Origin: Bacteroidales bacterium
GTDB lineage: Bacteria > Bacteroidota > Bacteroidia > Bacteroidales > Bacteroidaceae
Direction of reading: 5' to 3'
Length of the DNA stretch: 64,000 bases
Assembly (NCBI GenBank): GCA_015060965.1
Contig: SUXN01000001.1
Location: 1-64,000, forward strand
Of the stretch, positions 1-64,000 are shown one piece after another. Numbering within the stretch: the stretch's first letter is position 1; each line of letters begins with the position of its first letter. Both the position numbers and the translations under genes were made by a program. Under the pieces are notes generated by a model. That model was not told where the DNA came from and did not search any database. It saw nothing but the letters and a program-made list of their open reading frames with translations.

Positions 1-70
1 GAATTATATCCATCCTTCGCGTGACCAATCGCTAAAAGGCTCACCGATAGTAAAAAGTTATTTGTACCTT

Positions 71-152
71 GACAGCTCTCGCTTTCCGCAACCCGCACGG
101 CATGAGCCTTGCCCATGCTGCGTGCGACCTATTGCTGCTCGGCTGTCGAGCT
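71..152. repeat. REP-like hairpin repeat, copy 1
   Basis: Positions 91-129 match positions 7721-7759 with two differences in 39 bases. The core is a hairpin: CGCACG then GCATG on the left arm (95-105), a nine-base loop, then CATGC, a two-base bulge and CGTGCG on the right (114-126). The two differences fall in the loop and in the bulge, so pairing is kept. Outside the shared block GACAGC (71-76) can pair with GCTGTC (142-147). The element begins about ten bases after the stop codon of the secreted protein on the minus strand, so it may also act as a 3' stem-loop for that gene. Confidence 0.6.
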
Positions 153-160
153 TTTGGCAA

Positions 161-2302
161 TTACTTTACCAAAACCTTTTTACCATTTACAATGTAGATG
201 CCTGTTGATGGGTTCTCTACCTTGCGGCCCTGGAGGTCGTAGATACCCTCTACAACAGTTTCAATACCTACATTCTCGATGCCTGTATCATCACCAGGAG
301 TCCAAACTTCGATAGCCATAGCCGATGTCCATGAAGCCATGAAGTGTGGCAGGCTACCCTGGTAGTATGTAGTACCGGAGCTGTTAGGAGCCATGTATGT
401 ACCGCCATTGTTAAGAGCTACAAGACCGAAGAGGTCATCATATGTAACGTCCAACTCGCACTTGCCGTTAGGATACATCTTTACGATTGTGAAGCATGTA
501 GGATACTCGATGATACCTGTTGCGCTGCCGGATGCTGCGCTTTGAGCAGGAGTTGTAAGATACTTGCCGTCGGCAGTCATGAAGTCGAATGTGCCGTCTT
601 CGTTGTCAACGCAAGTGAATACTGCTGTTTCAGGGAGTGGCAAGCCCTTTGTCGTGATAGTGTCATTTACCATTGAGAGTGCATATGTAGCATCTTCCTC
701 AAATACCTCATAGTTGAGGAAGTTTCTGCGGCCGTTGTATGTGATGAATGTGAGTGTGTACTTCTCGCCACCGGTCGGGAGTATGATATCCTCAGTCTTG
801 ATGTAGTCCTTCAACGCCTCCTGGAGGTCAAGACGGGCCTGAGTTGTGGGGTTAGCCTTGGCTGCGTCAATCAGAGCCTGGTATGCTGCACGTGGTGCCT
901 CGCCCGGGTAACCTACGCCCTGGAGTGAAAGAATCTCCTCCTCAAGGTATGCAATGTACTCCTTGGTCTTGTCATCGGGCTCACCGCTTACAAGGCCCTT
1001 GATAAGCTCCATAAGCTCGTCAATCTGCTCGATGTATGCATTGTACTCGTCTACTGTTGCTGTACCATCCATATTGGCCTCCCAGAACTCTCTTGCTGCA
1101 ACAGTTGTATTTGCCAGGTCATTGAGGTACTTAATGTAAGGCATGTAATTCTCGTCAGCGGTTACGTATGCAGCCTGATAGAACTCAAACTCTGACATAT
1201 GGAAGTATGTACGCTCTGCTGTAATAACGAAACGCAGGTGCTTGTATGCCTTTTCTGCATAGATTGTACCTGATTCGTATTTTTTGCCACTCATCTGTGG
1301 GAGGTCGTTGTTGAGAACTGTGATTGTCTCGAATGTCTCACCGTTGTTGCTACCCTGAACCTCGATTGCATCGGGGAAGTCATTGGCGATGCCTGGCGAA
1401 CGTGTGTAATAGGTGAATGAGAAGTTCTGTATGCTTGTCTCAAGGTCAATCTGCAACCAGTGAACAGGCTCAACAGGACCATTCCAGCATGAGTGGAAGA
1501 AGTTTCCGTCTTCAACAATACCGTCAATAAGCTGCTCGATAGGACCCTCGCTCGTTTCAGGCTCGTTACACCAGATATAGTTGCCTGCAGCAGGGTCTGT
1601 AACCTGAAGCTGAACCTGGCCACCGCCGTCTGTTGTGTAGTTGATGTCGCTGAGGAACTCTTCTGCCTCCTCAACCTTGTACATCAGGTTGTCGGCAGCC
1701 TCTGCCTGGAGCTTCTTGCCCTCTGTCATGGCTGTAGCCAGACGTGATGTCAGCTCATCTGCATTTGCAAGGTCACCAACCTCGTAAATCTGCCATGAAT
1801 AAATGATGTTTGCTGTGTTGCTGCCTGTACAATAAAGGTAACCGCTGTATTCGTAGCCGTCTTGGAAGTACATACCAATGAGCTTGTCGCCGTCAAATGC
1901 CATGCACCAAGGATAGTTTGTATCTCCGTAGGTGCTTTCTGATATTGTTACATAGTTCTCGGGAATATCTCTAACGTGTGCACCATCATTCTTGTATGAT
2001 ACGAATTTGTCTGCACCTACTGAATACATGTAGAGGTTGCCTTCATATTCTACAAATGCATACTGCTGGATGGGGTCTGTTGGATCTTCCGCTACACCTA
2101 TATTTGAAGAACACCAGATCATGCCTTTATCTGCATTATAGGCAAGGGATGCAGAGTATCCTTCGTAACCCGATAGCCAGCAATTCTTGAACCAATAAAT
2201 CTTGCCCGGCTTAACGTCTTCGGGCGCTTCGATTGCTGTCTGTGCGAATGTTGTTGTAGCACACATGACAAGCATCATGATGAAAAGAGTAAATTTTTTC
2301 AT
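161..2302 (-). CDS. Secreted discoidin-domain protein with C-terminal sorting signal
   Basis: A 713-residue exported protein. Residues 1-21 form a signal peptide ending in FAQ. Residues about 225-375 look like an F5/8 type C (discoidin) carbohydrate-binding domain: a long stretch with WLQIDLET, a gap, then EVQGSNNGETF and a closing HLRFV. Further on is a helical segment (about 375-520) and a beta-rich segment (about 530-680). The last 30 residues (IYDLQGRKV, GIYIVNGKKVLVK) resemble type IX secretion C-terminal domains common in Prevotella and Porphyromonas; the match is by eye. No catalytic domain is recognisable. It is transcribed alone: the next minus-strand gene upstream ends in a strong terminator. 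The likely role is surface-attached glycan binding, which is inference. Confidence 0.75.
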   Translation of the reverse strand: MKKFTLFIMMLVMCATTTFAQTAIEAPEDVKPGKIYWFKNCWLSGYEGYSASLAYNADKGMIWCSSNIGVAEDPTDPIQQYAFVEYEGNLYMYSVGADKFVSYKNDGAHVRDIPENYVTISESTYGDTNYPWCMAFDGDKLIGMYFQDGYEYSGYLYCTGSNTANIIYSWQIYEVGDLANADELTSRLATAMTEGKKLQAEAADNLMYKVEEAEEFLSDINYTTDGGGQVQLQVTDPAAGNYIWCNEPETSEGPIEQLIDGIVEDGNFFHSCWNGPVEPVHWLQIDLETSIQNFSFTYYTRSPGIANDFPDAIEVQGSNNGETFETITVLNNDLPQMSGKKYESGTIYAEKAYKHLRFVITAERTYFHMSEFEFYQAAYVTADENYMPYIKYLNDLANTTVAAREFWEANMDGTATVDEYNAYIEQIDELMELIKGLVSGEPDDKTKEYIAYLEEEILSLQGVGYPGEAPRAAYQALIDAAKANPTTQARLDLQEALKDYIKTEDIILPTGGEKYTLTFITYNGRRNFLNYEVFEEDATYALSMVNDTITTKGLPLPETAVFTCVDNEDGTFDFMTADGKYLTTPAQSAASGSATGIIEYPTCFTIVKMYPNGKCELDVTYDDLFGLVALNNGGTYMAPNSSGTTYYQGSLPHFMASWTSAMAIEVWTPGDDTGIENVGIETVVEGIYDLQGRKVENPSTGIYIVNGKKVLVK

Positions 2303-2415
2303 ACGCTTCTTTTTTTGTGATTAGTATATAAGTGGATTAAAAATTAGCGTTGTTGTCCGCGGTGTCGTTGGCTTGTGTCTGTGCACAATATGCCCCCATC
2401 CGCAATCTTTGATTG

Positions 2416-2423
2416 CAAATATA
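2416..2423 (-). promoter_or_regulatory. Putative -7 box of the discoidin-domain gene
   Basis: Reads TATATTTG on the minus strand, matching the Bacteroidetes TAnnTTTG element. No clear TTG is seen at the usual upstream distance. The implied leader is roughly 100 nt. Confidence 0.35.
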
Positions 2424-2492
2424 ATCAAAAATTGGATTTTTATTATTTTTCACACCTTTTTTTTCTTTTTTGTACTACAAAACGGCTTATTT

Positions 2493-2532
2493 AAACTACG
2501 AAGAGGGAAGTTTCGCCCCCTCTTCGTAGTTT
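2493..2532 (-). terminator. Terminator of the ABC exporter operon
   Basis: A perfect 15-base inverted repeat (2493-2507 and 2518-2532) around a ten-base loop lies eight bases after the permease stop codon. On the minus strand it begins AAACTACG and ends in TTT followed by A/T-rich sequence. Confidence 0.75.
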
Positions 2533-2540
2533 GTTGTCAA

Positions 2541-3875
2541 TCAGTACTTCATCCACTTCCACAATTCCTTTATCGACGGCTTCTTGCCGTGCATGAGAAT
2601 TCCAACGCGGTATATCTTGCCGGCGAACCACACCACTATAATGAATGTTGCTATCAGTATTCCCAACGATAGCGCAATCTCCCACCCCGGGATGTCGTAC
2701 GGGATGCGCGCCATCATCACAATGGGCGATGTGAGCGGTATCATCGAGAACCAGAATGCCAGCTCCGATGTGGGGTCATTGATTACCGACAGCATCACGA
2801 AAAGGCTGAGTATGATGGGGATGGTGACGGGTGTCTGCAACTGCTGTGCATCCTGCGGATTGTCCACAGCAGAGCCTATGGCTGCAAAGAGTGCCGCGTA
2901 GAGCAGGAAACCGCCTACCATGAATACCAACAGCGAACCGATAATCTTCATCAGATACCCTATGTCGGTAAGTGTTGCTATGGCCTGCAGAAGCCCCATG
3001 TTTGTGTCTGTTCCAAGACTCTCGGGCGATGCGCCTTGCTGCAACATGGCAACGGCCATTGACATCTCGTCGGGGATAAGCTCGGGCATCACAAAATAAC
3101 CTACTCCCATTATGAGTGCAATCCAGATGGCTATCTGCAACAGCGCGACACTGGCTACGCCAAGAATCTTGCCGAGCATCATGTCAAGCGGGCGCACGGT
3201 AGATACCATCACCTCGAGTACGCGGCTGTTCTTCTCTTCTATCACCGATTGCATCACCATTACACCGTATATGAGGATGAACATATAAAGCAAGAAGCTG
3301 AGGACGTATGCAACCACGGTGGCAACGATGGATGAGTTGGCTTTCTCTCCAGTACTGCTCTCGCTGTCACTGTCGGCCGGTGTGCCGTTGGAGTATGACT
3401 GCAGGTTGATGTTAGTCTTTATGCTTGCCAGAATTGATGGCAGGTCCTCGATGTTGAGCCTCTGCAATTTTATCTCTTCAATTACGCTCTCAAGTTGTGA
3501 GGCGATATTCATCTCTAAAGTTATGGATGCAGTGGAGTTGGTGTATAGCCTAACATCGCCGGGATTCTCCATTATGCTCTTGCCTATGTGCAGTATGGCA
3601 AAGCGGTCACTGTACTCGATGCGTGCAAGTTCAATGGTCAGCGGTGTCTGTTCAAAGAGTATCTCATCGTTGCTTTGCAGGTGCTGTCCTATGAGTTTGC
3701 TGTCGTCGACAACGGCAATGCACTTCTGTTCACTACCTGTGTATTGTGTCAGCAACATCGGTGCCACCATAAGACCAATCATCAGCAACGGGGTCAGCAG
3801 GGTGGTGATGATGAATGATTTTTTGCGCACACGCTCGTTGAACTCTCTTCCAATGATTATTCCTATCTTGTTCAT
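2541..3875 (-). CDS. ABC-2 type permease, NatB-like
   Basis: A 444-residue membrane component of an ABC exporter. One transmembrane helix lies at about 19-40, followed by a large extracytoplasmic region (about 41-185), then five or so helices in the C-terminal half, including segments near 190-215, 240-265 and 310-335. This layout is that of the ABC2_membrane_3/NatB family, which with its ATPase exports sodium ions or other small substrates; the substrate cannot be told from sequence. Its start is 18 bases after the ATPase stop, so both are translated from one mRNA. A serine/glutamate-rich patch near residues 165-180 lies in the periplasmic loop. Confidence 0.8.
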   Translation of the reverse strand: MNKIGIIIGREFNERVRKKSFIITTLLTPLLMIGLMVAPMLLTQYTGSEQKCIAVVDDSKLIGQHLQSNDEILFEQTPLTIELARIEYSDRFAILHIGKSIMENPGDVRLYTNSTASITLEMNIASQLESVIEEIKLQRLNIEDLPSILASIKTNINLQSYSNGTPADSDSESSTGEKANSSIVATVVAYVLSFLLYMFILIYGVMVMQSVIEEKNSRVLEVMVSTVRPLDMMLGKILGVASVALLQIAIWIALIMGVGYFVMPELIPDEMSMAVAMLQQGASPESLGTDTNMGLLQAIATLTDIGYLMKIIGSLLVFMVGGFLLYAALFAAIGSAVDNPQDAQQLQTPVTIPIILSLFVMLSVINDPTSELAFWFSMIPLTSPIVMMARIPYDIPGWEIALSLGILIATFIIVVWFAGKIYRVGILMHGKKPSIKELWKWMKY

Positions 3876-3893
3876 AATTCAGAATTTTAAAGA

Positions 3894-4814
3894 TTAAAGG
3901 TTCCCGTTTACGGCGCGGATGAATATGTCGTTCATGGATGGTATCATCTCGCTGAACGAACGTATCTCGACGCTCTCGTTGGCTTTCGCTATGACGTCGC
4001 GCACCTGGTCGTCGGTGGCAATGTGTATCTTCATCTTGTTGAACCCTGCGGGTGAAGGCTTCGACTCCATTATCTCGCATACACCGTTCAAGGCATCCAA
4101 CAGTACTTCCTCGCTTCCGCGGTAGTCTATGCCGAAGATGTTGGCACCGTGCTTGTGGCGTATGTCGTCTACGTTGCCCGAGAGTATGTTCTTTGCCTTG
4201 TCAATAAGGGTTATATGGTCGCATACCTCCTCAACCGATGACATGTTGTGGGTTGAGAATATTATTGTGGCTCCTTTGTCGCGCAGGGCAAGAATCTCGC
4301 TCTTCAGCAGGTTGGCATTGATGGGGTCGAATCCCGAGAAGGGCTCGTCAAAGATGAGCAGCTTGGGCTCGTGCAGCACGGTGGTTATGAACTGTACCTT
4401 CTGTGCCATACCTTTTGAGAGGTCACCTACCTCCTTGTTCCACCACTCTTCGATGCCGAACTTGCCGAACCACTCCTTGAGCCTGGCGGTAGCATCCTTG
4501 TGGGACATACCTTTGAGGCGTGCAAAGAATATCGCCTGTTCGCCCACCTTCATCTTCTTGTAGAGTCCGCGCTCCTCGGGCATGTATCCTATGAGGCGCA
4601 CATCGTCCTGGGTTATCTCCTTGCCGTCGAGCAGCACCCTGCCTGCGTCGGGTGCCGTTATGCGGTTTATGATTCTCAGCAGTGTGGTCTTGCCGGCTCC
4701 GTTGGGTCCCAGCAGTCCATAAATGGAGCCCCTGGGTATGGAGAGCGACACGTCGTCAAGAGCGACGTGGTTGGCAAACCTTTTGGTCACATTTTCAATT
4801 TTCAGTAATTCCAT
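3894..4814 (-). CDS. ABC transporter ATP-binding protein, NatA-like
   Basis: A 306-residue ATPase partner of the adjacent permease. Walker A is GPNGAGKT (36-43), the signature is LSKGMAQ (132-138), Walker B is LLIFDEP (152-158) and the switch histidine is in STHN (H189). The C-terminal 90 residues form the extra domain usual in NatA/CcmA-type exporters. The start at 4814 is preferred over the longer reading from 4847 because an AAAAGGA site precedes it and because the candidate promoter box at 4845-4852 would lie inside the longer version. Confidence 0.88.
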   Translation of the reverse strand: MELLKIENVTKRFANHVALDDVSLSIPRGSIYGLLGPNGAGKTTLLRIINRITAPDAGRVLLDGKEITQDDVRLIGYMPEERGLYKKMKVGEQAIFFARLKGMSHKDATARLKEWFGKFGIEEWWNKEVGDLSKGMAQKVQFITTVLHEPKLLIFDEPFSGFDPINANLLKSEILALRDKGATIIFSTHNMSSVEEVCDHITLIDKAKNILSGNVDDIRHKHGANIFGIDYRGSEEVLLDALNGVCEIMESKPSPAGFNKMKIHIATDDQVRDVIAKANESVEIRSFSEMIPSMNDIFIRAVNGNL

Positions 4815-4844
4815 TGTCCTTTTCTTTTTTCTTATTAGACGCAG

Positions 4845-4879
4845 CAAAGATACAATCGCTTCAGAATTTACCCCCCCAA
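4845..4879 (-). promoter_or_regulatory. Promoter of the ABC exporter operon
   Basis: On the minus strand TATCTTTG (4845-4852) is a full match to TAnnTTTG, with TTG at 4877-4879, 24 bases upstream. The start site would fall near 4838, leaving a leader of about 25 nt. Confidence 0.5.
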
Positions 4880-4893
4880 TTAGTTAAATATTG

Positions 4894-5017
4894 TTAACAG
4901 AGGCTGAGGCGGAGCGGATACGCCACTATCTCCCCTGTATTCGGGATTATGTCGTCATTGCAGTTCTTGTCCTCGTCAAAATTCTTTACACACAGGCAAA
5001 AGTATGTAAAATTTCAT
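4894..5017 (-). pseudogene. Possible degenerate short reading frame
   Basis: On the minus strand an ATG at 5017 begins a short hydrophobic peptide (MKFYILLPVC) that stops at 4976. In another frame the same stretch continues as NFDEDKNCNDD then PNTGEIVAYPL and stops at 4894. A single-base shift would join the two into about 40 residues resembling an exported peptide. It could equally be chance. It overlaps the putative promoter region of the plus-strand HAD gene. Confidence 0.15.
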
Positions 5018-5035
5018 AAAGCAGGAAATTTTGTT

Positions 5036-5043
5036 TATTTTTG
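5036..5043 (+). promoter_or_regulatory. Putative -7 box of the HAD-ribF operon
   Basis: TATTTTTG matches TAnnTTTG and lies 21 bases before the HAD start codon. No convincing -33 TTG is present. Confidence 0.35.
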
Positions 5044-5064
5044 CGTTAAGAAAAAAATCGCTCT

Positions 5065-5700
5065 ATGCTTGAGAATAAGAAGATACTGATATTCGACCTT
5101 GGTGGTGTGCTCATCGACTTGCATGTGGAACGTTCCTTTGCAGCCTTGGTAGCAATGGGGGCCGATGCCTCTATCCTTACCGAGAGGAACTGTCTAATAA
5201 ACGAATATATGATGCGTTATGACCGCGGTGACATAACTACTGAGGAGATGTTCTCATACATTGCATCGCAGTTGCCGGCTACGGAGTGCAGTACGGAACA
5301 GCACAACCGAATTGCCGAGGCGTGGAATATGATGCTTGGCGAGTATGCACCATACAAATTCCACCGTCTGCGTGAATTGCGTGCAAAAGGTTACCGTGTT
5401 GTGATGCTGAGCAACACCAATGACGGTCATTGGGATGCTATCGAGCACATTTTTGAGGCTATAATGGGTGAGCCGCTGCAGGCGTTCTTCGATGCTCTGT
5501 ATCTGTCGTACCGTATGCACCGACGCAAGCCTGAGCCTGAGATATTCCTTGACTTGCTTGCTGCCGAAGGAGCCGATGCTTCGGATTGTCTCTTCTTTGA
5601 TGACTCGGTCGAGAACTGTGCTGCCGCAAGGAGTGTGGGCATAGAGGCTGTACTTATGGAACGCAATGCTCCTTGGAGTGGCGCATTGATGAATGATTGA
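5065..5700 (+). CDS. HAD-superfamily hydrolase, YihX-like
   Basis: A 211-residue cytosolic phosphatase of HAD subfamily IA. Motif I is FDLGGVLID with the nucleophile D11; motif II is MLSNTN (S116); motif III has K155 in RRKPEPEIF; motif IV is LFFDDS (D179, D180). Helical cap sequence lies between motifs I and II at the position of a C1 cap. The DLGG form of motif I is typical of the YihX group, which dephosphorylates sugar phosphates such as glucose 1-phosphate; the substrate here is unknown. It is first in an operon with ribF; FMN or riboflavin-pathway phosphate removal would be a tempting link but is only inference. Confidence 0.82.
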   Translation: MLENKKILIFDLGGVLIDLHVERSFAALVAMGADASILTERNCLINEYMMRYDRGDITTEEMFSYIASQLPATECSTEQHNRIAEAWNMMLGEYAPYKFHRLRELRAKGYRVVMLSNTNDGHWDAIEHIFEAIMGEPLQAFFDALYLSYRMHRRKPEPEIFLDLLAAEGADASDCLFFDDSVENCAAARSVGIEAVLMERNAPWSGALMND

Positions 5701-5704
5701 ACCG

Positions 5705-6628
5705 ATGGAAACAATAACTGATATAAGAAATTTCGAAAAACGCCCTTGCGCTGCAACCATAGGCTCTTTTGACGGGTTGCATCTTGGACACAGGGCTATG
5801 ATTGCCCAGCTGCGCGAGGCTGCGGCCGAGCGTGGCCTGCCTCTTGTTGTGGTGACATTCGCGCGTCATCCACGCCTGCTGTTCGACGGTGAGTGCGAGC
5901 CTTTCCTGCTTACACTCAACAGCGAGAAAGAGCCTATTTTTGAGGAATTGGGCGTCGATACTCTGGTATTGCTTGATTTTGATACCTGTATGGCTTCGAT
6001 GTGCGCCGAACGTTTCATGCGCGAGGTGCTCGTGGATGCTCTTGGCGTGAAACTGTTGGGGGTGGGGTATGACCACCATTTCGGCAAGCCGTGCGAGGGC
6101 GAGTGTGTCGAGCAATATATCTCATACGGCAAGAACCTGGGCGTTGAGGTGGTGCAGCTCTCTCCATTTATGCTTAATGGTAACAAGGTGAGCTCTACAG
6201 TGGTACGCAAGGCATTGGCTGCCGGTGATGTTCCATTGGCGACTGAACTGCTCGGCCGGAAATACCGTCTTTCGGGCAGTGTGGTAAGCGGTGCCGGCAT
6301 AGGGCGTGGATTGGGCTTCCCCACGGCGAACATACAGTTGGAAGATGATATGAAGATGTTACCTATGGACGGTGTCTATGAGGTTGACGCGCTGCTCGGC
6401 GGCGAGGGTTACAAGGGTGTGATGAATATCGGGGTAAAGCCCACAATCGGGGATAATATGCTGCGTACCATAGAGGTACATATAATTGATTTCCACGGTG
6501 ATATCTACGGAAAGAAAATCACCGTGGAACTTGTGCGCCGCCTGCGCGGTGAGCTTGAGTTTGCTAATGTACAGGCGCTGAAACTGCAGATAGGGGTGGA
6601 TGTCGCGAGGGTCAAACGAGGAATATGA
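5705..6628 (+). CDS. ribF: Bifunctional riboflavin kinase / FAD synthetase
   Basis: RibF converts riboflavin to FMN and then to FAD. The N-terminal FMN adenylyltransferase domain shows GSFDGLHLGH (residues 20-29, HxGH nucleotidyltransferase motif). The C-terminal riboflavin kinase domain begins near residue 185 with GRGLGFPTANI. The length of 307 residues is normal. An in-frame ATG at 5693 overlaps the HAD stop codon and would add four residues; the start at 5705 places the gene four bases after that stop. Either way the two genes are co-transcribed. Confidence 0.93.
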   Translation: METITDIRNFEKRPCAATIGSFDGLHLGHRAMIAQLREAAAERGLPLVVVTFARHPRLLFDGECEPFLLTLNSEKEPIFEELGVDTLVLLDFDTCMASMCAERFMREVLVDALGVKLLGVGYDHHFGKPCEGECVEQYISYGKNLGVEVVQLSPFMLNGNKVSSTVVRKALAAGDVPLATELLGRKYRLSGSVVSGAGIGRGLGFPTANIQLEDDMKMLPMDGVYEVDALLGGEGYKGVMNIGVKPTIGDNMLRTIEVHIIDFHGDIYGKKITVELVRRLRGELEFANVQALKLQIGVDVARVKRGI

Positions 6629-6635
6629 TAATACT

Positions 6636-7535
6636 ATGAAACAATATCTTAAGATTGTTGGTGTTGTGCTGCTGTTGTTGGCGGTATATTCTGTTTTCCA
6701 GTTGCTCTTCTCGGGCTTGGCGATAGCTATATATTTGTTCCGTTCTGTGATGAGTGGGGCAATAAGTATCGATATGCTGGAGAATGTGGAGGCGTTGATG
6801 GAGAATCCTGCGGTAAAGGAGTCTTCCAATGAGGCCTTGGCTCTTGGGCTTTTCCTATCTGCCGCAGCAATGCTGCTGTTCATTCATTTTACAAAACTGT
6901 TCCGTCTGCGTTGGAGTCTGTTCCGTTCCATTGCCTTCAGGCCTTTGTTATACTCCACACTGTTGGTGTTTACGTCAATGATAGCGCTGAACATCTTTGT
7001 GCAATGGTTGCCTCTTGAGAATGTCCTCGAGAACGAGTTTGACGGCCTGACACATACATTCCTTGGTGCCTTTACAATTTCTCTGCTGGCACCTGTGCTC
7101 GAAGAGGTTATGTTCCGTGGTGCCATGCAGGGTTATATGACCCGTAAGTTGGGAAATCCGTGGCAGGCGATTGTCATTGCTGCCTTAGTGTTCGGAGTCT
7201 TCCATATGAACCCGGTGCAGATTGTCTATGCCTCCCTGTTCGGCTTTGTCCTGGGCTGGATATATTACCGCACCGGTAGCCTTATGTCTGTGATTGTGGG
7301 GCATGTGCTCAACAATACGATCGCTACACTCATGATGCTCTCTTTCGGGAATGTGGAGGAGAGTGAACTGATGGCCCAGGTGATGCCTCAGGAGGCGGTA
7401 CTTGTATCGCAGATTGTGATGTTTGTGCTGTTCGGTGGTCTCTCTCTTATGCTTGCGTCAAAGTTGCATCGTTCGATGCCTGCGCCTCCGGTGCCATGGC
7501 ACGAGAGTGACGAGGTGGGGCAAACGGAAATGTGA
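6636..7535 (+). CDS. CPBP-family intramembrane glutamic protease
   Basis: A 299-residue polytopic membrane protein with the four CPBP (Abi/CAAX protease) motifs: EEVMFR (E156, E157, R161), FGVFHMN (H190), and HVLNN (H223, N226). Five or six hydrophobic helices flank them, with the first at about 7-35. Family members cleave prenylated proteins, process peptides or act as immunity proteins; the substrate here is unknown. A longer reading from 6600 overlaps ribF; the start at 6636 is chosen because it lies seven bases after the ribF stop and begins directly with the first membrane segment (MKQYLKIVGV). Confidence 0.85.
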   Translation: MKQYLKIVGVVLLLLAVYSVFQLLFSGLAIAIYLFRSVMSGAISIDMLENVEALMENPAVKESSNEALALGLFLSAAAMLLFIHFTKLFRLRWSLFRSIAFRPLLYSTLLVFTSMIALNIFVQWLPLENVLENEFDGLTHTFLGAFTISLLAPVLEEVMFRGAMQGYMTRKLGNPWQAIVIAALVFGVFHMNPVQIVYASLFGFVLGWIYYRTGSLMSVIVGHVLNNTIATLMMLSFGNVEESELMAQVMPQEAVLVSQIVMFVLFGGLSLMLASKLHRSMPAPPVPWHESDEVGQTEM

Positions 7536-7574
7536 AAACGGAAATGAGAATGGTAAACTGCTGAGAATTGACGT

Positions 7575-8025
7575 TTTGTCATTTCGACGGTATGAGACGT
7601 GTTGTTGAGGGCTTTGCCCGAAAAATCTCTTTCTTTTGCGTTCTTTAGATGCTTCACTTCGTTCCAGCATGACAGGTCCGCGGTTTTTGAGAGATCCTTT
7701 GACAATGCCGCCTTTTCGCGACCCGCACGGCATGAGCATTGCCCATGCTACGTGCGACCATTCGCTGTCGGCATTAACTTCGTTGAATCTGCTTTCGCTC
7801 GCAGTGAGATTAAAGTAAACTTGTATCTCGCTTGCTTAATCGCAGCATTGTCGAACCCTCCGGATTTCGTCGCTGCGTTCCAGCATGATAGTATTATGAA
7901 AAAACCGTTTACTTTGTCATTGCCTTTAGCCCCTTCGGGCGGCGAACTTCGTTTCTGAGCAAAGCGAAGAATCTCTATCATCCGCGTTTTTTTGAGATCC
8001 CTCACGCAAGGTTCGGGATGACAAA
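7575..8025. repeat. Mosaic interspersed repeat with inverted ends
   Basis: The left end TTTGTCATTTCGA (7575-7587) and right end TCGGGATGACAAA (8013-8025) are inverted repeats agreeing at 11 of 13 bases. Inside, a unit of about 35 bases recurs: an ATGAC/TATCA start, a TCCGCG or TCCGCAG core, a T-run and a GAGATCC or GATATCC end, at about 7660-7697, 7970-8000 and 8011-8045. GTTCCAGCATGA occurs twice (7661 and 7880 area). Such 'AGATCC...GGATGAC' repeats are familiar intergenic sequences in gut bacteria, but no transposase is present. Confidence 0.5.
7704..7775. repeat. REP-like hairpin repeat, copy 2
   Basis: Second copy of the element at 71-152. The conserved block is 7721-7759 with the same CGCACG-GCATG / CATGC-CGTGCG stem. 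The outer arms are different in sequence from copy 1 but again complementary: AATGCCG (7704-7710) and CGGCATT (7769-7775). Confidence 0.6.
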
Positions 8026-8066
8026 TCCGCAGTTGTTTGATATCCATTGACTACATATTTCTTTAG

Positions 8067-8170
8067 TTTTCTACTCCTCAGTCTTGCAACAAGTTGCAAT
8101 CCAGCTGAGTCCTCTTCTGTTTATAATGGAGGAGCCGGCACAAGCGAAGCGCAGTGACGGAGGAGTTTTC
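8067..8170. mobile_element. Miniature inverted-repeat element (MITE-like)
   Basis: Terminal inverted repeats CTCCTCAGTC (8074-8083) and GACGGAGGAG (8156-8165) differ at one position. Inside are a perfect stem TTGCAAC-AA-GTTGCAA (8084-8099) and a second inverted pair CCTC/GAGG (8111-8114 and about 8128-8133), giving a branched fold. TTTTC occurs just outside both ends (8067-8071 and 8166-8170) and may be a five-base target duplication. No coding capacity, so it would need a transposase supplied elsewhere. Confidence 0.5.
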
Positions 8171-8232
8171 ATGAGGAACATCGTTGCTTTCTATTCTTGA
8201 TGAACACTCCTTTGGCTTGTATCAAACTCGCC

Positions 8233-8943
8233 CTAAAACAGTATCTTTATCTTTTTCAGTTCGGCACGTAGGGCTTTTGACTTTTCGGGAGCAGTACACT
8301 TGTCCATCAGTGCCCAGAATCTATCGCTGTGGTTCATCTCCACCGTGTGGCACAACTCATGCAAAAGAACATAATCGATGAGTCTGTCAGGTAGCAGAAC
8401 AAGGCGTATGTTGAGGCTTATGCTGCCACGTGAGGTGCAGCTTCCCCAACGTGACTGCACGTCGCGCACGCTGCATCTGCTATACCTGAATCCATGCTTC
8501 TTTGCAAGTGCCTCCAGGCGCGGTGGCAGTATTATGCCGGCGCAATGTTTCATTGCACCCTTTATACCCTGACTCAATACCTTCTGCGTTCTTTCTGTCG
8601 TGTAGTCGGTTCCTGTAGGGCAATACAGGGTGTATCTCCCGTCACGGCCGGTAATCCTGATTCCTGTGGTATCGCCTTCTTGAACAGCGAGCTTGAAATA
8701 TGGGGTGTCAATGGTGAAATCCCGTCCTATCTGTTCTGGACTGTTGTTCTTTTGTGCCTCTTTCAATCTTGCTCCGCACTCGTCAAGCGCACGTTCTATG
8801 TCGGCTTTTTTGGCGCGCAAAGGTACTGTCATGTGGATTGCGTCGGGGCGGGCACGCATGATGATGCGGCGCGCACGTGGATTGCGCGTTATGACAATCT
8901 TGCCCCAGCGTGGATGCTCTACAGTACTCTTCGTGAGCGTCAT
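8233..8943 (-). CDS. YgjP/WLM-type zinc metallopeptidase (DUF45)
   Basis: A 236-residue protein with the zinc motif HELCH (H195, E196, H199) followed by H205 in NHSDRFW, and the family motif SRWGSCTSRGSISLN near 164-178. This is the YgjP-like (DUF45, M48-related) family, thought to be a soluble zinc peptidase; physiological targets are not known. Its start lies one base after the argB stop, so it is the last gene of the topA-aroK-speA-argB operon. The 3' side opens directly into repeat-rich DNA with no classical terminator visible. Confidence 0.85.
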   Translation of the reverse strand: MTLTKSTVEHPRWGKIVITRNPRARRIIMRARPDAIHMTVPLRAKKADIERALDECGARLKEAQKNNSPEQIGRDFTIDTPYFKLAVQEGDTTGIRITGRDGRYTLYCPTGTDYTTERTQKVLSQGIKGAMKHCAGIILPPRLEALAKKHGFRYSRCSVRDVQSRWGSCTSRGSISLNIRLVLLPDRLIDYVLLHELCHTVEMNHSDRFWALMDKCTAPEKSKALRAELKKIKILF

Positions 8944-8944
8944 G

Positions 8945-9718
8945 TTACGCTATTATGTGTGTGCCTTGAATGCCGTCAATGGCGTCGGCGCAGGTTATTA
9001 TAACCTCTTTCACTCCGTTTTCTATGGCATTGAAAGCATTGTCTATTTTGGGGATCATTCCACCGCTCACAGTGCCGTCGGCAAGCAGTGTACTGTAGCT
9101 CTCACGGGTGATGGTGGGGATGAGGCTTGCTGCGTCGTCGGGGTCGCGCATCACACCCGGGTGCTCAAAGCAGTAGACGAGTCTTGTCTCATAATGTGCC
9201 GATAGTGCCTTTGCCGTCTCTGCGGCCATGGTGTCGGCATTGGTGTTCAGCAGGTTGCCGTTGCCGTCGTGTGTAAGCGGGGCTATAATGGGAACAATGC
9301 CCTGTTCGATGAGGCGGGAAAGCATTGCGCCGTCGGCTTTGTCCACATCGCCTACAAAACCATAATCCACTTCACCTACAGGGCGCTTGTGGGCCCGGAT
9401 GATGTTGCAGTCGGCTCCCGTGAGGCCCAAGGCATTTACTCCGCGTGCCTGCAACTGTGCCACGATGTTCTTGTTTACAAGGCCACCGTATACCATTGTG
9501 ACAACCTGTAATGTGTCGCTGTCGGTGATACGCCGTCCACCCACCATGCGGCTCTCTATGCCCAGTCTCTCGGCAATGCGTGTCGCCGAGCGCCCACCGC
9601 CGTGGATGAGTACCTTACGGCCTTCAATCTGTGCAAAACGGTCGAGAAGACTGTTGAGGCTCTCGTGCTCCTCAACAATCTTCCCACCTACCTTTATGAT
9701 TGTTATTTTCTCTTTCAT
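8945..9718 (-). CDS. argB: Acetylglutamate kinase
   Basis: Phosphorylates N-acetyl-L-glutamate in arginine biosynthesis. The 257-residue protein shows the amino-acid kinase fold: KVGGKIVEEH (9-18), the nucleotide loop IHGGGRSATRIAERLG (about 41-56), and the C-terminal GTVSGGMIPKIDNAF with the catalytic lysine. A longer frame upstream lies inside speA and is rejected: the ATG at 9718 shares one base with the speA stop codon (TGATG), a typical coupled start. Pairing with arginine decarboxylase places synthesis of arginine and its use for agmatine/polyamines under one promoter. Confidence 0.93.
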   Translation of the reverse strand: MKEKITIIKVGGKIVEEHESLNSLLDRFAQIEGRKVLIHGGGRSATRIAERLGIESRMVGGRRITDSDTLQVVTMVYGGLVNKNIVAQLQARGVNALGLTGADCNIIRAHKRPVGEVDYGFVGDVDKADGAMLSRLIEQGIVPIIAPLTHDGNGNLLNTNADTMAAETAKALSAHYETRLVYCFEHPGVMRDPDDAASLIPTITRESYSTLLADGTVSGGMIPKIDNAFNAIENGVKEVIITCADAIDGIQGTHIIA

Positions 9719-11613
9719 CAATAGTCGAGGTATGTATATCCGTAAAGTCCCGAGCGGTAGTTCGAGAGGAACTCCTTGCCCTCCTCTAGGCTTATCTTGC
9801 CCTCCTTGACGGCACTTGTTACCCAACGCTCGAGTGTGCGCACGAGCTTGCGTGCATCGTACTGTACATAGTCAAGCACGTCTGCAATGGTTTCACCGTC
9901 GATAATCTTGTCGATGTTGTAGCCGTCCTTATCAACGCTGATGTGCACGGCATTGGTGTCACCGAAGAGGTTGTGCATGTCGCCCAGGATCTCCTGATAG
10001 GCTCCTACAAGGAACACACCAAGGTAATAAGGTTCGTTCGACTTCATCTTGTGCACCTTGAGGGAGTCGGCCTTGCTGTTGTAGTTTATGAAGTCTGTAA
10101 TCTTACCGTCGCTGTCGCAGGTCATGTCCTGGATGGTGCAGCTGCGGTCGGGACGTTCGTCAAGACGGTGTATCGGCATGATGGGGAAGAACTGGTCGAT
10201 ACCCCAGCTGTCGGGGAGGCTTTGGAAGAGCGAGAAGTTACAGAAGTATTTGTCGGCGATGAGCTTCGGCAGTTTTCGGAAGTCGTCGGGGATATGTTTC
10301 ATGTTCTTTGCAATGGAGAGAATCTCGCGGATGACACTCCAGAACATGCTCTCGATCTGTGCGCGGGTCTTCAGGTCTACAATACCGTGGCTGAAGAGCT
10401 CAAGAGCCTCCTCGCGTATCTGCTGTGCATCGTGCAGTGCCTCGAGCATGGTACGCTGGTCGAGCTCGCACCATATCTTGTATAGCTCCTTGGCGAGCTC
10501 GTGGTCGTTGGCCGCAACCTCCCAGTCCTCGTCCATCTGCGGCAGTGCGGCGGTCTCAAGGACCTCGAATACAAGAATGGCGTGATGTGCCGATACCGAG
10601 CGACCGCTTTCAGTGATGATGTTGGGGTGGGGGATGCCGTTCTTGTCTGCTGCATCTACCATTGTATATACAGCATCGTTCACATACTCCTGGATTGAGT
10701 AGTTGACACTGCTCTCGCTGCTTGACGAACGGGTGCCGTCATAGTCAACGCCCAGGCCACCTCCTATGTCGGTGAACTCGATGTTGTAGCCTAATTTGTG
10801 CAGCTGCACATAGAACTGTGATGCCTCGCGCAGTGCTGTCTTTATGTGGCGGATGCGTGTCACCTGGCTTCCTATGTGGAAGTGTATCAGGCGCAGGCAC
10901 TCCTTGATATCATATTTCTCAAGTATCTCAAGCGCTTCGAGCAGCTCGCTTGATGTGAGGCCGAATTTGCTTGCGTCACCGCCGCTCTCTTCCCACTTGC
11001 CGCTGCCTTCAGATGCAAGCTTGATACGTATGCCTATGTTGGGACGCACTCCCATGCGCTTGCCTATCTTTGCGATGCGCTTGAGCTCGTTGAGTTTCTC
11101 CACCACAAGGAATATGCGGCGGCCCATCTTCTGGGCAAGGAGCGCGAGCTCAATGTAGCTGTCGTCCTTGTAGCCGTTGCAAATGATGAGCGAGTCACTG
11201 TCGGTATTCATCGCTATCACGGCGTGGAGCTCCGGCTTTGAACCGGCCTCGAGGCCGATGTTGTATCTCTTTCCGTGGCTTGTAATCTCCTCAACCACGG
11301 GACGCATCTGGTTTACTTTTATGGGGTAAACGATAAAATTCTCGCCTTTGTAGTTGTACTCCTCGGCGGCAATCTTGAAACAGCCTGCAATCTTCTCGAT
11401 GCGGTTGTCAAGGATGTCGGGGAAACGCAACAGCACAGGTGCCGCCACGTCGCGTAGCGAAAGCTCGTCCATGAGCTCCTTGAGGTCAATCTGCACGCTG
11501 TCTTTCTTTGGCGTGACAGCTACATTACCCTTTTCATTGATACTAAAATAGGAAGCACCCCATCCGTTGATGTTGTACAGTTCCTCCGAATCTTCAATGC
11601 GCCATTTTCTCAT
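9718..11613 (-). CDS. speA: Biosynthetic arginine decarboxylase
   Basis: A PLP enzyme converting arginine to agmatine, the first step of a route to putrescine and spermidine. The length of 631 residues fits the SpeA family. K99 in YPIKVNQ binds PLP; GGGLGVDYDG (about 280) is the phosphate-binding glycine stretch; HFHIGSQ lies near 245. The C-terminal part holds the family's extra helical domain. Downstream argB overlaps by one base; aroK lies 35 bases upstream. The frame is intact and no signal peptide is present, so it is cytosolic. Confidence 0.95.
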   Translation of the reverse strand: MRKWRIEDSEELYNINGWGASYFSINEKGNVAVTPKKDSVQIDLKELMDELSLRDVAAPVLLRFPDILDNRIEKIAGCFKIAAEEYNYKGENFIVYPIKVNQMRPVVEEITSHGKRYNIGLEAGSKPELHAVIAMNTDSDSLIICNGYKDDSYIELALLAQKMGRRIFLVVEKLNELKRIAKIGKRMGVRPNIGIRIKLASEGSGKWEESGGDASKFGLTSSELLEALEILEKYDIKECLRLIHFHIGSQVTRIRHIKTALREASQFYVQLHKLGYNIEFTDIGGGLGVDYDGTRSSSSESSVNYSIQEYVNDAVYTMVDAADKNGIPHPNIITESGRSVSAHHAILVFEVLETAALPQMDEDWEVAANDHELAKELYKIWCELDQRTMLEALHDAQQIREEALELFSHGIVDLKTRAQIESMFWSVIREILSIAKNMKHIPDDFRKLPKLIADKYFCNFSLFQSLPDSWGIDQFFPIMPIHRLDERPDRSCTIQDMTCDSDGKITDFINYNSKADSLKVHKMKSNEPYYLGVFLVGAYQEILGDMHNLFGDTNAVHISVDKDGYNIDKIIDGETIADVLDYVQYDARKLVRTLERWVTSAVKEGKISLEEGKEFLSNYRSGLYGYTYLDY

Positions 11614-11648
11614 TTTCGTGGTGTTTGATAGCGGTTAGTACTAATGTC

Positions 11649-12176
11649 TTAAATATTGAACTGTCGGCAGAATGCCTCGACCGACGAATCTATCTGTGTC
11701 TTGTCTTCAAGCTTGTCTGCTATGAAGGTGTGCTGTGCCTTGCTGTAGTGCGGCATCCTCTTGCCGAGTTGCTCTACAATGAAAGCACGCAACTCCTCAT
11801 CGTTCTTCTCTCTTATAAGCGGGCGCTTGTGACGGGCGATGCTCAATCTGATGAAAAGCCTCTCTACCGGCACGTCAAGGAACACGGTGGTGCCCTGGGC
11901 GTTCATATACTCTACGTTGTCGAAGAAACAGGGTGTGCCTCCTCCTGTGGAGATGATTACATCCTCGAATTCTCCCACCTCGTGGAGCATGCGTCTTTCG
12001 ATGTCGCGGAACTCCTCTTCGCCCTTTTCGGCAAAAATCTGGGATATCGTCCTGCGGAAGCGCTCCTCGATGTAACAGTCCAGGTCGATGAACTGTATTC
12101 CGAGCGCGGCGGCAAGGGCGCGGCCCAGCGTGGTCTTGCCAGCTCCCATGTATCCTATGAGGAAGATTCTTGTCAT
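11649..12176 (-). CDS. aroK: Shikimate kinase
   Basis: Phosphorylates shikimate in chorismate synthesis. The 175-residue protein has the P-loop GYMGAGKT (8-15), shikimate-binding D31/D33 in IDLDCYIE, and STGGGTPCF. The upstream extension reaches into topA and has no family similarity, so the start is set at 12176, five bases after the topA stop. The partner enzyme AroC is encoded far away at 47825-48907. Confidence 0.95.
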   Translation of the reverse strand: MTRIFLIGYMGAGKTTLGRALAAALGIQFIDLDCYIEERFRRTISQIFAEKGEEEFRDIERRMLHEVGEFEDVIISTGGGTPCFFDNVEYMNAQGTTVFLDVPVERLFIRLSIARHKRPLIREKNDEELRAFIVEQLGKRMPHYSKAQHTFIADKLEDKTQIDSSVEAFCRQFNI

Positions 12177-12181
12177 TCCGC

Positions 12182-14515
12182 TTATTTCTTCTTTGTGTAT
12201 TTTCTCTTTGCAGGAGCCTTTCCGCCCTCCTGTTGCTTGCTTACAATATCCAGGCACTCGGCAAGAGTGAGCTCGGCCGGTGTCACTGTCTTTGGAAGCT
12301 TGTAGTTGCAGCCCTTGTAGGCGATGTATGGGCCGAAACGTCCGTTGAGCACCTGTAATTCAGGCTCTTCATCGAACTTCTGTATCACGCGCTGCGCCTC
12401 GGCCTTCTGCTTTTCCTCGATGAGTGCTGTTGCCTCTTCAAAGGTGACGGTCATTGGGTCGTAAGTCTTTGGGAGCGTAACGTATGCACTGCCGTGCTTG
12501 ATATAAGGGCCGAAACGTCCTGCACCGATTGTCACGGTGTTGCCCTCATATTCACCCAATGTGCGTGGCAGGCTGAACAGTTCCAAAGCCTCCTCAAGGG
12601 TTATTGTCTCCAAAGTCTGTCCGGGTTTCATCTGTGCGAAGCGCGGTTTCTCCTCGTCGCTTGCAGAGCCTATCTGTACGATAGGACCGAAACGGCCGAT
12701 CTTTACCGATACGGGTTTGCCGCTCTTGGGGTCATTGCCCAGGACGCGCTCGCCCACCTTATGCTCGTTCTTTGTCTGGATGATATTGTCAATTTTGGGC
12801 TCAAACTCCTTGTAGAACTCCGAAATATGGTCGGCCCAATGTCTCTTGCCGTCGGCGATCTCGTCGAACTGCTTCTCGACATTTGCGGTAAAGTTGTAGT
12901 CCATGATCTCGGGGAAGAACTCCAACAGGAAGTCATTAACCACGATACCTATGTCTGTCGGTATAAGCTTTGCCTTCTCTGCGCCAACAGTCTCCTTGCC
13001 CTCTTTGGCTGTTATCTTGCCGTTCTTTAGGGTGATGATGTCATATTTGCGCTGTGTACCGGCCTTGTTGCCTTTCTCTACATAGCTTCTCTGCTGTATG
13101 GTGCTGATTGTGGGCGCGTATGTCGAAGGACGTCCGATGCCCAGCTCCTCGAGCTTGCGCACAAGGCTTGCCTCGGTATAACGTGGGGGGTGCTGTGTGA
13201 AACGCTCTGTAGCTACAATCTCCTTGGCCGTGAGCTGGTCACCCTTGTGTACTGCGGGGATTGCTGCTGAGTCGCCTACAACCTCGTCGTCGCTGCTTTC
13301 ACGATAAACCTGAAGGAAACCGTCGAACACTGTTACTTCGCCTGTGGCGATGAATGATTCGCTGTGTCCGCTGATGGCGATGTTCACTGTTGTCTTCTCA
13401 ACCTGGGCGTCGGCCATCTGTGAAGCGATGGTGCGTTTCCAGATAAGTTCATACAGTCTCTTCTCGGGGATGGTTCCCTCGATTGTCGTATTTGTCATAT
13501 ATGTGGGGCGGATGGCCTCGTGAGCCTCCTGTGCACCCTTTGAATTTGTAGAGTAGTTGCGGCTCTTGAGGTACTTCTCGCCATACATCTCTGTTACGAC
13601 ACCTTTACATGAGCCAATGCACAATGAAGAGAGGTTCACCGAGTCGGTACGCATGTATGTGATGTATCCCGATTCATAGAGCCTCTGTGCAACCATCATT
13701 GTCTGTGACACGGTGAAGCCCAACTTGCGTGCGGCTTCCTGCTGCAGTGTAGATGTGGTGAAAGGTGCTGCTGGGCTCTTCTTCAAAGGCTTTGTGGTAA
13801 CGTCATCAATGACGAATTGTGCATCTTTGCACGATTCAAGGAACTTCTCGGCCTCTTCCCTTGTCTTGAAACGCTTTGATAGTTCGGTGTTGAGCAGTTT
13901 CTTCTCACCATCTTCCGAAGGCAGTATGAACTGTGCAGTAATGCGGTATCCGCTTTCTGTCGTGAACTTGTTTATCTCGCGTTCACGCTCTACGATAAGA
14001 CGTACTGTCACACTCTGTACACGGCCGGCCGAGAGGGCTGGCTTTACCTTGCGCCAGAGTACCGGTGACAGCTTGAAACCTACGATGCGGTCGAGTACGC
14101 GGCGCGCCTGCTGTGCGTATACAAGGTTAGTGTCTATCTCGCGTGGGTTTTCGATAGCATTCAGAATGGCGTTCTTTGTAATCTCGTGGAATACGATACG
14201 CTTTGTGTTCTCCGGTTTCAGCCCGAGTACTGTATAAAGATGCCAGCTGATGGCCTCTCCCTCGCGGTCCTCATCGGATGCCAGCCACACGGTGTCGGCC
14301 TTTTTGACCTCACTCCTGAGGCTGTTTACAAGTTTCTCCTTCTCGGCAGGAATCTCATATTCAGGTTCAAAGGTGCTTGTATTTATGCTGAACTCCTTTT
14401 TCTTGAGGTCACAGATATGTCCGTAACTTGACATTACCTTGTAATCCTTTCCAAGGAATTTTTCAATGGTCTTTGCTTTTGCCGGTGACTCGACAATAAC
14501 TAAATTCTTCTGCAT
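12182..14515 (-). CDS. topA: DNA topoisomerase I
   Basis: Type IA enzyme that relaxes negative supercoils. The Toprim domain is at the N-terminus (VIVESPAKAKTIEKFLG, then DEDREGEAISWHL near 78-90); the catalytic tyrosine is in YITYMRTDS near residue 290. Length is 777 residues. Instead of Cys4 zinc fingers the C-terminus carries three GRFGPxx repeats (near 627, 671 and 734) and ends in a lysine-rich tail (KRKYTKKK). It is the first gene of a five-gene operon. Confidence 0.95.
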   Translation of the reverse strand: MQKNLVIVESPAKAKTIEKFLGKDYKVMSSYGHICDLKKKEFSINTSTFEPEYEIPAEKEKLVNSLRSEVKKADTVWLASDEDREGEAISWHLYTVLGLKPENTKRIVFHEITKNAILNAIENPREIDTNLVYAQQARRVLDRIVGFKLSPVLWRKVKPALSAGRVQSVTVRLIVEREREINKFTTESGYRITAQFILPSEDGEKKLLNTELSKRFKTREEAEKFLESCKDAQFVIDDVTTKPLKKSPAAPFTTSTLQQEAARKLGFTVSQTMMVAQRLYESGYITYMRTDSVNLSSLCIGSCKGVVTEMYGEKYLKSRNYSTNSKGAQEAHEAIRPTYMTNTTIEGTIPEKRLYELIWKRTIASQMADAQVEKTTVNIAISGHSESFIATGEVTVFDGFLQVYRESSDDEVVGDSAAIPAVHKGDQLTAKEIVATERFTQHPPRYTEASLVRKLEELGIGRPSTYAPTISTIQQRSYVEKGNKAGTQRKYDIITLKNGKITAKEGKETVGAEKAKLIPTDIGIVVNDFLLEFFPEIMDYNFTANVEKQFDEIADGKRHWADHISEFYKEFEPKIDNIIQTKNEHKVGERVLGNDPKSGKPVSVKIGRFGPIVQIGSASDEEKPRFAQMKPGQTLETITLEEALELFSLPRTLGEYEGNTVTIGAGRFGPYIKHGSAYVTLPKTYDPMTVTFEEATALIEEKQKAEAQRVIQKFDEEPELQVLNGRFGPYIAYKGCNYKLPKTVTPAELTLAECLDIVSKQQEGGKAPAKRKYTKKK

Positions 14516-14578
14516 ATCGATCTTCTGTTTTCTTTGTTTGTCAAGATGCGGAGAGCCCCCAACATCTCAATTGTGGCG

Positions 14579-14613
14579 CAAAAGTAGAAAAGTTTCTTGT
14601 ATAAACGCACCAA
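14579..14613 (-). promoter_or_regulatory. Promoter of the topA operon
   Basis: On the minus strand TACTTTTG (14579-14586) matches TAnnTTTG, with TTG at 14611-14613, 24 bases upstream. The leader would be about 55-60 nt. Confidence 0.4.
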
Positions 14614-14654
14614 AAAAATGAAAAAAAACTAAAGAGATTCCGGCTGTTTTCCCC

Positions 14655-14674
14655 TAAAATAATATATTATTTTA
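14655..14674. promoter_or_regulatory. Perfect 20-base A/T palindrome
   Basis: Both halves of the palindrome are perfect complements (half-site TAAAATAATA). It lies upstream of the topA promoter, between it and the terminator of the barrel gene. It could be an operator or merely A/T-rich spacer. Confidence 0.25.
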
Positions 14675-14758
14675 AATAGGAGATTTTTTTTCGTTTTCAG
14701 GAGTGCCGTCTATGCTCATATGTGCAGTTTTATGGTTCTCATGATACTCCTCTCTACA

Positions 14759-14794
14759 GACAAAGGACCCTGCTTCTCTGCAAGGTCCTTTGTC
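14759..14794 (-). terminator. Terminator of the Nudix-TPR-barrel operon
   Basis: An 11-base perfect inverted repeat, GACAAAGGACC (14759-14769) and GGTCCTTTGTC (14784-14794), lies 20 bases after the barrel gene stop. There is no long T-run after the stem. Confidence 0.6.
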
Positions 14795-14813
14795 ATGTCA
14801 GTCGGTAGCTGTA

Positions 14814-16472
14814 TCAGAAATTCGCACTCAAGCCTATCACACCGTGTATACCGCGGGTGAGGTAGCCTGCATATTCATAATACTTCTTGTCGAGCAGATT
14901 GTTGCCCTGGAGATATGCGCCCAACCATGGTGTGATGTTGTATGATACCCTTAGGTTGAGGTCATTCTTGTTGGCAAGTCTTGTGCCCTCCTCTCCGTCG
15001 GTAAAGCGTGTGAAGTTGTAGCCGGCGTTCACCGTAAGGCCTCTCAGTGGCTTTACCTCGGCGTTGAGGTTGAGGGTAATCTCCGGTTTCAGTACCAGAA
15101 GGTCGTGGTTGTCACACTCCCAATAGTCGTAGCGTGCGTCGCCTGATACCTTGAGCCATCCGCCAAGGTCATATCCCACGCGGGCCGAGAAGAAAGCATC
15201 ATGCGTGTTCTTCTGTACAAAATTCGAGTATACGAATGCGTGTTGTGAGTATGTCTCAAGATACTCTACCTGCTGCAAAAGGTCGTCCTTCGTATAAACG
15301 TATCCTGCGGTAAGGTCAATTGAGAGTGGCTCGAATGTGATTGTTGAACCTACAGCAGCGTCAAGCACAGTGTATGTGGGCTTGAGTTGTTTGCTCACCT
15401 CCTTGTCGAATCCCCAGTAAGGTGTGATGCTCTCCAGCTTTGAGAAGTTGTTGTCAGTGCGTCCGCCTGTAGCCTTTGCGAAGAAACTTACATTGTTGGC
15501 GAAAGATTTTTTCAGCTTGATGTCGGGGGCGATTGCAAATGCTGCACCGTTGGCTGTTATAAGGTTCATCCTTGTGCCTAAACGGAGAGCCCAACCGCCA
15601 AGGTTGAAGTCCAAATACGGGTCAATGTCAACCGAGCAGTAGTTGTCATAGCCGAATGTGCTATTGCGCAACTCCTTGTTGTAAAGGAACATGTCCGCGT
15701 TTATCAGAATGCCGACCCTGCGCAACTCGCAGTTGTCAATGTCGTACCAGGCACTGCCTCCGGCATTGATGCTGTTCTCGTAGATGCCCTCTTCAATGCC
15801 TGTGGAGTATTTGCGGCCGTTATGGTTGAACGCGGTGTTGAAGCTGTATCCGAAGCCTTCGGTGGCCGTAGAGCCTCCGTTTACGCGGAAACCGTAGTCA
15901 ATGCTGTTCTGCTTGTCGGTGACATACTGCCCGAATCCGGCATTCTGGTAATTGAATACGCGGTTGTTGAAGTCTCCTGCAACGCCCAACCAAAGGTTGT
16001 TGAATGTGTGGGTGTATTCAATGTCGACAGCACTGTTGTACATCCTTGAATCCCATTTGTTGTAGAGCCCGTCAAGCTCTTTCTTGTAACCGTCCATTGA
16101 GGCTGCCATCTTGAAGTTGTCCCTGTCGGTGACATCGAGGTTGTAGCTTGCCTTGAGGTCAACTTCGTTCGTAACGCCGTAACCCAGACGTACATATCCG
16201 TTGTAAGGATTCTCCTGGCCGGGAAGCAACTCGTCGGTGTTCCTCTCGCTTACAAATCCCTTGTAGGGCATTGCTTCTGTAGTGAACTCGTACTTTGGGG
16301 CGCTTGTTTTGCTGCCGTTGCTTATGTTTGGCGTAAAATTCTTCTTGTTTACTTTTATCTGTACAGGGTTGTACTCGTTGTTTACGTTTACAACGGCCCT
16401 GAGGCTGTCGGTCTGTGCAAAGAGTGTGCACGACAGCATTATAGCGGCAACTGCCAATATGTTCTTTTTCAT
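14814..16472 (-). CDS. Outer-membrane beta-barrel protein, function unknown
   Basis: A 552-residue exported protein: signal peptide 1-19 (ends LFAQ), then a short polar region with no TonB plug domain, then repeated amphipathic strands with alternating aromatic residues from about residue 90 to the end, closing with aromatic-terminated strand GLSANF. The C-terminal NFTRF and GAYLQGNNLLDKKYYEYAGY resemble the last strands of TonB-dependent receptors, but the absence of a plug argues for a plain porin-like or assembly barrel. It starts 11 bases after the large TPR protein, so the two probably work together at the outer membrane. No family name is certain. Confidence 0.75.
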   Translation of the reverse strand: MKKNILAVAAIMLSCTLFAQTDSLRAVVNVNNEYNPVQIKVNKKNFTPNISNGSKTSAPKYEFTTEAMPYKGFVSERNTDELLPGQENPYNGYVRLGYGVTNEVDLKASYNLDVTDRDNFKMAASMDGYKKELDGLYNKWDSRMYNSAVDIEYTHTFNNLWLGVAGDFNNRVFNYQNAGFGQYVTDKQNSIDYGFRVNGGSTATEGFGYSFNTAFNHNGRKYSTGIEEGIYENSINAGGSAWYDIDNCELRRVGILINADMFLYNKELRNSTFGYDNYCSVDIDPYLDFNLGGWALRLGTRMNLITANGAAFAIAPDIKLKKSFANNVSFFAKATGGRTDNNFSKLESITPYWGFDKEVSKQLKPTYTVLDAAVGSTITFEPLSIDLTAGYVYTKDDLLQQVEYLETYSQHAFVYSNFVQKNTHDAFFSARVGYDLGGWLKVSGDARYDYWECDNHDLLVLKPEITLNLNAEVKPLRGLTVNAGYNFTRFTDGEEGTRLANKNDLNLRVSYNITPWLGAYLQGNNLLDKKYYEYAGYLTRGIHGVIGLSANF

Positions 16473-16483
16473 ATTATCGCTCG

Positions 16484-19477
16484 TTAGTTTGTTTTATCCA
16501 ATTTTGACAGGCGCTCTTCAATCATGCCTGCGATGTCGTCATCCTCGTTATAATTGTTCTGCAATGATATGAGGTACTGTCTTGCCTCCATGTTCTTGCC
16601 TTGGGTTATGTATACGTCCGACAAGAGCACGAAACTGCGTGCAAGCCAATAGGTGTGAGGTGTGCTTGTCTCAATGTATTCCATAATCTCCTCCTCGCAC
16701 TCCTCGTACTGCCCGTCGTTGAACATAAGTTCTGCAAGCAGGTACTTGCTCTCGGCACCCTCTTTTGTGCGGGTGTCCTCGGCCAGCGGTTCAAGGTCGT
16801 CCATCGCGCTGTCAATGTCACCGAGTGCAATTTGTGCCTTTGCACGGCTGAACATTGCCTCACGCTCCCACTCGGGCTCAATGCCGTTCTTGCCGATTAT
16901 CTGGCTGGCGCTGCCGATGGTCTCGTTGTGGTCCTTTATCTGGCGTGCGGCACGCATGATGTTCATGTGGGCTGCTGTACGGCGCTCGTCCTGGATGGTT
17001 GTGGCAAGAACCTCCTTGAATGCCGCAATTGAGCTTGCGAACTCCTTCTTGCCGTAGAGAATCTCGCCGGTTAGCACGAGGGCCTCCTCATTGAACTTGT
17101 TGTTGGGGTATTCAGTAACGGCCTTAAGGTTCTTGAGCGCTGCATCATACTCTTTGTTGTTGTGCTGTATGAGGCCAAGATAATAGTGGCTGTTTAACCT
17201 GAATGCACCTTGCGGGAACTCGTTGAGATAGTCCTGGAACTTTGCCTCGGCCTTTGCCAGGTCTCTCTTGCTGTAGAATCTCTCTGCAGCGGTATATGCC
17301 AAGGTATCGAGTTCGTTGCTGTTTATCTTCTGCAGCCCGGTTGTGCTTGAGACATAGTCGGCATACTCACTCACGTTGCCCATTTCAATATAGATGTTCT
17401 TGAGGTCCTGCAATGCAATCTGGGCCTCCTCGCTGTGCGGGTACTGCTCGATGATATTCTTGTAAGCCTTGATGGCATTGCTGTTGTCGCCCCTGCTGTT
17501 GTATACCATGGCCTTTTCGGTAGCCGCACGGCGTGCAAGCTGGCTCTGTGGAAAACGTTGCACAAGCTTGTCGTACATAGCGATTCCATCCTTCTGCTTG
17601 CCCTGTTCAATGTATGTTCGTCCCAGTTCGTAATACGCCTGTTCGGAATATGTGCTGTTGGGGTACTCTGCTATCAGTTCTCTCAATGCCTGTGCTTTAC
17701 CCTCGTAGTCCTTTGACATTCCCAATGTTATGGCAGAGCGGAACAGTGAGTAGTCGGCATTCTTGCTGTCAATGCTTGTTGCCTTGTCATAATACTGCTT
17801 TGCGGTGTTGAACTGTCGCTGGTAGTAGTAGCAGTCGCCTATTCGGCTGTATGCGTCGGCGATGATGTTGCTGTCCTCGCCTTTCGAATTCCTTACAAAA
17901 CGCTCGAATTCGGTGCGGGCACTGCTGTAGTCCTTGTTCTGGAAAAGCACGTATGCAATTCCGTAGATCGCTTTGTTGCGGTTGCTTCCTCCCAATGCCG
18001 CTGACTGGCGGTACTGTTTGTCGGCACTTGCAATCTCTCCCACTTTGTAAAGCGCCTCGCCTTTCCAGAAAAGGGCGTCGGCATGTATCTCCTTGTCGTA
18101 CTTTGCAAGTTCCAGAGAACGGTTCATGTAGTTGATGGCCATCCTGTTGTTGCCGTTTATGAACTCCTGTACGCCAAGGCGGTAAAGGATATTCTGCTTT
18201 GCCTTGAGTATCTTTGCCGACGGGTTGTTTATCTTGTTGATTGACTCGAGGGCTACGTTATAGCTCTTTGTATTCATGTAAACGTCAACAAGCTGTTCGC
18301 CTATTGTGGATGCATGCTTTGAGTTCGGATACTCGTTCAGGAATTTTTCGAAAGTCCTTACTCCTTCGCCGAATGCCGAGTGGTTGGCTTTGTGAAGACA
18401 CATCGCATAGTTGTAAAGCGCTTCTTCCCTTACCTTGTCGCTGTGTGTCATCTGTGATGCAAGTTCAAAGGCCAGTCGTGCTCCGTTGGCATCGTTCTGC
18501 TCCAGCGCAATCATACCCTTGTGCAGCAATGCATTCTGTGATATCTCATCATCAAGGGTGGTGCAGTTGTCCAACAACTCCTTTGCCCTGTCGAGCTCGC
18601 CATTGTTGTAAAGGCTCAAAGCAAGCTGGTACATTGCTATACGCTGTGGCTTGGGGGTGTTGTTCGTGTACAGGCCAAGTGCCTTGATGGCTTTGTCATA
18701 ATTACCTTCGTTGAACTCTACTGCGCCGAGAATCTGGTGCATCTTCACTCCCTGGGGCTTGTCGCCGTGGTCGGCAATGAACCTCTCGGCGATGCCGCGT
18801 GCTGCCTCGTCGTTGCCACGCTTCAACTCAATGGCTGCAAGGTAGTATGGTATGTCAAGGTAGTAGCTGTCGCTCATCTGTATGCTCTTGAATCCTGAAT
18901 GAGCCTCGTTCAGCCTGTTGTGCTCGTAGTCGATTACTGCAAGATGAAAGGCTGCGTCTGTCGCATAGCGCTTGCTCTCGACTTTGAGTCGCTGCAACAT
19001 ATCCACAGCATTGCTCTCATTGCCGGTCTCCAGCAGTGAGAGTGCATAGTATAATGAAGCTCTCTGTCGTTCGTCTTTTGCAAGGCGGTTGAAGTCACAG
19101 TCGGCAAACAGCGCGCAGGCGCCCTCGAAATCCCCGTCAAAATAATGCGACTGAGCGATATATGCGTTCAACAGTTCCTTTTGTGAACTGTTGGGGTATT
19201 CTGCCAGGTACTGCATCATCAATGCCTTGCCCTTATGGTGATCGTTCTCGAATGTGGTAAGTGCTCTCTGCAGGTCATACTCCTGTCTTGTCCTCTCGTC
19301 AAGTCCACGTGGATCGATTTTTTCAATGAGTATCAGCGCGCTCTTGTACTCGCCGTCGGAGTGAAGCCGTTGGCACTCGGCGATGGCTTTCTTGCCATAT
19401 CCGGCCTCTGCAGCTGTCTGTGCAGTGGCAGCAAGGCCTAATGAAGCAAATGCTAATAGAACTAATTTTCTTTTCAT
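16484..19477 (-). CDS. Large periplasmic TPR-repeat protein
   Basis: A 997-residue exported protein: signal peptide 1-19 (LGLAATAQ), then tetratricopeptide repeats along nearly the whole length, visible as repeated pairs such as YPNSxxA, ALYNYAM, AYSRIGDCYYYQ and AYYELGRTY. The repeats around 400-900 resemble YbgF/BamD-type outer-membrane assembly helpers ('eYPnS' linkers). No enzyme motif was seen. It lies between a Nudix hydrolase and an outer-membrane barrel in one operon, which suggests a scaffold for assembling or coupling the barrel; this is inference. Confidence 0.8.
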   Translation of the reverse strand: MKRKLVLLAFASLGLAATAQTAAEAGYGKKAIAECQRLHSDGEYKSALILIEKIDPRGLDERTRQEYDLQRALTTFENDHHKGKALMMQYLAEYPNSSQKELLNAYIAQSHYFDGDFEGACALFADCDFNRLAKDERQRASLYYALSLLETGNESNAVDMLQRLKVESKRYATDAAFHLAVIDYEHNRLNEAHSGFKSIQMSDSYYLDIPYYLAAIELKRGNDEAARGIAERFIADHGDKPQGVKMHQILGAVEFNEGNYDKAIKALGLYTNNTPKPQRIAMYQLALSLYNNGELDRAKELLDNCTTLDDEISQNALLHKGMIALEQNDANGARLAFELASQMTHSDKVREEALYNYAMCLHKANHSAFGEGVRTFEKFLNEYPNSKHASTIGEQLVDVYMNTKSYNVALESINKINNPSAKILKAKQNILYRLGVQEFINGNNRMAINYMNRSLELAKYDKEIHADALFWKGEALYKVGEIASADKQYRQSAALGGSNRNKAIYGIAYVLFQNKDYSSARTEFERFVRNSKGEDSNIIADAYSRIGDCYYYQRQFNTAKQYYDKATSIDSKNADYSLFRSAITLGMSKDYEGKAQALRELIAEYPNSTYSEQAYYELGRTYIEQGKQKDGIAMYDKLVQRFPQSQLARRAATEKAMVYNSRGDNSNAIKAYKNIIEQYPHSEEAQIALQDLKNIYIEMGNVSEYADYVSSTTGLQKINSNELDTLAYTAAERFYSKRDLAKAEAKFQDYLNEFPQGAFRLNSHYYLGLIQHNNKEYDAALKNLKAVTEYPNNKFNEEALVLTGEILYGKKEFASSIAAFKEVLATTIQDERRTAAHMNIMRAARQIKDHNETIGSASQIIGKNGIEPEWEREAMFSRAKAQIALGDIDSAMDDLEPLAEDTRTKEGAESKYLLAELMFNDGQYEECEEEIMEYIETSTPHTYWLARSFVLLSDVYITQGKNMEARQYLISLQNNYNEDDDIAGMIEERLSKLDKTN

Positions 19478-19500
19478 TTTGTGTATAAAGTTTTTTGTTT

Positions 19501-20031
19501 TTACTCTTTGTGGTTCAGAATGCTTTTCAGCCTCTCGACTCCCTCCCTTATCGAACGCAGTCCGAACAGGCTGCTGTCAAGCTTCTCTATTGCCATCCAT
19601 TGCAGTTCCTGCACGTCATCGGCAGCGCACAGGTTTGCATTATCTGCTGTCCTGCACTCGAAAAAGAGGTCCATGGTGTGTATCTCCATGCCTGAGTAGC
19701 TGTATATGTTAGGGATACTGAACATGTATCTGGTAGTTGTCACTTTCAGCCCGGTCTCTTCAAGAACCTCCCGGATAACACCCTCTTCGGCGCTCTCGTG
19801 GCAATCGCAGAAGCCTCCCGGCAGGTCCAGAGTCCCTTTTGCAGGCTCCTTTGAGCGTGTGGCAACAAGAATATTCCCTTTTCCGTCGGTTATTACTGCC
19901 ACGTTTGCCGCTGATGGGTTTAGGTAGTATACGAAACCGCAGTTACCGCATCGTTTCGATTTGAAATCGTTCTCTGCGAAAGTGTCGCTGCCGCATTTGG
20001 GGCAGTGCTTGAAAGTGTCAAGTAGATGCAT
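19501..20031 (-). CDS. Nudix hydrolase with N-terminal zinc ribbon
   Basis: A 176-residue protein. C10, C13, C28 and C31 form a zinc ribbon (CPKCG, CGNCG). The Nudix box runs from G73 to L95 with the pattern Gx5Ex7REVLEETGL, complete. The zinc-ribbon plus Nudix layout is that of NudC/NADH pyrophosphatase relatives and of ADP-ribose-type hydrolases; the NudC SQPWPFPxS signature is absent, so the substrate is undetermined. The TPR gene begins 23 bases after its stop. Confidence 0.85.
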   Translation of the reverse strand: MHLLDTFKHCPKCGSDTFAENDFKSKRCGNCGFVYYLNPSAANVAVITDGKGNILVATRSKEPAKGTLDLPGGFCDCHESAEEGVIREVLEETGLKVTTTRYMFSIPNIYSYSGMEIHTMDLFFECRTADNANLCAADDVQELQWMAIEKLDSSLFGLRSIREGVERLKSILNHKE

Positions 20032-20056
20032 AAATTCCAGTTCCGTGTAATTTTGA

Positions 20057-20064
20057 CAAAGGTA
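20057..20064 (-). promoter_or_regulatory. Putative -7 box of the Nudix-TPR-barrel operon
   Basis: TACCTTTG on the minus strand fits TAnnTTTG, 25 bases before the Nudix start codon. No clear -33 TTG was seen. Confidence 0.4.
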
Positions 20065-20175
20065 CTTAATTTTTATCTCTTTCTTCTCTTTTTTGAGCCT
20101 ATGTTTAGATAATTTAATTAATATTCGTTATTATTTAATTGCTATGGCGCTTTTTGTTCATTTTTCTCTCGGATA

Positions 20176-20209
20176 TTGCCAAAATACAAAATAAAAAGTA
20201 GTATCTTTG
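20176..20209 (+). promoter_or_regulatory. Promoter of gpmI
   Basis: TTG (20176-20178), 23 bases, TATCTTTG (20202-20209): a good Bacteroidetes promoter. The leader would be about 80 nt. Confidence 0.5.
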
Positions 20210-20295
20210 CAATGATTTATGTAATATGGCCTCTTGCGGTGTTGCGGGTGGCTGTCAAGGTTAAGAAAAGTATAAAATATTAAAACTCAAATATT

Positions 20296-21795
20296 ATGGC
20301 AAACAAAGCATTATTGGTAATCCTCGACGGTTGGGGTGTAGGTAATCACGGTAAGGGTGATGTTATTTTTAACACTCCTACTCCATATTGGGATCATTTG
20401 GTATCTGTTTTCCCCAACTCGCAGCTTCAGGCAAGCGGTGAGAATGTAGGCCTTCCTGCAGGTCAGATGGGTAACAGTGAGGTAGGTCACCTGAATATCG
20501 GTGGCGGCCGCGTGGTTTATCAGGATCTTCTCAAGATCAACCGTGCAATTGCAGACGGCTCGATCGCACAGAATCCCCAGTTGGTTGCTGCTGTAGAGTA
20601 TGCAAAGAACAACGGCAAAAAACTGCATTTTATGGGTCTTACATCTGACGGTGGTGTACACAGCTCATTGGAGCATCTTGAGGCGATGTACAAGTTCGCT
20701 GCAGAGCAGGGCGTTGAGAACGCTTATGTACACTGTTTCATGGATGGTCGTGACACGGACCCCAAGAGCGGTGCAGGCTTCATCGAGCAGCTTACAGCAA
20801 ACGGTCTCAAGTTGGCTACAATCGTTGGCCGTTACTATGCTATGGACCGTGACAAGCGTTGGGAGCGTGTGAAGATTGCTTACGACCTTATCGTTAACGG
20901 TGAGGGCAAGAAGGCGGCTGATATGGTTGCTGCCGTCAAGGAATCTTATGAGGAGGGCGTGACTGACGAGTTCATCAAGCCTATCGTGAATACAAACTTC
21001 GACGGCCGCATAGGCGAGGGTGATGCTGTCATCTTCTTCAACTACCGCAACGACCGTGCAAAGGAGCTTACTGTTGTGCTCACACAGGAGGATATGCCTG
21101 CTGAGGGTATGAACAGAATCCCCGGCCTGCAGTATTACTGTATGACTCCATACGATGCCAAATTTACAGGTGTACACATCCTCTTCGACAAGGAGAATGT
21201 AGAGAATACTCTCGGCGAGTATATCGCAAAGCAGGGCATGAAGCAGCTCCACATTGCCGAGACCGAGAAATATGCGCACGTTACATTCTTCTTCAATGGT
21301 GGCCGTGAGACTCCATACGATGGCGAGGAGCGTATCCTTGTTCCATCTCCAAAGGTGGCTACATACGACTTGCAGCCCGAGATGAGCGCCTACGAGGTTA
21401 AGGAGAAACTCGTGAATGAGATCAACAGCGAGAAGTTCGACTTCATCGTTGTAAACTTCGCTAACGGTGACATGGTGGGTCACACAGGTGTCTACAGCGC
21501 AATCGAGAAGGCTGTGCTTGCTGTTGATGCATGCCTCAAGGACGTTATCGAGGCTGCACGTAACCACGGCTATGAGTCAATAATCATTGCCGACCACGGT
21601 AATGCCGACAACGCAGTCAATGCCGACGGTTCTCCAAACACAGCACACTCATTGAACCCTGTTCCTTGCGTGTATGTTACAAACAAGGAGAATGCTACAA
21701 TCGAGAACGGTATCCTTGCCGACGTGGCACCTACAATCCTCAAGATCATGGGTCTCGAGGCTCCTGCAGAGATGACAGGTAAGGCATTGATTTGA
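20296..21795 (+). CDS. gpmI: 2,3-bisphosphoglycerate-independent phosphoglycerate mutase
   Basis: Interconverts 3- and 2-phosphoglycerate in glycolysis. The 499-residue protein opens with LLVILDGWG (metal-binding Asp11), has the phosphorylated Ser61 in [12 protein letters not shown], and the metal ligands in ADHGNADN near residue 437. Length is slightly shorter than the usual 510. It uses Mn2+. A hairpin directly follows its stop. Confidence 0.96.
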
Positions 21796-21816
21796 TTGTA
21801 AATAATAAAAATATAA

Positions 21817-21865
21817 GGTCTCTAAAGTCTCTGAAGTCATAAAGGGCTTTAGAGACCTTTGTTGT
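21817..21865 (+). terminator. Hairpin between gpmI and the DUF3109 gene
   Basis: A perfect 12-base inverted repeat, AGGTCTCTAAAG (21817-21828) and CTTTAGAGACCT (21847-21858), followed by TTGTTGTT. It fits a gpmI terminator, yet it ends only 12 bases before the next start codon. Confidence 0.6.
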
Positions 21866-21870
21866 TCAAT

Positions 21871-22452
21871 ATGGTACAGATTGGTGATACAATAGTCTCG
21901 TTCGACCTTTTTCAGGAGTTTTTCTTCTGTAACTTCACACATTGCAAAGGCGCGTGTTGTGTGGAGGGTGATGCCGGTGCGCCGGTGCTTTTGGACGAGG
22001 TGGAGAAACTGGAAGAGGCATATGAGATCATCGGTGAGGAGATGACTCCCGAGGCACGTGCCATTGTCGAGGAACAGGGTGTCGTGTATAACGACCGTGA
22101 CGGCGACCTTGTCACTTCGATTGTGAACGGCAAGGATTGCGTCTTTGCCTCGCGTGACGAAAACGGTAACTGCATATGTCTCATTGACAAGGCCTATCGC
22201 GAAGGGCGCACCACATGGCGCAAACCGATATCATGTTACCTTTACCCTGTTCGCTTGCGCAAGGTCGGTGACTATGTGGGTGTAAACCTGCATAAGTGGG
22301 ATGTATGCAGCAGTGCCTTCATCAAGGGCCGCCGCAAAGGAGTGAGGGCTTATGAGTTCCTTAAGGAACCGCTTATCGAGCGTTTCGGTCAGGAGTGGTA
22401 TGATGAACTTCTGGTTGTGGCAGAAGAGATGAAGAAGCAGGGACTTCTTTAA
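21871..22452 (+). CDS. DUF3109 family cysteine-rich protein
   Basis: A 193-residue cytosolic protein of the DUF3109 family. Cysteines C20, C25, C29 and C30 (FCNFTHCKGACC) and later ones in ISCYLYP and WDVCSSAF suggest a bound metal or iron-sulphur cluster, as in the related YkgJ-type proteins. Function is unknown. The start at 21871 is preferred over 21859, which lies inside the right arm of the upstream hairpin. A second small hairpin (22481-22501) follows its stop. Confidence 0.8.
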   Translation: MVQIGDTIVSFDLFQEFFFCNFTHCKGACCVEGDAGAPVLLDEVEKLEEAYEIIGEEMTPEARAIVEEQGVVYNDRDGDLVTSIVNGKDCVFASRDENGNCICLIDKAYREGRTTWRKPISCYLYPVRLRKVGDYVGVNLHKWDVCSSAFIKGRRKGVRAYEFLKEPLIERFGQEWYDELLVVAEEMKKQGLL

Positions 22453-22480
22453 CGGAGTGAAAGGCAAAAATATAAATATG

Positions 22481-22501
22481 CTGCAGAAGGCTTGTCTGCA
22501 G
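22481..22501 (+). terminator. Small hairpin after the DUF3109 gene
   Basis: CTGCAGA (22481-22487) and TCTGCAG (22495-22501) form a seven-base stem with a seven-base loop. There is no T-run, so termination would be weak. Confidence 0.3.
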
Positions 22502-22519
22502 TACTTTCGATAAAATGAT

Positions 22520-23473
22520 ATGATACTTTCAATTGTTTATTTTGTTGTCGGCATTGTGCTTGTGATTCTCGGTGCCGACTGGCTCACAAAAGGCGCATCC
22601 GACCTGGCGCGTCGTCTTAAGATGAGCGAGCTGATGATTGGCCTTACGATTGTTGCTGTTGGAACTTCATTGCCTGAGCTTGTGATAAGTGTCAGCTCGG
22701 CGTTGAGCGGGAATTCCGGAATATCTTTGGGCAATGTCCTTGGCAGTAATATTTTCAACAGCATGCTCATCCTTGGTGTCACCGCGATGATTACGCCAAT
22801 TGTCTTCAGCGGCAAGATGCTTTCGCGTGAGATACCATTCAACCTGTTGGCGTCTATCGTGATTCTGCTTGTGTCGGGCAGTATGCTTGTGGGTGGAGCT
22901 CCGGGAGAGTACATCACGCGTTATGGCGGTATGCTGTTGCTTTGCTTTTGTGCGGTATTCGTGCGTTATACTTTCAGCCTTAAAGGTGGCGAAGAGAAGG
23001 AAGCTGCGCAGCAACCGATGTCTGTGGGCAAGATACTGCTGTTTATAGTCGGCGGTCTTGCCGCGCTTGTGTTTGGAGGAAAGATGTTCGTCAGCGGTGC
23101 ATCTGATATCGCACGTGGCTTCGGCCTTTCCGAGGCTCTCATCGGTATCACCATTGTCTCGGTCGGCAGCTCGCTGCCCGAGTTGGCTGTATCGGTGAGC
23201 GCGGCACGTAAAGGTAATGTGGGCATTGCGCTCGGTAATGTGCTCGGCAGCAACATCCTGAACGTATTCTTTATCCTCGGCTGCAGTGCTACAATATCTC
23301 CGATATCACTTGAGGGATTCAGCCCTGTCGACTATTATGTGCTGTTGGCATCATCGCTTTTCATATATCTGTTCTGTGCTTTCTTCGGCAAGAACAAGAT
23401 AACCAGAATTGAGGGCTCACTGCTTGTCATGGGTTATGTGGCTTATATTGTGTATCTTATTATGGGAATCTGA
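22520..23473 (+). CDS. Calcium/sodium antiporter, YrbG-like (CaCA family)
   Basis: A 317-residue inner-membrane protein with two homologous halves, each holding the alpha-repeat motif: GLTIVAVGTSLPEL with GNVLGSNIFN (41-80) and GITIVSVGSSLPEL with GNVLGSNILN (about 206-250). The acidic residues in SLPEL bind the cation. About ten transmembrane helices are visible. The family exchanges Na+ (or H+) for Ca2+; which ions are used here is not shown. Confidence 0.9.
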   Translation: MILSIVYFVVGIVLVILGADWLTKGASDLARRLKMSELMIGLTIVAVGTSLPELVISVSSALSGNSGISLGNVLGSNIFNSMLILGVTAMITPIVFSGKMLSREIPFNLLASIVILLVSGSMLVGGAPGEYITRYGGMLLLCFCAVFVRYTFSLKGGEEKEAAQQPMSVGKILLFIVGGLAALVFGGKMFVSGASDIARGFGLSEALIGITIVSVGSSLPELAVSVSAARKGNVGIALGNVLGSNILNVFFILGCSATISPISLEGFSPVDYYVLLASSLFIYLFCAFFGKNKITRIEGSLLVMGYVAYIVYLIMGI

Positions 23474-23533
23474 TTTGCTTTTTTGGACTTAATTCCCTAA
23501 TTTTACACGAATTTTTGAAATAAGACCGACAAG

Positions 23534-24667
23534 ATGTCCGTAACGATAGTTAAAGTTGAAAACAATAGGCAACTCAAGCGCTTTGTGAAGTTCGGATATG
23601 AACTTTACAAGGAGTGCCCGTACTATGTCCCCGAGCTGTTCGAGGATGCGATGAACACGCTCCGCAAAGATCGCAATGCAGCCTTCGAGTTCTGTGATGC
23701 CGACTATTTTCTGGCATACAAGGACGGCGTGCTTGCCGGACGTATCGCTGTGCTTGTGAATAAGGTTGCCAACGAGAAGTGGGGGCAGAATGCCGCGCGT
23801 TTCGGGTGGGTTGATTTCATTGATGACAAGGAGGTTGTGGATGCGCTCTTTGCAACGGCAGAGAAGTGGGCGCGCGAGCGTGGTCTCACTGAATTGCAGG
23901 GGCCTTTGGGCTTTACCGACCTTGACCGTGAGGGTATGCTCATAGAGGGCTTTGACCGTTTGGGTACGATGTCTACGATATATAATTATCCTTACTATCC
24001 CGAGCATATGAACCGTCTGGGATTTGCCAAGGATGCCGATTGGGTTGAGTTCCTCCTGAAGATTCCCGAGAAGAAATGGGAGAAGGCCGAGCGTGTGGCG
24101 GCTATTGTAGAGCGCAAGTTCGGGCTGAGGACGCTGAGATGCAAGTCACGTTCTGAGTTGGCGAAACGTTATGGATATCAGTTGTTCGCTCTTGTCAACG
24201 AGTGCTATGCACCGCTGTACGGCTTCACGCCGTTGACCGATAAGCAGATAGACCAGCTCATAAAGATGTATCTTCCGGTGATTGACCTGCGTCTTATTTC
24301 CCTGGTTGTCGACAAGGATGACAATCTTGTCGGAATGGGTGTGAGCATATACTCCCTTGCCGAGGCTCTGCGCAAGAGTCGCGGAAGGATGCTCCCCTTC
24401 GGGTGGTGGCATCTGCTGAAGGCGCTTTTCGTGAAGCCTCCCAAACGTCTCGATTTCCTGCTGGTGGCGGTGAAACCTGAGTATCAGAGCAAGGGCGTCT
24501 TTGCGCTCATCTTTAACGAGATGTTGGATAATTTCATGAAGCTTGGTATTGTTGATGTCGAGAGCAATCCCGAACTTGAGACAAACCATAAGATCCAGAG
24601 TCAGTGGAGTGAGTTCGAGAAGGAGCAGCATAAGCGTCGCCGAGCTTTCAAAAAGGAGTTGTGCTGA
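23534..24667 (+). CDS. GNAT-like acyltransferase domain protein
   Basis: A 377-residue cytosolic protein common in Bacteroidetes. The N-terminal half (YELYKECPYYVPEL, DADYFLAYKDGVLAGRIA, then ELQGPLGFTDLDREGMLIEGF) and the C-terminal half (LVAVKPEYQSKGVFALIFNEML, about 310-332) look like GNAT-type beta-alpha units, the latter containing a reduced acetyl-CoA loop. The acyl acceptor is unknown. It lies 47 bases before parE. Confidence 0.65.
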   Translation: MSVTIVKVENNRQLKRFVKFGYELYKECPYYVPELFEDAMNTLRKDRNAAFEFCDADYFLAYKDGVLAGRIAVLVNKVANEKWGQNAARFGWVDFIDDKEVVDALFATAEKWARERGLTELQGPLGFTDLDREGMLIEGFDRLGTMSTIYNYPYYPEHMNRLGFAKDADWVEFLLKIPEKKWEKAERVAAIVERKFGLRTLRCKSRSELAKRYGYQLFALVNECYAPLYGFTPLTDKQIDQLIKMYLPVIDLRLISLVVDKDDNLVGMGVSIYSLAEALRKSRGRMLPFGWWHLLKALFVKPPKRLDFLLVAVKPEYQSKGVFALIFNEMLDNFMKLGIVDVESNPELETNHKIQSQWSEFEKEQHKRRRAFKKELC

Positions 24668-24714
24668 TGATGGACAATCCGTCAGCGGTTGGATAACAGA
24701 AAATATTTTGACAG

Positions 24715-26673
24715 ATGACCGAAGATACAAATTTGGAATTTAATGAGAATGTGCCTGTGGCGGCCGATTATACCGATGATTCGATACGCCATTTGAGTGA
24801 TGTGGAACATATACGTCTGCGTCCCGGTATGTACATCGGAAAACTGGGCGACGGCTCGCAGAGTGACGACGGTATATATGTGCTTCTCAAGGAGGTGATT
24901 GACAACAGTATCGATGAGTTCAAGATGGGCTTCGGAAAGCGTCTTGAGATTGATATCCTTGAGAACCATACTGTATGTGTACGTGACTATGGCCGTGGTA
25001 TTCCGCAAGGAATGATGATTGAGGCTGTGAGCAAGTTGAATACAGGTGCAAAGTACGATGACAAGGTTTTCAAGAAGTCTGTAGGTCTCAATGGTGTGGG
25101 TCTGAAGGCTGCCAATGCCTTGAGTACCAAATTTGAGGTACGCAGTTACCGTGACGGAGTCGTGCGCTCGGCATCTTTCGAGAAGGGTATCCTTGTATCG
25201 GACGTTACAGAAAACACCTCTGACGAGAACGGTACATTTGTCTCTTTCACTCCTGACAATTCGCTTTTCAGGAACTATGAATACCGTGCTGCGTATGTGG
25301 AGACCTTGTTGCGTAACTATACTTACCTGAACACCGGCCTCACAATCATGTTCAACGGCAAGCGCATACTCTCGCGTAACGGTCTTGCCGACCTGTTGAC
25401 CGACAATATGACGGCCGACGCTCTCTATCCGATAATCCACCTCAAAGGTACTGATATCGAGATTGCCTTTACCCATGCCCAGCAGTACGGCGAGGAGTAT
25501 TATTCGTTTGTCAACGGACAGCATACCTCGCAGGGCGGTACTCACCAGAGTGCTTTCAAAGAGTTGGTAGCGCTGACTATACATGACTTCTTTTCGGCAA
25601 AGAACTTCGAGTACTGTGACATACGTAACGGAATTGTCGCTGCAATTGCAATCAATATACAGGAGCCTGTCTTCGAGAGCCAGACAAAGGTGCGTCTGGG
25701 TTCTACCACCATTGCTCCCGACCCTGGAAGCATGAGCGTGAAGAAGTTCATCAGCGACTTTGTGAAGGAGGAACTTGATAACTTCCTGCACAAGAACCCC
25801 GACATCAGTGATGTGATGCTCTCAAAGATTGTGGCTTCGGAAAAGGACCGCAAGGAACTTGCAGGTCTTACGAAGCAGGTACGCGAGAAGGCAAAGAAGG
25901 TGAATATGCATAACCGCAAGCTGCGCGACTGCCGCATACACTACAATGACACAAAGGGCGACCGTATGGACGAGAGCTGCATCTTCATCACCGAGGGTGA
26001 CTCGGCGAGCGGTTCGATAACGAAGAGCCGTGACGCGAATACCCAGGCGGTATTCAGCCTCCGCGGAAAGCCTCTGAACAGTTTCGGCCTCAGCCGTGCC
26101 GTGGTGTACCAGAACGAGGAGTTCAACCTGTTGCAGGCTGCGTTGAATATTGAGGACGGTCTTGAGGGCTTGCGCTACAACAAGGTGATTGTGGCTACCG
26201 ATGCCGATGTGGACGGTATGCACATCCGTCTGCTGATGATAACATTTTTCCTGCAGTTCTTCCCTGAACTGATAAAGAAGGGACACGTATATATCCTGCA
26301 GACTCCGCTGTTCCGTGTACGCAACAAACGTAAATTGCCCCGTGGCAAGAAGGGCGCCGAGGAGCGTAAGGAGCAGAAGAGTGATTTTGAGACAATATAC
26401 TGCTACAGTGAGGAGGAGCGCATTGCTGCAATTGAGAAACTGTCACCCAACCCGGAGATAACACGATTCAAAGGCCTTGGCGAGATTTCTCCCGATGAGT
26501 TCCGTAATTTCATCGGTCCTGATATGCGTCTTGAGCGTGTTGAACTTCACAAGGACGATAAGGTTGAGGAACTTCTTGCGTATTACATGGGCAAGAACAC
26601 TATGGAACGCCAGAACTTCATCATTGACAATCTTGTTGTCGAAGAGGATAAGGCTAACGAGGAGGGCAAGTGA
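24715..26673 (+). CDS. parE: DNA topoisomerase IV subunit B
   Basis: ATPase subunit of a type IIA topoisomerase. The GHKL domain shows [10 protein letters not shown] (about 61-70), GRGIP and [14 protein letters not shown]; the Toprim domain shows TEGDSASGS (about 425-433) and the metal ligands [12 protein letters not shown] (about 495-506). Length is 652 residues, as expected for ParE rather than the longer GyrB forms. The ParC subunit is not adjacent. A GTG or ATG start of coaD overlaps its stop codon. Confidence 0.9.
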
Positions 26674-27113
26674 TGGAAAAGACAGCACTTTTTGCAGGAA
26701 CTTTCGACCCTTATACACGTGGGCATCATGCCCTTGTAGAGCGTGCTCTTGCTCTGTTTGATACAGTGGTTGTAGCCGTGGGGCGCAACCTTGACAAGAA
26801 ATGTATGTTCAGCATTGAGGAACGTGTCGCAGCAATAGTGAAACTGTATGCCGGCAACGGGCGTGTGAAGGTTGCTGTATATGATACCCTTACTATGGAT
26901 TTTGCGCAAAGCGTAGGGGCAACTGCCCTGTTGCGTGGTGTGCGTAGTGTGAAAGATTTTGAGTATGAACGCGACATTGCCGATATCAATCTGCGCTTGG
27001 GCGGTATTGATACGGTCCTGCTCGTCAGTGAACCGGAGTATGCGTCGGTAAGCAGCAGTGTCGTGCGTGAATTGATGAAATACGGCAAGGATGTCTCGGA
27101 GCTCTTGCCTTGA
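26673..27113 (+). CDS. coaD: Phosphopantetheine adenylyltransferase
   Basis: Makes dephospho-CoA from 4'-phosphopantetheine and ATP. The 146-residue protein shows GTFDPYTRGHHALVERAL with the TxGHxx nucleotidyltransferase motif, RGVRSVKDFEYERDIADIN, and a C-terminal SVSSSVVRELMKYGKDVSELLP. The ATG at 26673 shares its first base with the parE stop; a GTG at 26670 is also possible. Confidence 0.95.
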   Translation: MEKTALFAGTFDPYTRGHHALVERALALFDTVVVAVGRNLDKKCMFSIEERVAAIVKLYAGNGRVKVAVYDTLTMDFAQSVGATALLRGVRSVKDFEYERDIADINLRLGGIDTVLLVSEPEYASVSSSVVRELMKYGKDVSELLP

Positions 27114-27136
27114 TTTAGAAACTATTTTACTGACCT

Positions 27137-28726
27137 ATGAAAAGAACAATATTACTATCTGTGATTGCCGTCCTTGTGACTGTTGCTGCAAGGGCACAGG
27201 ATATGCCCGACCATCTTATAAAACTTATGTATACGGGCAATGTCATTTCAAATTTTTATGTAGATGCTCCTGATAATGACAAGATTACAGAGGCGGGTGT
27301 AAGGGCGATGCTCAAAGAACTTGATCCTCACTCGACATATACCGACCCAAAGGAGACAAAGGCTCTTCTTGAGCAGATGCAGGGCAGCTTCAGTGGCATC
27401 GGAATCCAGTTCAATATCGTCTCCGATACGCTTTATGTTATACAGACAACAAAGAACGGTCCGTCGGAGCGTGCCGGAATTATGGCAGGTGACAAGATTG
27501 TCGCTGTAAATGACACAGCCATAGCAGGTGTAAAGATGGAGCGGGCCGATATAATGTCACGTTTGCGCGGTATGAAAGGCACACACGTAAAGGTTGATGT
27601 GGTACGTCGTGGTATAGGTCGTGTCATGGAATTCAATCTTGTACGTGACGATATATCTACCGAGACTGTCGATGCAGCTTATATGATTGATAAGGAGAAC
27701 GGTTATATACGTATTTCATCTTTCGGAGCCAAGACACATAAGGAGTTCGTTGCAAAGCTCGACTCGCTAAGGGCACGTGGAATGAAGAACCTTGTGCTTG
27801 ACCTTGAGGGGAACGGAGGCGGTTATCTGACCGCTGCAGTGGAGATTGCGAATGAGTTCCTTGAGAAGTCTTCGCTTGTGGTGTACACCGAGGGCCGCGC
27901 CAATCCACGATACAATTATAATGCTATAGGTGGTGGACGTTTCCTCAAAGGAAACATTGCTGTAATCGTAGATGAGACCTCTGCTTCGGCTGCCGAGATT
28001 CTCGCAGGTGCAATACAGGATTGGGACCGCGGAGTAGTGGTGGGCCGCCGCAGTTTCGGCAAGGGGCTTGTGCAGCGTCCTTTCCAGATGCCTGACGGTT
28101 CAATGATACGTCTTACCATAGCCCGTTATTATACTCCTACAGGCCGTTGTATACAAAAACCGTATAATGATTCCATAAAGTATGAGGAGGACCTTATGCG
28201 CCGTTACAACAGCGGTGAGATGAGTTCTGCCGACAGTATACATTTCCCTGACTCGCTCAAGGTATATACGCTTCGCCTGAACCGTCCTGTGTACGGCGGT
28301 GGAGGTATCATGCCCGACTATTTCGTGCCCATGGATACGACCAAGTACACCGCATATCACCGTGCCCTTGCATCAAAGGGTTCCATTGTGCAGGCGTCAT
28401 TGCGATATCTTGACGAGAACCGCAAGGAACTTGAGGGTAAGTACAAAAATGTCGAGGATTTTGATGCCGACTTCGTTGTTGATGAAAGGTATATGGCGCT
28501 GCTCAAGGAACAGGCTCTCAAGGATAGCGTGGAGCTTAAAGGCGGTGAAGAGGAACTGCGTAAGTCATTGCCTGAACTGCAGAAACAGCTTAAGATGTAT
28601 ATAGCACGTGACCTGTGGAGTATGAGCGACTTCATAAAGATATACAACAAATACAACGATTCGTTCCTTAAAGCATATGAACTTGTGCGTAGCCGCAAGA
28701 TGGATAAGGTGTTGTTGAAAGAGTGA
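27137..28726 (+). CDS. S41-family C-terminal processing peptidase
   Basis: A 529-residue exported protease. Signal peptide 1-20 (VTVAARAQ). A PDZ domain runs from about 75 to 165 (GIGIQFNIV, GIMAGDKIVAVND). The S41 catalytic domain follows, with the nucleophile serine in ETSASAAEILAGA (about 280-292) and the lysine in FGKGLVQ (about 310). Such Tsp/CtpA proteases degrade or mature envelope proteins in the periplasm. It starts 23 bases after coaD and ends the operon at a terminator. Confidence 0.92.
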   Translation: MKRTILLSVIAVLVTVAARAQDMPDHLIKLMYTGNVISNFYVDAPDNDKITEAGVRAMLKELDPHSTYTDPKETKALLEQMQGSFSGIGIQFNIVSDTLYVIQTTKNGPSERAGIMAGDKIVAVNDTAIAGVKMERADIMSRLRGMKGTHVKVDVVRRGIGRVMEFNLVRDDISTETVDAAYMIDKENGYIRISSFGAKTHKEFVAKLDSLRARGMKNLVLDLEGNGGGYLTAAVEIANEFLEKSSLVVYTEGRANPRYNYNAIGGGRFLKGNIAVIVDETSASAAEILAGAIQDWDRGVVVGRRSFGKGLVQRPFQMPDGSMIRLTIARYYTPTGRCIQKPYNDSIKYEEDLMRRYNSGEMSSADSIHFPDSLKVYTLRLNRPVYGGGGIMPDYFVPMDTTKYTAYHRALASKGSIVQASLRYLDENRKELEGKYKNVEDFDADFVVDERYMALLKEQALKDSVELKGGEEELRKSLPELQKQLKMYIARDLWSMSDFIKIYNKYNDSFLKAYELVRSRKMDKVLLKE

Positions 28727-28746
28727 TCTGAAAAATTGACGGATTT

Positions 28747-28788
28747 AAAAATGGGCTGACAAAATCATGGGTTAGCCCATTTTTATTT
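28747..28788. terminator. Terminator shared by convergent genes
   Basis: AAAAATGGGCT (28747-28757) pairs with AGCCCATTTTT (28774-28784), followed by ATTT on the plus strand. It serves the S41 protease gene; its right arm overlaps the stop codon of the minus-strand methyltransferase gene. Confidence 0.7.
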
Positions 28789-29967
28789 GGAAGCATTACA
28801 TCTTCTGCATAGGACAAGTGCTTTTGCCCCGTTGTAGAGTGTTGTTGCAAACAGATATTCGTCTCCACCTTCTGCCAATTTGAGTTTTTTTCGTAACACC
28901 TGTACACTTTCGGGGAAATTGCGCACTGTCATGTTGGCTTTCTTCAGATTCTGCAGTTGCTTTATGTCGGCTTTAGAAAAACCGAAGACCCTCTCTACTT
29001 CAAAGATACGGCCAGGGAACTCCCCAACCAGTTTGTCGGATGTGTATAGCTGGCTGTTCGGGTGCAGTTTGTCTATCTGTAGCTTATGCGAAAGTGTACG
29101 GTGGCAGCCGCCTTTCTGTATGGCTGCGTTCGGTTCATATAAGTACTTGTCGATACCGTTGCAGTATGTCGCAGTGGAATTTGCTTCCTCCTCCAATATG
29201 AATGTGAATGAACTGCAGTTGCCTTTTTGTATGTTTACACACTCTGTCTGTGTATTCTCTCCGTAGTCCTTCCCTAATATAAAGAGCAGCTCCTTGCATT
29301 CGTTGTTTACCGCAATGATGTGTACTGCTTCAATGCTGCTTAATTGTCTTGTGGCAGCCGTTATGTCGAGCATTGGAGAGCATTTTACCATGACTTTATC
29401 TGCTTTCTCCAATAGCAGGCTTTCAAGCGCTGTAACGTCGGGCTCGCAGTCGCTGAGTGCGACAACCTTGCGCCCGTCAAAGGCGCGTCTTGCAGGGTCG
29501 ATGAATATCCAGTCCTGTTTTGGTAGGGTAGGGAGAATATCCTCGCTGTTGCCGTTTATTATCTTTATGTTTCCATGCCCCAATAATGCGAAATTCTCTT
29601 TTGCGATATCGCACAATATGGAATTACGTTCGATATATGTTGTCTCCCGGAATCCACGCGACATATAACTGCAGTCAATACCGAATCCTCCCGTGAGGTC
29701 GGCCAGCCTGCAGCCTTTGGCAATGGCGGCTTTATAAAGAGCTGTGGGCTCGCTGGAGCATTGTTCCATGGATATGCGTGGGGGATATATGATTCCGTCC
29801 GTTTCGGCCCATGTAGGCAGTTTTTCTTTGGCTGCCTGCCACCCTTCAATCTGGGTCACAGCTTCGCGGATGTCCACACCCGGATAGCGTTTGCCTTGTA
29901 GGGCAAGCGCACGTGGGTCCTCGTTCTTGTGCTTCTGTATGAATTCCTTTGTCTCCGGGCTTAACAT
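28783..29967 (-). CDS. Class I SAM-dependent methyltransferase, THUMP-like
   Basis: A 394-residue cytosolic protein. The SAM-binding motif is RLADLTGGFGIDCSY (87-101), with YIERN (111-115) as motif II and IFIDPARR (154-161) as the NPPY-like catalytic position. The C-terminal region (about 310-390) resembles the THUMP-like/ferredoxin-like domain of the PG_1098 family, so an RNA substrate is likely though not shown. A long frame to 30180 runs antisense-like through the upstream small gene and is not used; the start at 29967 lies 32 bases after the YqaE-like stop. Confidence 0.82.
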   Translation of the reverse strand: MLSPETKEFIQKHKNEDPRALALQGKRYPGVDIREAVTQIEGWQAAKEKLPTWAETDGIIYPPRISMEQCSSEPTALYKAAIAKGCRLADLTGGFGIDCSYMSRGFRETTYIERNSILCDIAKENFALLGHGNIKIINGNSEDILPTLPKQDWIFIDPARRAFDGRKVVALSDCEPDVTALESLLLEKADKVMVKCSPMLDITAATRQLSSIEAVHIIAVNNECKELLFILGKDYGENTQTECVNIQKGNCSSFTFILEEEANSTATYCNGIDKYLYEPNAAIQKGGCHRTLSHKLQIDKLHPNSQLYTSDKLVGEFPGRIFEVERVFGFSKADIKQLQNLKKANMTVRNFPESVQVLRKKLKLAEGGDEYLFATTLYNGAKALVLCRRCNASK

Positions 29968-29999
29968 TGTATTCTCTTGCCTTCTTTTGACGGAAGGGA

Positions 30000-30152
30000 T
30001 TATTCCTTGTTGACGATTATAAGTGCGGCGATGACTCCGGGAATCCAACCGCAAAGTGTAAGTATAAATACAATCAGGAATGAGCCGCATCCCTTGTCTA
30101 CAACGGCAAGAGGCGGAAACAGTATTGCTATTATTGCTCTCAAAAGTGACAT
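30000..30152 (-). CDS. YqaE/Pmp3-family small membrane protein
   Basis: A 50-residue hydrophobic protein. It begins MSLLRAIIAILFPPLAV, has the family's DKGCGSFLIVFILTLCGWIPG centre and ends ALIIVNKE, giving two transmembrane helices (about 4-18 and 22-46). This is the Pmp3/UPF0057 pattern (PPLAV, LT-CG-IPG). Family members affect membrane potential and stress tolerance in yeast and plants; bacterial roles are poorly known. It lies directly upstream of the methyltransferase gene on the same strand, probably in one transcript. Confidence 0.88.
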   Translation of the reverse strand: MSLLRAIIAILFPPLAVVDKGCGSFLIVFILTLCGWIPGVIAALIIVNKE

Positions 30153-30224
30153 GTCTGTGCTTGATTATAGTTCTTTGCAAACTTACATAAAAAAACGCAT
30201 ATTACAGCATTGTGCAAAACAAAA

Positions 30225-30250
30225 GCGTCTGCTCCGTGTGGAGCAGACGC
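30225..30250 (-). terminator. Terminator of pckA
   Basis: An 11-base perfect stem, GCGTCTGCTCC and GGAGCAGACGC, with loop GTGT. On the minus strand it is followed by TTTTGTTTT. Confidence 0.85.
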
Positions 30251-30272
30251 TATATTCAGGTTAAAGATTTCA

Positions 30273-31874
30273 TTAGAGCTTTGGACCTGCAGCAACGAGA
30301 GCCTTGCCAGCCTCATTGCCGGTGTACTTTGTAAAGTTCTTGATGAAACGGCCTGCCAAGTCAACAGCCTTCTCCTCCCACTGTGATGCGTCAGCATAAG
30401 TGTCGCGTGGGTCAAGGATTGCAGGGTCAACACCTGGCAACGCTGTAGGAACAACGAAGTCGAAGTGTGGGATAACCTTTGTAGGAGCTGTATCGATTGA
30501 GCCATCGAGGATAGCGTCGATGATACCGCGTGTATCCTTGATAGAGATACGCTTGCCTGTACCGTTCCAGCCAGTGTTAACGAGGTATGCCTTAGCACCG
30601 TTCTTCTCCATCTTCTTAACGAGCTCCTCGCCGTACTTTGTTGGGTGGAGGCTCAAGAATGCTGCACCGAAGCAAGCAGAGAATGTTGGAGTAGGCTCTG
30701 TGATACCACGCTCTGTACCGGCCAACTTAGCTGTAAAGCCGCTGAGGAAGTAGTACTGAGTCTGCTCTGGGTTCAGGATAGATACCGGAGGCAATACACC
30801 GAATGCGTCAGCTGAAAGGAAGATAACTTTCTTTGCAGGAGCTGCCATTGAACCTGGCTTGATGTTGTTGATGTGGTTGATTGGGTAAGAAACACGTGTG
30901 TTCTCAGTTACGCTCTTGTCAGCGAAGTCAATCTTGCCGTTTGCATCAACAGTAACGTTCTCGAGAAGAGCATCGCGCTTGATAGCGTTGAAGATGTCCG
31001 GCTCGCTCTCCTTGTCGAGGTTGATAACCTTAGCGTAGCAACCGCCCTCGAAGTTGAATACTGAGTCATCATCCCAGCCGTGCTCGTCGTCACCGATAAG
31101 CATACGCTTTGGATCGGTAGAAAGAGTTGTCTTACCTGTACCTGACAAACCGAAGAAGATAGCTGTCTCGCCCTTCTCGTTTGTGTTTGCTGAACAGTGC
31201 ATTGAAGCAATGCCCTGGAGAGGCAAGTAGTAGTTCATCATTGAGAACATACCCTTCTTCATCTCACCACCATACCATGTGTTGAGGATGATCTGCTCCT
31301 TAGATGTCAAGTTGAATACAACTGCTGTCTCAGAGTTCAAACCGAGCTCCTTGTAGTTTGGAACAGCTGCCTTAGAAGCGTTGTAAACAACGAAGTCGGG
31401 CTCGCCGAATGCCTCAAGCTCCTCAGCTGTAGGACGGATGAACATATTTGTCACGAAGTGAGCCTGCCATGCAACCTCCATGATGAAACGTACCTTAAGA
31501 CGTGTAGCAGGGTTAGCACCGCAGAATGCGTCAACAACGAAAAGTCTCTTGTTAGAAAGCTCCTTTGTAGCAATCTCCTTGAGGGCGTTCCATGCCTCGG
31601 TTGTAACAGGCTTGTTGTCGTTCTTGTACTCCTCTGATGTCCACCATACAGTGTTCTCAGATGTAGCGTCCTTAACGATGAACTTGTCCTTAGGTGAACG
31701 GCCAGTGTAAACACCTGTCATTACATTTACTGCGCCAAGCTCTGTAACCTGACCAACCTCAAAACCCTCAAGACCGGGCTTTGTCTCCTCTGCAAAGAGA
31801 ACATCGTAAGAGGGGTTGTGAAGCACCTCTACAGCACCGGTGATACCATACTTGGTAAGATCTATTGTTGCCAT
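30273..31874 (-). CDS. pckA: Phosphoenolpyruvate carboxykinase (ATP)
   Basis: Interconverts oxaloacetate and PEP using ATP/ADP; in Bacteroidales it mainly fixes CO2 on the way to succinate. The 533-residue protein has the kinase-1a loop [11 protein letters not shown] (near 240), the metal site FEGGCYAK, and ENTRVSYPI. Alternative upstream starts were rejected because [11 protein letters not shown] matches the usual N-terminus and a full promoter lies upstream. Expression is likely high: codon choice is restricted (for example GTTCTC, AAC, GAC). Confidence 0.96.
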
Positions 31875-31974
31875 AATTTTAAAAAATAAATTATTAGTTA
31901 ATATTCTTCTTTTTTTATCACTTTTGAACATCGGCAATCTCCTTTTGCTTGAACTTGCCAAAGTTCTCCGAATG

Positions 31975-32005
31975 CAAATATATATCTTTTTGTTTAATCC
32001 CTCAA
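31975..32005 (-). promoter_or_regulatory. Promoter of pckA
   Basis: On the minus strand TTG (32003-32005), 20 bases, TATATTTG (31975-31982): a full match to the Bacteroidetes consensus. The leader is about 95 nt. Confidence 0.6.
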
Positions 32006-32351
32006 GTTAATTAAAGAAATTTTTCCGTAATTACCCGAAAAAAGGCAAAAACTACCGCTTTTTGAACAAAAAATGTACAAATTTTTAATAGACAAGTGGA
32101 CGGTTTTCTTGATTTTTGTTTTTAAAGTCCCAGATGTGGCGCTTGAATCGCTTGCATTTTGTATTGGAAAATTTGATATTTTTGACAAAATGTATTGCTT
32201 GGTGTAAAAGCCCGTATGATTGAATTTTTTCTTTATAAATAATGAATATCTGCAGTTGTTTTTTTGTTAAAAGAATACTGTTTGTTAAAAAAGGTCATGG
32301 CTGCTTTTGAAATAGGGATTAAACAATTTCAATGTTTCGGCATTATTTCTT

Positions 32352-32359
32352 TATCTTCG
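32352..32359 (+). promoter_or_regulatory. Putative -7 box of upp
   Basis: TATCTTCG differs from TAnnTTTG at one base and lies 21 bases before the upp start. No clear -33 box was seen. Confidence 0.35.
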
Positions 32360-32380
32360 CGCTGTCAAATTTCAAAATTT

Positions 32381-33031
32381 ATGAAAATAGTAAATCTGTC
32401 CGAGAACAATACAATTCTCAACCGTTTCATTGCCGAGATACGCGATGTCAATATCCAACAGGATTCATTACGCTTCCGCCGTAACATAGAACGCATAGGC
32501 GAGATAATGGCATACGAAATCAGCAAGGAACTCTCATACGAAAGTGTTCCTGTAACAACACCGAATGGAATTTCGGTGGAAAACCTTCCTGCAGACACTG
32601 TGGTGCTTGGAACAATCCTGCGTGCTGGTCTTCCGTTGCATGCCGGTTTCCATAATTATTTTGACCGCGCCGAGAATGCTTTTGTATCGGCTTATCGCAA
32701 ATATATATCAGACAACGAGTTTGAAGTGGTAGTGGAGTACCTTGCCTCTCCTCGGCTCGATGGCAAGACATTGCTTCTTGTTGACCCTATGCTTGCGACA
32801 GGAATAAGTGCCGACCTCTCCTATCGTGCATTGTTGACAAAAGGTACTCCCGAGAAGACGGTTCTTGCTTGTGTCATAGCAAGCCAACAGGCAATAGATT
32901 ATGCGATATCGCACTTCCCTGAGGATACAATCATCTACTGCGCGGCCATTGATCCGATATTGAACGAGCACGCGTATATTGTGCCGGGGTTGGGCGATGC
33001 CGGTGACCTCTGTTTCGGGGAGAAAGAATAA
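32381..33031 (+). CDS. upp: Uracil phosphoribosyltransferase
   Basis: Salvages uracil to UMP with PRPP. The 216-residue protein has the PRPP loop LLVDPMLATGIS (132-143), RAGLPLHAGF (81-90) and a C-terminal YIVPGLGDAGDLCFGEKE with the uracil-binding GDAGD. Frames that begin upstream run through the promoter and are not used. Confidence 0.94.
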   Translation: MKIVNLSENNTILNRFIAEIRDVNIQQDSLRFRRNIERIGEIMAYEISKELSYESVPVTTPNGISVENLPADTVVLGTILRAGLPLHAGFHNYFDRAENAFVSAYRKYISDNEFEVVVEYLASPRLDGKTLLLVDPMLATGISADLSYRALLTKGTPEKTVLACVIASQQAIDYAISHFPEDTIIYCAAIDPILNEHAYIVPGLGDAGDLCFGEKE

Positions 33032-33072
33032 TCTTTATGAAGTGAAGGTGAAATTTATTACTTTCAGACAAT

Positions 33073-33111
33073 AAATTACCCTGCTCATCGGTCAGATGAG
33101 CAGGGTAATTT
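33073..33111. terminator. Bidirectional terminator, upp and GH130 gene
   Basis: A perfect 16-base inverted repeat (33073-33088 and 33096-33111) with a seven-base loop, A-run on the left and T-run on the right. It lies between the convergent stop codons. Confidence 0.85.
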
Positions 33112-33127
33112 GTGTTGCTTGGGAATA

Positions 33128-34102
33128 TTACAGCTTTGTGCTGTTGTTCTTTATGAAATCAATTATCTCGCTTATGTAACCGAATGCCATACCGACAACA
33201 GTGTCGGCTGCACCGTAGTAGACTGCTACCTTGTCGCCGTCGTTCAGGGCTGCGCAAGGGAATACCACGTTGGGTACGTCGCCTGTAAGCTCATACGGTG
33301 CTGCGGGAGCAAGCAGGTAGGGCTTTGTGCGGTAAAGTACCTTTGATGGGTCATCCTTGTCAAGCAGGGCTGCACCCATTGAATAACGGAAACCGTTGCA
33401 GGTGGTGATGACACCATGGTAGAACAGCAGCCAGCCCTCGTCGGTGAGGATGGGCACTGAACCGGCGCCTATCTTTGTACACTGCCATGCGCTCTCGGGG
33501 AACGGGGTCACTTTCATCACGCAGCGGTGCTCACCCCAATATTTCATGTCGGGGCTGTAGCTGATGTAGATGTCGCCGAACGGCGTATGTCCGTTGTCGC
33601 TCGGACGGCTCAGCATTGCATATTTACCGTTTATCTTCTGTGGGAAAAGGACTCCGTTGCGGTTGAATGGCAAGAAAGCATTCTCGCACTGGAAGAACTC
33701 CTTGAAATCGAATGTATAACCGATACCGATTGTGGGGCCATGATAGCCGTTGCACCAGGTAATCCAATAGCGGTCCTCAATCCATGTCACGCGTGGGTCA
33801 TACTTGTACTCCGACTCAATCATCTGGGTATTGCCGGCCTTGAACACGATAGGCTCGTGCTCAATCTCCCAATTGATACCGTCCTTGCTGAAGCCTGCGA
33901 AGATATTCATCTGCACGGCCTTGTTGTCGCAACGGAACACACCTGCATAGCCATCCTTGAAAGGAACGACTGCGCTGTTGAATATACTGTTCGATGTGGG
34001 GATCGCATAGCGGTCAATGACTGGGTTCTTTGAATAACGCCACATCACATCCTTGCATCCTTCGGGGCGGTCTTCCCACGGCATAATAACTTTCTGGTCC
34101 AT
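33128..34102 (-). CDS. GH130-family mannoside phosphorylase
   Basis: A 324-residue cytosolic enzyme with the five-bladed propeller of family GH130: KNPVI near the start, [27 protein letters not shown] with the catalytic Asp of [15 protein letters not shown], and the closing [18 protein letters not shown]130 enzymes phosphorolyse beta-mannosides (for example Man-beta-1,4-Glc or Man-beta-1,4-GlcNAc) to mannose 1-phosphate; which substrate applies is not decidable here. It has its own promoter and is separated from the neighbouring efflux operon by a terminator, but with the GH92/GH5/ROK operon 6 kb away it forms a mannose-using set. Confidence 0.88.
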
Positions 34103-34167
34103 ACTTTTATGTTGTTAAGTTTATGATTCTACTTGATTCTTGTCTGTTGTAAGACAGCATCACCTGA

Positions 34168-34201
34168 CAAAGATAACAAACCGTATAAAAAATATCGGCA
34201 A
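34168..34201 (-). promoter_or_regulatory. Promoter of the GH130 gene
   Basis: On the minus strand TATCTTTG (34168-34175) with TTG at 34199-34201, 23 bases upstream. The TTG sits inside the efflux operon terminator hairpin. Confidence 0.5.
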
Positions 34202-34217
34202 TCGCCGATATTTTTTT
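34187..34217 (-). terminator. Terminator of the RND efflux operon
   Basis: AAATATCGGC (34190-34199) and GCCGATATTT (34204-34213) with a four-base loop, A-run and T-run on the two sides. Placed 15 bases after the AcrB-like stop. Confidence 0.75.
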
Positions 34218-34231
34218 AATGATGATGCAAA

Positions 34232-37200
34232 TTATTTTTTATCCTTTCCTTTTCCTCGCTCCTCAAGCAACTGCATCCATTCGTACCAGTTGGGGACATA
34301 AAGCGTGGCTATCACGGTGTTCAGCAACATTCCGAACACTACTGCTGCACCCAACGACAGGCGCGCTCCTGCTCCTGCTCCGCCGGCAAAGAGCAAAGGC
34401 ATCACTCCGATGACAAAGGCGAGCGAGGTCATGAGGATGGGACGCAGGCGCACATGCCCTGCCTCGGCGGCACTGTAGCGTATGTCATTGCCGGCAGCAC
34501 GGTAGTCACGTGCGAACTCAACAATCAGGATGCCGTTTTTCGCGCTCAAGGCGATGAGCAGTATTATTCCGATCTCGGTGTATATGCTCACCGGGATTCC
34601 TGCAATCCAGCAGCCGACAATAGCTCCCAATAGGGCAATAGGCACACCCATTATCGCTGCTACCGGGCTTGTCCAGCTCTCGTACTGCGCTGCAAGGACA
34701 AGAAACGCCACAAGCAGCGCGAGCCCGAAGATAAGGGCTGTGTTCTGTCCCGCAGCCTGCTCCTGATATGCTACACCGGTCCATTCGTATCCGAACTCTT
34801 CGCCCAACTGTGCTCTGAAAAGTTGCGCAACCTCCTCCATTACCTGACTCGAACTGTAGCCCGGCGCGGGGTTGCAGGTAACCGTTGCACTGTTGTACAT
34901 GTTGTAACGCACCAACTGGTCGCTACCCAATATCTCGTCGGCTGTCACAAAGCTGCTGAAAGGGACCATCTCGCCCTTGTTGTTCGCAAGACTCAGCTGC
35001 ATCACACTCTCGATAACTTTCTGGTTTCTCTCGCCGGCAGCCATCTTTACCTGCCAGATACGCCCGAGCATCACAAAGTCATTCACATAGATTGCACCCA
35101 TATAATAACTGAGTGTCGAGAGTACAGAGCCCATATCAAGCCCCATGGATATTGCCTTGTCACGGTCAATGTTAAGGAAGTATTGCGGTACGTCTGCTTC
35201 ATAGGAACTGTTCATTGCTGCAATAGCGCTCTCTTTGCCCACGTTGTCAAGCAGTGCTTCCACCGCTTTCTGCATCTCGACCAGTCCAAGCGCCTTGCGG
35301 TCCTCCAACTGCATCTGCAGGCCTCCCACATTGCCGATGCCGGGGATTGCCGGCGGTACAAAGGCAAAGCATTGGGCTTCGGGGACTTTCAAGTATGCCT
35401 CTTTGTTGAACCTGTCGACAACAGATGCGGCCGATTCGCTTTTCTCTTTACGCAGGCTCCAGTCCTTTAGTACGACGAACACACTCGCTGCGTTGCTCTG
35501 CTTGCCGCTGTTCATTATACTGAATCCGCTGATGCTTATATAGGTCTTTACCTCGGGATATTGTGCAAGAATGGCTTCGATCTCCCTTGCTACGCCCTCG
35601 GTACGTGCCAACGAACTTGCCGGCGGCAACTGCACGCTGACGATGAAATAGCCGTCATCCTCGTCAGGTATGAATGTGGTAGGCCACTTGACGAACATAT
35701 ATATCGCAATGGCTACCATGGCACAGAAGGTTGCTGCTGCAATAAAAGCCTTGCGCAGTAGGAAATTCACGCATCTGTCGAACCCTCTCTGCAGAGCGTC
35801 ATATCCCTTGTTGAACCAGCGGAAGAACCATCCTTGCCGTCTGCCTTTTGTTGGACGCAGCAGAAGGGCGCTGAGGGCCGGTGTCAGCGTGAGGGAGTTG
35901 AAGCCGCTGAGTAGAGTGGCGGTGGCAATAGTCAATGCGAACTGCTTGTAAAGTTCGCCCGAGATTCCGCCTATCATGGTTGTCGGGATAAACACGGCCA
36001 ACATCACAAGAACCACACCGATTATAGGACCTGTAATCTCGTCCATGGCCTTTTCTGTAGCCTCACGTGGCGAGAGGCCCTCGTCGTCAATTATTCGGGT
36101 GGCATTCTCCACTACCACAATGGCATCGTCAACTACAATGGCAATGGCAAGTATAAGACCGAACAGTGTCAGTGTATTTATGGAGAACCCCATCAACAGC
36201 ATCACTGCTAATGTACCTATCAACGATACCGGGATTGTAAGGCAGGGTATGAGTGTGGCACGCCAGTTCTGCAGGAACAGGAAGATGACAAGAATAACCA
36301 GTACGGTTGTCTCGAAGAATGTGTAGAGCACCTCGTGGATTGAGCTGCGTACCACGTCTGTGGTGTCGAGTGCAATCTGGTATTCCACTCCCGGTGGAAA
36401 AGCCTCGGCAAGCTCCAGCATCTTTGCCTTGACGGCTTTTGATACCGCAAGCGAACTGGAACCTGGCGACTGGTATACGGCGAGTGCCGCGGTTGGCATC
36501 CCTTTTAGGCGCGAAGAGGAGGCATACGTCTCACTGCCTATCTCAATCTCGGCAATGTCGCTCAAACGCAGCATGTTGACTCCGTCATTGCGTATCACAA
36601 TGTTGGCGAACTCCTCTGCGCTCTTCAGGCGTCCCTGTACGTTCAATGTGTATTGGAAAGCATTGTCGGCTGTGGCGTCAAGGGTCTGTCCCACATATCC
36701 TGCCGACACGGCAAGGTTCTGCTCGCTTATGGCCTTGTAGACTTCGGCTGCCGATATTCCGCGTATGCGCATTGCCTCGGGGTCGAGCCACACGCGCATG
36801 GAGTAGTTGCCGGCTCCCATAATATTGACTCCACCCACGCCTGGAGTGCGTGTCAATTGGTCCACAATCTGTAGCTCGGCATAGTTCGAGAGATAGAGCT
36901 GGTCATAATCCTCATTGCCGGTGAGCGTGATGAAAAGGACGATGTTGGTCGACTGTTTCTGTACCGTCACGCCCTGCTGCGTAACCTCGCTCGGCAGCGA
37001 GTTGAGAGCAATGTTCACCCTGTTCTGTACAAGAACCGTTGCCATGTCAATATCCGTTCCCACCTCAAAGGTTACAGTCAGCTGATACGTTCCTGACGAG
37101 GAAGATGTTGAACTCATGTAGAGCATTCCGTCAACTCCGTTTACCTGTTGTTCAATGGGGATACCCACAGTCTGTGCAATGGTCTCGGCATTGGCTCCTG

Positions 37201-37354
37201 GGTATACAGCTGTCACCTGCACGGTGGGTGGGGTGATGGATGGATACTGGTCGATGGGGAGTACAAAAAGCGAGACTGCTCCGGCCACCAACAGCAACAG
37301 TGACAGTACTGTCGCGAATATCGGGCGTTCTATGAAGAATTTAGAGAATTTCAT
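34232..37354 (-). CDS. RND efflux transporter, AcrB/HAE1 type
   Basis: A 1040-residue inner-membrane pump with 12 transmembrane helices in two halves. The proton-relay acidic pair lies in [17 protein letters not shown] (about 398-414); the start [20 protein letters not shown] and the late [18 protein letters not shown] segment are family typical. HAE1 pumps export hydrophobic compounds, bile salts and drugs. It is the third gene of the operon, 11 bases after the adaptor gene, with the TolC-like gene first. Confidence 0.93.
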
Positions 37355-37365
37355 GGCAGTAGGGT

Positions 37366-38466
37366 TTATTTGTCCATAATAGGTGTCACCGGCATGCCGT
37401 TGCGTACTTTAAGCAAGGCCTTCGTCACATAGCGTTCTTCGGGTTCGAGTCCGGCGGTGACAAGGCGCATGGTGTCATCAACCAACGTTCCTACAGTTAT
37501 CCTGCGGTAGTTGACGATATCAGATTCGTTCACTACATACAGGTACTTTCCCAACTGGTCGGTTCCTATTGATGCATCGTGTATCAGTACGGCCTCTTTT
37601 ATCTCCTTGTAGGGCATTGTTACGCTTATGTAGCTGCCCGGCTTAAGAATTGCATTGCTGTTGTCAAGTTCAGCGCGCACCTGCAGTGTGCCGGTGCTGA
37701 GGTTTACGGCAGGGGCAAGGAAATCAATCTTTGCATTCCAGCCGAGCCGCCTGCCGCTGCCTACGGTGAAAGTCACGTCGCTCTGGTCCATACTCTCTGC
37801 CCCTTGTTGTACCTTATTGAGCCACTGGTTGTCGGTGATGTCAAAATAGGCATACATCACATCGTCCTTGTAGAGCTTGCAGAGCATCACAGGGCTCATC
37901 TCGCCCGATATGTATCCACCGACGGGTACTGCCGTCAATCCTACGGCGCCGTTTGCGGGGGCTTTAATGTAGCAATATTCCAGTTTTGTCTTGGCTGTCT
38001 TCAGTGCCGCACGGGCGTTATCCAGTGCCGCAGTGCTGCTCTCGACGCGGCTCTTCGCCTGCAGCAGTTCAATCTGGCTCACGGCATCGCTGCTTATTGC
38101 CTTTTTCATGCGCTCATAGCTGCTCTTTGCGTATTCCAGTTCCGCTTCGGCGCTCTTCACTGCCGCTTCGGCCTGCTCCACTGCATTCTGGTACAGCGTG
38201 GGTTCAATAACATACAGCAAGTCACCTTTCTTTACCCGTGCACCCTCGGTGAAATTACGTTTGGTGACAGTGCCGTTGACACGTCCCACAATGTCAATGG
38301 TGGCATCGGCTTCAAGATGCCCGGGGTACTCCCTTGTGAGGGTGATATCCTTTACTATGGGGTTGGCAACCTCTACCGGGAGTGCCGTGCTACCGCTCCT
38401 GCTCTCTTCTCTCTTGTGGCATGCTGCAACTGTGAGTATCGCCACTGCAATAATTATCATTCTCAT
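37366..38466 (-). CDS. RND periplasmic adaptor lipoprotein
   Basis: A 366-residue membrane-fusion protein linking the pump to the outer-membrane channel. The lipobox (AILTVAAC) puts the lipidated cysteine at residue 16 when the start at 38466 is used; the longer reading from 38508 would place an unlikely polar stretch ahead of the signal. It has a lipoyl/barrel-sandwich part ([27 protein letters not shown]), a coiled-coil hairpin (about 80-145) and a membrane-proximal domain. Confidence 0.9.
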
Positions 38467-38501
38467 AATCCAATAGTCAAAATAATCAGGAAACAATTCT
38501 C

Positions 38502-39893
38502 TTACCATCCGCCGCCGAGGGCTTCGTATAATTGTACAAGGTAGATGAGCGACCCGCCCTGTGCCTGTACCAGATATCCCTGGTAGGTGAGTAGCGTGCG
38601 TTGGGCGTCAAGTACGTTCTGATACTCGCTGAGTCCCTGCTTGTAGAGCTCGAGCGATAGTGTGAGCGTCTCTTCGTTCTGGTTGACGGCTTCTCGCAGC
38701 GATACAATCTGCTCTATCGAGCTTTTGTATTGTGACATTGCGCTCTCTACCTCCTGCACGGCTGTCAGCAATGTGCTGTTGAAAGAGAGTATGCTTTGGT
38801 CGAGCGCGGCACGAGCTTCGCGCGTAGCGTTCAGCCTCTCGCCACCACTGAATATGTTCCATCTGATTGTGGGCGCAATCTCCCATGTGAGGCTCTTTGA
38901 GCGGAACAGATGCTTCATCTCACCCGATGCAAAGCCTATGGAACCGGTGAGGAGCACCTGGGGAAACCAGTCGCGCTTGGTAGCGCCGAGCAGGGCCGCG
39001 TTGGCCTCTACCTGCCTCTCGGCCGCCCTTATGTCAGGACGCCGGCGCAATAGCATGGCAGGCACTCCGACCTCCACGGGCTCAATGTACGACGGCAGTG
39101 CGTGATTTTCGGCTGGCCATCCTGCGAGCATCTGCGGATACACCCCCAACAGTACTGCCATCTTGTTGCGATACTCTTCGATGGTTGCCTGCATCGCAGG
39201 AATCTGAGCCATGGTACTATGATAGACACTGCGTGATTGCGCCACGTCAAGTTTCGATGCAAGGCCGCTGTTGTAGCGCGATATCACAATGTCCATAATC
39301 TCCTTCTGTGACTTTACATTCTCGCGCAACACCTGCAATTGGGCTATCGACTGGCACAACGAAAAATATGTGGCTGCCACATTGGCTACAAGCGTCACCA
39401 TCACAGCCTTGTACTCCTCCTCGGTTGCCATGAAAAGCATTTTCTGTGCCTTGGAACGCATATAGATGGCGCCGAACACGTCGGCCTGCCACTGCATGGA
39501 TACTGCGGTGCTGAACTGACCTTCCCACGCCTCGGTGTACATCGTCTGGGCTATGTTGCCGCTTGTCTTTGCGCGTTGCCATCCCAGGCTGAGGTCAAAT
39601 GATGGTAACATCTTGCCTCGTGCGGTGTTCCATGCAACACGTGCCTTCCTGATGTTCTCGATGGCTCCCAATGCCGAGTAGTTGTTCTCCGATGCATACA
39701 TGATGAGTGAGTCAAGCACCGGGTCGTTGAAGTTTCGCCACCACTCGTCGTCGGGTGGTAGCGTCTGGTCAAAATAGTCGCCGTTGTTCCACTCTGGCGG
39801 CAGCTGACTCTCAAGAATCTCTTCTCCGCGTTGCGCCACTGCGCCTACGACGGGAGCGAGGGTGAATAGAAGTAAAAAAGAAAACCTCGTCAT
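38502..39893 (-). CDS. TolC-like outer-membrane efflux protein
   Basis: A 463-residue outer-membrane factor (NodT/OprM group): signal peptide to about residue 21 (GAVAQ), two repeats of long helical hairpins (about 60-240 and 260-450), and the family motif LLRRRPDIRAAERQVEAN near 285. A TTG-started extension to 39914 is less likely. It is first in the operon and ends 35 bases before the adaptor. No lipobox is present, unlike many NodT proteins. Confidence 0.9.
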   Translation of the reverse strand: MTRFSFLLLFTLAPVVGAVAQRGEEILESQLPPEWNNGDYFDQTLPPDDEWWRNFNDPVLDSLIMYASENNYSALGAIENIRKARVAWNTARGKMLPSFDLSLGWQRAKTSGNIAQTMYTEAWEGQFSTAVSMQWQADVFGAIYMRSKAQKMLFMATEEEYKAVMVTLVANVAATYFSLCQSIAQLQVLRENVKSQKEIMDIVISRYNSGLASKLDVAQSRSVYHSTMAQIPAMQATIEEYRNKMAVLLGVYPQMLAGWPAENHALPSYIEPVEVGVPAMLLRRRPDIRAAERQVEANAALLGATKRDWFPQVLLTGSIGFASGEMKHLFRSKSLTWEIAPTIRWNIFSGGERLNATREARAALDQSILSFNSTLLTAVQEVESAMSQYKSSIEQIVSLREAVNQNEETLTLSLELYKQGLSEYQNVLDAQRTLLTYQGYLVQAQGGSLIYLVQLYEALGGGW

Positions 39894-39959
39894 AAATGTT
39901 GTACTTTTTAGCAAGATATAAACACATTGACGGGTTTTTTGGTTGAACGGGCTTATGCT

Positions 39960-39993
39960 AAAAAAAGAAGCCCCCTCGGTGAGAGGGGGCTTC
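39960..39993 (-). terminator. Terminator of the GH5-ROK-GH92 operon
   Basis: GAAGCCCCCTC (39967-39977) and GAGGGGGCTTC (39983-39993), five-base loop. On the minus strand the stem is followed by TTTTTT. It lies 17 bases after the stop of the last GH92 gene. Confidence 0.88.
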
Positions 39994-40010
39994 TATGGAA
40001 TGTCATCCGA

Positions 40011-42209
40011 TCAGTACCACTTTGCAGGGGTATCACTCATCTCGATTGTGAGTGTACCGCCCTTGGCAAGCTCTGCATGCCCGATGTAAGGCAATGTGTA
40101 AGGCTCGCCGTTGAGCTTGATGCTCTTGATGTAGATGTTCTTGTTGCTGTTGTTCACTGTCTCTATGACGAACTTGCCGCCCTTGACGGTGAGCTCTGCG
40201 CGGTCAACAAGCGGTGAACCGAACCAGTAGCGTGCGCTTGCAGGCTCAACCTGGTAGAATCCCAATGCCGACATTATGTACCATGCCGACATCTGACCCA
40301 TATCCTCGTTGCCCGAGAGACCGTCGAACTCATTGCGGTACTGTGTGGTCATCACCTCTCGTACCCACTCGGCTGTCTTCTGTGGCTCGCCCATCATAGT
40401 ATAAAGGTATAGGATGTGGTGGCTTGGTTCGTTACCGTGGGCGAACTGTCCTATCATACCTGAAATGTCGGGTGAAGGGTCGCCCTCGATTGTAGACGGA
40501 GCAAGGAACAATGAGTCAAGGCGTGCTATGCAGGCCTCCTTGCTACCGAAGAGGTCGATGTAACCGAAGATGTCCTGTGGAACAAGCCAGGTATACTGCC
40601 AAGCGTTGCCCTCGCAATAGTCATCGGCACGGTGAGCCGAGAAGTAAGGGTTGAACGGAGTACGGAAGTTGCCCTTCTCGTCAACGCCGCGGATGAAACC
40701 AGTGCTCTTGTCGAAGAATGTGCGGTAGCTGTGGCTCATCTTTGTGAAGTGCTCAAAGTCGGCCTCCTTGCCAAGTGCCTTCGCTGCATTTGCAGCAGCA
40801 CCGTCTGCGATGGCATATTCCATGTCATATGCTACAGCCTCGTTGAAGAGGTCGCAAGGGATATATCCGTGCTTGTGGCGGAACTCCTTGCCGCGCTCCT
40901 CGGTGGCTGCAGTCTTCTTGATTGCTTCGAATGCAGCCTCGCGGTCAAAGCCTTCGATACCCTTTACTATGGCATCGGCAACAACCGGAATACCCGGGTC
41001 ACCCACCATACAGTCGGTCTCGTTGCCCCACAGATGCCATACAGGCAGGTCGCCCTGCTTGTCGCAGATGTCAACCATTGTGGCAACGAACTCTCCTGCC
41101 TTCTCGGGCTGGATGATTGTCATCAACGGCTGCTTTGCACGGTATGTGTCCCACAATGAGAAACAGGTGTAGCGTGGCTTGTCGCTGTTGTATACCTTGT
41201 CGTCGGCACCGCGGTAGTCACCATTCACGTCGCTGAAGAGCATTGGGGCAATCATTGCGTGGTACATTGCAGTGTAGAATATCTCTTTCTGCTGCTTGTC
41301 CTTCATCTCAACCTTCACGCGTGCAAGTTCCTTCTCCCAGGCTGCCACTGCTGCCTCATGTGTCGCTGCAAAGTCCCATCCGGGGAGTTCTGTCTGCATT
41401 GCGAGTTTTGCGCCCTCGATGCTTACAGGCGAGATTGCGACCTTGAGCATAACTTCCTCGCCGGCTGTTGTGCTGAATGATGCACGTCCGTACATATCCT
41501 TGTTGCCTTTCAGCTCAAAGCTCTCGAAAGGCTTCGCGAATTCTGCAACAAAGTATATGCGCTGGTTCCTTGCCCAACCTTTCGAGTAACGGTAACCTAC
41601 AACACGGTTGTTTCCCTCGGCCTCCATGAATGTCTCGGTAGATGCATCCCAGCAACCGCCGTTCTCAAGGTCTATTACCAGAGCCGCGTCGGCTGCCTCG
41701 GGGAATGTGTAACGGTGCAGGCCCACGCGTGCTGTAGCTGTCACCTCGGCCTTGATGCCGTAACGTGTGAGGGGTACAGAGTAATATCCTACCTTTGCCA
41801 CCTCCTGTGTGCGGTCGGCTGGTGACCACAATCCGCTCGCCGGGTCCTCAATGACACCGCGAGCATAGTTAACCTCGCCTGTCACGGGCATCACGGTTAC
41901 GTCAAAGAGGTCGCCGATACCTGTTCCGCTAAGGTGTGTGTGCGAGAATCCGATTACCGATGCCTCGTCCTGATGGTAGCCCGAGCACCAGTCCCATGCC
42001 TGGTTCACGCTTGTGGGGCCCAGCTGAACCATACCGAACGGCACGCTTGCACCCACGAACACGTGGCCGTGGCCGCCGCTGCCTACGAGCGGGTTCACAT
42101 ATTCTGTCAGACACTCCTGCTTGGTGCTGTTCGCTTCACCCTTCTTGGCGGGTGAGCATGATGCCGCAAAGATGAGCGACAATGCCAATATGCTGTTTAT
42201 TGCTTTCAT
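40011..42209 (-). CDS. GH92 exo-alpha-mannosidase lipoprotein
   Basis: A 732-residue lipoprotein (lipobox FAASC, C18). Family GH92 cleaves alpha-mannosides with calcium and inversion. Motifs: VNPLVGSGGHGHVFVGASVPFG (N-terminal beta domain), GFSHTHLSGTG (88-97), SLWDTYRAKQPL, WGNETDCMVGDPG, HGNEPSHHILYLY, and GLSGNEDMGQMSAWY with the catalytic acidic residues. The HGNEPSHH form is the one reported for alpha-1,2-mannosidases of this family; the assignment is by motif only. Its start overlaps the stop of the upstream GH92 by four bases (ATGA). Confidence 0.9.
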   Translation of the reverse strand: MKAINSILALSLIFAASCSPAKKGEANSTKQECLTEYVNPLVGSGGHGHVFVGASVPFGMVQLGPTSVNQAWDWCSGYHQDEASVIGFSHTHLSGTGIGDLFDVTVMPVTGEVNYARGVIEDPASGLWSPADRTQEVAKVGYYSVPLTRYGIKAEVTATARVGLHRYTFPEAADAALVIDLENGGCWDASTETFMEAEGNNRVVGYRYSKGWARNQRIYFVAEFAKPFESFELKGNKDMYGRASFSTTAGEEVMLKVAISPVSIEGAKLAMQTELPGWDFAATHEAAVAAWEKELARVKVEMKDKQQKEIFYTAMYHAMIAPMLFSDVNGDYRGADDKVYNSDKPRYTCFSLWDTYRAKQPLMTIIQPEKAGEFVATMVDICDKQGDLPVWHLWGNETDCMVGDPGIPVVADAIVKGIEGFDREAAFEAIKKTAATEERGKEFRHKHGYIPCDLFNEAVAYDMEYAIADGAAANAAKALGKEADFEHFTKMSHSYRTFFDKSTGFIRGVDEKGNFRTPFNPYFSAHRADDYCEGNAWQYTWLVPQDIFGYIDLFGSKEACIARLDSLFLAPSTIEGDPSPDISGMIGQFAHGNEPSHHILYLYTMMGEPQKTAEWVREVMTTQYRNEFDGLSGNEDMGQMSAWYIMSALGFYQVEPASARYWFGSPLVDRAELTVKGGKFVIETVNNSNKNIYIKSIKLNGEPYTLPYIGHAELAKGGTLTIEMSDTPAKWY

Positions 42210-44452
42210 TTAGGGTCTTTTTTAAGTTTCATTCTGATGTTTGCGTTGTCGAGCAGCTGCTTGTGTGTCAGGCGGTAGCCGCTCTTCTTGCCGTTGAGGC
42301 TTATGCTCTCGATGTAGTGGCAATCCTCGTCGGGGCGCTCACACTCGATAGTTATGTCTCCCTGTGGGGTGGTGATGCTCACCTTGTCGAACACCGGTGT
42401 CGTGAGAGTGTAATATGGCTCACCCGGACAGTCGGGGTAGAAGCCCATCATGGAGAATACCGCCCATGCCGACATTGTACCTGTGTCGTCGTTGCCCGGT
42501 ATGCCGTTGGGGGCATTCTTGTAATTGTTGTCGAGAATCTTCTTCACCTCCTTCTGTGTGCGCCACTCCTCGCCCTTGAAACGGCTGAAGAGATATGCGT
42601 ATACAATGTCGGGCTCGTTGGCGGGGTCATAGTAGTCGTTGTCGAACACGCCCTGCAGGCTGTTGATGAATCCTTTCTTGCCGCCCATGAGTTTTGTGAG
42701 GCCCTTGATGTCATGGGGCACAGCGAATGTGTAGCACCATGCCGAAGCCTCATGGAAACCGGGTACGTTCTCGAAGTTCTTGCCTGTGGCTGGGTCAAAG
42801 TCACCCAAGAACTCGCCCTCCTTTGTGAGCGGACGCAGTGTCCCATGCTCCTTGCAGAAATAGCGGCGGTAGCTCTGTGAACGCTTGGTGAACTCCTTTA
42901 CGCGTGCCTTGTCGCCCAGTGAGTCGGCCAGCTGCGCAATGGCATAGTCTGCCGAACAGTATTCAAGCGCGTGCGATACGGAGTTGTCGCCCGAAAGGTC
43001 ATTCGAGAAGTACCACAATGGAATGAAACCGTCCTTGATATACGGGTCGATGTCGCGGCGGATAGGGTTGTTCGCACCCTCTGTGGTCGCAGACTTGAGC
43101 ATCGCCTCGTAAGCCTTGTCAATGTCGAAGTCGCGCAGGCCCTTGATCCAGCTGTCGGCAATTACGATAGCAGCAGGGTCACCCTCCATGGTGAATGTCT
43201 CGCGGCCGAAAAGTTCCCAGCGTGGCAACCAGCCCCAATCCTCGTACATTCCTACCATCGAGCGCAGCATGTCTGTCTGGCGCTCGGGGTATACAAGCGT
43301 GAGCAACTGGTGAAGGTTGCGGTAGGTGTCCCAAAGAGAGAATATTGTGTAGCGTGTATGGTCACTCTTGCCGATGCCTGCATTCTCCATCTTGGGGTAC
43401 TCACCGTTGACGTCGCTCAATGTGCTCGGGTGTATGAGCGCATGATAAAGGGCGGTGTAGAAGATTGTCTGCTGGTCTTTAGTGCCGCCCTCTACGCGTA
43501 TGCGTCCGAGGTCGCTGTTCCAGCGCTCCACAGCCTGTGCATGAATCTTGTCGAAGTCTTTGCCTCTCTGCTCTGCTTCAAGGTTCTCCCAGGCATTCTC
43601 CACCGACACGAACGACACACCTATCTGCACGGTTATCTGTTCGCCCTCGGCAAGGTCGTCGTAGCAGAAACGGTAACCGATGTTGTCACCGGCAATCTCC
43701 TTGTAGTAGTTCTCGTAGAGCTTGTATGTGCCGTCGTCGGGTGTCCATGCAGCCTCTACTCCGCTCAATTCGGGCTGGAACTTCCAAGGTCCTTCGCTTG
43801 TGGGGGCCTTTGACACGCGCATTGCAAAGTAGATGGGGAACACGGCCTGTGTGGTGTAGCAGAATGTACCCAACAGCTTGAATCCCTCAATCTCGGTATT
43901 GCTTATACGGCGTACCATGGCGCCGCTCTCGTTGGTGAGGCCCTGGCCCAAGTTCAGGATGATGTTACCCTTGCCGGCAGGGAAAGTGTAGCGCTCGCAC
44001 GCGCTGCGCGTGGTAGCTGTCACCTCGGTCTTGATGCCGTATTTTGCGAGTCTGTTGCTGTAGTAACCCGGTGAGGCAACTTCGTCGGTGTACTCCGTGC
44101 CGTATGTAAAATAGTTCACGTCAAGCTCTCCGGCAGTAGGCATCACCAACAGTGATGAGGCCTCGGGGCAGCCCACGCCGCTCAGGGCAACGTGTGCATA
44201 GCCTGTGAAGAACTTGTTGTCGTATTCGTACGGTGCCGACCACCAGCGGCTGTCCTTGTCGAACACGTTGAGGTCCGAACCCATCACGTTGAAGGGGACT
44301 ACGGACATCATGCCGTTGGGTGTCACTGCGCCGGGATTGGTGGTGCCGAAGTTTGTGGTGCCGATAAAAGGGTTCACCAGCTCCGCAGGCTCCTGTGCAT
44401 TGATTGTCACCGCCGACAGCAATGCGGCAAATAACAGTGTTATCTTTCTCAT
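42206..44452 (-). CDS. GH92 exo-alpha-mannosidase, second paralogue
   Basis: A 748-residue exported enzyme with signal peptide 1-20 (AVTINAQ) and no lipobox, so probably periplasmic. GH92 motifs are LVNPFIGTTNFG, AHVALSGVGCPEAS, SLWDTYRNLHQL, FGRETFTMEGDP, ANEPDIVYAYLF and GNDDTGTMSAWAVF. Against its neighbour the LSGTG and HGNEPSHH sites are changed (LSGVG; ANEPDIV), pointing to a different linkage specificity, probably not alpha-1,2. The start at 44452 (ATG) is preferred over a TTG six bases earlier. Confidence 0.9.
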   Translation of the reverse strand: MRKITLLFAALLSAVTINAQEPAELVNPFIGTTNFGTTNPGAVTPNGMMSVVPFNVMGSDLNVFDKDSRWWSAPYEYDNKFFTGYAHVALSGVGCPEASSLLVMPTAGELDVNYFTYGTEYTDEVASPGYYSNRLAKYGIKTEVTATTRSACERYTFPAGKGNIILNLGQGLTNESGAMVRRISNTEIEGFKLLGTFCYTTQAVFPIYFAMRVSKAPTSEGPWKFQPELSGVEAAWTPDDGTYKLYENYYKEIAGDNIGYRFCYDDLAEGEQITVQIGVSFVSVENAWENLEAEQRGKDFDKIHAQAVERWNSDLGRIRVEGGTKDQQTIFYTALYHALIHPSTLSDVNGEYPKMENAGIGKSDHTRYTIFSLWDTYRNLHQLLTLVYPERQTDMLRSMVGMYEDWGWLPRWELFGRETFTMEGDPAAIVIADSWIKGLRDFDIDKAYEAMLKSATTEGANNPIRRDIDPYIKDGFIPLWYFSNDLSGDNSVSHALEYCSADYAIAQLADSLGDKARVKEFTKRSQSYRRYFCKEHGTLRPLTKEGEFLGDFDPATGKNFENVPGFHEASAWCYTFAVPHDIKGLTKLMGGKKGFINSLQGVFDNDYYDPANEPDIVYAYLFSRFKGEEWRTQKEVKKILDNNYKNAPNGIPGNDDTGTMSAWAVFSMMGFYPDCPGEPYYTLTTPVFDKVSITTPQGDITIECERPDEDCHYIESISLNGKKSGYRLTHKQLLDNANIRMKLKKDPK

Positions 44453-44458
44453 AATCAA

Positions 44459-45559
44459 TTATCTTTTGTCGAGTTCACTCAAGGCAAATGCATAAGCGCC
44501 CACTGATACGGCCTTGCTTGCGCCGAGCTTTGAAATTGCGATGCCCACGCGCTTCTGGCTGTCGTAGTCGACATATCTCTCTTCGCCGTAAACCTTTACC
44601 TTCTTCACTTCGCCCTGTGCAAAGAGCTTGAACTCCTCGTCGTCCTCAAGGTTGTATACCTTCATCTGTACAAGGTTCACCTCGTCGCCGCCCAGTGTGT
44701 GGAGTTTAGAGCGCATCTCCTCAAGGAGTGCTGGCATAATCCAACGGCTTGCAGCCGATACGCCGCCACCGATCACAACAAGACCGTCGATGATTGTCAC
44801 CGCTGTGGAGATTGCAGCACCGGCGATTCTTCCGAGTGATGCGAATGCCTCCTTTGCAGCCTCGCGGTCGCCTTCACGTGTGCCGTCGGCAATCTCGCAG
44901 ATATCCTTCGGAGTGAGGCCGTGGTCGGGATTGCTGCTCTTCTCGCCGTACACTCTCTTCACGGCGCGGATAGCCACACCTTCCTCAACGATAATCTCGG
45001 GCATCTCCTTGTGGCGCAGGCAGAATGTCTCCACGCATGAGTTGTCACCGCGGTTAAGACGGCTGTCGATTACGACTCCTATTCCGAATCCGGTACCCAA
45101 AGTGTAGCCTATGAGGTTCTTGTACTGCTTTGTAGAGCCCAGTTCCTTGAGGCGGTTGTTGATTTCGGGCAGGGCACCGCAGAGAGCCTCTCCGTATGCG
45201 AAGAGGTCACCGTCGTTGTTGATGAACACGGGCACGCCGAACTGCTTCTCGAGGAAAGCACCCAGTGCCACACCCTCACGGAATGAGGGGAAGTTGGGGA
45301 GGTAGCCTCCGATGATGCCGTTGGGGTAGTCGGCAGGGCCGGGGAAGGCAAAACTGATTGCAACTGGCTTCTCCTCCAGCTTGTCGAATACCTGACGGAA
45401 TCCGTTGACCATATTCTGCAAACAGAGGTCAAGGTCGTGTGACTGTGCAGGAACCGAAACAGGCTCAATAATAAACTCTCCTGCCTTCATCGCGCCGAAC
45501 ACAAAGTTTGTGCCGCCGGCGTCGAGTGTGGCAACAATGCGGTTATCGTTTTTATACAT
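44459..45559 (-). CDS. ROK-family sugar kinase
   Basis: A 366-residue cytosolic kinase. The ATP phosphate loop is TLDAGGTNFVFG (11-22), FPGPADY marks the sugar site, NNDGDLFAYGE (about 131-141) holds the catalytic Asp, and GYTLGTGFGIGVV and VVIGGGVSAA follow. The usual ROK zinc site CxCGxxGCxE is missing; its place is taken by SCVETFCLRHKEMPEI. In a mannoside operon a mannokinase or related activity is likely but unproven. Gaps are 12 bases from GH5 and six to GH92. Confidence 0.85.
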   Translation of the reverse strand: MYKNDNRIVATLDAGGTNFVFGAMKAGEFIIEPVSVPAQSHDLDLCLQNMVNGFRQVFDKLEEKPVAISFAFPGPADYPNGIIGGYLPNFPSFREGVALGAFLEKQFGVPVFINNDGDLFAYGEALCGALPEINNRLKELGSTKQYKNLIGYTLGTGFGIGVVIDSRLNRGDNSCVETFCLRHKEMPEIIVEEGVAIRAVKRVYGEKSSNPDHGLTPKDICEIADGTREGDREAAKEAFASLGRIAGAAISTAVTIIDGLVVIGGGVSAASRWIMPALLEEMRSKLHTLGGDEVNLVQMKVYNLEDDEEFKLFAQGEVKKVKVYGEERYVDYDSQKRVGIAISKLGASKAVSVGAYAFALSELDKR

Positions 45560-45571
45560 AGTTATAAGTTT

Positions 45572-46903
45572 TTATTTGTTTATCTCCTTTGAATATTTCT
45601 TGATAGTCTCAATTGTTGTTGTGTCGTTGTCAAAGACGGAGTACCAGCCTTGTGGCTCGTGTGGGGGGTCACAGAGATAGTCGTCGCCGGCCTGCCATAC
45701 AAGGTCGCGTGGACGTCCGCTGCCGCCCCAACCCCAGAAGTTGCAACCTGCGATAGGCCCGCCTGTCTCCACGCTCTTCTTCACCTGCTCAAAGATGAAC
45801 GCGTAGAAGATGTCACGGCTGTCTGTGGGTATGCCTGTACCGCTCACGTTGCCCTGGCGTGAATAACCGAACTCCTCAATCACCAATGGCTTGTTGATCT
45901 TTCCGGCCATAGCAATGTGTTCGTCGATATACTCGCCGCTTCTCTTGCAGGCGTTCTCGATGCCGCTGTCAGGGTTAGAGCGTGGTGCCCAACCCCAGTT
46001 TACAGGCCATATATGTATGGTAAGGTAGTCGATGTTCTTGTCGGCGTGTATGCGCTCGCACAGTTCAGGATCAACCTCGCAACCTATGTAACCCTCGCTA
46101 CCTGTTGATACAAGGTGGTTGCTGTCAATACTTTTTATCAGCGCAGCAGCCTCAATGTTCCACTTTTCAAAAGCCTCCTTGTTCTCCTTTGAAAAAGCAC
46201 GTGGCTCGTTGCAGAGCTGCCATGCCATGATGGCAGGCTCGTCCTTGTAAAGGCGTCCGGTGATGCTGTTCTTGCGAGATACGATAAGCCTTACGTAATT
46301 ATAGTACATCTCAAGAGCCTTAGGCTCGCGTGCGAAGTTTGCGCAGTACTCGACGTAACGGTCGTATCCGCCATCCTCAAGAGTGTTCGGTGAATCGCCG
46401 TATCCGCACTCCTTCAGGTAGAAGCCCATGCCACCGCTCCAGTCCCAGGCATTGTTGAGATAAATTACAGCGGTCATGTCTCTCTTCTCAAGTTCGGCCA
46501 ATACAAAGTCAAGTCCTTGGAGTATGGTGTCGTTGAGCACTCCGGGAGCTGTCTGCAGATAAGGTTTCGCAGGGTTCGCGAGGTCACTGCCGGCATCGGG
46601 TCCCGAGAGGATTCTCAGATTGTTCACACCGATTGCCTTGAGGTTGTCGAGTTCCTTGCAGAAACGCTCCCTGTTGCCGCCCTCACCGGTAGATGCAAGC
46701 ACACTCGCATACCACAGGTTGGTGCCTATGTAATGGTAGGGCTTACCGTCCTTGATGAATTTTGTTCCGTCTGTTGTTACGAAACTTACTTCCTCCTTCT
46801 CGCTCTCCTTTGCTTGGCTCTTGTTGCCGGCTCCTGCGCCGCAAGCCAAAAGAATTGTTGTTGCCATTGTAAAGAACAGGCCTTTTATTACACTCATTCT
46901 CAT
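45572..46903 (-). CDS. GH5-family endo-beta-mannanase-like lipoprotein
   Basis: A 443-residue lipoprotein (lipobox TILLAC, C21). The catalytic domain is a TIM barrel of clan GH-A: acid/base E233 in WQLCNEPRAF and nucleophile E344 in LVIEEFGYSR. The N-terminal KFIKDGKPYHYIGTNLWYAS and the following NNLRILSGPDAG fit mannanases of GH5 subfamily 7 type. It would cut beta-mannan or glucomannan at the cell surface. It is first in the operon with ROK and two GH92 genes; alternative start at 46897 is possible. Confidence 0.85.
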   Translation of the reverse strand: MRMSVIKGLFFTMATTILLACGAGAGNKSQAKESEKEEVSFVTTDGTKFIKDGKPYHYIGTNLWYASVLASTGEGGNRERFCKELDNLKAIGVNNLRILSGPDAGSDLANPAKPYLQTAPGVLNDTILQGLDFVLAELEKRDMTAVIYLNNAWDWSGGMGFYLKECGYGDSPNTLEDGGYDRYVEYCANFAREPKALEMYYNYVRLIVSRKNSITGRLYKDEPAIMAWQLCNEPRAFSKENKEAFEKWNIEAAALIKSIDSNHLVSTGSEGYIGCEVDPELCERIHADKNIDYLTIHIWPVNWGWAPRSNPDSGIENACKRSGEYIDEHIAMAGKINKPLVIEEFGYSRQGNVSGTGIPTDSRDIFYAFIFEQVKKSVETGGPIAGCNFWGWGGSGRPRDLVWQAGDDYLCDPPHEPQGWYSVFDNDTTTIETIKKYSKEINK

Positions 46904-46977
46904 TTGAAGATTTTATTATGGTTATTGTTTATTCCCTCAACTTTGTGGTAACGGGTCAACAGTGACACCGTTATCTT

Positions 46978-47016
46978 GACTGCAAGTGCGCGCTGTCAGC
47001 GCATACGACTGCAAGT
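46978..47016. promoter_or_regulatory. Operator-like repeat cluster in the GH5 leader
   Basis: Two exact copies of GACTGCAAGT flank the palindrome GCGCTGTCAGCGC. The second copy overlaps the expected transcription start of the GH5 operon. The layout suggests a regulator-binding site or an RNA stem; no regulator gene is nearby. Confidence 0.35.
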
Positions 47017-47018
47017 AG

Positions 47019-47051
47019 CAAATTTAATCAACTTCTGTAAAAGAACCCAAA
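47019..47051 (-). promoter_or_regulatory. Promoter of the GH5-ROK-GH92 operon
   Basis: On the minus strand TAAATTTG (47019-47026), with TTG at 47049-47051, 22 bases upstream. The leader is about 110 nt. Confidence 0.5.
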
Positions 47052-47128
47052 AATTATATATTTTTTTCCTTGACAGCATGAATTTCTTAATTAATAATGT
47101 GACAGATGTCATTTTTTTTGAATTGTCG

Positions 47129-47160
47129 TTGATGTTTTTTGTGAACAATTTATATCTTTG
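47129..47160 (+). promoter_or_regulatory. Promoter of the SlyD-like gene
   Basis: TTG (47129-47131), 21 bases, TATCTTTG (47153-47160). The leader is about 70 nt. Confidence 0.55.
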
Positions 47161-47238
47161 CAACATTGTGCCGCCGGAGCAGGCAACTGCGGCTGTGTGG
47201 CTTCAAAGTGAATTATTAATGCAATACAGATAAATACA

Positions 47239-47817
47239 ATGGAGATTACAAACAAATATATGCGTGTGGCATATACACTCTATTCACACCGTGACGGTGA
47301 GTGCGAAGAAGTTGAGAAGACAACACGTGAGCAGCCTTTCGGCTTCCTCACAGGCGTGGGTTACACCCTCGATTCATTCGAGGAGAACCTCAAGGATCTC
47401 AAGAAAGGCGATGAGTTTGATTTTACAATCCCGTTTGCCGATGCATACGGCGAGTATGACCCCGACCACGTTCAGGATTTTGACCGTGAGGTGTTCACCA
47501 TCGACGGCAAGTTTGACTCTGCTCATATCTATGCAGGTAATGTGGTTGAGATGATGCGCGCCGATGGCTCGCCTATCCTTGGTACGGTAAAGGAGGTTAC
47601 TCCTGTAAAGGTTGTCATGGACTTCAATCACCCTCTTGCAGGCTGCGACCTGCAGTTTGTGGGCAATGTGGTGGAGTCTCGCCTTGCCAAGGAGTCTGAG
47701 CTCAAGAAATTCTATGACTCGTTGAAGGCTTCTTGCAGCGGCGGCTGCAGTGGCGGCTGCAGCGGCGGTTGCAGCGGTTGCGGTGACGGCGGTTGCGAGG
47801 GTGGCTGTAACCATTGA
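47239..47817 (+). CDS. SlyD-like FKBP peptidyl-prolyl isomerase with Cys-rich tail
   Basis: A 192-residue cytosolic chaperone/isomerase. The FKBP part with inserted flap runs to about residue 145 ([47 protein letters not shown]). The last 28 residues hold seven cysteines in a Gly/Ser background (CSGG repeats, ending CEGGCNH), like the nickel-binding tail of SlyD but with Cys replacing most His. In DNA the tail is three tandem 12-base repeats (47734-47769). aroC starts seven bases later. Confidence 0.88.
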
Positions 47818-47824
47818 TTCTGAT

Positions 47825-48907
47825 ATGAACGGTTTCGGTCAACTGCTTCGCCTTACAACCTTCGGTGAGTCACACGGAGTGGCCATCGGAGGTGTTGTCG
47901 ATGGATTCCCTGCCGGGGTGGTCATCGATGAGGATTTTATACGTGGCGAGATGCAGAGACGTCGTCCGGGGCAGAGCAGGATAACTACACAACGCAATGA
48001 GCAGGACGAGGTCCGTTTCCTCTCCGGCATCTTTGAGGGACGCTCTACGGGTACTCCGATAGCCTTTGTCATAGAGAACAGCAATAGCCACAGCAATGAT
48101 TACGATAATCTGCGCGAGGCCTTCAGGCCTTCACACGCCGATTATGTTTACGACCGCAAATACGGTGTTCGTGACCATCGCGGTGGCGGGCGTTCTTCTG
48201 CACGTGAGACAGCGGTGCGTGTATGTGCCGGTGCTCTCGCAAAGTTGGCGCTCAAACAGCTGGGCATTTCGGTGCAGGCCTACACCTCGCAGGTGGGCGA
48301 TATTGTGCTCGGTGGTGAATATTCGCAGTATGACCTCTCGCTTGCCGAATCGAACATAGTGCGTTGTCCCGATGAAGAGAAGGCCCGTGAGATGGAGCGG
48401 CTCATCCTTGATGTCAAGCGTGACGGCGACACTGTCGGCGGCGTGGTCAGTTGTGTGGTGAAAGGCGCTCCCGTAGGGCTTGGAGAACCTCTTTATGGCA
48501 AACTCTCTTCTTCATTGGCCCATGCGATGCTGTCGATAAATGCAGCCAAGGGTTTCGATTACGGCAATGGCTTTGCCGCAGCCTGCGGACGCGGTTCGCA
48601 ACAGAACGATATCTTCTACAACAACGGAGGCACAATAGCGACGCGCACCAACAATAGCGGTGGAATACAGGGCGGCATCTCCAACGGTAACGACATCTTT
48701 TTCCGTGTGGCATTCAAGCCTGTGGCGACGTTGCTCAAGAAGCAGGCTACAGTCACCCGTAACGGTGAGGATACTGTGCTGCTTGCACGTGGACGCCACG
48801 ACCCTTGTGTGGTGCCTCGGGCGGTACCTGTCGTAGAGGCTATGGCTGCGTTGGTTGTCCTTGACCACTTTATGCTCGCAAGGGCAAAGGACCGCCTGTT
48901 CGTGTAA
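47825..48907 (+). CDS. aroC: Chorismate synthase
   Basis: Turns EPSP into chorismate with reduced FMN. The 360-residue protein shows the family signatures [18 protein letters not shown] (near 16-33), [19 protein letters not shown] and FKPVATL. Upstream extension would read the SlyD tail out of frame and is rejected. It follows the slyD-like gene by seven bases. Confidence 0.96.
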
Positions 48908-48940
48908 AAAGTTTCTGAAAACCACAAGAATATAACAGAT

Positions 48941-51088
48941 ATGAAAACCACAAAAAAAGTATCCTCTCATGTTGCGGATGCAGCAACGGATACTTCAAAT
49001 AAAGGCAAGGTTTCTTCATTTGCCCGCTTTTTTGCCGACGATGCCAAATGGCAACCTGCTGTCGCGGTGCTCTTTTTTGTCGCGATATGGGTCCTGTTGG
49101 GCTTCTATGAGTCGGCTCTGTTGAGGAGGACCGAGTCCTTGTCTCTTTTTGTCTTTGACACCACATTCTATAACTCGATACTCTCGGTGCCTGCAGGAAC
49201 CTTGTCGCTCGTAGGCAGTTTCCTTGTGCAGTTTTTTCATAATCCCGCTCTTGGTGCGGCGATATATGTGCTGTTGCTCTATGCCGTGTTCCGCCTGACG
49301 CGCAAGGTGTTTGACGTGCCGGCAGTGTGTACCCTTCTGGCGCTCCTGCCTGTAGTGGCTCTTCTTGCATCGAATACGCAGCTCGGATACTGGCTCTTCT
49401 ATCTGAAGATGCCTGGATACTATTATATGGCACTGCTGGCGACGCTTCTGTCGTTGCTGGCGATGTGGGCCTATAAGCATATGGGCAATGTCTCGCGTCT
49501 TCTGCTTGTCGCTGTATGGGTGGTTGCCGGTTATCCCCTGATGGGTGTCTATGCTCTTGCATCGTCTCTTCTTCTGGCGCTTTATGGCGTGGCGCTTTCT
49601 GCGCGACGTAAGGAAAAAAAACTTTTTCCGGCAGTGACACTGGTGGTGACTGTGCTGCTTGTGCTCTTTATCCCACGGATTTATTACAACCTTTGTTATA
49701 ATTCAATAGCGATTGAGGATGTATATATGGCCGGAGTTCCGGTAACACAATGGAATTTCGCGATTGTGGAGAAAGTGGAGTATCTCACAAGTTCGTTCTG
49801 GCATAATATCTATCTTTATTGGGTGCCGTTCGTGTTGTTGTTGCTCTCTTTCCTTGGTTTTGTGCTCTCTTATGCATTCCGTTGCAATGGACATTGTTCG
49901 GTAAAAGTGACGCGTACGGTTACTGTAGCTGTACTTTTATTGGCAGTATGCTTCGGTGCGCGTTTCTGGTATTGTGACAATAATTTCCGTATAGAGAATA
50001 AACAGAATATCGCTATCTGGGACGAGGACTGGAGGGCTGTTGCCGATTATGCCAAGGATTGTGACGAGCCTACCCGTCAGATTATCCTCAACAAGAACTT
50101 GGCCTTGCTGAAACTGGGCCGTGCAGGAAACGAGATGTTTGCATATCCTGACGGTGGTGTGTTGCCTGTTTCTCCTTTGGCGGTGCATATGACACATACC
50201 GACGGCTCGTTGATTTATTATAATCTCGGTCGTTTCAACTATTGTTACCGTTGGTGTATGGAGAATGCGGTGGAGTATGGCTGGAGGCACGAATATCTCA
50301 AGAGTGCAGTCCGCTCTATGTTGTTGTCCGGTGAATACAAACTCGCGGAAAGGTACATCAATATACTCAAGAAGACTATGTTCTACCGGGGGTGGGCAAG
50401 GGAAATGGAGGCATATGCGGACGAGCCGGCTCTTGTTGGGAAGAACCCTGCCCTTGCGCAGCCGCTGAAGTATACCTGCTACAATGACATCTTGAGCGTG
50501 GATGATGTGGTTGAGAAGTATGTGATGGATGCCATTGATGCCAATATGACTGGCGAGCAATCAAGTAAAGCCTATCTGTCCTCTCTGTCGGGTGCGCTGG
50601 CTGCCAAAGACAGTGTTGCCTTTGGCAACTCAATGGAACTCAAGCAGGAGATTACTCCCGAATTCATAGAGGCCTCTCTTGTGATGGCGCTTATAAAGAA
50701 AGATTCCAAACGCTTTGTGGCAGCACTTAACCTGTTTATACAGGATTATATAAAGGGTGTTGATATGAAAGATCCGAAGTCCGTGAAGCAGCTTCCAAGA
50801 CATTATCAGGAGGCGTTGTTACTCTTCTTGACTCTTGACAAAGGCAAGACCGTGCAGGTGGGTGAGGAGTTTCTCAATGCCTTCGTCAGCAGAGGCCCAG
50901 GTGGGGTAGAGGCAAATTTCATGAAGTTCCAGAACAGTGTCGCAAAGACACGCGACGAACTCCGTAAAACATATCCGTATATGACTGAAAGTAGGCTCAA
51001 TGCGGTTATTGCAGCGCTGTTGAAGAAGGAGTTCGGTAATACCTACTATTACTACTATTTCTTTGTGAAGAAGATAATGACATATTAA
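48941..51088 (+). CDS. Polytopic membrane protein, DUF6057-like
   Basis: A 715-residue protein. The N-terminal half has about nine hydrophobic helices (first near 35-55, last near 320-340); the C-terminal half (about 350-715) is soluble, helical and TPR-like in look (GEYKLAERYINILKKTMFYRGW, ALLLFLTLDKGKTVQVGEEF). It resembles the DUF6057 proteins of Bacteroidales, recalled rather than searched. Function is unknown. The haem-motif lipoprotein starts 12 bases later, so they are likely co-expressed partners. Confidence 0.7.
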   Translation: MKTTKKVSSHVADAATDTSNKGKVSSFARFFADDAKWQPAVAVLFFVAIWVLLGFYESALLRRTESLSLFVFDTTFYNSILSVPAGTLSLVGSFLVQFFHNPALGAAIYVLLLYAVFRLTRKVFDVPAVCTLLALLPVVALLASNTQLGYWLFYLKMPGYYYMALLATLLSLLAMWAYKHMGNVSRLLLVAVWVVAGYPLMGVYALASSLLLALYGVALSARRKEKKLFPAVTLVVTVLLVLFIPRIYYNLCYNSIAIEDVYMAGVPVTQWNFAIVEKVEYLTSSFWHNIYLYWVPFVLLLLSFLGFVLSYAFRCNGHCSVKVTRTVTVAVLLLAVCFGARFWYCDNNFRIENKQNIAIWDEDWRAVADYAKDCDEPTRQIILNKNLALLKLGRAGNEMFAYPDGGVLPVSPLAVHMTHTDGSLIYYNLGRFNYCYRWCMENAVEYGWRHEYLKSAVRSMLLSGEYKLAERYINILKKTMFYRGWAREMEAYADEPALVGKNPALAQPLKYTCYNDILSVDDVVEKYVMDAIDANMTGEQSSKAYLSSLSGALAAKDSVAFGNSMELKQEITPEFIEASLVMALIKKDSKRFVAALNLFIQDYIKGVDMKDPKSVKQLPRHYQEALLLFLTLDKGKTVQVGEEFLNAFVSRGPGGVEANFMKFQNSVAKTRDELRKTYPYMTESRLNAVIAALLKKEFGNTYYYYYFFVKKIMTY

Positions 51089-51100
51089 GAAAAGAGCCGT

Positions 51101-52603
51101 ATGAAGAAATTTATCCACTATATTTTTGTCCTGTTTCTCATGCTCGTGGCTTCGTGTTCGCCCGAGCTGCCGGCGCAGTATGCCGATGTCGATGCTGTAC
51201 CTGAGATTTTCCCTGATTATACAGGCGTGACTGTTCCCTGCAATATCGCGCCCCTCACTTTCCGCATCGACAATGAGGCCGACGGGTATGTGACACGCCT
51301 CTCGGCAGGCGATAAGGAGGTTGTTGTTGGCGGTGACGAGGTAGTGCCTTCATTTGAAGAGTGGCAAGGGCTTGTAGAGGTCGCCAAGGGTGCTTCGATA
51401 AAAGTAGAGGTGTATGCGCAAAACGAAGGTTCATGGAAAAGATATGTGCCTTTTGAAATTTTCGTCTCACCCGACGAGATTGATCCGTATATATCCTACC
51501 GCCTGATTCCGCCCTCTTATGTGGCATACGAGAAGTTGACAATAAACCAGCGCAACCTCAGCAATTACGACGAGGAGGTCATTTATAGCAATATGCTTGT
51601 CAGTGCCGAGCCTCAGGGCCAGTGCATCAACTGCCACGCGTACAAGAACTACAAGACCGACAACATGCAGTTCCACGTGCGTCAGTTCAAGGGCGGTACA
51701 ATCTTCATCCACGATGGTGAGGCAAAGAAAGTGAATCTCAAGACCGATTCTACAATTTCGGCAGGAGTATACCCCGCGTTCAACCCCAAGTATGATGTTG
51801 TTGCCTATTCTGTGAATACCACAGGCCAGGTGTTCCATACGGCACATCCGAATAAGGTGGAGGTTCAGGATACCCTGAGTGACATCATTGTCTATAATCC
51901 CGTAAAGGAGATTGTGACCCATGTGGCTTGTGATCCCAACGACCTTGAGGTCTTCCCCACCTGGTCGCCCGACGGAAAGAGCCTTTATTATGGTATTGCA
52001 AGGGTAAAGTGTGAGGATCCTGCAAAGAGTCGTGTGCAGCAACTTATCGAGGAGTACAAGAATATAAAATATGATATTGTACGTCGCTCGTGGAACCCCG
52101 AGACGGGTGTATTCGGAGAGCCCGAGACGGTATTTGCGGCAGCCTCAATGGGCAAGAGTGCTACCTTTCCCAGGATATCTCCATGTGGAAAGTATCTGCT
52201 CGTCGCGCTTGGAGAGTATGGCTGTTTCCACATTTGGCACAAGGATGCCGACCTCTATGTAGTAAATCTTGAGAACGGTGATTACTGGCCCCTTGAAAAG
52301 GCCAATTCCCCATATCCCGAGAGCTATCATGCGTGGAGCAGCAACGGCAGATGGGTGCTCTTTGCGAGTCGCCGCCTCGACGGTAATTACAGCCGTCTGT
52401 TCATTGCCCACATCAATGAGGACGGAACGAGTGACAAGGCCTTCGCTTTGCCTCAGGAGCATGCCGGTCATTATGACTTTTTCGACCGCTCTTATAATGT
52501 CCCGGAATTTATGGTCGAGCCTGTAAAATACACTCCACAGGAGTTTGCCGAGATAGTTAAGGGCGAATCTGTGACTGTTAAATATTCGCCAAACATAAAG
52601 TAA
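51101..52603 (+). CDS. Propeller (PD40/TolB-like) lipoprotein with CxxCH haem motif
   Basis: A 500-residue lipoprotein (lipobox LVASC, C19). An N-terminal beta domain (about 25-125) is followed by a CINCH motif at C175-H179, the signature for covalent haem c. The rest is a beta-propeller of PD40/TolB type: YPAFNPKYDVVAYS, FPTWSPDGKSLYYG, FPRISPCGKYLLVAL, YHAWSSNGRWVLFAS. In the family this is often labelled cytochrome c biogenesis or TolB-like. It is last in its transcript, before a terminator. A single haem site in a surface or periplasmic propeller suggests redox sensing or electron transfer; unproven. Confidence 0.78.
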   Translation: MKKFIHYIFVLFLMLVASCSPELPAQYADVDAVPEIFPDYTGVTVPCNIAPLTFRIDNEADGYVTRLSAGDKEVVVGGDEVVPSFEEWQGLVEVAKGASIKVEVYAQNEGSWKRYVPFEIFVSPDEIDPYISYRLIPPSYVAYEKLTINQRNLSNYDEEVIYSNMLVSAEPQGQCINCHAYKNYKTDNMQFHVRQFKGGTIFIHDGEAKKVNLKTDSTISAGVYPAFNPKYDVVAYSVNTTGQVFHTAHPNKVEVQDTLSDIIVYNPVKEIVTHVACDPNDLEVFPTWSPDGKSLYYGIARVKCEDPAKSRVQQLIEEYKNIKYDIVRRSWNPETGVFGEPETVFAAASMGKSATFPRISPCGKYLLVALGEYGCFHIWHKDADLYVVNLENGDYWPLEKANSPYPESYHAWSSNGRWVLFASRRLDGNYSRLFIAHINEDGTSDKAFALPQEHAGHYDFFDRSYNVPEFMVEPVKYTPQEFAEIVKGESVTVKYSPNIK

Positions 52604-52644
52604 AAATTAACATTTGATTGTTAAATAACCCAAAAATCGCTTTT

Positions 52645-52686
52645 GCCTCTTTTTTGATTGGATTCAATCGGAAAAGAGGCTTTTTT
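52645..52686 (+). terminator. Terminator after the haem-motif lipoprotein gene
   Basis: GCCTCTTTT (52645-52653) pairs with AAAAGAGGC (52672-52680), with an inner GATTG/CAATC stem and a run of six T after it. It separates the slyD-aroC-lipoprotein genes from the FAS1/SusCD array. Confidence 0.82.
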
Positions 52687-52735
52687 CGTGCAGAAATGTA
52701 AAAAAAAGCCCTCTGACGCGAAAAAAAAAGTTGTT

Positions 52736-52769
52736 TTGTGCGAATATTTATTTAAAAGTCTTATTTTTG
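52736..52769 (+). promoter_or_regulatory. Promoter of the FAS1/SusCD array
   Basis: TTTTG ending at 52738, 23 bases, TATTTTTG (52762-52769). The leader is about 75 nt and A/T-rich, as for highly expressed Bacteroidetes genes. Confidence 0.5.
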
Positions 52770-52851
52770 CACGTTACCAAAGGGGATATTGTGCCTTTGA
52801 GCAAGATGTTTAAAAAAAATAAAAAAATAATAATTAATAATTTTTGTACTT

Positions 52852-55800
52852 ATGTTTAAGCACCGTTTAAGTAAATTTGGCAAGGCATCGTTGTTCGCGA
52901 TGTTCATGCTTCTTGTTGGCGGTTCGTTCCAGTCATGTCAGGATGACTATGATCTTCCGAACAAAGAACCGAAATGGTTGGGCGCAAGCATTTACGATTT
53001 CTTGAAGACCGGTTCTACCGGCCATTCTTACTCGAACTTCGTCGAGCTTATCGACAGTTTGGGCGAGAAGGAAACGCTTGCTCACACAGGTAGTAAAACT
53101 CTCTTTGTGGCCGATGATGCCGCATTCGAGAGATTCTTTGAGGACAACCCTTGGGGTGTAAAGAGTGTCAGCGAGATGACAAAGACACAGATGAAGTATC
53201 TGTTCTACAGCTCAATGCTCGACAACGCGCTTCTGCTTGATATGCTTTCAAGCAGTGGTCCTACAGAAAACGACGAGGGTCAGGTGCTCCGCCGTACGAC
53301 ATCTTTCTCAGTTATTGACAGTATTCCTTTGGTGACAGCATCGGAGATGCCGGTATTCAACAAATACTGGGATGCTCTCCGTGGTGTTGAGAGAGACGCG
53401 GCTCTGCGCCTTGCAAAGGACGGTACCGCTCCTATGATGGTTCACTTCCTTAGCGACTACCTCAAGCAGCAGTCAATCAAGGCTTCTGATATCGAGTTCC
53501 TCTTCAAAAAGAACGGTGTACAGACAAAGACCTTTGCCGACAACGAGGCTCTTATCTATGACAAGAAGCTTGTTGCCAGCGGTATCTCTACTGACGGTTT
53601 CTCTGACGATACAATGACAATCACATGTAAGAACGGTTATATCTATCGCCTTGACGATGTACTCCTTCCACCTTCAAACATGGCCGAGGAGTTGCGCAAC
53701 CGTGAGGATACAAAGGTGTTCAGCCATCTGCTCGACCGTTTCTGTATTCCTGTATATGATGCTGCACTTACAGCAGAATACCAGGCTTACCACAAGACAA
53801 ACGACAGTATCTTCCGTATGCGTTATTTCTGCAGTGAGTTCACAAGCTATAACCTACTTACAGCTTCTGGCTCTAACCCTGCAGCAGAAGAACTCCTGAC
53901 ATACGATCCGGGATGGAATGCTTATGCGACAGCTCTCGGTGCCGAGAAGGATATGGCAGCAATGCTTGTTCCAAAGGACGATGCATTCTATACCTATTTT
54001 ACAACAGGTACAGGTGCCTTCCTTGTTGAGCAGTTTGCTCCAAGCGTTGAGATTTCTGATATGGAGACTCTTATACAGGCTCTTGATTCAATTCCTGAGA
54101 TCAACGTGGCTTCATTGCTGAATAACCTTATGCAGCGTTCTTTCAAGGACTGCGTTCCAAGCAAGTTCGATAAGGTTAAGGATGACGCCAACGATGAGAT
54201 GGGTCTTACAGAGAAAGACGTTGACGAGTGCGTTATCGCAAACAACGGCGTTATATATATATTAAATAATGTATTCGGCCCAGCCGACTACCGTGCAGTA
54301 CACGCTCCTTCATTGGTATTCGACAATATGCTTATGGTACGTCACTGCGTGACACAGTTGCGTTACGACTACTATCTCAAGGCTATGGATGCCGAGTACA
54401 GCTTCATCATCCCCGATGACAACTACTTCGTATACCACGATCCTATCACTGTGAACACCGCTACACCTACTGTGTATGCGTTCCACTATAATAAGGAGCG
54501 TCCGAAGGGTAACGGTAAGACCGATGAACTTTGGGCAAGCAAGTACAAGTTCAACCCTGCTACATACGAGATTACCGATACATTGACAGATATGGCTCCT
54601 GTATCTGTTGCAAGCAAGGGTGGTGGTTTTTCCAACGCATTCATGAAGAACCGTATGACCGACCTCATGGAGTACCTTATCATCGTACACGATGAGGGTG
54701 ACGGCATTATCCGTGCCGACGGTACATTGAATCCTAAGAAGTATTATCAGACTAAGGGTTACGGTACAATGAAGGTTGATACCAGCGATCCTAACGCTGT
54801 GAAGTTCTACGGCGGTGAACAGATTGAGAACGGTACAGCCATCACAATCGGTACACAGCACGAGCAGGAGAACGGTTATGCATTCTGTACCGTTCCTTAC
54901 GATGTTGAGAGCCTTTCACCTGCACGCAAGGCTTCTGCAATCCCGACACCTCCTACAAAGTCTGTATATACAAACCTTTTGAACAACTCGGAAGAGGAGA
55001 CAGATATCTATCATGAGTTCTTCAGTCTCTGTATGCCAGATTCACTTGAGGCTACATTGAAGATTATGTTCCCCAAGGCTTCGGACCGTGTGATAAAGAA
55101 CGACTCTTTGCGTCTCTATTCAATCTTCTACTCTTCAACAGACGGAACATTGGTTAACGTGGTACCATTCTTCAATACATACCACTATACAGTATACGTG
55201 CCTTCTAACGAGGCTATCAAGGGTGTAATTGCCGATGGTCTTCCAACTTGGGAAATCATTGCAAACGAGTCAAACGTGAACCCTGCCAAGGCCGCTTCAC
55301 AGATGCGTCTGCTCAACAACTTCCTGCGTTATCACTTCCAGGACAACTCGGTATATGTTGACAACGTACCATTCTCAATTCCTTCTCCCGAGGGCGGCAA
55401 GTATACTGAGGCTAACTTCGCTACAGCAGTCATCAATACAACAACCGGTCGTTTCTACGAGACCACCGTCAAGAATGCCGATGACAACAGCACTGTAGTT
55501 GTTGTTGACCAGTTGGGTAACACTGCAAAGATTCTCAAGAGCGGTGAGGAGGGCAAGACATGGAACGTGATGTCACGTGACATCGAGTACACCGTTTCCG
55601 GTAGTGCCAAGACTCCTTCTACAATCGCTACATCTTCATATTCTGTAATCCAGCCAATCGACCGCGCTCTCCTCAACGAAGGTCTGTTCGGTTATGACGG
55701 CCGTTTCCGCCGCTTCGCTGCCGACGGTGAGCTCGTAGACGTGATGGCAGTTGCCGGTATCGAGGGTTCTGTAACTCTTGAGGACGGTACAAAGCCATTC

Positions 55801-56136
55801 CTCGTAGCCAACGTAGGCGAGTACGAGATGGAGGCTCTTGACGGTACAACAAAGATGATGCGCGTTGCTTATCTGATGTCTCCAATCGACGAGTCTGACG
55901 AGGCTTGGAGCTCAACAACACGCGAGCAGCTTGTCCTCAACGGTGAGGAGAAAGTCCTCGTAAACGAAGAGGGTATGCTCGTAAAGTTTGTCAAGGGTGA
56001 CGACGGCAACACTGTAGAGTACGTTACAGAGGCAGCTGAGGATGGCAACAACTATATGATCAAGGTTAACAACAATGGCGATGTGGTAGAGAAAATCCTT
56101 GTTGAGACAGAGGAGTCTACCGAGCCAGCGAATTAA
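52852..56136 (+). CDS. Multidomain fasciclin (FAS1) lipoprotein
   Basis: A 1094-residue lipoprotein (C29 in GSFQSCQDDYD). FAS1-like segments occur near 45-200 (SIYDFLKTGSTGHSYSNFVEL ... KTLFVADDAAFERFF), near 280-470 (a degenerate repeat, AMLVPKDDAFYTYF) and near 770-960 (YTVYVPSNEAIKGVIADGL, LNNFLRYHFQDNSVY). The acidic C-terminus ends near EESTEPAN. FAS1 domains mediate adhesion or partner binding; here it is likely surface-exposed and coupled to the SusC/SusD pair, which begins 28 bases later. No enzyme motif was seen. Confidence 0.82.
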   Translation: MFKHRLSKFGKASLFAMFMLLVGGSFQSCQDDYDLPNKEPKWLGASIYDFLKTGSTGHSYSNFVELIDSLGEKETLAHTGSKTLFVADDAAFERFFEDNPWGVKSVSEMTKTQMKYLFYSSMLDNALLLDMLSSSGPTENDEGQVLRRTTSFSVIDSIPLVTASEMPVFNKYWDALRGVERDAALRLAKDGTAPMMVHFLSDYLKQQSIKASDIEFLFKKNGVQTKTFADNEALIYDKKLVASGISTDGFSDDTMTITCKNGYIYRLDDVLLPPSNMAEELRNREDTKVFSHLLDRFCIPVYDAALTAEYQAYHKTNDSIFRMRYFCSEFTSYNLLTASGSNPAAEELLTYDPGWNAYATALGAEKDMAAMLVPKDDAFYTYFTTGTGAFLVEQFAPSVEISDMETLIQALDSIPEINVASLLNNLMQRSFKDCVPSKFDKVKDDANDEMGLTEKDVDECVIANNGVIYILNNVFGPADYRAVHAPSLVFDNMLMVRHCVTQLRYDYYLKAMDAEYSFIIPDDNYFVYHDPITVNTATPTVYAFHYNKERPKGNGKTDELWASKYKFNPATYEITDTLTDMAPVSVASKGGGFSNAFMKNRMTDLMEYLIIVHDEGDGIIRADGTLNPKKYYQTKGYGTMKVDTSDPNAVKFYGGEQIENGTAITIGTQHEQENGYAFCTVPYDVESLSPARKASAIPTPPTKSVYTNLLNNSEEETDIYHEFFSLCMPDSLEATLKIMFPKASDRVIKNDSLRLYSIFYSSTDGTLVNVVPFFNTYHYTVYVPSNEAIKGVIADGLPTWEIIANESNVNPAKAASQMRLLNNFLRYHFQDNSVYVDNVPFSIPSPEGGKYTEANFATAVINTTTGRFYETTVKNADDNSTVVVVDQLGNTAKILKSGEEGKTWNVMSRDIEYTVSGSAKTPSTIATSSYSVIQPIDRALLNEGLFGYDGRFRRFAADGELVDVMAVAGIEGSVTLEDGTKPFLVANVGEYEMEALDGTTKMMRVAYLMSPIDESDEAWSSTTREQLVLNGEEKVLVNEEGMLVKFVKGDDGNTVEYVTEAAEDGNNYMIKVNNNGDVVEKILVETEESTEPAN

Positions 56137-56164
56137 TAGTGATGTCGAATAAACATAATTAGCC

Positions 56165-59100
56165 ATGATAAAGATAAAACATTTATTACTACTCGTGCTT
56201 TTCTGCTCTTTGAGCAGTTCTGTATTTGCACAAAAAGGTGCGAGAATTTCGGGTACGATAACCAGTGACGCCGAAGGTCCACTAATTATGGTGAACATCA
56301 CCGAGCGTAGCAGTGACAATCGTATCATCAACCATTGCGCGACCGACTTTGAGGGTAACTTCTCAATGGTTGTAAAGAACACAAGCAATGAGCTTGAGAT
56401 TACTTATATCGGTTACAAGACCCAGCGTCTTAAAATCGGTAGCCGTACAGTATTCAATGTAAAGATGGTCGAGGACAACGTGCTCGATGACGTAGTGATT
56501 ACTGCAAAGCAGGTACAGCGTTCAGGCGGTCTTGACATTCTTGAGCGTGAGATGACCCATGCGACACAGAAGATCAGCATGGAAGACATGGAAGGTCTCT
56601 CTTTCTCATCTGTCGACCAGGCTCTTCAGGGTCAGATTGCGGGTCTTGACGTCGTGTTCAACTCTGGTGACGTAGGTTCTGGTACACAGATGCGTCTCCG
56701 TGGTAGCGCAACCCTCGAGGGTAACGCACAGCCTCTGATTGTTGTCGATGACAACATTCTTCAGGTCGACGTCAGTAGCTTCGATTTCGAGTCTGCTACA
56801 GACGAAAGTTTCGCCGAACTCCTTATGGTCAACACCGAGGATATCGCCGAGATCGAGGTTTTGAAGGATGCAGCTTCTTGCGCCGTTTACGGTTCACAGG
56901 GTGCGAACGGTGTCATCAAGATCAAGACAAAACGTGGTAAGCGTGGTCCAACACGTGTGAACTTCTCTTACAAGTTCAAGGACAAGTGGACACCAAGCGG
57001 TATCAACCTTCTCAATGGTGACGACTACACAATGCTTATCAAGCAGGCACTCTTCAACCAGAACCAGTCGGCGGTGGTTGTTCCGGAGTTGAACTATGAC
57101 AAGACATTCCCCGAGTATGAGAACTATAACAACAATACCGATTGGGTTGATGCCGTTTCAAAGCACGGTTACAGCAACGACTATAACCTCAACATATCAG
57201 GTGGTGGTGAGAAGGCTACTTTCCGTGTATCAGGCGGTTACAGCAACGAGACAGGTCAGGTAATCGGCCAGTACTTGCAGCGTTTCACAAGCCGTCTTGC
57301 TCTTGACTACTATGTTTCATCACGTATCAAGGTTATCGCAGACTTCTCGTTCTCTTATACAAAGCAGAGAAAGAATACCAATAGCCCTCTGTACGATTCA
57401 CAGTTGATGATGCCTAACATGAGTATCTACAAGCAGGATATCTATGGCAACAACACCGATGAGTACTATGCAATGCTTGACACTGAGAACAAGAACGTTC
57501 TTGAGAGTGCTCTCAATGGTCAGAAGAACCCTATCGCGGTTGCAAGGCTTGCCGAGTATCACACTGAGAACTACAGCATCACTCCGCAGATTACGTTGGA
57601 GTATAACCTCTTGGGTCTTGAGGACGATGAGACACAGTTGAAGTATCGTGGTATGGTTAACCTTAGTGCCGGTACATCATCTGGTACTGTATATATGCCT
57701 TCTGCACTCTCAATGGACAACTGGACCTCTTCTGAGAAGAACAAGTCCCAGGCTGATGACAGCAAGAGTCTTTACTTCACAACTCGTCACCAGTTCATTT
57801 TCACTCCTTATCTGGGTCACAAGGACCACTTCCTTACAATGAACGCACAGTTCCAGTTGGAGACAGGTAGCGGTAACTCACAGAACTCTACAGCTGTTGG
57901 TCTTCCTACAGGTAACATCAGCAGTTCAACCATCGGTGCTAAGCTCGGTGGCTCAGGAACCACCAAGTGGGAGAGTCGCAAGATTAGCTTCGTTTGGGAT
58001 GCTCACTACTCATACAAGTCAAAGTACGCTTTGCGTCTTGCTGTACGCGGTGAGGGTCTTACATCAATGGGTGATGACAGAAAGTGGATTGCCTTCCCGT
58101 CTGTTTCTGCACGTTGGAACATCATCGACGAGGATTGGATGGAGTGGGCACGCCCTGTAGTAAGCATGTTGTCTCTTCGTCCGGGTTGGGGTATGGACGG
58201 TGAGGCTCCACAGGAGAACAAGACATTCAACAGCTATTCTACATTCAAACACGGTGATACCGACCTCAGTTACCTTGGCATGGCAGCCTTCCAGATGGAC
58301 GGTATCCGTCTGACCGACCTGAGCTGCTCACGCAAGAGCGAGTGGAACATCGGCTCTGACTTCGGTTTCTTCAACGGCAAGCTCACCGGTGCGTTCAACT
58401 ACTATAGCGGTACAACAAAAGACCAGATTGTCCGCCAGTACAAGATTCCTTCTCCAACAGGATACTCTTCTTTGGCATACAAGAACTCTGGTTCAATCCG
58501 CAACTCAGGTTGGGAACTCAACTTCAACCTCAACAACATAAAGGTTGCTAAGGATTTCTCTATCTCGGCTTACTTCAACGTAGGTAAGAACTACAACGAG
58601 ATTCTTGAACTCGAGGATGCTTATCTCGAGGAGCGCAACGGTAAGTACGATGCCCCTGAGAACGGAAAATATCTGCCACGTATACAGATCGGTAACCCTG
58701 GCGGTTCTATCTACGGCTTCCGTTATAAGGGTGTTTACCGCTACAGCTACAAGAACTGGGAGAAGGCTATCTCAGAGGATGCTGCCGGCCGTAACGGTAC
58801 CTGTCCTATCGTACGCGATGCTGACGGTAATGTAGTCTTCAATGCCGACGGTACACCAAAGAAGATGGCTCTCTTCTTCGACAACGAGGAGCTGACAACT
58901 TACAACCGTTATGAGTTCCGCGGTGGTGACGCTATCTATGAGGATGTCAACCATGACGGTACAATCAACCAGCTCGACATCGTTTATCTCGGTAACTCTA
59001 ATCCTAAGGCGCAGGGTGGTTTCGGTTTCACATTCCGTTACAAGAAGTGGACTCTTAGAACCAACTTCACATACCGTTACGACGTAGACGTAGTGAACAA

Positions 59101-59497
59101 CGCACGTATGAACTTTGAGAACATGACTACATTCAACAACCAGAGTAAGGCTGTTAACTGGCGCTGGCGCAAAGAGGGTGATATCACGGAGGTTCCACGT
59201 GCCGTATATGGTAGCGGTAACACATACAACTACCTCGGTAGCGACCGTTATGTAGAGGATGCTTCTTATGTACGTCTCTCTTATGTTCAGCTCTCATACT
59301 CTTTCGAGCCCGAGTGGCTTAAGAAGGTTGGCTTGTCAAGCCTGAATGTATATGCGTCTGCAGACAACGTATGCTTCTGGACAAAGTATACAGGTCTTGA
59401 TCCAGAGGTTGCTTGCGGTGGAGGTGGTATTGCTTATGACAATTCAAAGACTCCACGTTCACGCTCTTACACACTTTCACTTTCAGTCGGTTTCTAA
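56165..59497 (+). CDS. SusC/RagA-family TonB-dependent transporter
   Basis: A 1110-residue outer-membrane transporter. Signal peptide 1-23 (SSVFAQ), carboxypeptidase-regulatory-like beta domain (about 28-105), plug (about 130-260: VDQALQGQIAGLDVVF, MRLRGSATLEGNAQPLIVVDD, DAASCAVYGSQGANGVI), then a 22-strand barrel ending SLSVGF. No STN signalling domain is present, so no anti-sigma control is expected. It pairs with the SusD gene 12 bases downstream. Confidence 0.93.
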   Translation: MIKIKHLLLLVLFCSLSSSVFAQKGARISGTITSDAEGPLIMVNITERSSDNRIINHCATDFEGNFSMVVKNTSNELEITYIGYKTQRLKIGSRTVFNVKMVEDNVLDDVVITAKQVQRSGGLDILEREMTHATQKISMEDMEGLSFSSVDQALQGQIAGLDVVFNSGDVGSGTQMRLRGSATLEGNAQPLIVVDDNILQVDVSSFDFESATDESFAELLMVNTEDIAEIEVLKDAASCAVYGSQGANGVIKIKTKRGKRGPTRVNFSYKFKDKWTPSGINLLNGDDYTMLIKQALFNQNQSAVVVPELNYDKTFPEYENYNNNTDWVDAVSKHGYSNDYNLNISGGGEKATFRVSGGYSNETGQVIGQYLQRFTSRLALDYYVSSRIKVIADFSFSYTKQRKNTNSPLYDSQLMMPNMSIYKQDIYGNNTDEYYAMLDTENKNVLESALNGQKNPIAVARLAEYHTENYSITPQITLEYNLLGLEDDETQLKYRGMVNLSAGTSSGTVYMPSALSMDNWTSSEKNKSQADDSKSLYFTTRHQFIFTPYLGHKDHFLTMNAQFQLETGSGNSQNSTAVGLPTGNISSSTIGAKLGGSGTTKWESRKISFVWDAHYSYKSKYALRLAVRGEGLTSMGDDRKWIAFPSVSARWNIIDEDWMEWARPVVSMLSLRPGWGMDGEAPQENKTFNSYSTFKHGDTDLSYLGMAAFQMDGIRLTDLSCSRKSEWNIGSDFGFFNGKLTGAFNYYSGTTKDQIVRQYKIPSPTGYSSLAYKNSGSIRNSGWELNFNLNNIKVAKDFSISAYFNVGKNYNEILELEDAYLEERNGKYDAPENGKYLPRIQIGNPGGSIYGFRYKGVYRYSYKNWEKAISEDAAGRNGTCPIVRDADGNVVFNADGTPKKMALFFDNEELTTYNRYEFRGGDAIYEDVNHDGTINQLDIVYLGNSNPKAQGGFGFTFRYKKWTLRTNFTYRYDVDVVNNARMNFENMTTFNNQSKAVNWRWRKEGDITEVPRAVYGSGNTYNYLGSDRYVEDASYVRLSYVQLSYSFEPEWLKKVGLSSLNVYASADNVCFWTKYTGLDPEVACGGGGIAYDNSKTPRSRSYTLSLSVGF

Positions 59498-59509
59498 TAG
59501 TTGATGATT

Positions 59510-61246
59510 ATGAAAAGAATATTGAATTTATATAAAAAACTCGTCGTTGCTGTAGCCGTTATGTGCGGTACACTGATGAGTTCGTGTACAGATTATCTGA
59601 CAATTATCCCGCCGGAAATCAACACTGAGGAGAATTTCTGGCAGACAAAGGATGACGTTAACGGTATTCTTGCAACAGCTTACCTGAAACTTTTGGGTAC
59701 CGATGCCATTCAGAAGGCAATCGTATGGGGTGAGTTGCGTGCCGATAACCTCACATTCCCCGCAAACTATGACAGGAACATCAAGTATATCGTCGAGGCA
59801 AATATTCTTGATGAGAACCCTTACTGTAATTGGTCAACCTATTACTCGGCAATTCAGACAGCCAACCTTCTGATTGAGCGTGCTCCTCAGGTTGTTGAGC
59901 GTGACCCTGACTTTACCGAGGGTGACCTTCAGATAGTTATGGGCGAGATGTACGCTTTGCGCGCGTTGGCTCACTTCTATCTTGTACGTACTTTCCGTGA
60001 TATCCCAATGGCACGTGTTGCCGTTATCGGTGACAATGATATGCCGGAGTATCCTCAGGTACATCCATTGCAGGCACTTGATGAGATTATGGAGGACCTT
60101 GAGAAGGCCGAGAAACTTGTGATGAAGTCCGGCAACTTCTCTTCACCGGCCGAGAATTATGGCCGTATCACTGAGGATGCCGTTTTGGCAATCAAGGCTG
60201 ATGTGAACCTTTGGCGTGCTGCCTTTACAACATACTATGAGGGCCAGAGCGAGCTTGCGAATGCAGCCAACATCCAGAAGTACTATGATGATTGTGTTCA
60301 GGACTGCCAGAGAATCCTTGATAACAAGGCCCGTCTGCTCGAGGATAAGGGTGGTGACAAGGGTGACAAGACGAAGTATCCTTACAACCTCCTCCAGAAC
60401 CAGGGTGAACTTGAGGATCGCGTTGATTCTAAGATGAGTTCTGTATATAACGAAATCTTCGGTTCAAAGAACTCTCGCGAGTCTATCTTCGAGCTCCAGT
60501 GTCAGGGTGACAACATCACCAACGGTTATGTACGTGGTGTAATCAGCATGTATGGTTATGAGGGTAACATCGGTGCTGTAATTGTTCCTTCTACATTCGC
60601 GGCTAAGAATTACGAGACAGATGACTTGCGTGCTTATTCATTTACAAACGTCAGGTCGCTCACAGGTAACTCAAATACAAGCAGCGGCAGTGACGAGAAG
60701 AACGACATCATAGTCGCAAAGTACACTGCAATGGGCTCACCTGCTAAAGACTACCGTAAGTCTGACGACTTCGATGCAAACTGGATTCTATACCGCCAGA
60801 CAGACGTCATGCTGATGATGGCTGAGGCTATGGTAGCGCGTCCTTCGGCAAATGTCGAGGATTTCAACAAGGCATTCGACATTGTGAAGGCTATCAACAC
60901 ACGTTCACGTATGGACACTACTGCTATAAAGAAACCTCTTAACCTTGCAAACTACCAGTCACGTGAGACAGCCCTTGAGCTCATTCTCAAGGAGCGTCTT
61001 CTCGAACTCTCATTCGAGGGTAAGCGCTGGTATGACCTTGTACGCAAGGCATTGCGTGAGAAAACTACAAACAACATCAAGTTCGTCGCTGATAAGCTCG
61101 AGAGCCAGTCAAGCGTTGTGAAGAGTAAGATGTCTACTATCGACGCCCTCTTCTTCCCAATCTACTATGATGAGTTGCGTTTCAACGACAAGCTGGTTCA
61201 GAACCCGGCATACGAACATGAGGATGAATCAACCGAGATGAACTGA
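59510..61246 (+). CDS. SusD/RagB-family surface lipoprotein
   Basis: A 578-residue lipoprotein that caps the SusC pore. Lipobox MSSC (C26), then TDYLTIIPPEINTEENFW, the helical TPR core (EMYALRALAHFYLVRTF) and a C-terminal RagB domain with ELSFEGKRWYDLVRKA. The start at 59510 is chosen; ATG at 59504 and TTG at 59501 are alternatives. The ligand is unknown. Confidence 0.92.
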   Translation: MKRILNLYKKLVVAVAVMCGTLMSSCTDYLTIIPPEINTEENFWQTKDDVNGILATAYLKLLGTDAIQKAIVWGELRADNLTFPANYDRNIKYIVEANILDENPYCNWSTYYSAIQTANLLIERAPQVVERDPDFTEGDLQIVMGEMYALRALAHFYLVRTFRDIPMARVAVIGDNDMPEYPQVHPLQALDEIMEDLEKAEKLVMKSGNFSSPAENYGRITEDAVLAIKADVNLWRAAFTTYYEGQSELANAANIQKYYDDCVQDCQRILDNKARLLEDKGGDKGDKTKYPYNLLQNQGELEDRVDSKMSSVYNEIFGSKNSRESIFELQCQGDNITNGYVRGVISMYGYEGNIGAVIVPSTFAAKNYETDDLRAYSFTNVRSLTGNSNTSSGSDEKNDIIVAKYTAMGSPAKDYRKSDDFDANWILYRQTDVMLMMAEAMVARPSANVEDFNKAFDIVKAINTRSRMDTTAIKKPLNLANYQSRETALELILKERLLELSFEGKRWYDLVRKALREKTTNNIKFVADKLESQSSVVKSKMSTIDALFFPIYYDELRFNDKLVQNPAYEHEDESTEMN

Positions 61247-61270
61247 TTGTAGTAAAGAATTTTATCAAAA

Positions 61271-61317
61271 GGTCACTGCAATGTGTGACGACAAGTGGCG
61301 ATGATGCTGCAGTGACC
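61271..61317 (+). promoter_or_regulatory. Stem-loop between susD-like and FAS1 genes
   Basis: A perfect ten-base stem, GGTCACTGCA (61271-61280) and TGCAGTGACC (61308-61317), with a 27-base loop and no T-run. It may be an mRNA processing, stabilising or partial-termination site that sets expression of downstream genes. Confidence 0.5.
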
Positions 61318-61345
61318 CATTAATGAAAGAAAAAAACTTATTTAT

Positions 61346-63028
61346 ATGAATACAATTTTTAAGCATAAAATTCTGACCGGCGCAATGTTGTTCGGGGCTC
61401 TCTTCTTTGCCTCATCTTGCGACGATTCAGAGGGCTTGAAGGTGACCCCGGAGGTTCCATTTGCCGACAAGACTATGTTCGAGGTCATTACCTCGGATGC
61501 CGAATTGACCGAGTTTGTGGATGTACTCAACGCCTGTGGCGCTCATTGTGCTGACTCTCTTTTCAACCATTCAAGAGTCTACACTGTATGGGCACCGGCA
61601 AACGGTACATTCAACAAGGACTCTCTTATTGCCGAGATTGAGGCCGGTAACCGTGACCAGGTTTTCAGATGCTTCATAGAGGCTCATATCGCAAACCACC
61701 TGAAGGCTGCAAACGGCAAGCTCGAGGAAGACAACAAGATTCTCCTTCTCAATGACAAGGTGGCACTCTTTACCGGTGACTATGTCAATGGTTATACATT
61801 CGACGGCCAGAAGATTGACGATGCCAACATCCGTGTATGGAACGGTATCCTCCACAAGATTGCCGGTCCGGCCGAGTACAAGTACAACATCTGGGAGTTC
61901 TTGAAGACTGACGCACGTGTTGACTCTGTTGCAAACTTCCTCTATGCGTTCGACGTTACTGAGTTCTCTGAAAGCCAGAGTATCATCGGTCCCATCAAGG
62001 ATGGCGAGCAGACATACCTTGACTCTGTGTTCGTGACAACAAACAAGTTCCTCCGTCCATGGAAGGGTGTAGGTATCCTTAACGATGAGGATTCTGTATA
62101 TACTGTATACGTTCCTACAAACGAGGTTTGGAATGAGATGCTCGCAATCTCTGAGAAGCATTTCAATTATAATACGAAGATTACCAATCCAACATCTCTT
62201 ACTCCCGAGATGCGTGACTCAATGCGTCATACACACTCACGCTTGAACCTTATCAAGTACATGACCTACAGCAACTATGAGCAGAGATATGTGAATGACC
62301 CCGATTCAATCATGCCGGCTTGGCAAGGTGACGGTTGGGATCGCCCCGAGTTCCTCAAGGCTGATGTCGAGAAGAACGTTATCTTCGAGAAGGAACTTTC
62401 AAACGGTGTCTTCAAGATTATCGACAAGTGCCCATATACAATCTTTGATTTGTGGCATGACACAATCAAGCTTGAGGCCGAGAATGAGAAGATGAGAACT
62501 TACATTGCCAGTGGTGTTGATTATATCCACTCTGCTTCAAAATCGCAGATCAACAAGGATTCTGCATTTATCGGTGCTGAGATTTCCGATAACAGATACT
62601 TCGAGTTGTACTCTGACAAGGCTGCTACAACCGTACGTTACAAGGTTCCGAACCTGCTTTCGGCAAGCTATAACGTAGCGCTCATCGTTGTTCCAAAGCA
62701 CATCACAAATGCTGACGCCGCAACTGATCTTAAACCACATGAGATGCAGATCAAGATTACCCAGGCGACAGGTACTACAACAGCAACTATTGCTAACCAC
62801 AAGGATGTACACAACGATCCTACACGTCTTGACACAATCTTCCTGACAGAGTCTTCAGGCGAGCGCTCAGTTGTGACTATCCCTTACTGCGAGTATTACA
62901 ATACCGGTAATGAGCCCGATTATGGTGTTGTTATTGAGGTCAAGTCTGACGGTAATACAAAGAAGTACGACCGTTCAATCCGCCTCGATGCTATCCTCTT
63001 TATCCCGGTTGAAGATCCTGTAGAATAA
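61346..63028 (+). CDS. FAS1-domain lipoprotein, second of the array
   Basis: A 560-residue lipoprotein (lipobox FASSC, C25). The first FAS1-like unit spans about 40-185 (FEVITSDAELTEFVDVLNACG, YTVWAPANGTFNKDSL, and INDANIRVWNGILHKI-type end) and the second about 190-350 (YTVYVPTNEVWNEML, IDKCPYTIF). The C-terminal 200 residues are beta-rich (SYNVALIVVPKHIT) and resemble a sugar-binding or jelly-roll fold without a clear name. It begins 99 bases after the SusD gene and ends eight bases before the next SusC. Confidence 0.8.
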   Translation: MNTIFKHKILTGAMLFGALFFASSCDDSEGLKVTPEVPFADKTMFEVITSDAELTEFVDVLNACGAHCADSLFNHSRVYTVWAPANGTFNKDSLIAEIEAGNRDQVFRCFIEAHIANHLKAANGKLEEDNKILLLNDKVALFTGDYVNGYTFDGQKIDDANIRVWNGILHKIAGPAEYKYNIWEFLKTDARVDSVANFLYAFDVTEFSESQSIIGPIKDGEQTYLDSVFVTTNKFLRPWKGVGILNDEDSVYTVYVPTNEVWNEMLAISEKHFNYNTKITNPTSLTPEMRDSMRHTHSRLNLIKYMTYSNYEQRYVNDPDSIMPAWQGDGWDRPEFLKADVEKNVIFEKELSNGVFKIIDKCPYTIFDLWHDTIKLEAENEKMRTYIASGVDYIHSASKSQINKDSAFIGAEISDNRYFELYSDKAATTVRYKVPNLLSASYNVALIVVPKHITNADAATDLKPHEMQIKITQATGTTTATIANHKDVHNDPTRLDTIFLTESSGERSVVTIPYCEYYNTGNEPDYGVVIEVKSDGNTKKYDRSIRLDAILFIPVEDPVE

Positions 63029-63036
63029 CGATAAAA

Positions 63037-64000
63037 ATGAAATTTACTATGTATATGCGACAATTTATGCAATTAGCGGTGGCTCTCGCAATGTTGATGC
63101 CATCGGCAGTCCACGCGTCAGATCTATTTTCTGACGACTACGTAGCAAAGGATTCTGTAAGGGTCGAGGTGGCAGCTCCCGAGGAGGTGCGCACAATTAC
63201 CGGTACAGTATACGATGCTGCAACAAACACACCAATGGCCGGTGTACGCGTACAGGCTACCGGTCACATGAAGATTACTGCGATGACCGATGCTGAGGGC
63301 CGTTACAAACTCAACATCCCATCTTATGTAACCTTGCTGAACTTCTCCACACAGGAGTATCTTCTTGTACAGAAGGCTGTAGGCAATAGAGACATCATAA
63401 ACGTACGTCTCTATGCCGATGACTTCGCAGAGAACTATAACGAGGATATCGTCCTTACTGCTGAACGCGGTTTTGACGAGGAGGGCTCTTGGGCGCTCTC
63501 AGTCGATGACGACATCCAGAATAAGCTCGGTGCCGATGTTCGTTCAATCACACGTTCAGGTACTCCCGGTATCGGTAACGTGATGTTTATCCGCGGTATC
63601 AACTCTTTGAACGCGAATACACAGCCTTTGTTCGTGGTTGACGGTGTCATCTGGGATATGCAGGAGGGTAACGAGTCTATCCACATGGGTCTTTACAACA
63701 ATATCCTCAATGCAATTGACGTAAACGATATACGTGACGTAAAGGTTCTCAAGAACGGTACAGCCATCTATGGTGCACGTGCTGCGAACGGTGTAGTCCT
63801 CATCAATACAAAACGTGGTGAGAGCATGGCTACCCGCATTACAGCAAACATCTATGCCGATGTAGCTCTTGCTCCGACGACACAGGATATGTTGGGTGCC
63901 GAGGCTTATCGCGTGTACACCAATGACCTTATCGGTACAATGGATGTGAACGCAAACCGCAACATTCCTTTCTTGCGTACTGACAAGGACTTCATCTACT
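63037..64000 (+). CDS. SusC/RagA-family transporter, cut by window end
   Basis: The first 321 codons of a second SusC protein; the frame is open to the last base. Signal peptide to about residue 27 (PSAVHAS), a carboxypeptidase-regulatory-like domain (about 50-125: TITGTVYDAATNTPMAGVRV) and a plug (VMFIRGINSLNANTQPLFVVDG, VKVLKNGTAIYGARAANGVVLINTKRG). It differs clearly from the first SusC in its longer N-terminus. The matching SusD should follow outside the window. Confidence 0.9.
   Translation, partial: MKFTMYMRQFMQLAVALAMLMPSAVHASDLFSDDYVAKDSVRVEVAAPEEVRTITGTVYDAATNTPMAGVRVQATGHMKITAMTDAEGRYKLNIPSYVTLLNFSTQEYLLVQKAVGNRDIINVRLYADDFAENYNEDIVLTAERGFDEEGSWALSVDDDIQNKLGADVRSITRSGTPGIGNVMFIRGINSLNANTQPLFVVDGVIWDMQEGNESIHMGLYNNILNAIDVNDIRDVKVLKNGTAIYGARAANGVVLINTKRGESMATRITANIYADVALAPTTQDMLGAEAYRVYTNDLIGTMDVNANRNIPFLRTDKDFIY

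Follow-up and report, generated by a model that had tools for sequence, protein, structure and literature searches.

A conserved two-gene unit of gut Bacteroidales pairs a DUF6057 membrane protein with a predicted haem c propeller lipoprotein

The window analysed here, a stretch of 64,000 nucleotides of a Bacteroidales contig, carries on its forward strand two genes separated by only 12 bases. The first encodes a membrane protein of the DUF6057 family, and the second encodes an exported propeller lipoprotein with a predicted haem c attachment site. The source genome comprises 2.59 Mb in 69 contigs, and the lipoprotein is encoded there in a single copy. The features of the locus, in window coordinates, are as follows.

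47825..48907, + strand: aroC (chorismate synthase, named from sequence), a neighbour 33 bases upstream of the DUF6057 gene
48941-51088, + strand: DUF6057 membrane protein gene, 715 aa (PF19529, 266.1 bits; AF2 pLDDT 88.7)
49040..49963, + strand: DUF6057 membrane half, residues 34-341, with ten AF2 helices of mean hydropathy 1.1-2.0
49973..51085, + strand: DUF6057 helical soluble half, residues 345-715, of which 346-498 are TPR-like (AF2 and structure matches)
51101-52603, + strand: gene for the propeller lipoprotein with predicted haem c, 500 aa (profiles, alignment, AF2)
51101..51157, + strand: signal peptide and lipobox, with C19 as the lipidation site (C19 in 77/77)
51182..51475, + strand: N-terminal beta-rich domain of the lipoprotein, residues 28-125 (AF2 secondary structure)
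51623..51637, + strand: CINCH haem c attachment motif (C175, C178, H179), placed by alignments and AF2 on the innermost strand of blade 1
51674..51676, + strand: H192, candidate distal ligand (118/123 aligned members)
51836..51838, + strand: H246, candidate distal ligand in a low-confidence b-c loop (110/122 aligned members)
52235..52240, + strand: W379-H380, candidate distal ligand region (H380 is absent from both members that lack CxxCH)
52645..52680, + strand: intrinsic terminator-like hairpin closing the unit, 16 pairs with a T-rich tail

The limits of the unit were drawn from its surroundings. The hairpin is strong and lies 41 bases 3' of the lipoprotein stop codon. Because this terminator precedes the downstream fasciclin-SusC-SusD genes, they were rejected as members of the unit. 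The upstream gene aroC was also considered as a member, and it was entered as a neighbour since the synteny is found in close relatives only. Its adjacency is probably mere synteny.

An earlier note on this DNA had described the second gene product as a lipoprotein that combines TolB-like propeller repeats with a CINCH motif, and each part of that description is borne out. The signal peptide ends in a lipobox at C19, a cysteine that is invariant among the 77 homologues first collected. PD40 repeats are recognized (1.5e-10), and an AF2 model made with 46 sequences (mean pLDDT 88.3) resolves residues 28-125 as a small beta-rich domain, to which a six-bladed propeller is joined. TolB tops the VIA-align list for this model (Z 25.9, rmsd 3.2, 273 residues). 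Surface-exposed lipoproteins of Bacteroidetes follow an acid-rich, SDDDD-like export consensus (PMC5080379). The present family does not carry such a signal after the cysteine: 75 of the 77 homologues have 0 or 1 acidic residue at positions +2 to +6.

The CINCH motif occupies residues 175-179. By strand order in the AF2 model, these belong to the innermost strand of the first blade (strand a, 174-181). In the model the motif therefore sits within the propeller itself rather than in a separate or appended cytochrome domain. The model contains no haem, and its confidence at this site is moderate, with a block mean of 76 for residues 171-180. Residues 246-248 and 371-380, which include H246 and W379-H380, are among the least confident stretches of the propeller, as might be expected of loops that become ordered by haem. 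Conservation was also compared between the top and bottom of the propeller in order to locate the haem face. The comparison revealed no difference favouring the proposed face, and so it is not counted as evidence for that face.

Invariance of CxxCH across the family was one of two points on which the earlier note had made the haem assignment depend. The first homologue set (n=77) consisted of the window's own lipoprotein, 47 loci from genome contigs, and 29 order-wide loci; in the alignment, all 77 carry CxxCH and N177 is likewise invariant. After 60 further regions were added, 122 members covered the motif site, and C-x-N-C-H is kept in 120 of these, so that loss of the motif is confined to two sequences, L123 and L124. 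Both genomes hold other, motif-bearing copies. Furthermore, both exceptional sequences have lost H380, and additionally H192 is lost in L123 and H246 in L124. At the equivalent site, ten distant paralogues of 564-953 aa have either CGNCH or CANCH. An alignment of the two classes, which share 17-23% identity, retains 18 invariant columns, four of which are the C, N, C, and H of the motif. Only one of 217 called genes in control regions contains CxxCH, and a chance occurrence of the motif in the lipoprotein is excluded.

A distal Met or His ligand had also been proposed as something to look for. The search narrowed the field to three conserved histidines, H192, H246, and H380, which are present in 96, 90, and 90% of aligned members, respectively, and are better conserved than M189; no single one of them is fully invariant. 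Members of the distant (CGNCH) class have Asp at 192, a residue other than His at 246, mostly Gln at 380, and Met at 377. Thus, the surroundings of the predicted haem vary by class while the attachment motif is constant.

Comparisons with characterized proteins help to define what is unusual about this arrangement. The lipoprotein resembles periplasmic TolB of the Tol-Pal system in having a six-bladed PD40 propeller, but it differs in its lipid anchor, in the CxxCH inside blade 1, and in the lack of adjoining tol-pal genes. The TolB equivalog model TIGR02800 gives it 19.9 bits against a cut-off of 343, and the match to the NCBIfam Dpp5 model is likewise far below cut-off. No useful match came from a search of PDB sequences when the lipoprotein was the sole query, and a broad profile retrieved only generic PD40/WD40 propellers and TolB. 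Another relevant structure is the alpha subunit of hydrazine synthase (5c2v), a c-haem protein with a similar six-bladed propeller that ranks 13th in the VIA-align list (Z 22.9). This alignment spans 286 residues and covers only the propeller (chain residues 55-431). The haems of hydrazine synthase alpha come after the propeller, with His587 belonging to the alpha-I motif of the catalytic haem (PMC12607021; for the domain order, also PMC12758564). In contrast, the lipoprotein has a single CxxCH, at 175 inside the propeller, and no domain after it. The two sites are therefore not equivalent.

Further parallels come from Bacteroidota themselves. The PD40/TPR proteins of the CGNCH class have a homologous propeller with CxNCH in the same place, and they also adjoin a chorismatase gene. 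They are distinguished by the substitutions described above and, in some cases, by C-terminal TPRs, and no DUF6057 partner was found for them. A second group, found in ccsBA clusters, comprises di-haem proteins (CNGCH...CxxCH) with a putative NHL propeller. These are exported, carry c-type motifs, and adjoin the same chorismatase, but have two motifs rather than one.

Attachment of haem c would require a maturation system, whose absence from the genome was to count against the haem assignment. A cytochrome c synthase of the ResB-CcsA type was found: the source genome encodes one ResB-CcsA fusion of ~760 aa (G000:C39), located directly behind a gene for a di-haem oxidoreductase-like lipoprotein (DHOR, 2e-36). 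Co-occurrence was examined in 393 Bacteroidales genomes, of which 47 have the full lipoprotein and 346 do not. CcsA is present in 46/47 of the former vs 272/346 of the latter (p 6e-4), a value that is not a clean probability because the sampled genomes are related. The one lipoprotein-bearing genome without CcsA, G322, gave no match in separate searches for CcsA and ResB. Its congeneric genome G042 carries CcsA, and an assembly gap is a possible explanation for the missing gene in G322. Neither of the findings that the earlier note had named as refuting, loss of the motif in most orthologues or absence of a maturation system, was made. Haem binding by the lipoprotein, as a prediction, is strongly supported, and the protein is classed as a predicted c-type cytochrome with an unusual haem placement and an uncharacterised partner.

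That partner had been described as a polytopic membrane protein with a TPR-like soluble half, which agrees with what was found. The gene product is a full-length member of PF19529 (1e-78, 266.1 bits vs a cut-off of 29.8). Through residue 341, its AF2 model (pLDDT 88.7) shows some ten hydrophobic helices. A helical domain follows, in which residues 346-498 match TPR proteins with Z 8-9. Lysine and arginine are enriched at the N-terminus and in the loop 223-228, which follows helix 203-223. These positive charges suggest an N-in, C-out topology, in which the long C-terminal half would share the periplasm with the lipoprotein. No conserved histidine was found within the membrane half, and DUF6057 shows no redox motif. 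A haem b in DUF6057 is therefore unlikely, and a path for electrons through this protein is not evident. Open-access papers were searched for the name DUF6057; none was found, and no function is recorded for the family.

The pairing of the two genes is nearly obligate. DUF6057 scores above cut-off in 52/393 genomes, including 47/47 of those with the lipoprotein. Among the five genomes with DUF6057 only, the gene is near a contig end in two (G011 and G154), and the matches are divergent or weak in three. When the 123 lipoprotein genes of normal length are used as the base, DUF6057 lies immediately upstream on the same strand in 110 (median gap 13 bases) and immediately downstream in 4. The pair is thus a conserved two-gene unit of gut Bacteroidales, frequently located near SusC/SusD genes. 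The proposal that it might form an envelope redox sensor or electron-transfer unit can be retained in part: the conserved pair, the exported lipid-anchored propeller, and the haem c motif all stand, whereas the transfer of electrons through DUF6057 lacks an apparent route.

A further clue is provided by gene neighbours. In several families, a chorismatase (PF21168 with a RidA-like domain) is encoded beside the pair or beside members of the CGNCH class. It matches the Hyg5 structures 5ag3/5a3k (E ~1e-25), and the sequence CR-x-x-L-x-x-E, which contains the Hyg5-type Cys and the active-site Glu, occurs in 35/35 of the chorismatases (28 by pattern and 7 by eye). Hyg5-type chorismatases make 3-hydroxybenzoate, and roles have been described for their characteristic Cys and Glu (PMC7170507). 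The enzyme is present in 35/393 genomes: 24/47 of those with the lipoprotein vs 11/346 of the others (p 2e-17). It is close to the pair in nine loci (in one of these, L135, to DUF6057 alone) and to CGNCH-class genes in two, with varied gene order. The genome of the window itself has one chorismatase, on another contig (G000:C29).

Other neighbours of the chorismatase include di-haem proteins (labelled as NHL-type propellers by eye from sequence), large proteins with two CxxCH motifs, and ResB-CcsA, which in one case is only 48 bases away. An exported CxxCH protein is found within 7 kb of the chorismatase (<=7 kb) in 19/35 loci and CcsA in three more (22/35), compared to 0/13 control regions of the same genomes with either feature (p 5e-4 for the 19). 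Clusters for aryl polyene, flexirubin, or dialkylresorcinol were considered as the reason for the chorismatase and rejected, as inspection by eye of nine regions of 16-20 kb revealed no such genes. In the open-access literature, no paper was found that links chorismatase with cytochrome c in Bacteroidota. The company that the unit keeps with the chorismatase points to a possible redox module of the cell envelope.

A mechanism consistent with these clues can be proposed, and the case for it seems about evenly balanced: a c-type cytochrome propeller facing the periplasm and carried on DUF6057 would form a redox module linked with an aromatic acid that derives from chorismate. The lipoprotein would be exported, lipidated at C19, and retained on what is probably the periplasmic side. 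Machinery of the CcsBA type would then attach one haem c to C175 and C178, with H179 as an axial ligand. With the motif on the innermost blade-1 strand, this haem would lie at the propeller mouth. A conserved histidine (H192, H246, or H380) might fill the second axial position, or might line it if it is open. The periplasmic helical half of DUF6057 could dock the propeller at the inner membrane. There the module might perform periplasmic redox chemistry, acting either as a small-molecule oxidoreductase or as an electron relay. In many lineages it might work with a chorismate-derived aromatic acid supplied by the Hyg5-type chorismatase. Such an acid, 3-hydroxybenzoate or another, could plausibly serve as reactant or mediator, or be the product.

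Of the alternatives, the most durable is that haem c is bound but serves no redox purpose. The haem or the propeller could instead have a structural or sensory part in controlling a partner, which would make the pair a sensor or a chaperone-like module of the envelope. There is a precedent in TfcP, a noncanonical c-type cytochrome that acts outside electron transport to stabilise PilY1 (PMC8833165), and both the lack of a redox motif in DUF6057 and the frequent proximity of SusC/SusD genes would suit such a role. However, the repeated linkage with chorismatase and with other c-type cytochromes suggests chemistry over pure scaffolding, and this alternative is considered rather doubtful.

Somewhat less probable, and judged unlikely, is that rich genomes simply keep both systems, so that the link with chorismatase would reflect lineage alone. 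The relatedness of the sampled genomes must be accounted for, and chorismatase is missing from half of those with the lipoprotein. Nevertheless, the link persists when counted by family (17/22 lipoprotein families, p 3e-11), and the close adjacency in nine loci plus two of the CGNCH class, in varied order against a background of 0/13, also speaks against a lineage effect.

Structural similarity raises another possibility, which seems quite improbable. DUF6057 might be a GT-C-like transferase, with the propeller lipoprotein as its periplasmic carrier of cofactor or substrate and the haem incidental to glycan or aryl transfer. Its membrane half does align with ArnT and OST/Stt3 (Z 7.1-7.7 over 248-263 residues), and the layout of transmembrane and TPR parts would fit. 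Care must be taken here, since Z values below ~13 can arise by chance among helical proteins, and Foldseek returned no match for DUF6057 at E < 0.001. Also, the acid that GT-C enzymes retain behind their first helix corresponds in DUF6057 to E or Q (39 and 41 of 97). The least probable alternative, that CxxCH is a metal site or disulfide that binds no haem, draws on the placement of the motif on a strand in the AF2 model (unusual for haem c), on the invisibility of haem in sequence, and on G322 with no detectable CcsA, but it is at odds with an exact five-residue pattern that distant classes retain and that disappears whole in two paralogues, with the co-occurrence of CcsA, and with the linkage of chorismatase to other exported CxxCH proteins.

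A wider reading can also be offered, tentatively and with less expectation that it will hold. Bacteroidota might possess a previously undescribed redox system of the envelope, built on haem-c beta-propellers whose partner molecule is an aromatic acid made from chorismate, either 3-hydroxybenzoate or one of its derivatives. The same chorismatase would serve three alternative propeller cytochromes, namely the DUF6057 pair, members of the CGNCH class, and the di-haem proteins of the NHL class.

Regardless of which reading prevails, the pairing with a haem-motif lipoprotein, newly described here, gives an initial lead on the function of DUF6057, for which Pfam records none. Also described here is a haem c motif, predicted to be an attachment site, in an inner strand of a TolB-like propeller. 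In gut Bacteroidales, chorismatase genes proved unexpectedly to be linked with those of c-type cytochromes, which makes the role of a stand-alone chorismatase in anaerobes testable. Should that link prove functional, the envelope redox system concerned would be of a new kind.

In most close relatives, the gene pair encoding the DUF6057 membrane protein and the haem-c propeller lipoprotein is followed downstream by genes for a large fasciclin-domain protein and SusC. Two further gene groups in the window are as follows:

52852-63028: consecutive genes for a large fasciclin-domain protein, SusC, SusD and, last, one more probable fasciclin protein
40011-46903, minus strand: genes of mannan type, whose products were named by eye as two GH92-like mannosidases, one ROK-type kinase and one endo-mannanase-like lipoprotein

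In loci L036, L038, L040-L044, L046, L047 and L050, the genes stand in the tandem order DUF6057-lipoprotein-DUF6057, and next comes a gene for an S9 prolyl oligopeptidase-like protein (Pfam-confirmed in L036).

DUF6057 genes also occur without the lipoprotein. The window's own genome encodes one more DUF6057-like protein, which is shorter and divergent (L100, G000:C8, 4615-5763, 382 aa) and whose gene adjoins a probable glycogen branching enzyme gene without a propeller lipoprotein, and this layout is shared by L101 and L102. In L134 and L135, lipoprotein-less DUF6057 genes adjoin those for CotH kinase-like proteins (Pfam-confirmed in L135 only), with SusC/SusD also alongside in L134.

One Bacteroidales gene cluster recurs in L202, L204, L205, L212, L213, L216 and L217, although some of these loci lack the full complement. 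As named by eye, it comprises genes for an IclR-type regulator, an NHL-propeller di-haem protein (CNGCH...CxxCH), a Hyg5-type chorismatase, a small protein, a large two-CxxCH protein and ResB-CcsA, and then dihydroxyacetone kinase and aldolase genes.

Among the distant CGNCH/CANCH-class propeller paralogues, divergently oriented gene pairs (L104, L105 and L107) each encode one long (920-953 aa) and one short (564-607 aa) member of the class, and TPRs were confirmed in the long product of L105. Two propeller lipoproteins, L123 (G178:C7) and L124 (G108:C21), have lost CxxCH, the candidate distal ligand H380 and one more conserved His. These natural haem-less paralogues are of use as controls.
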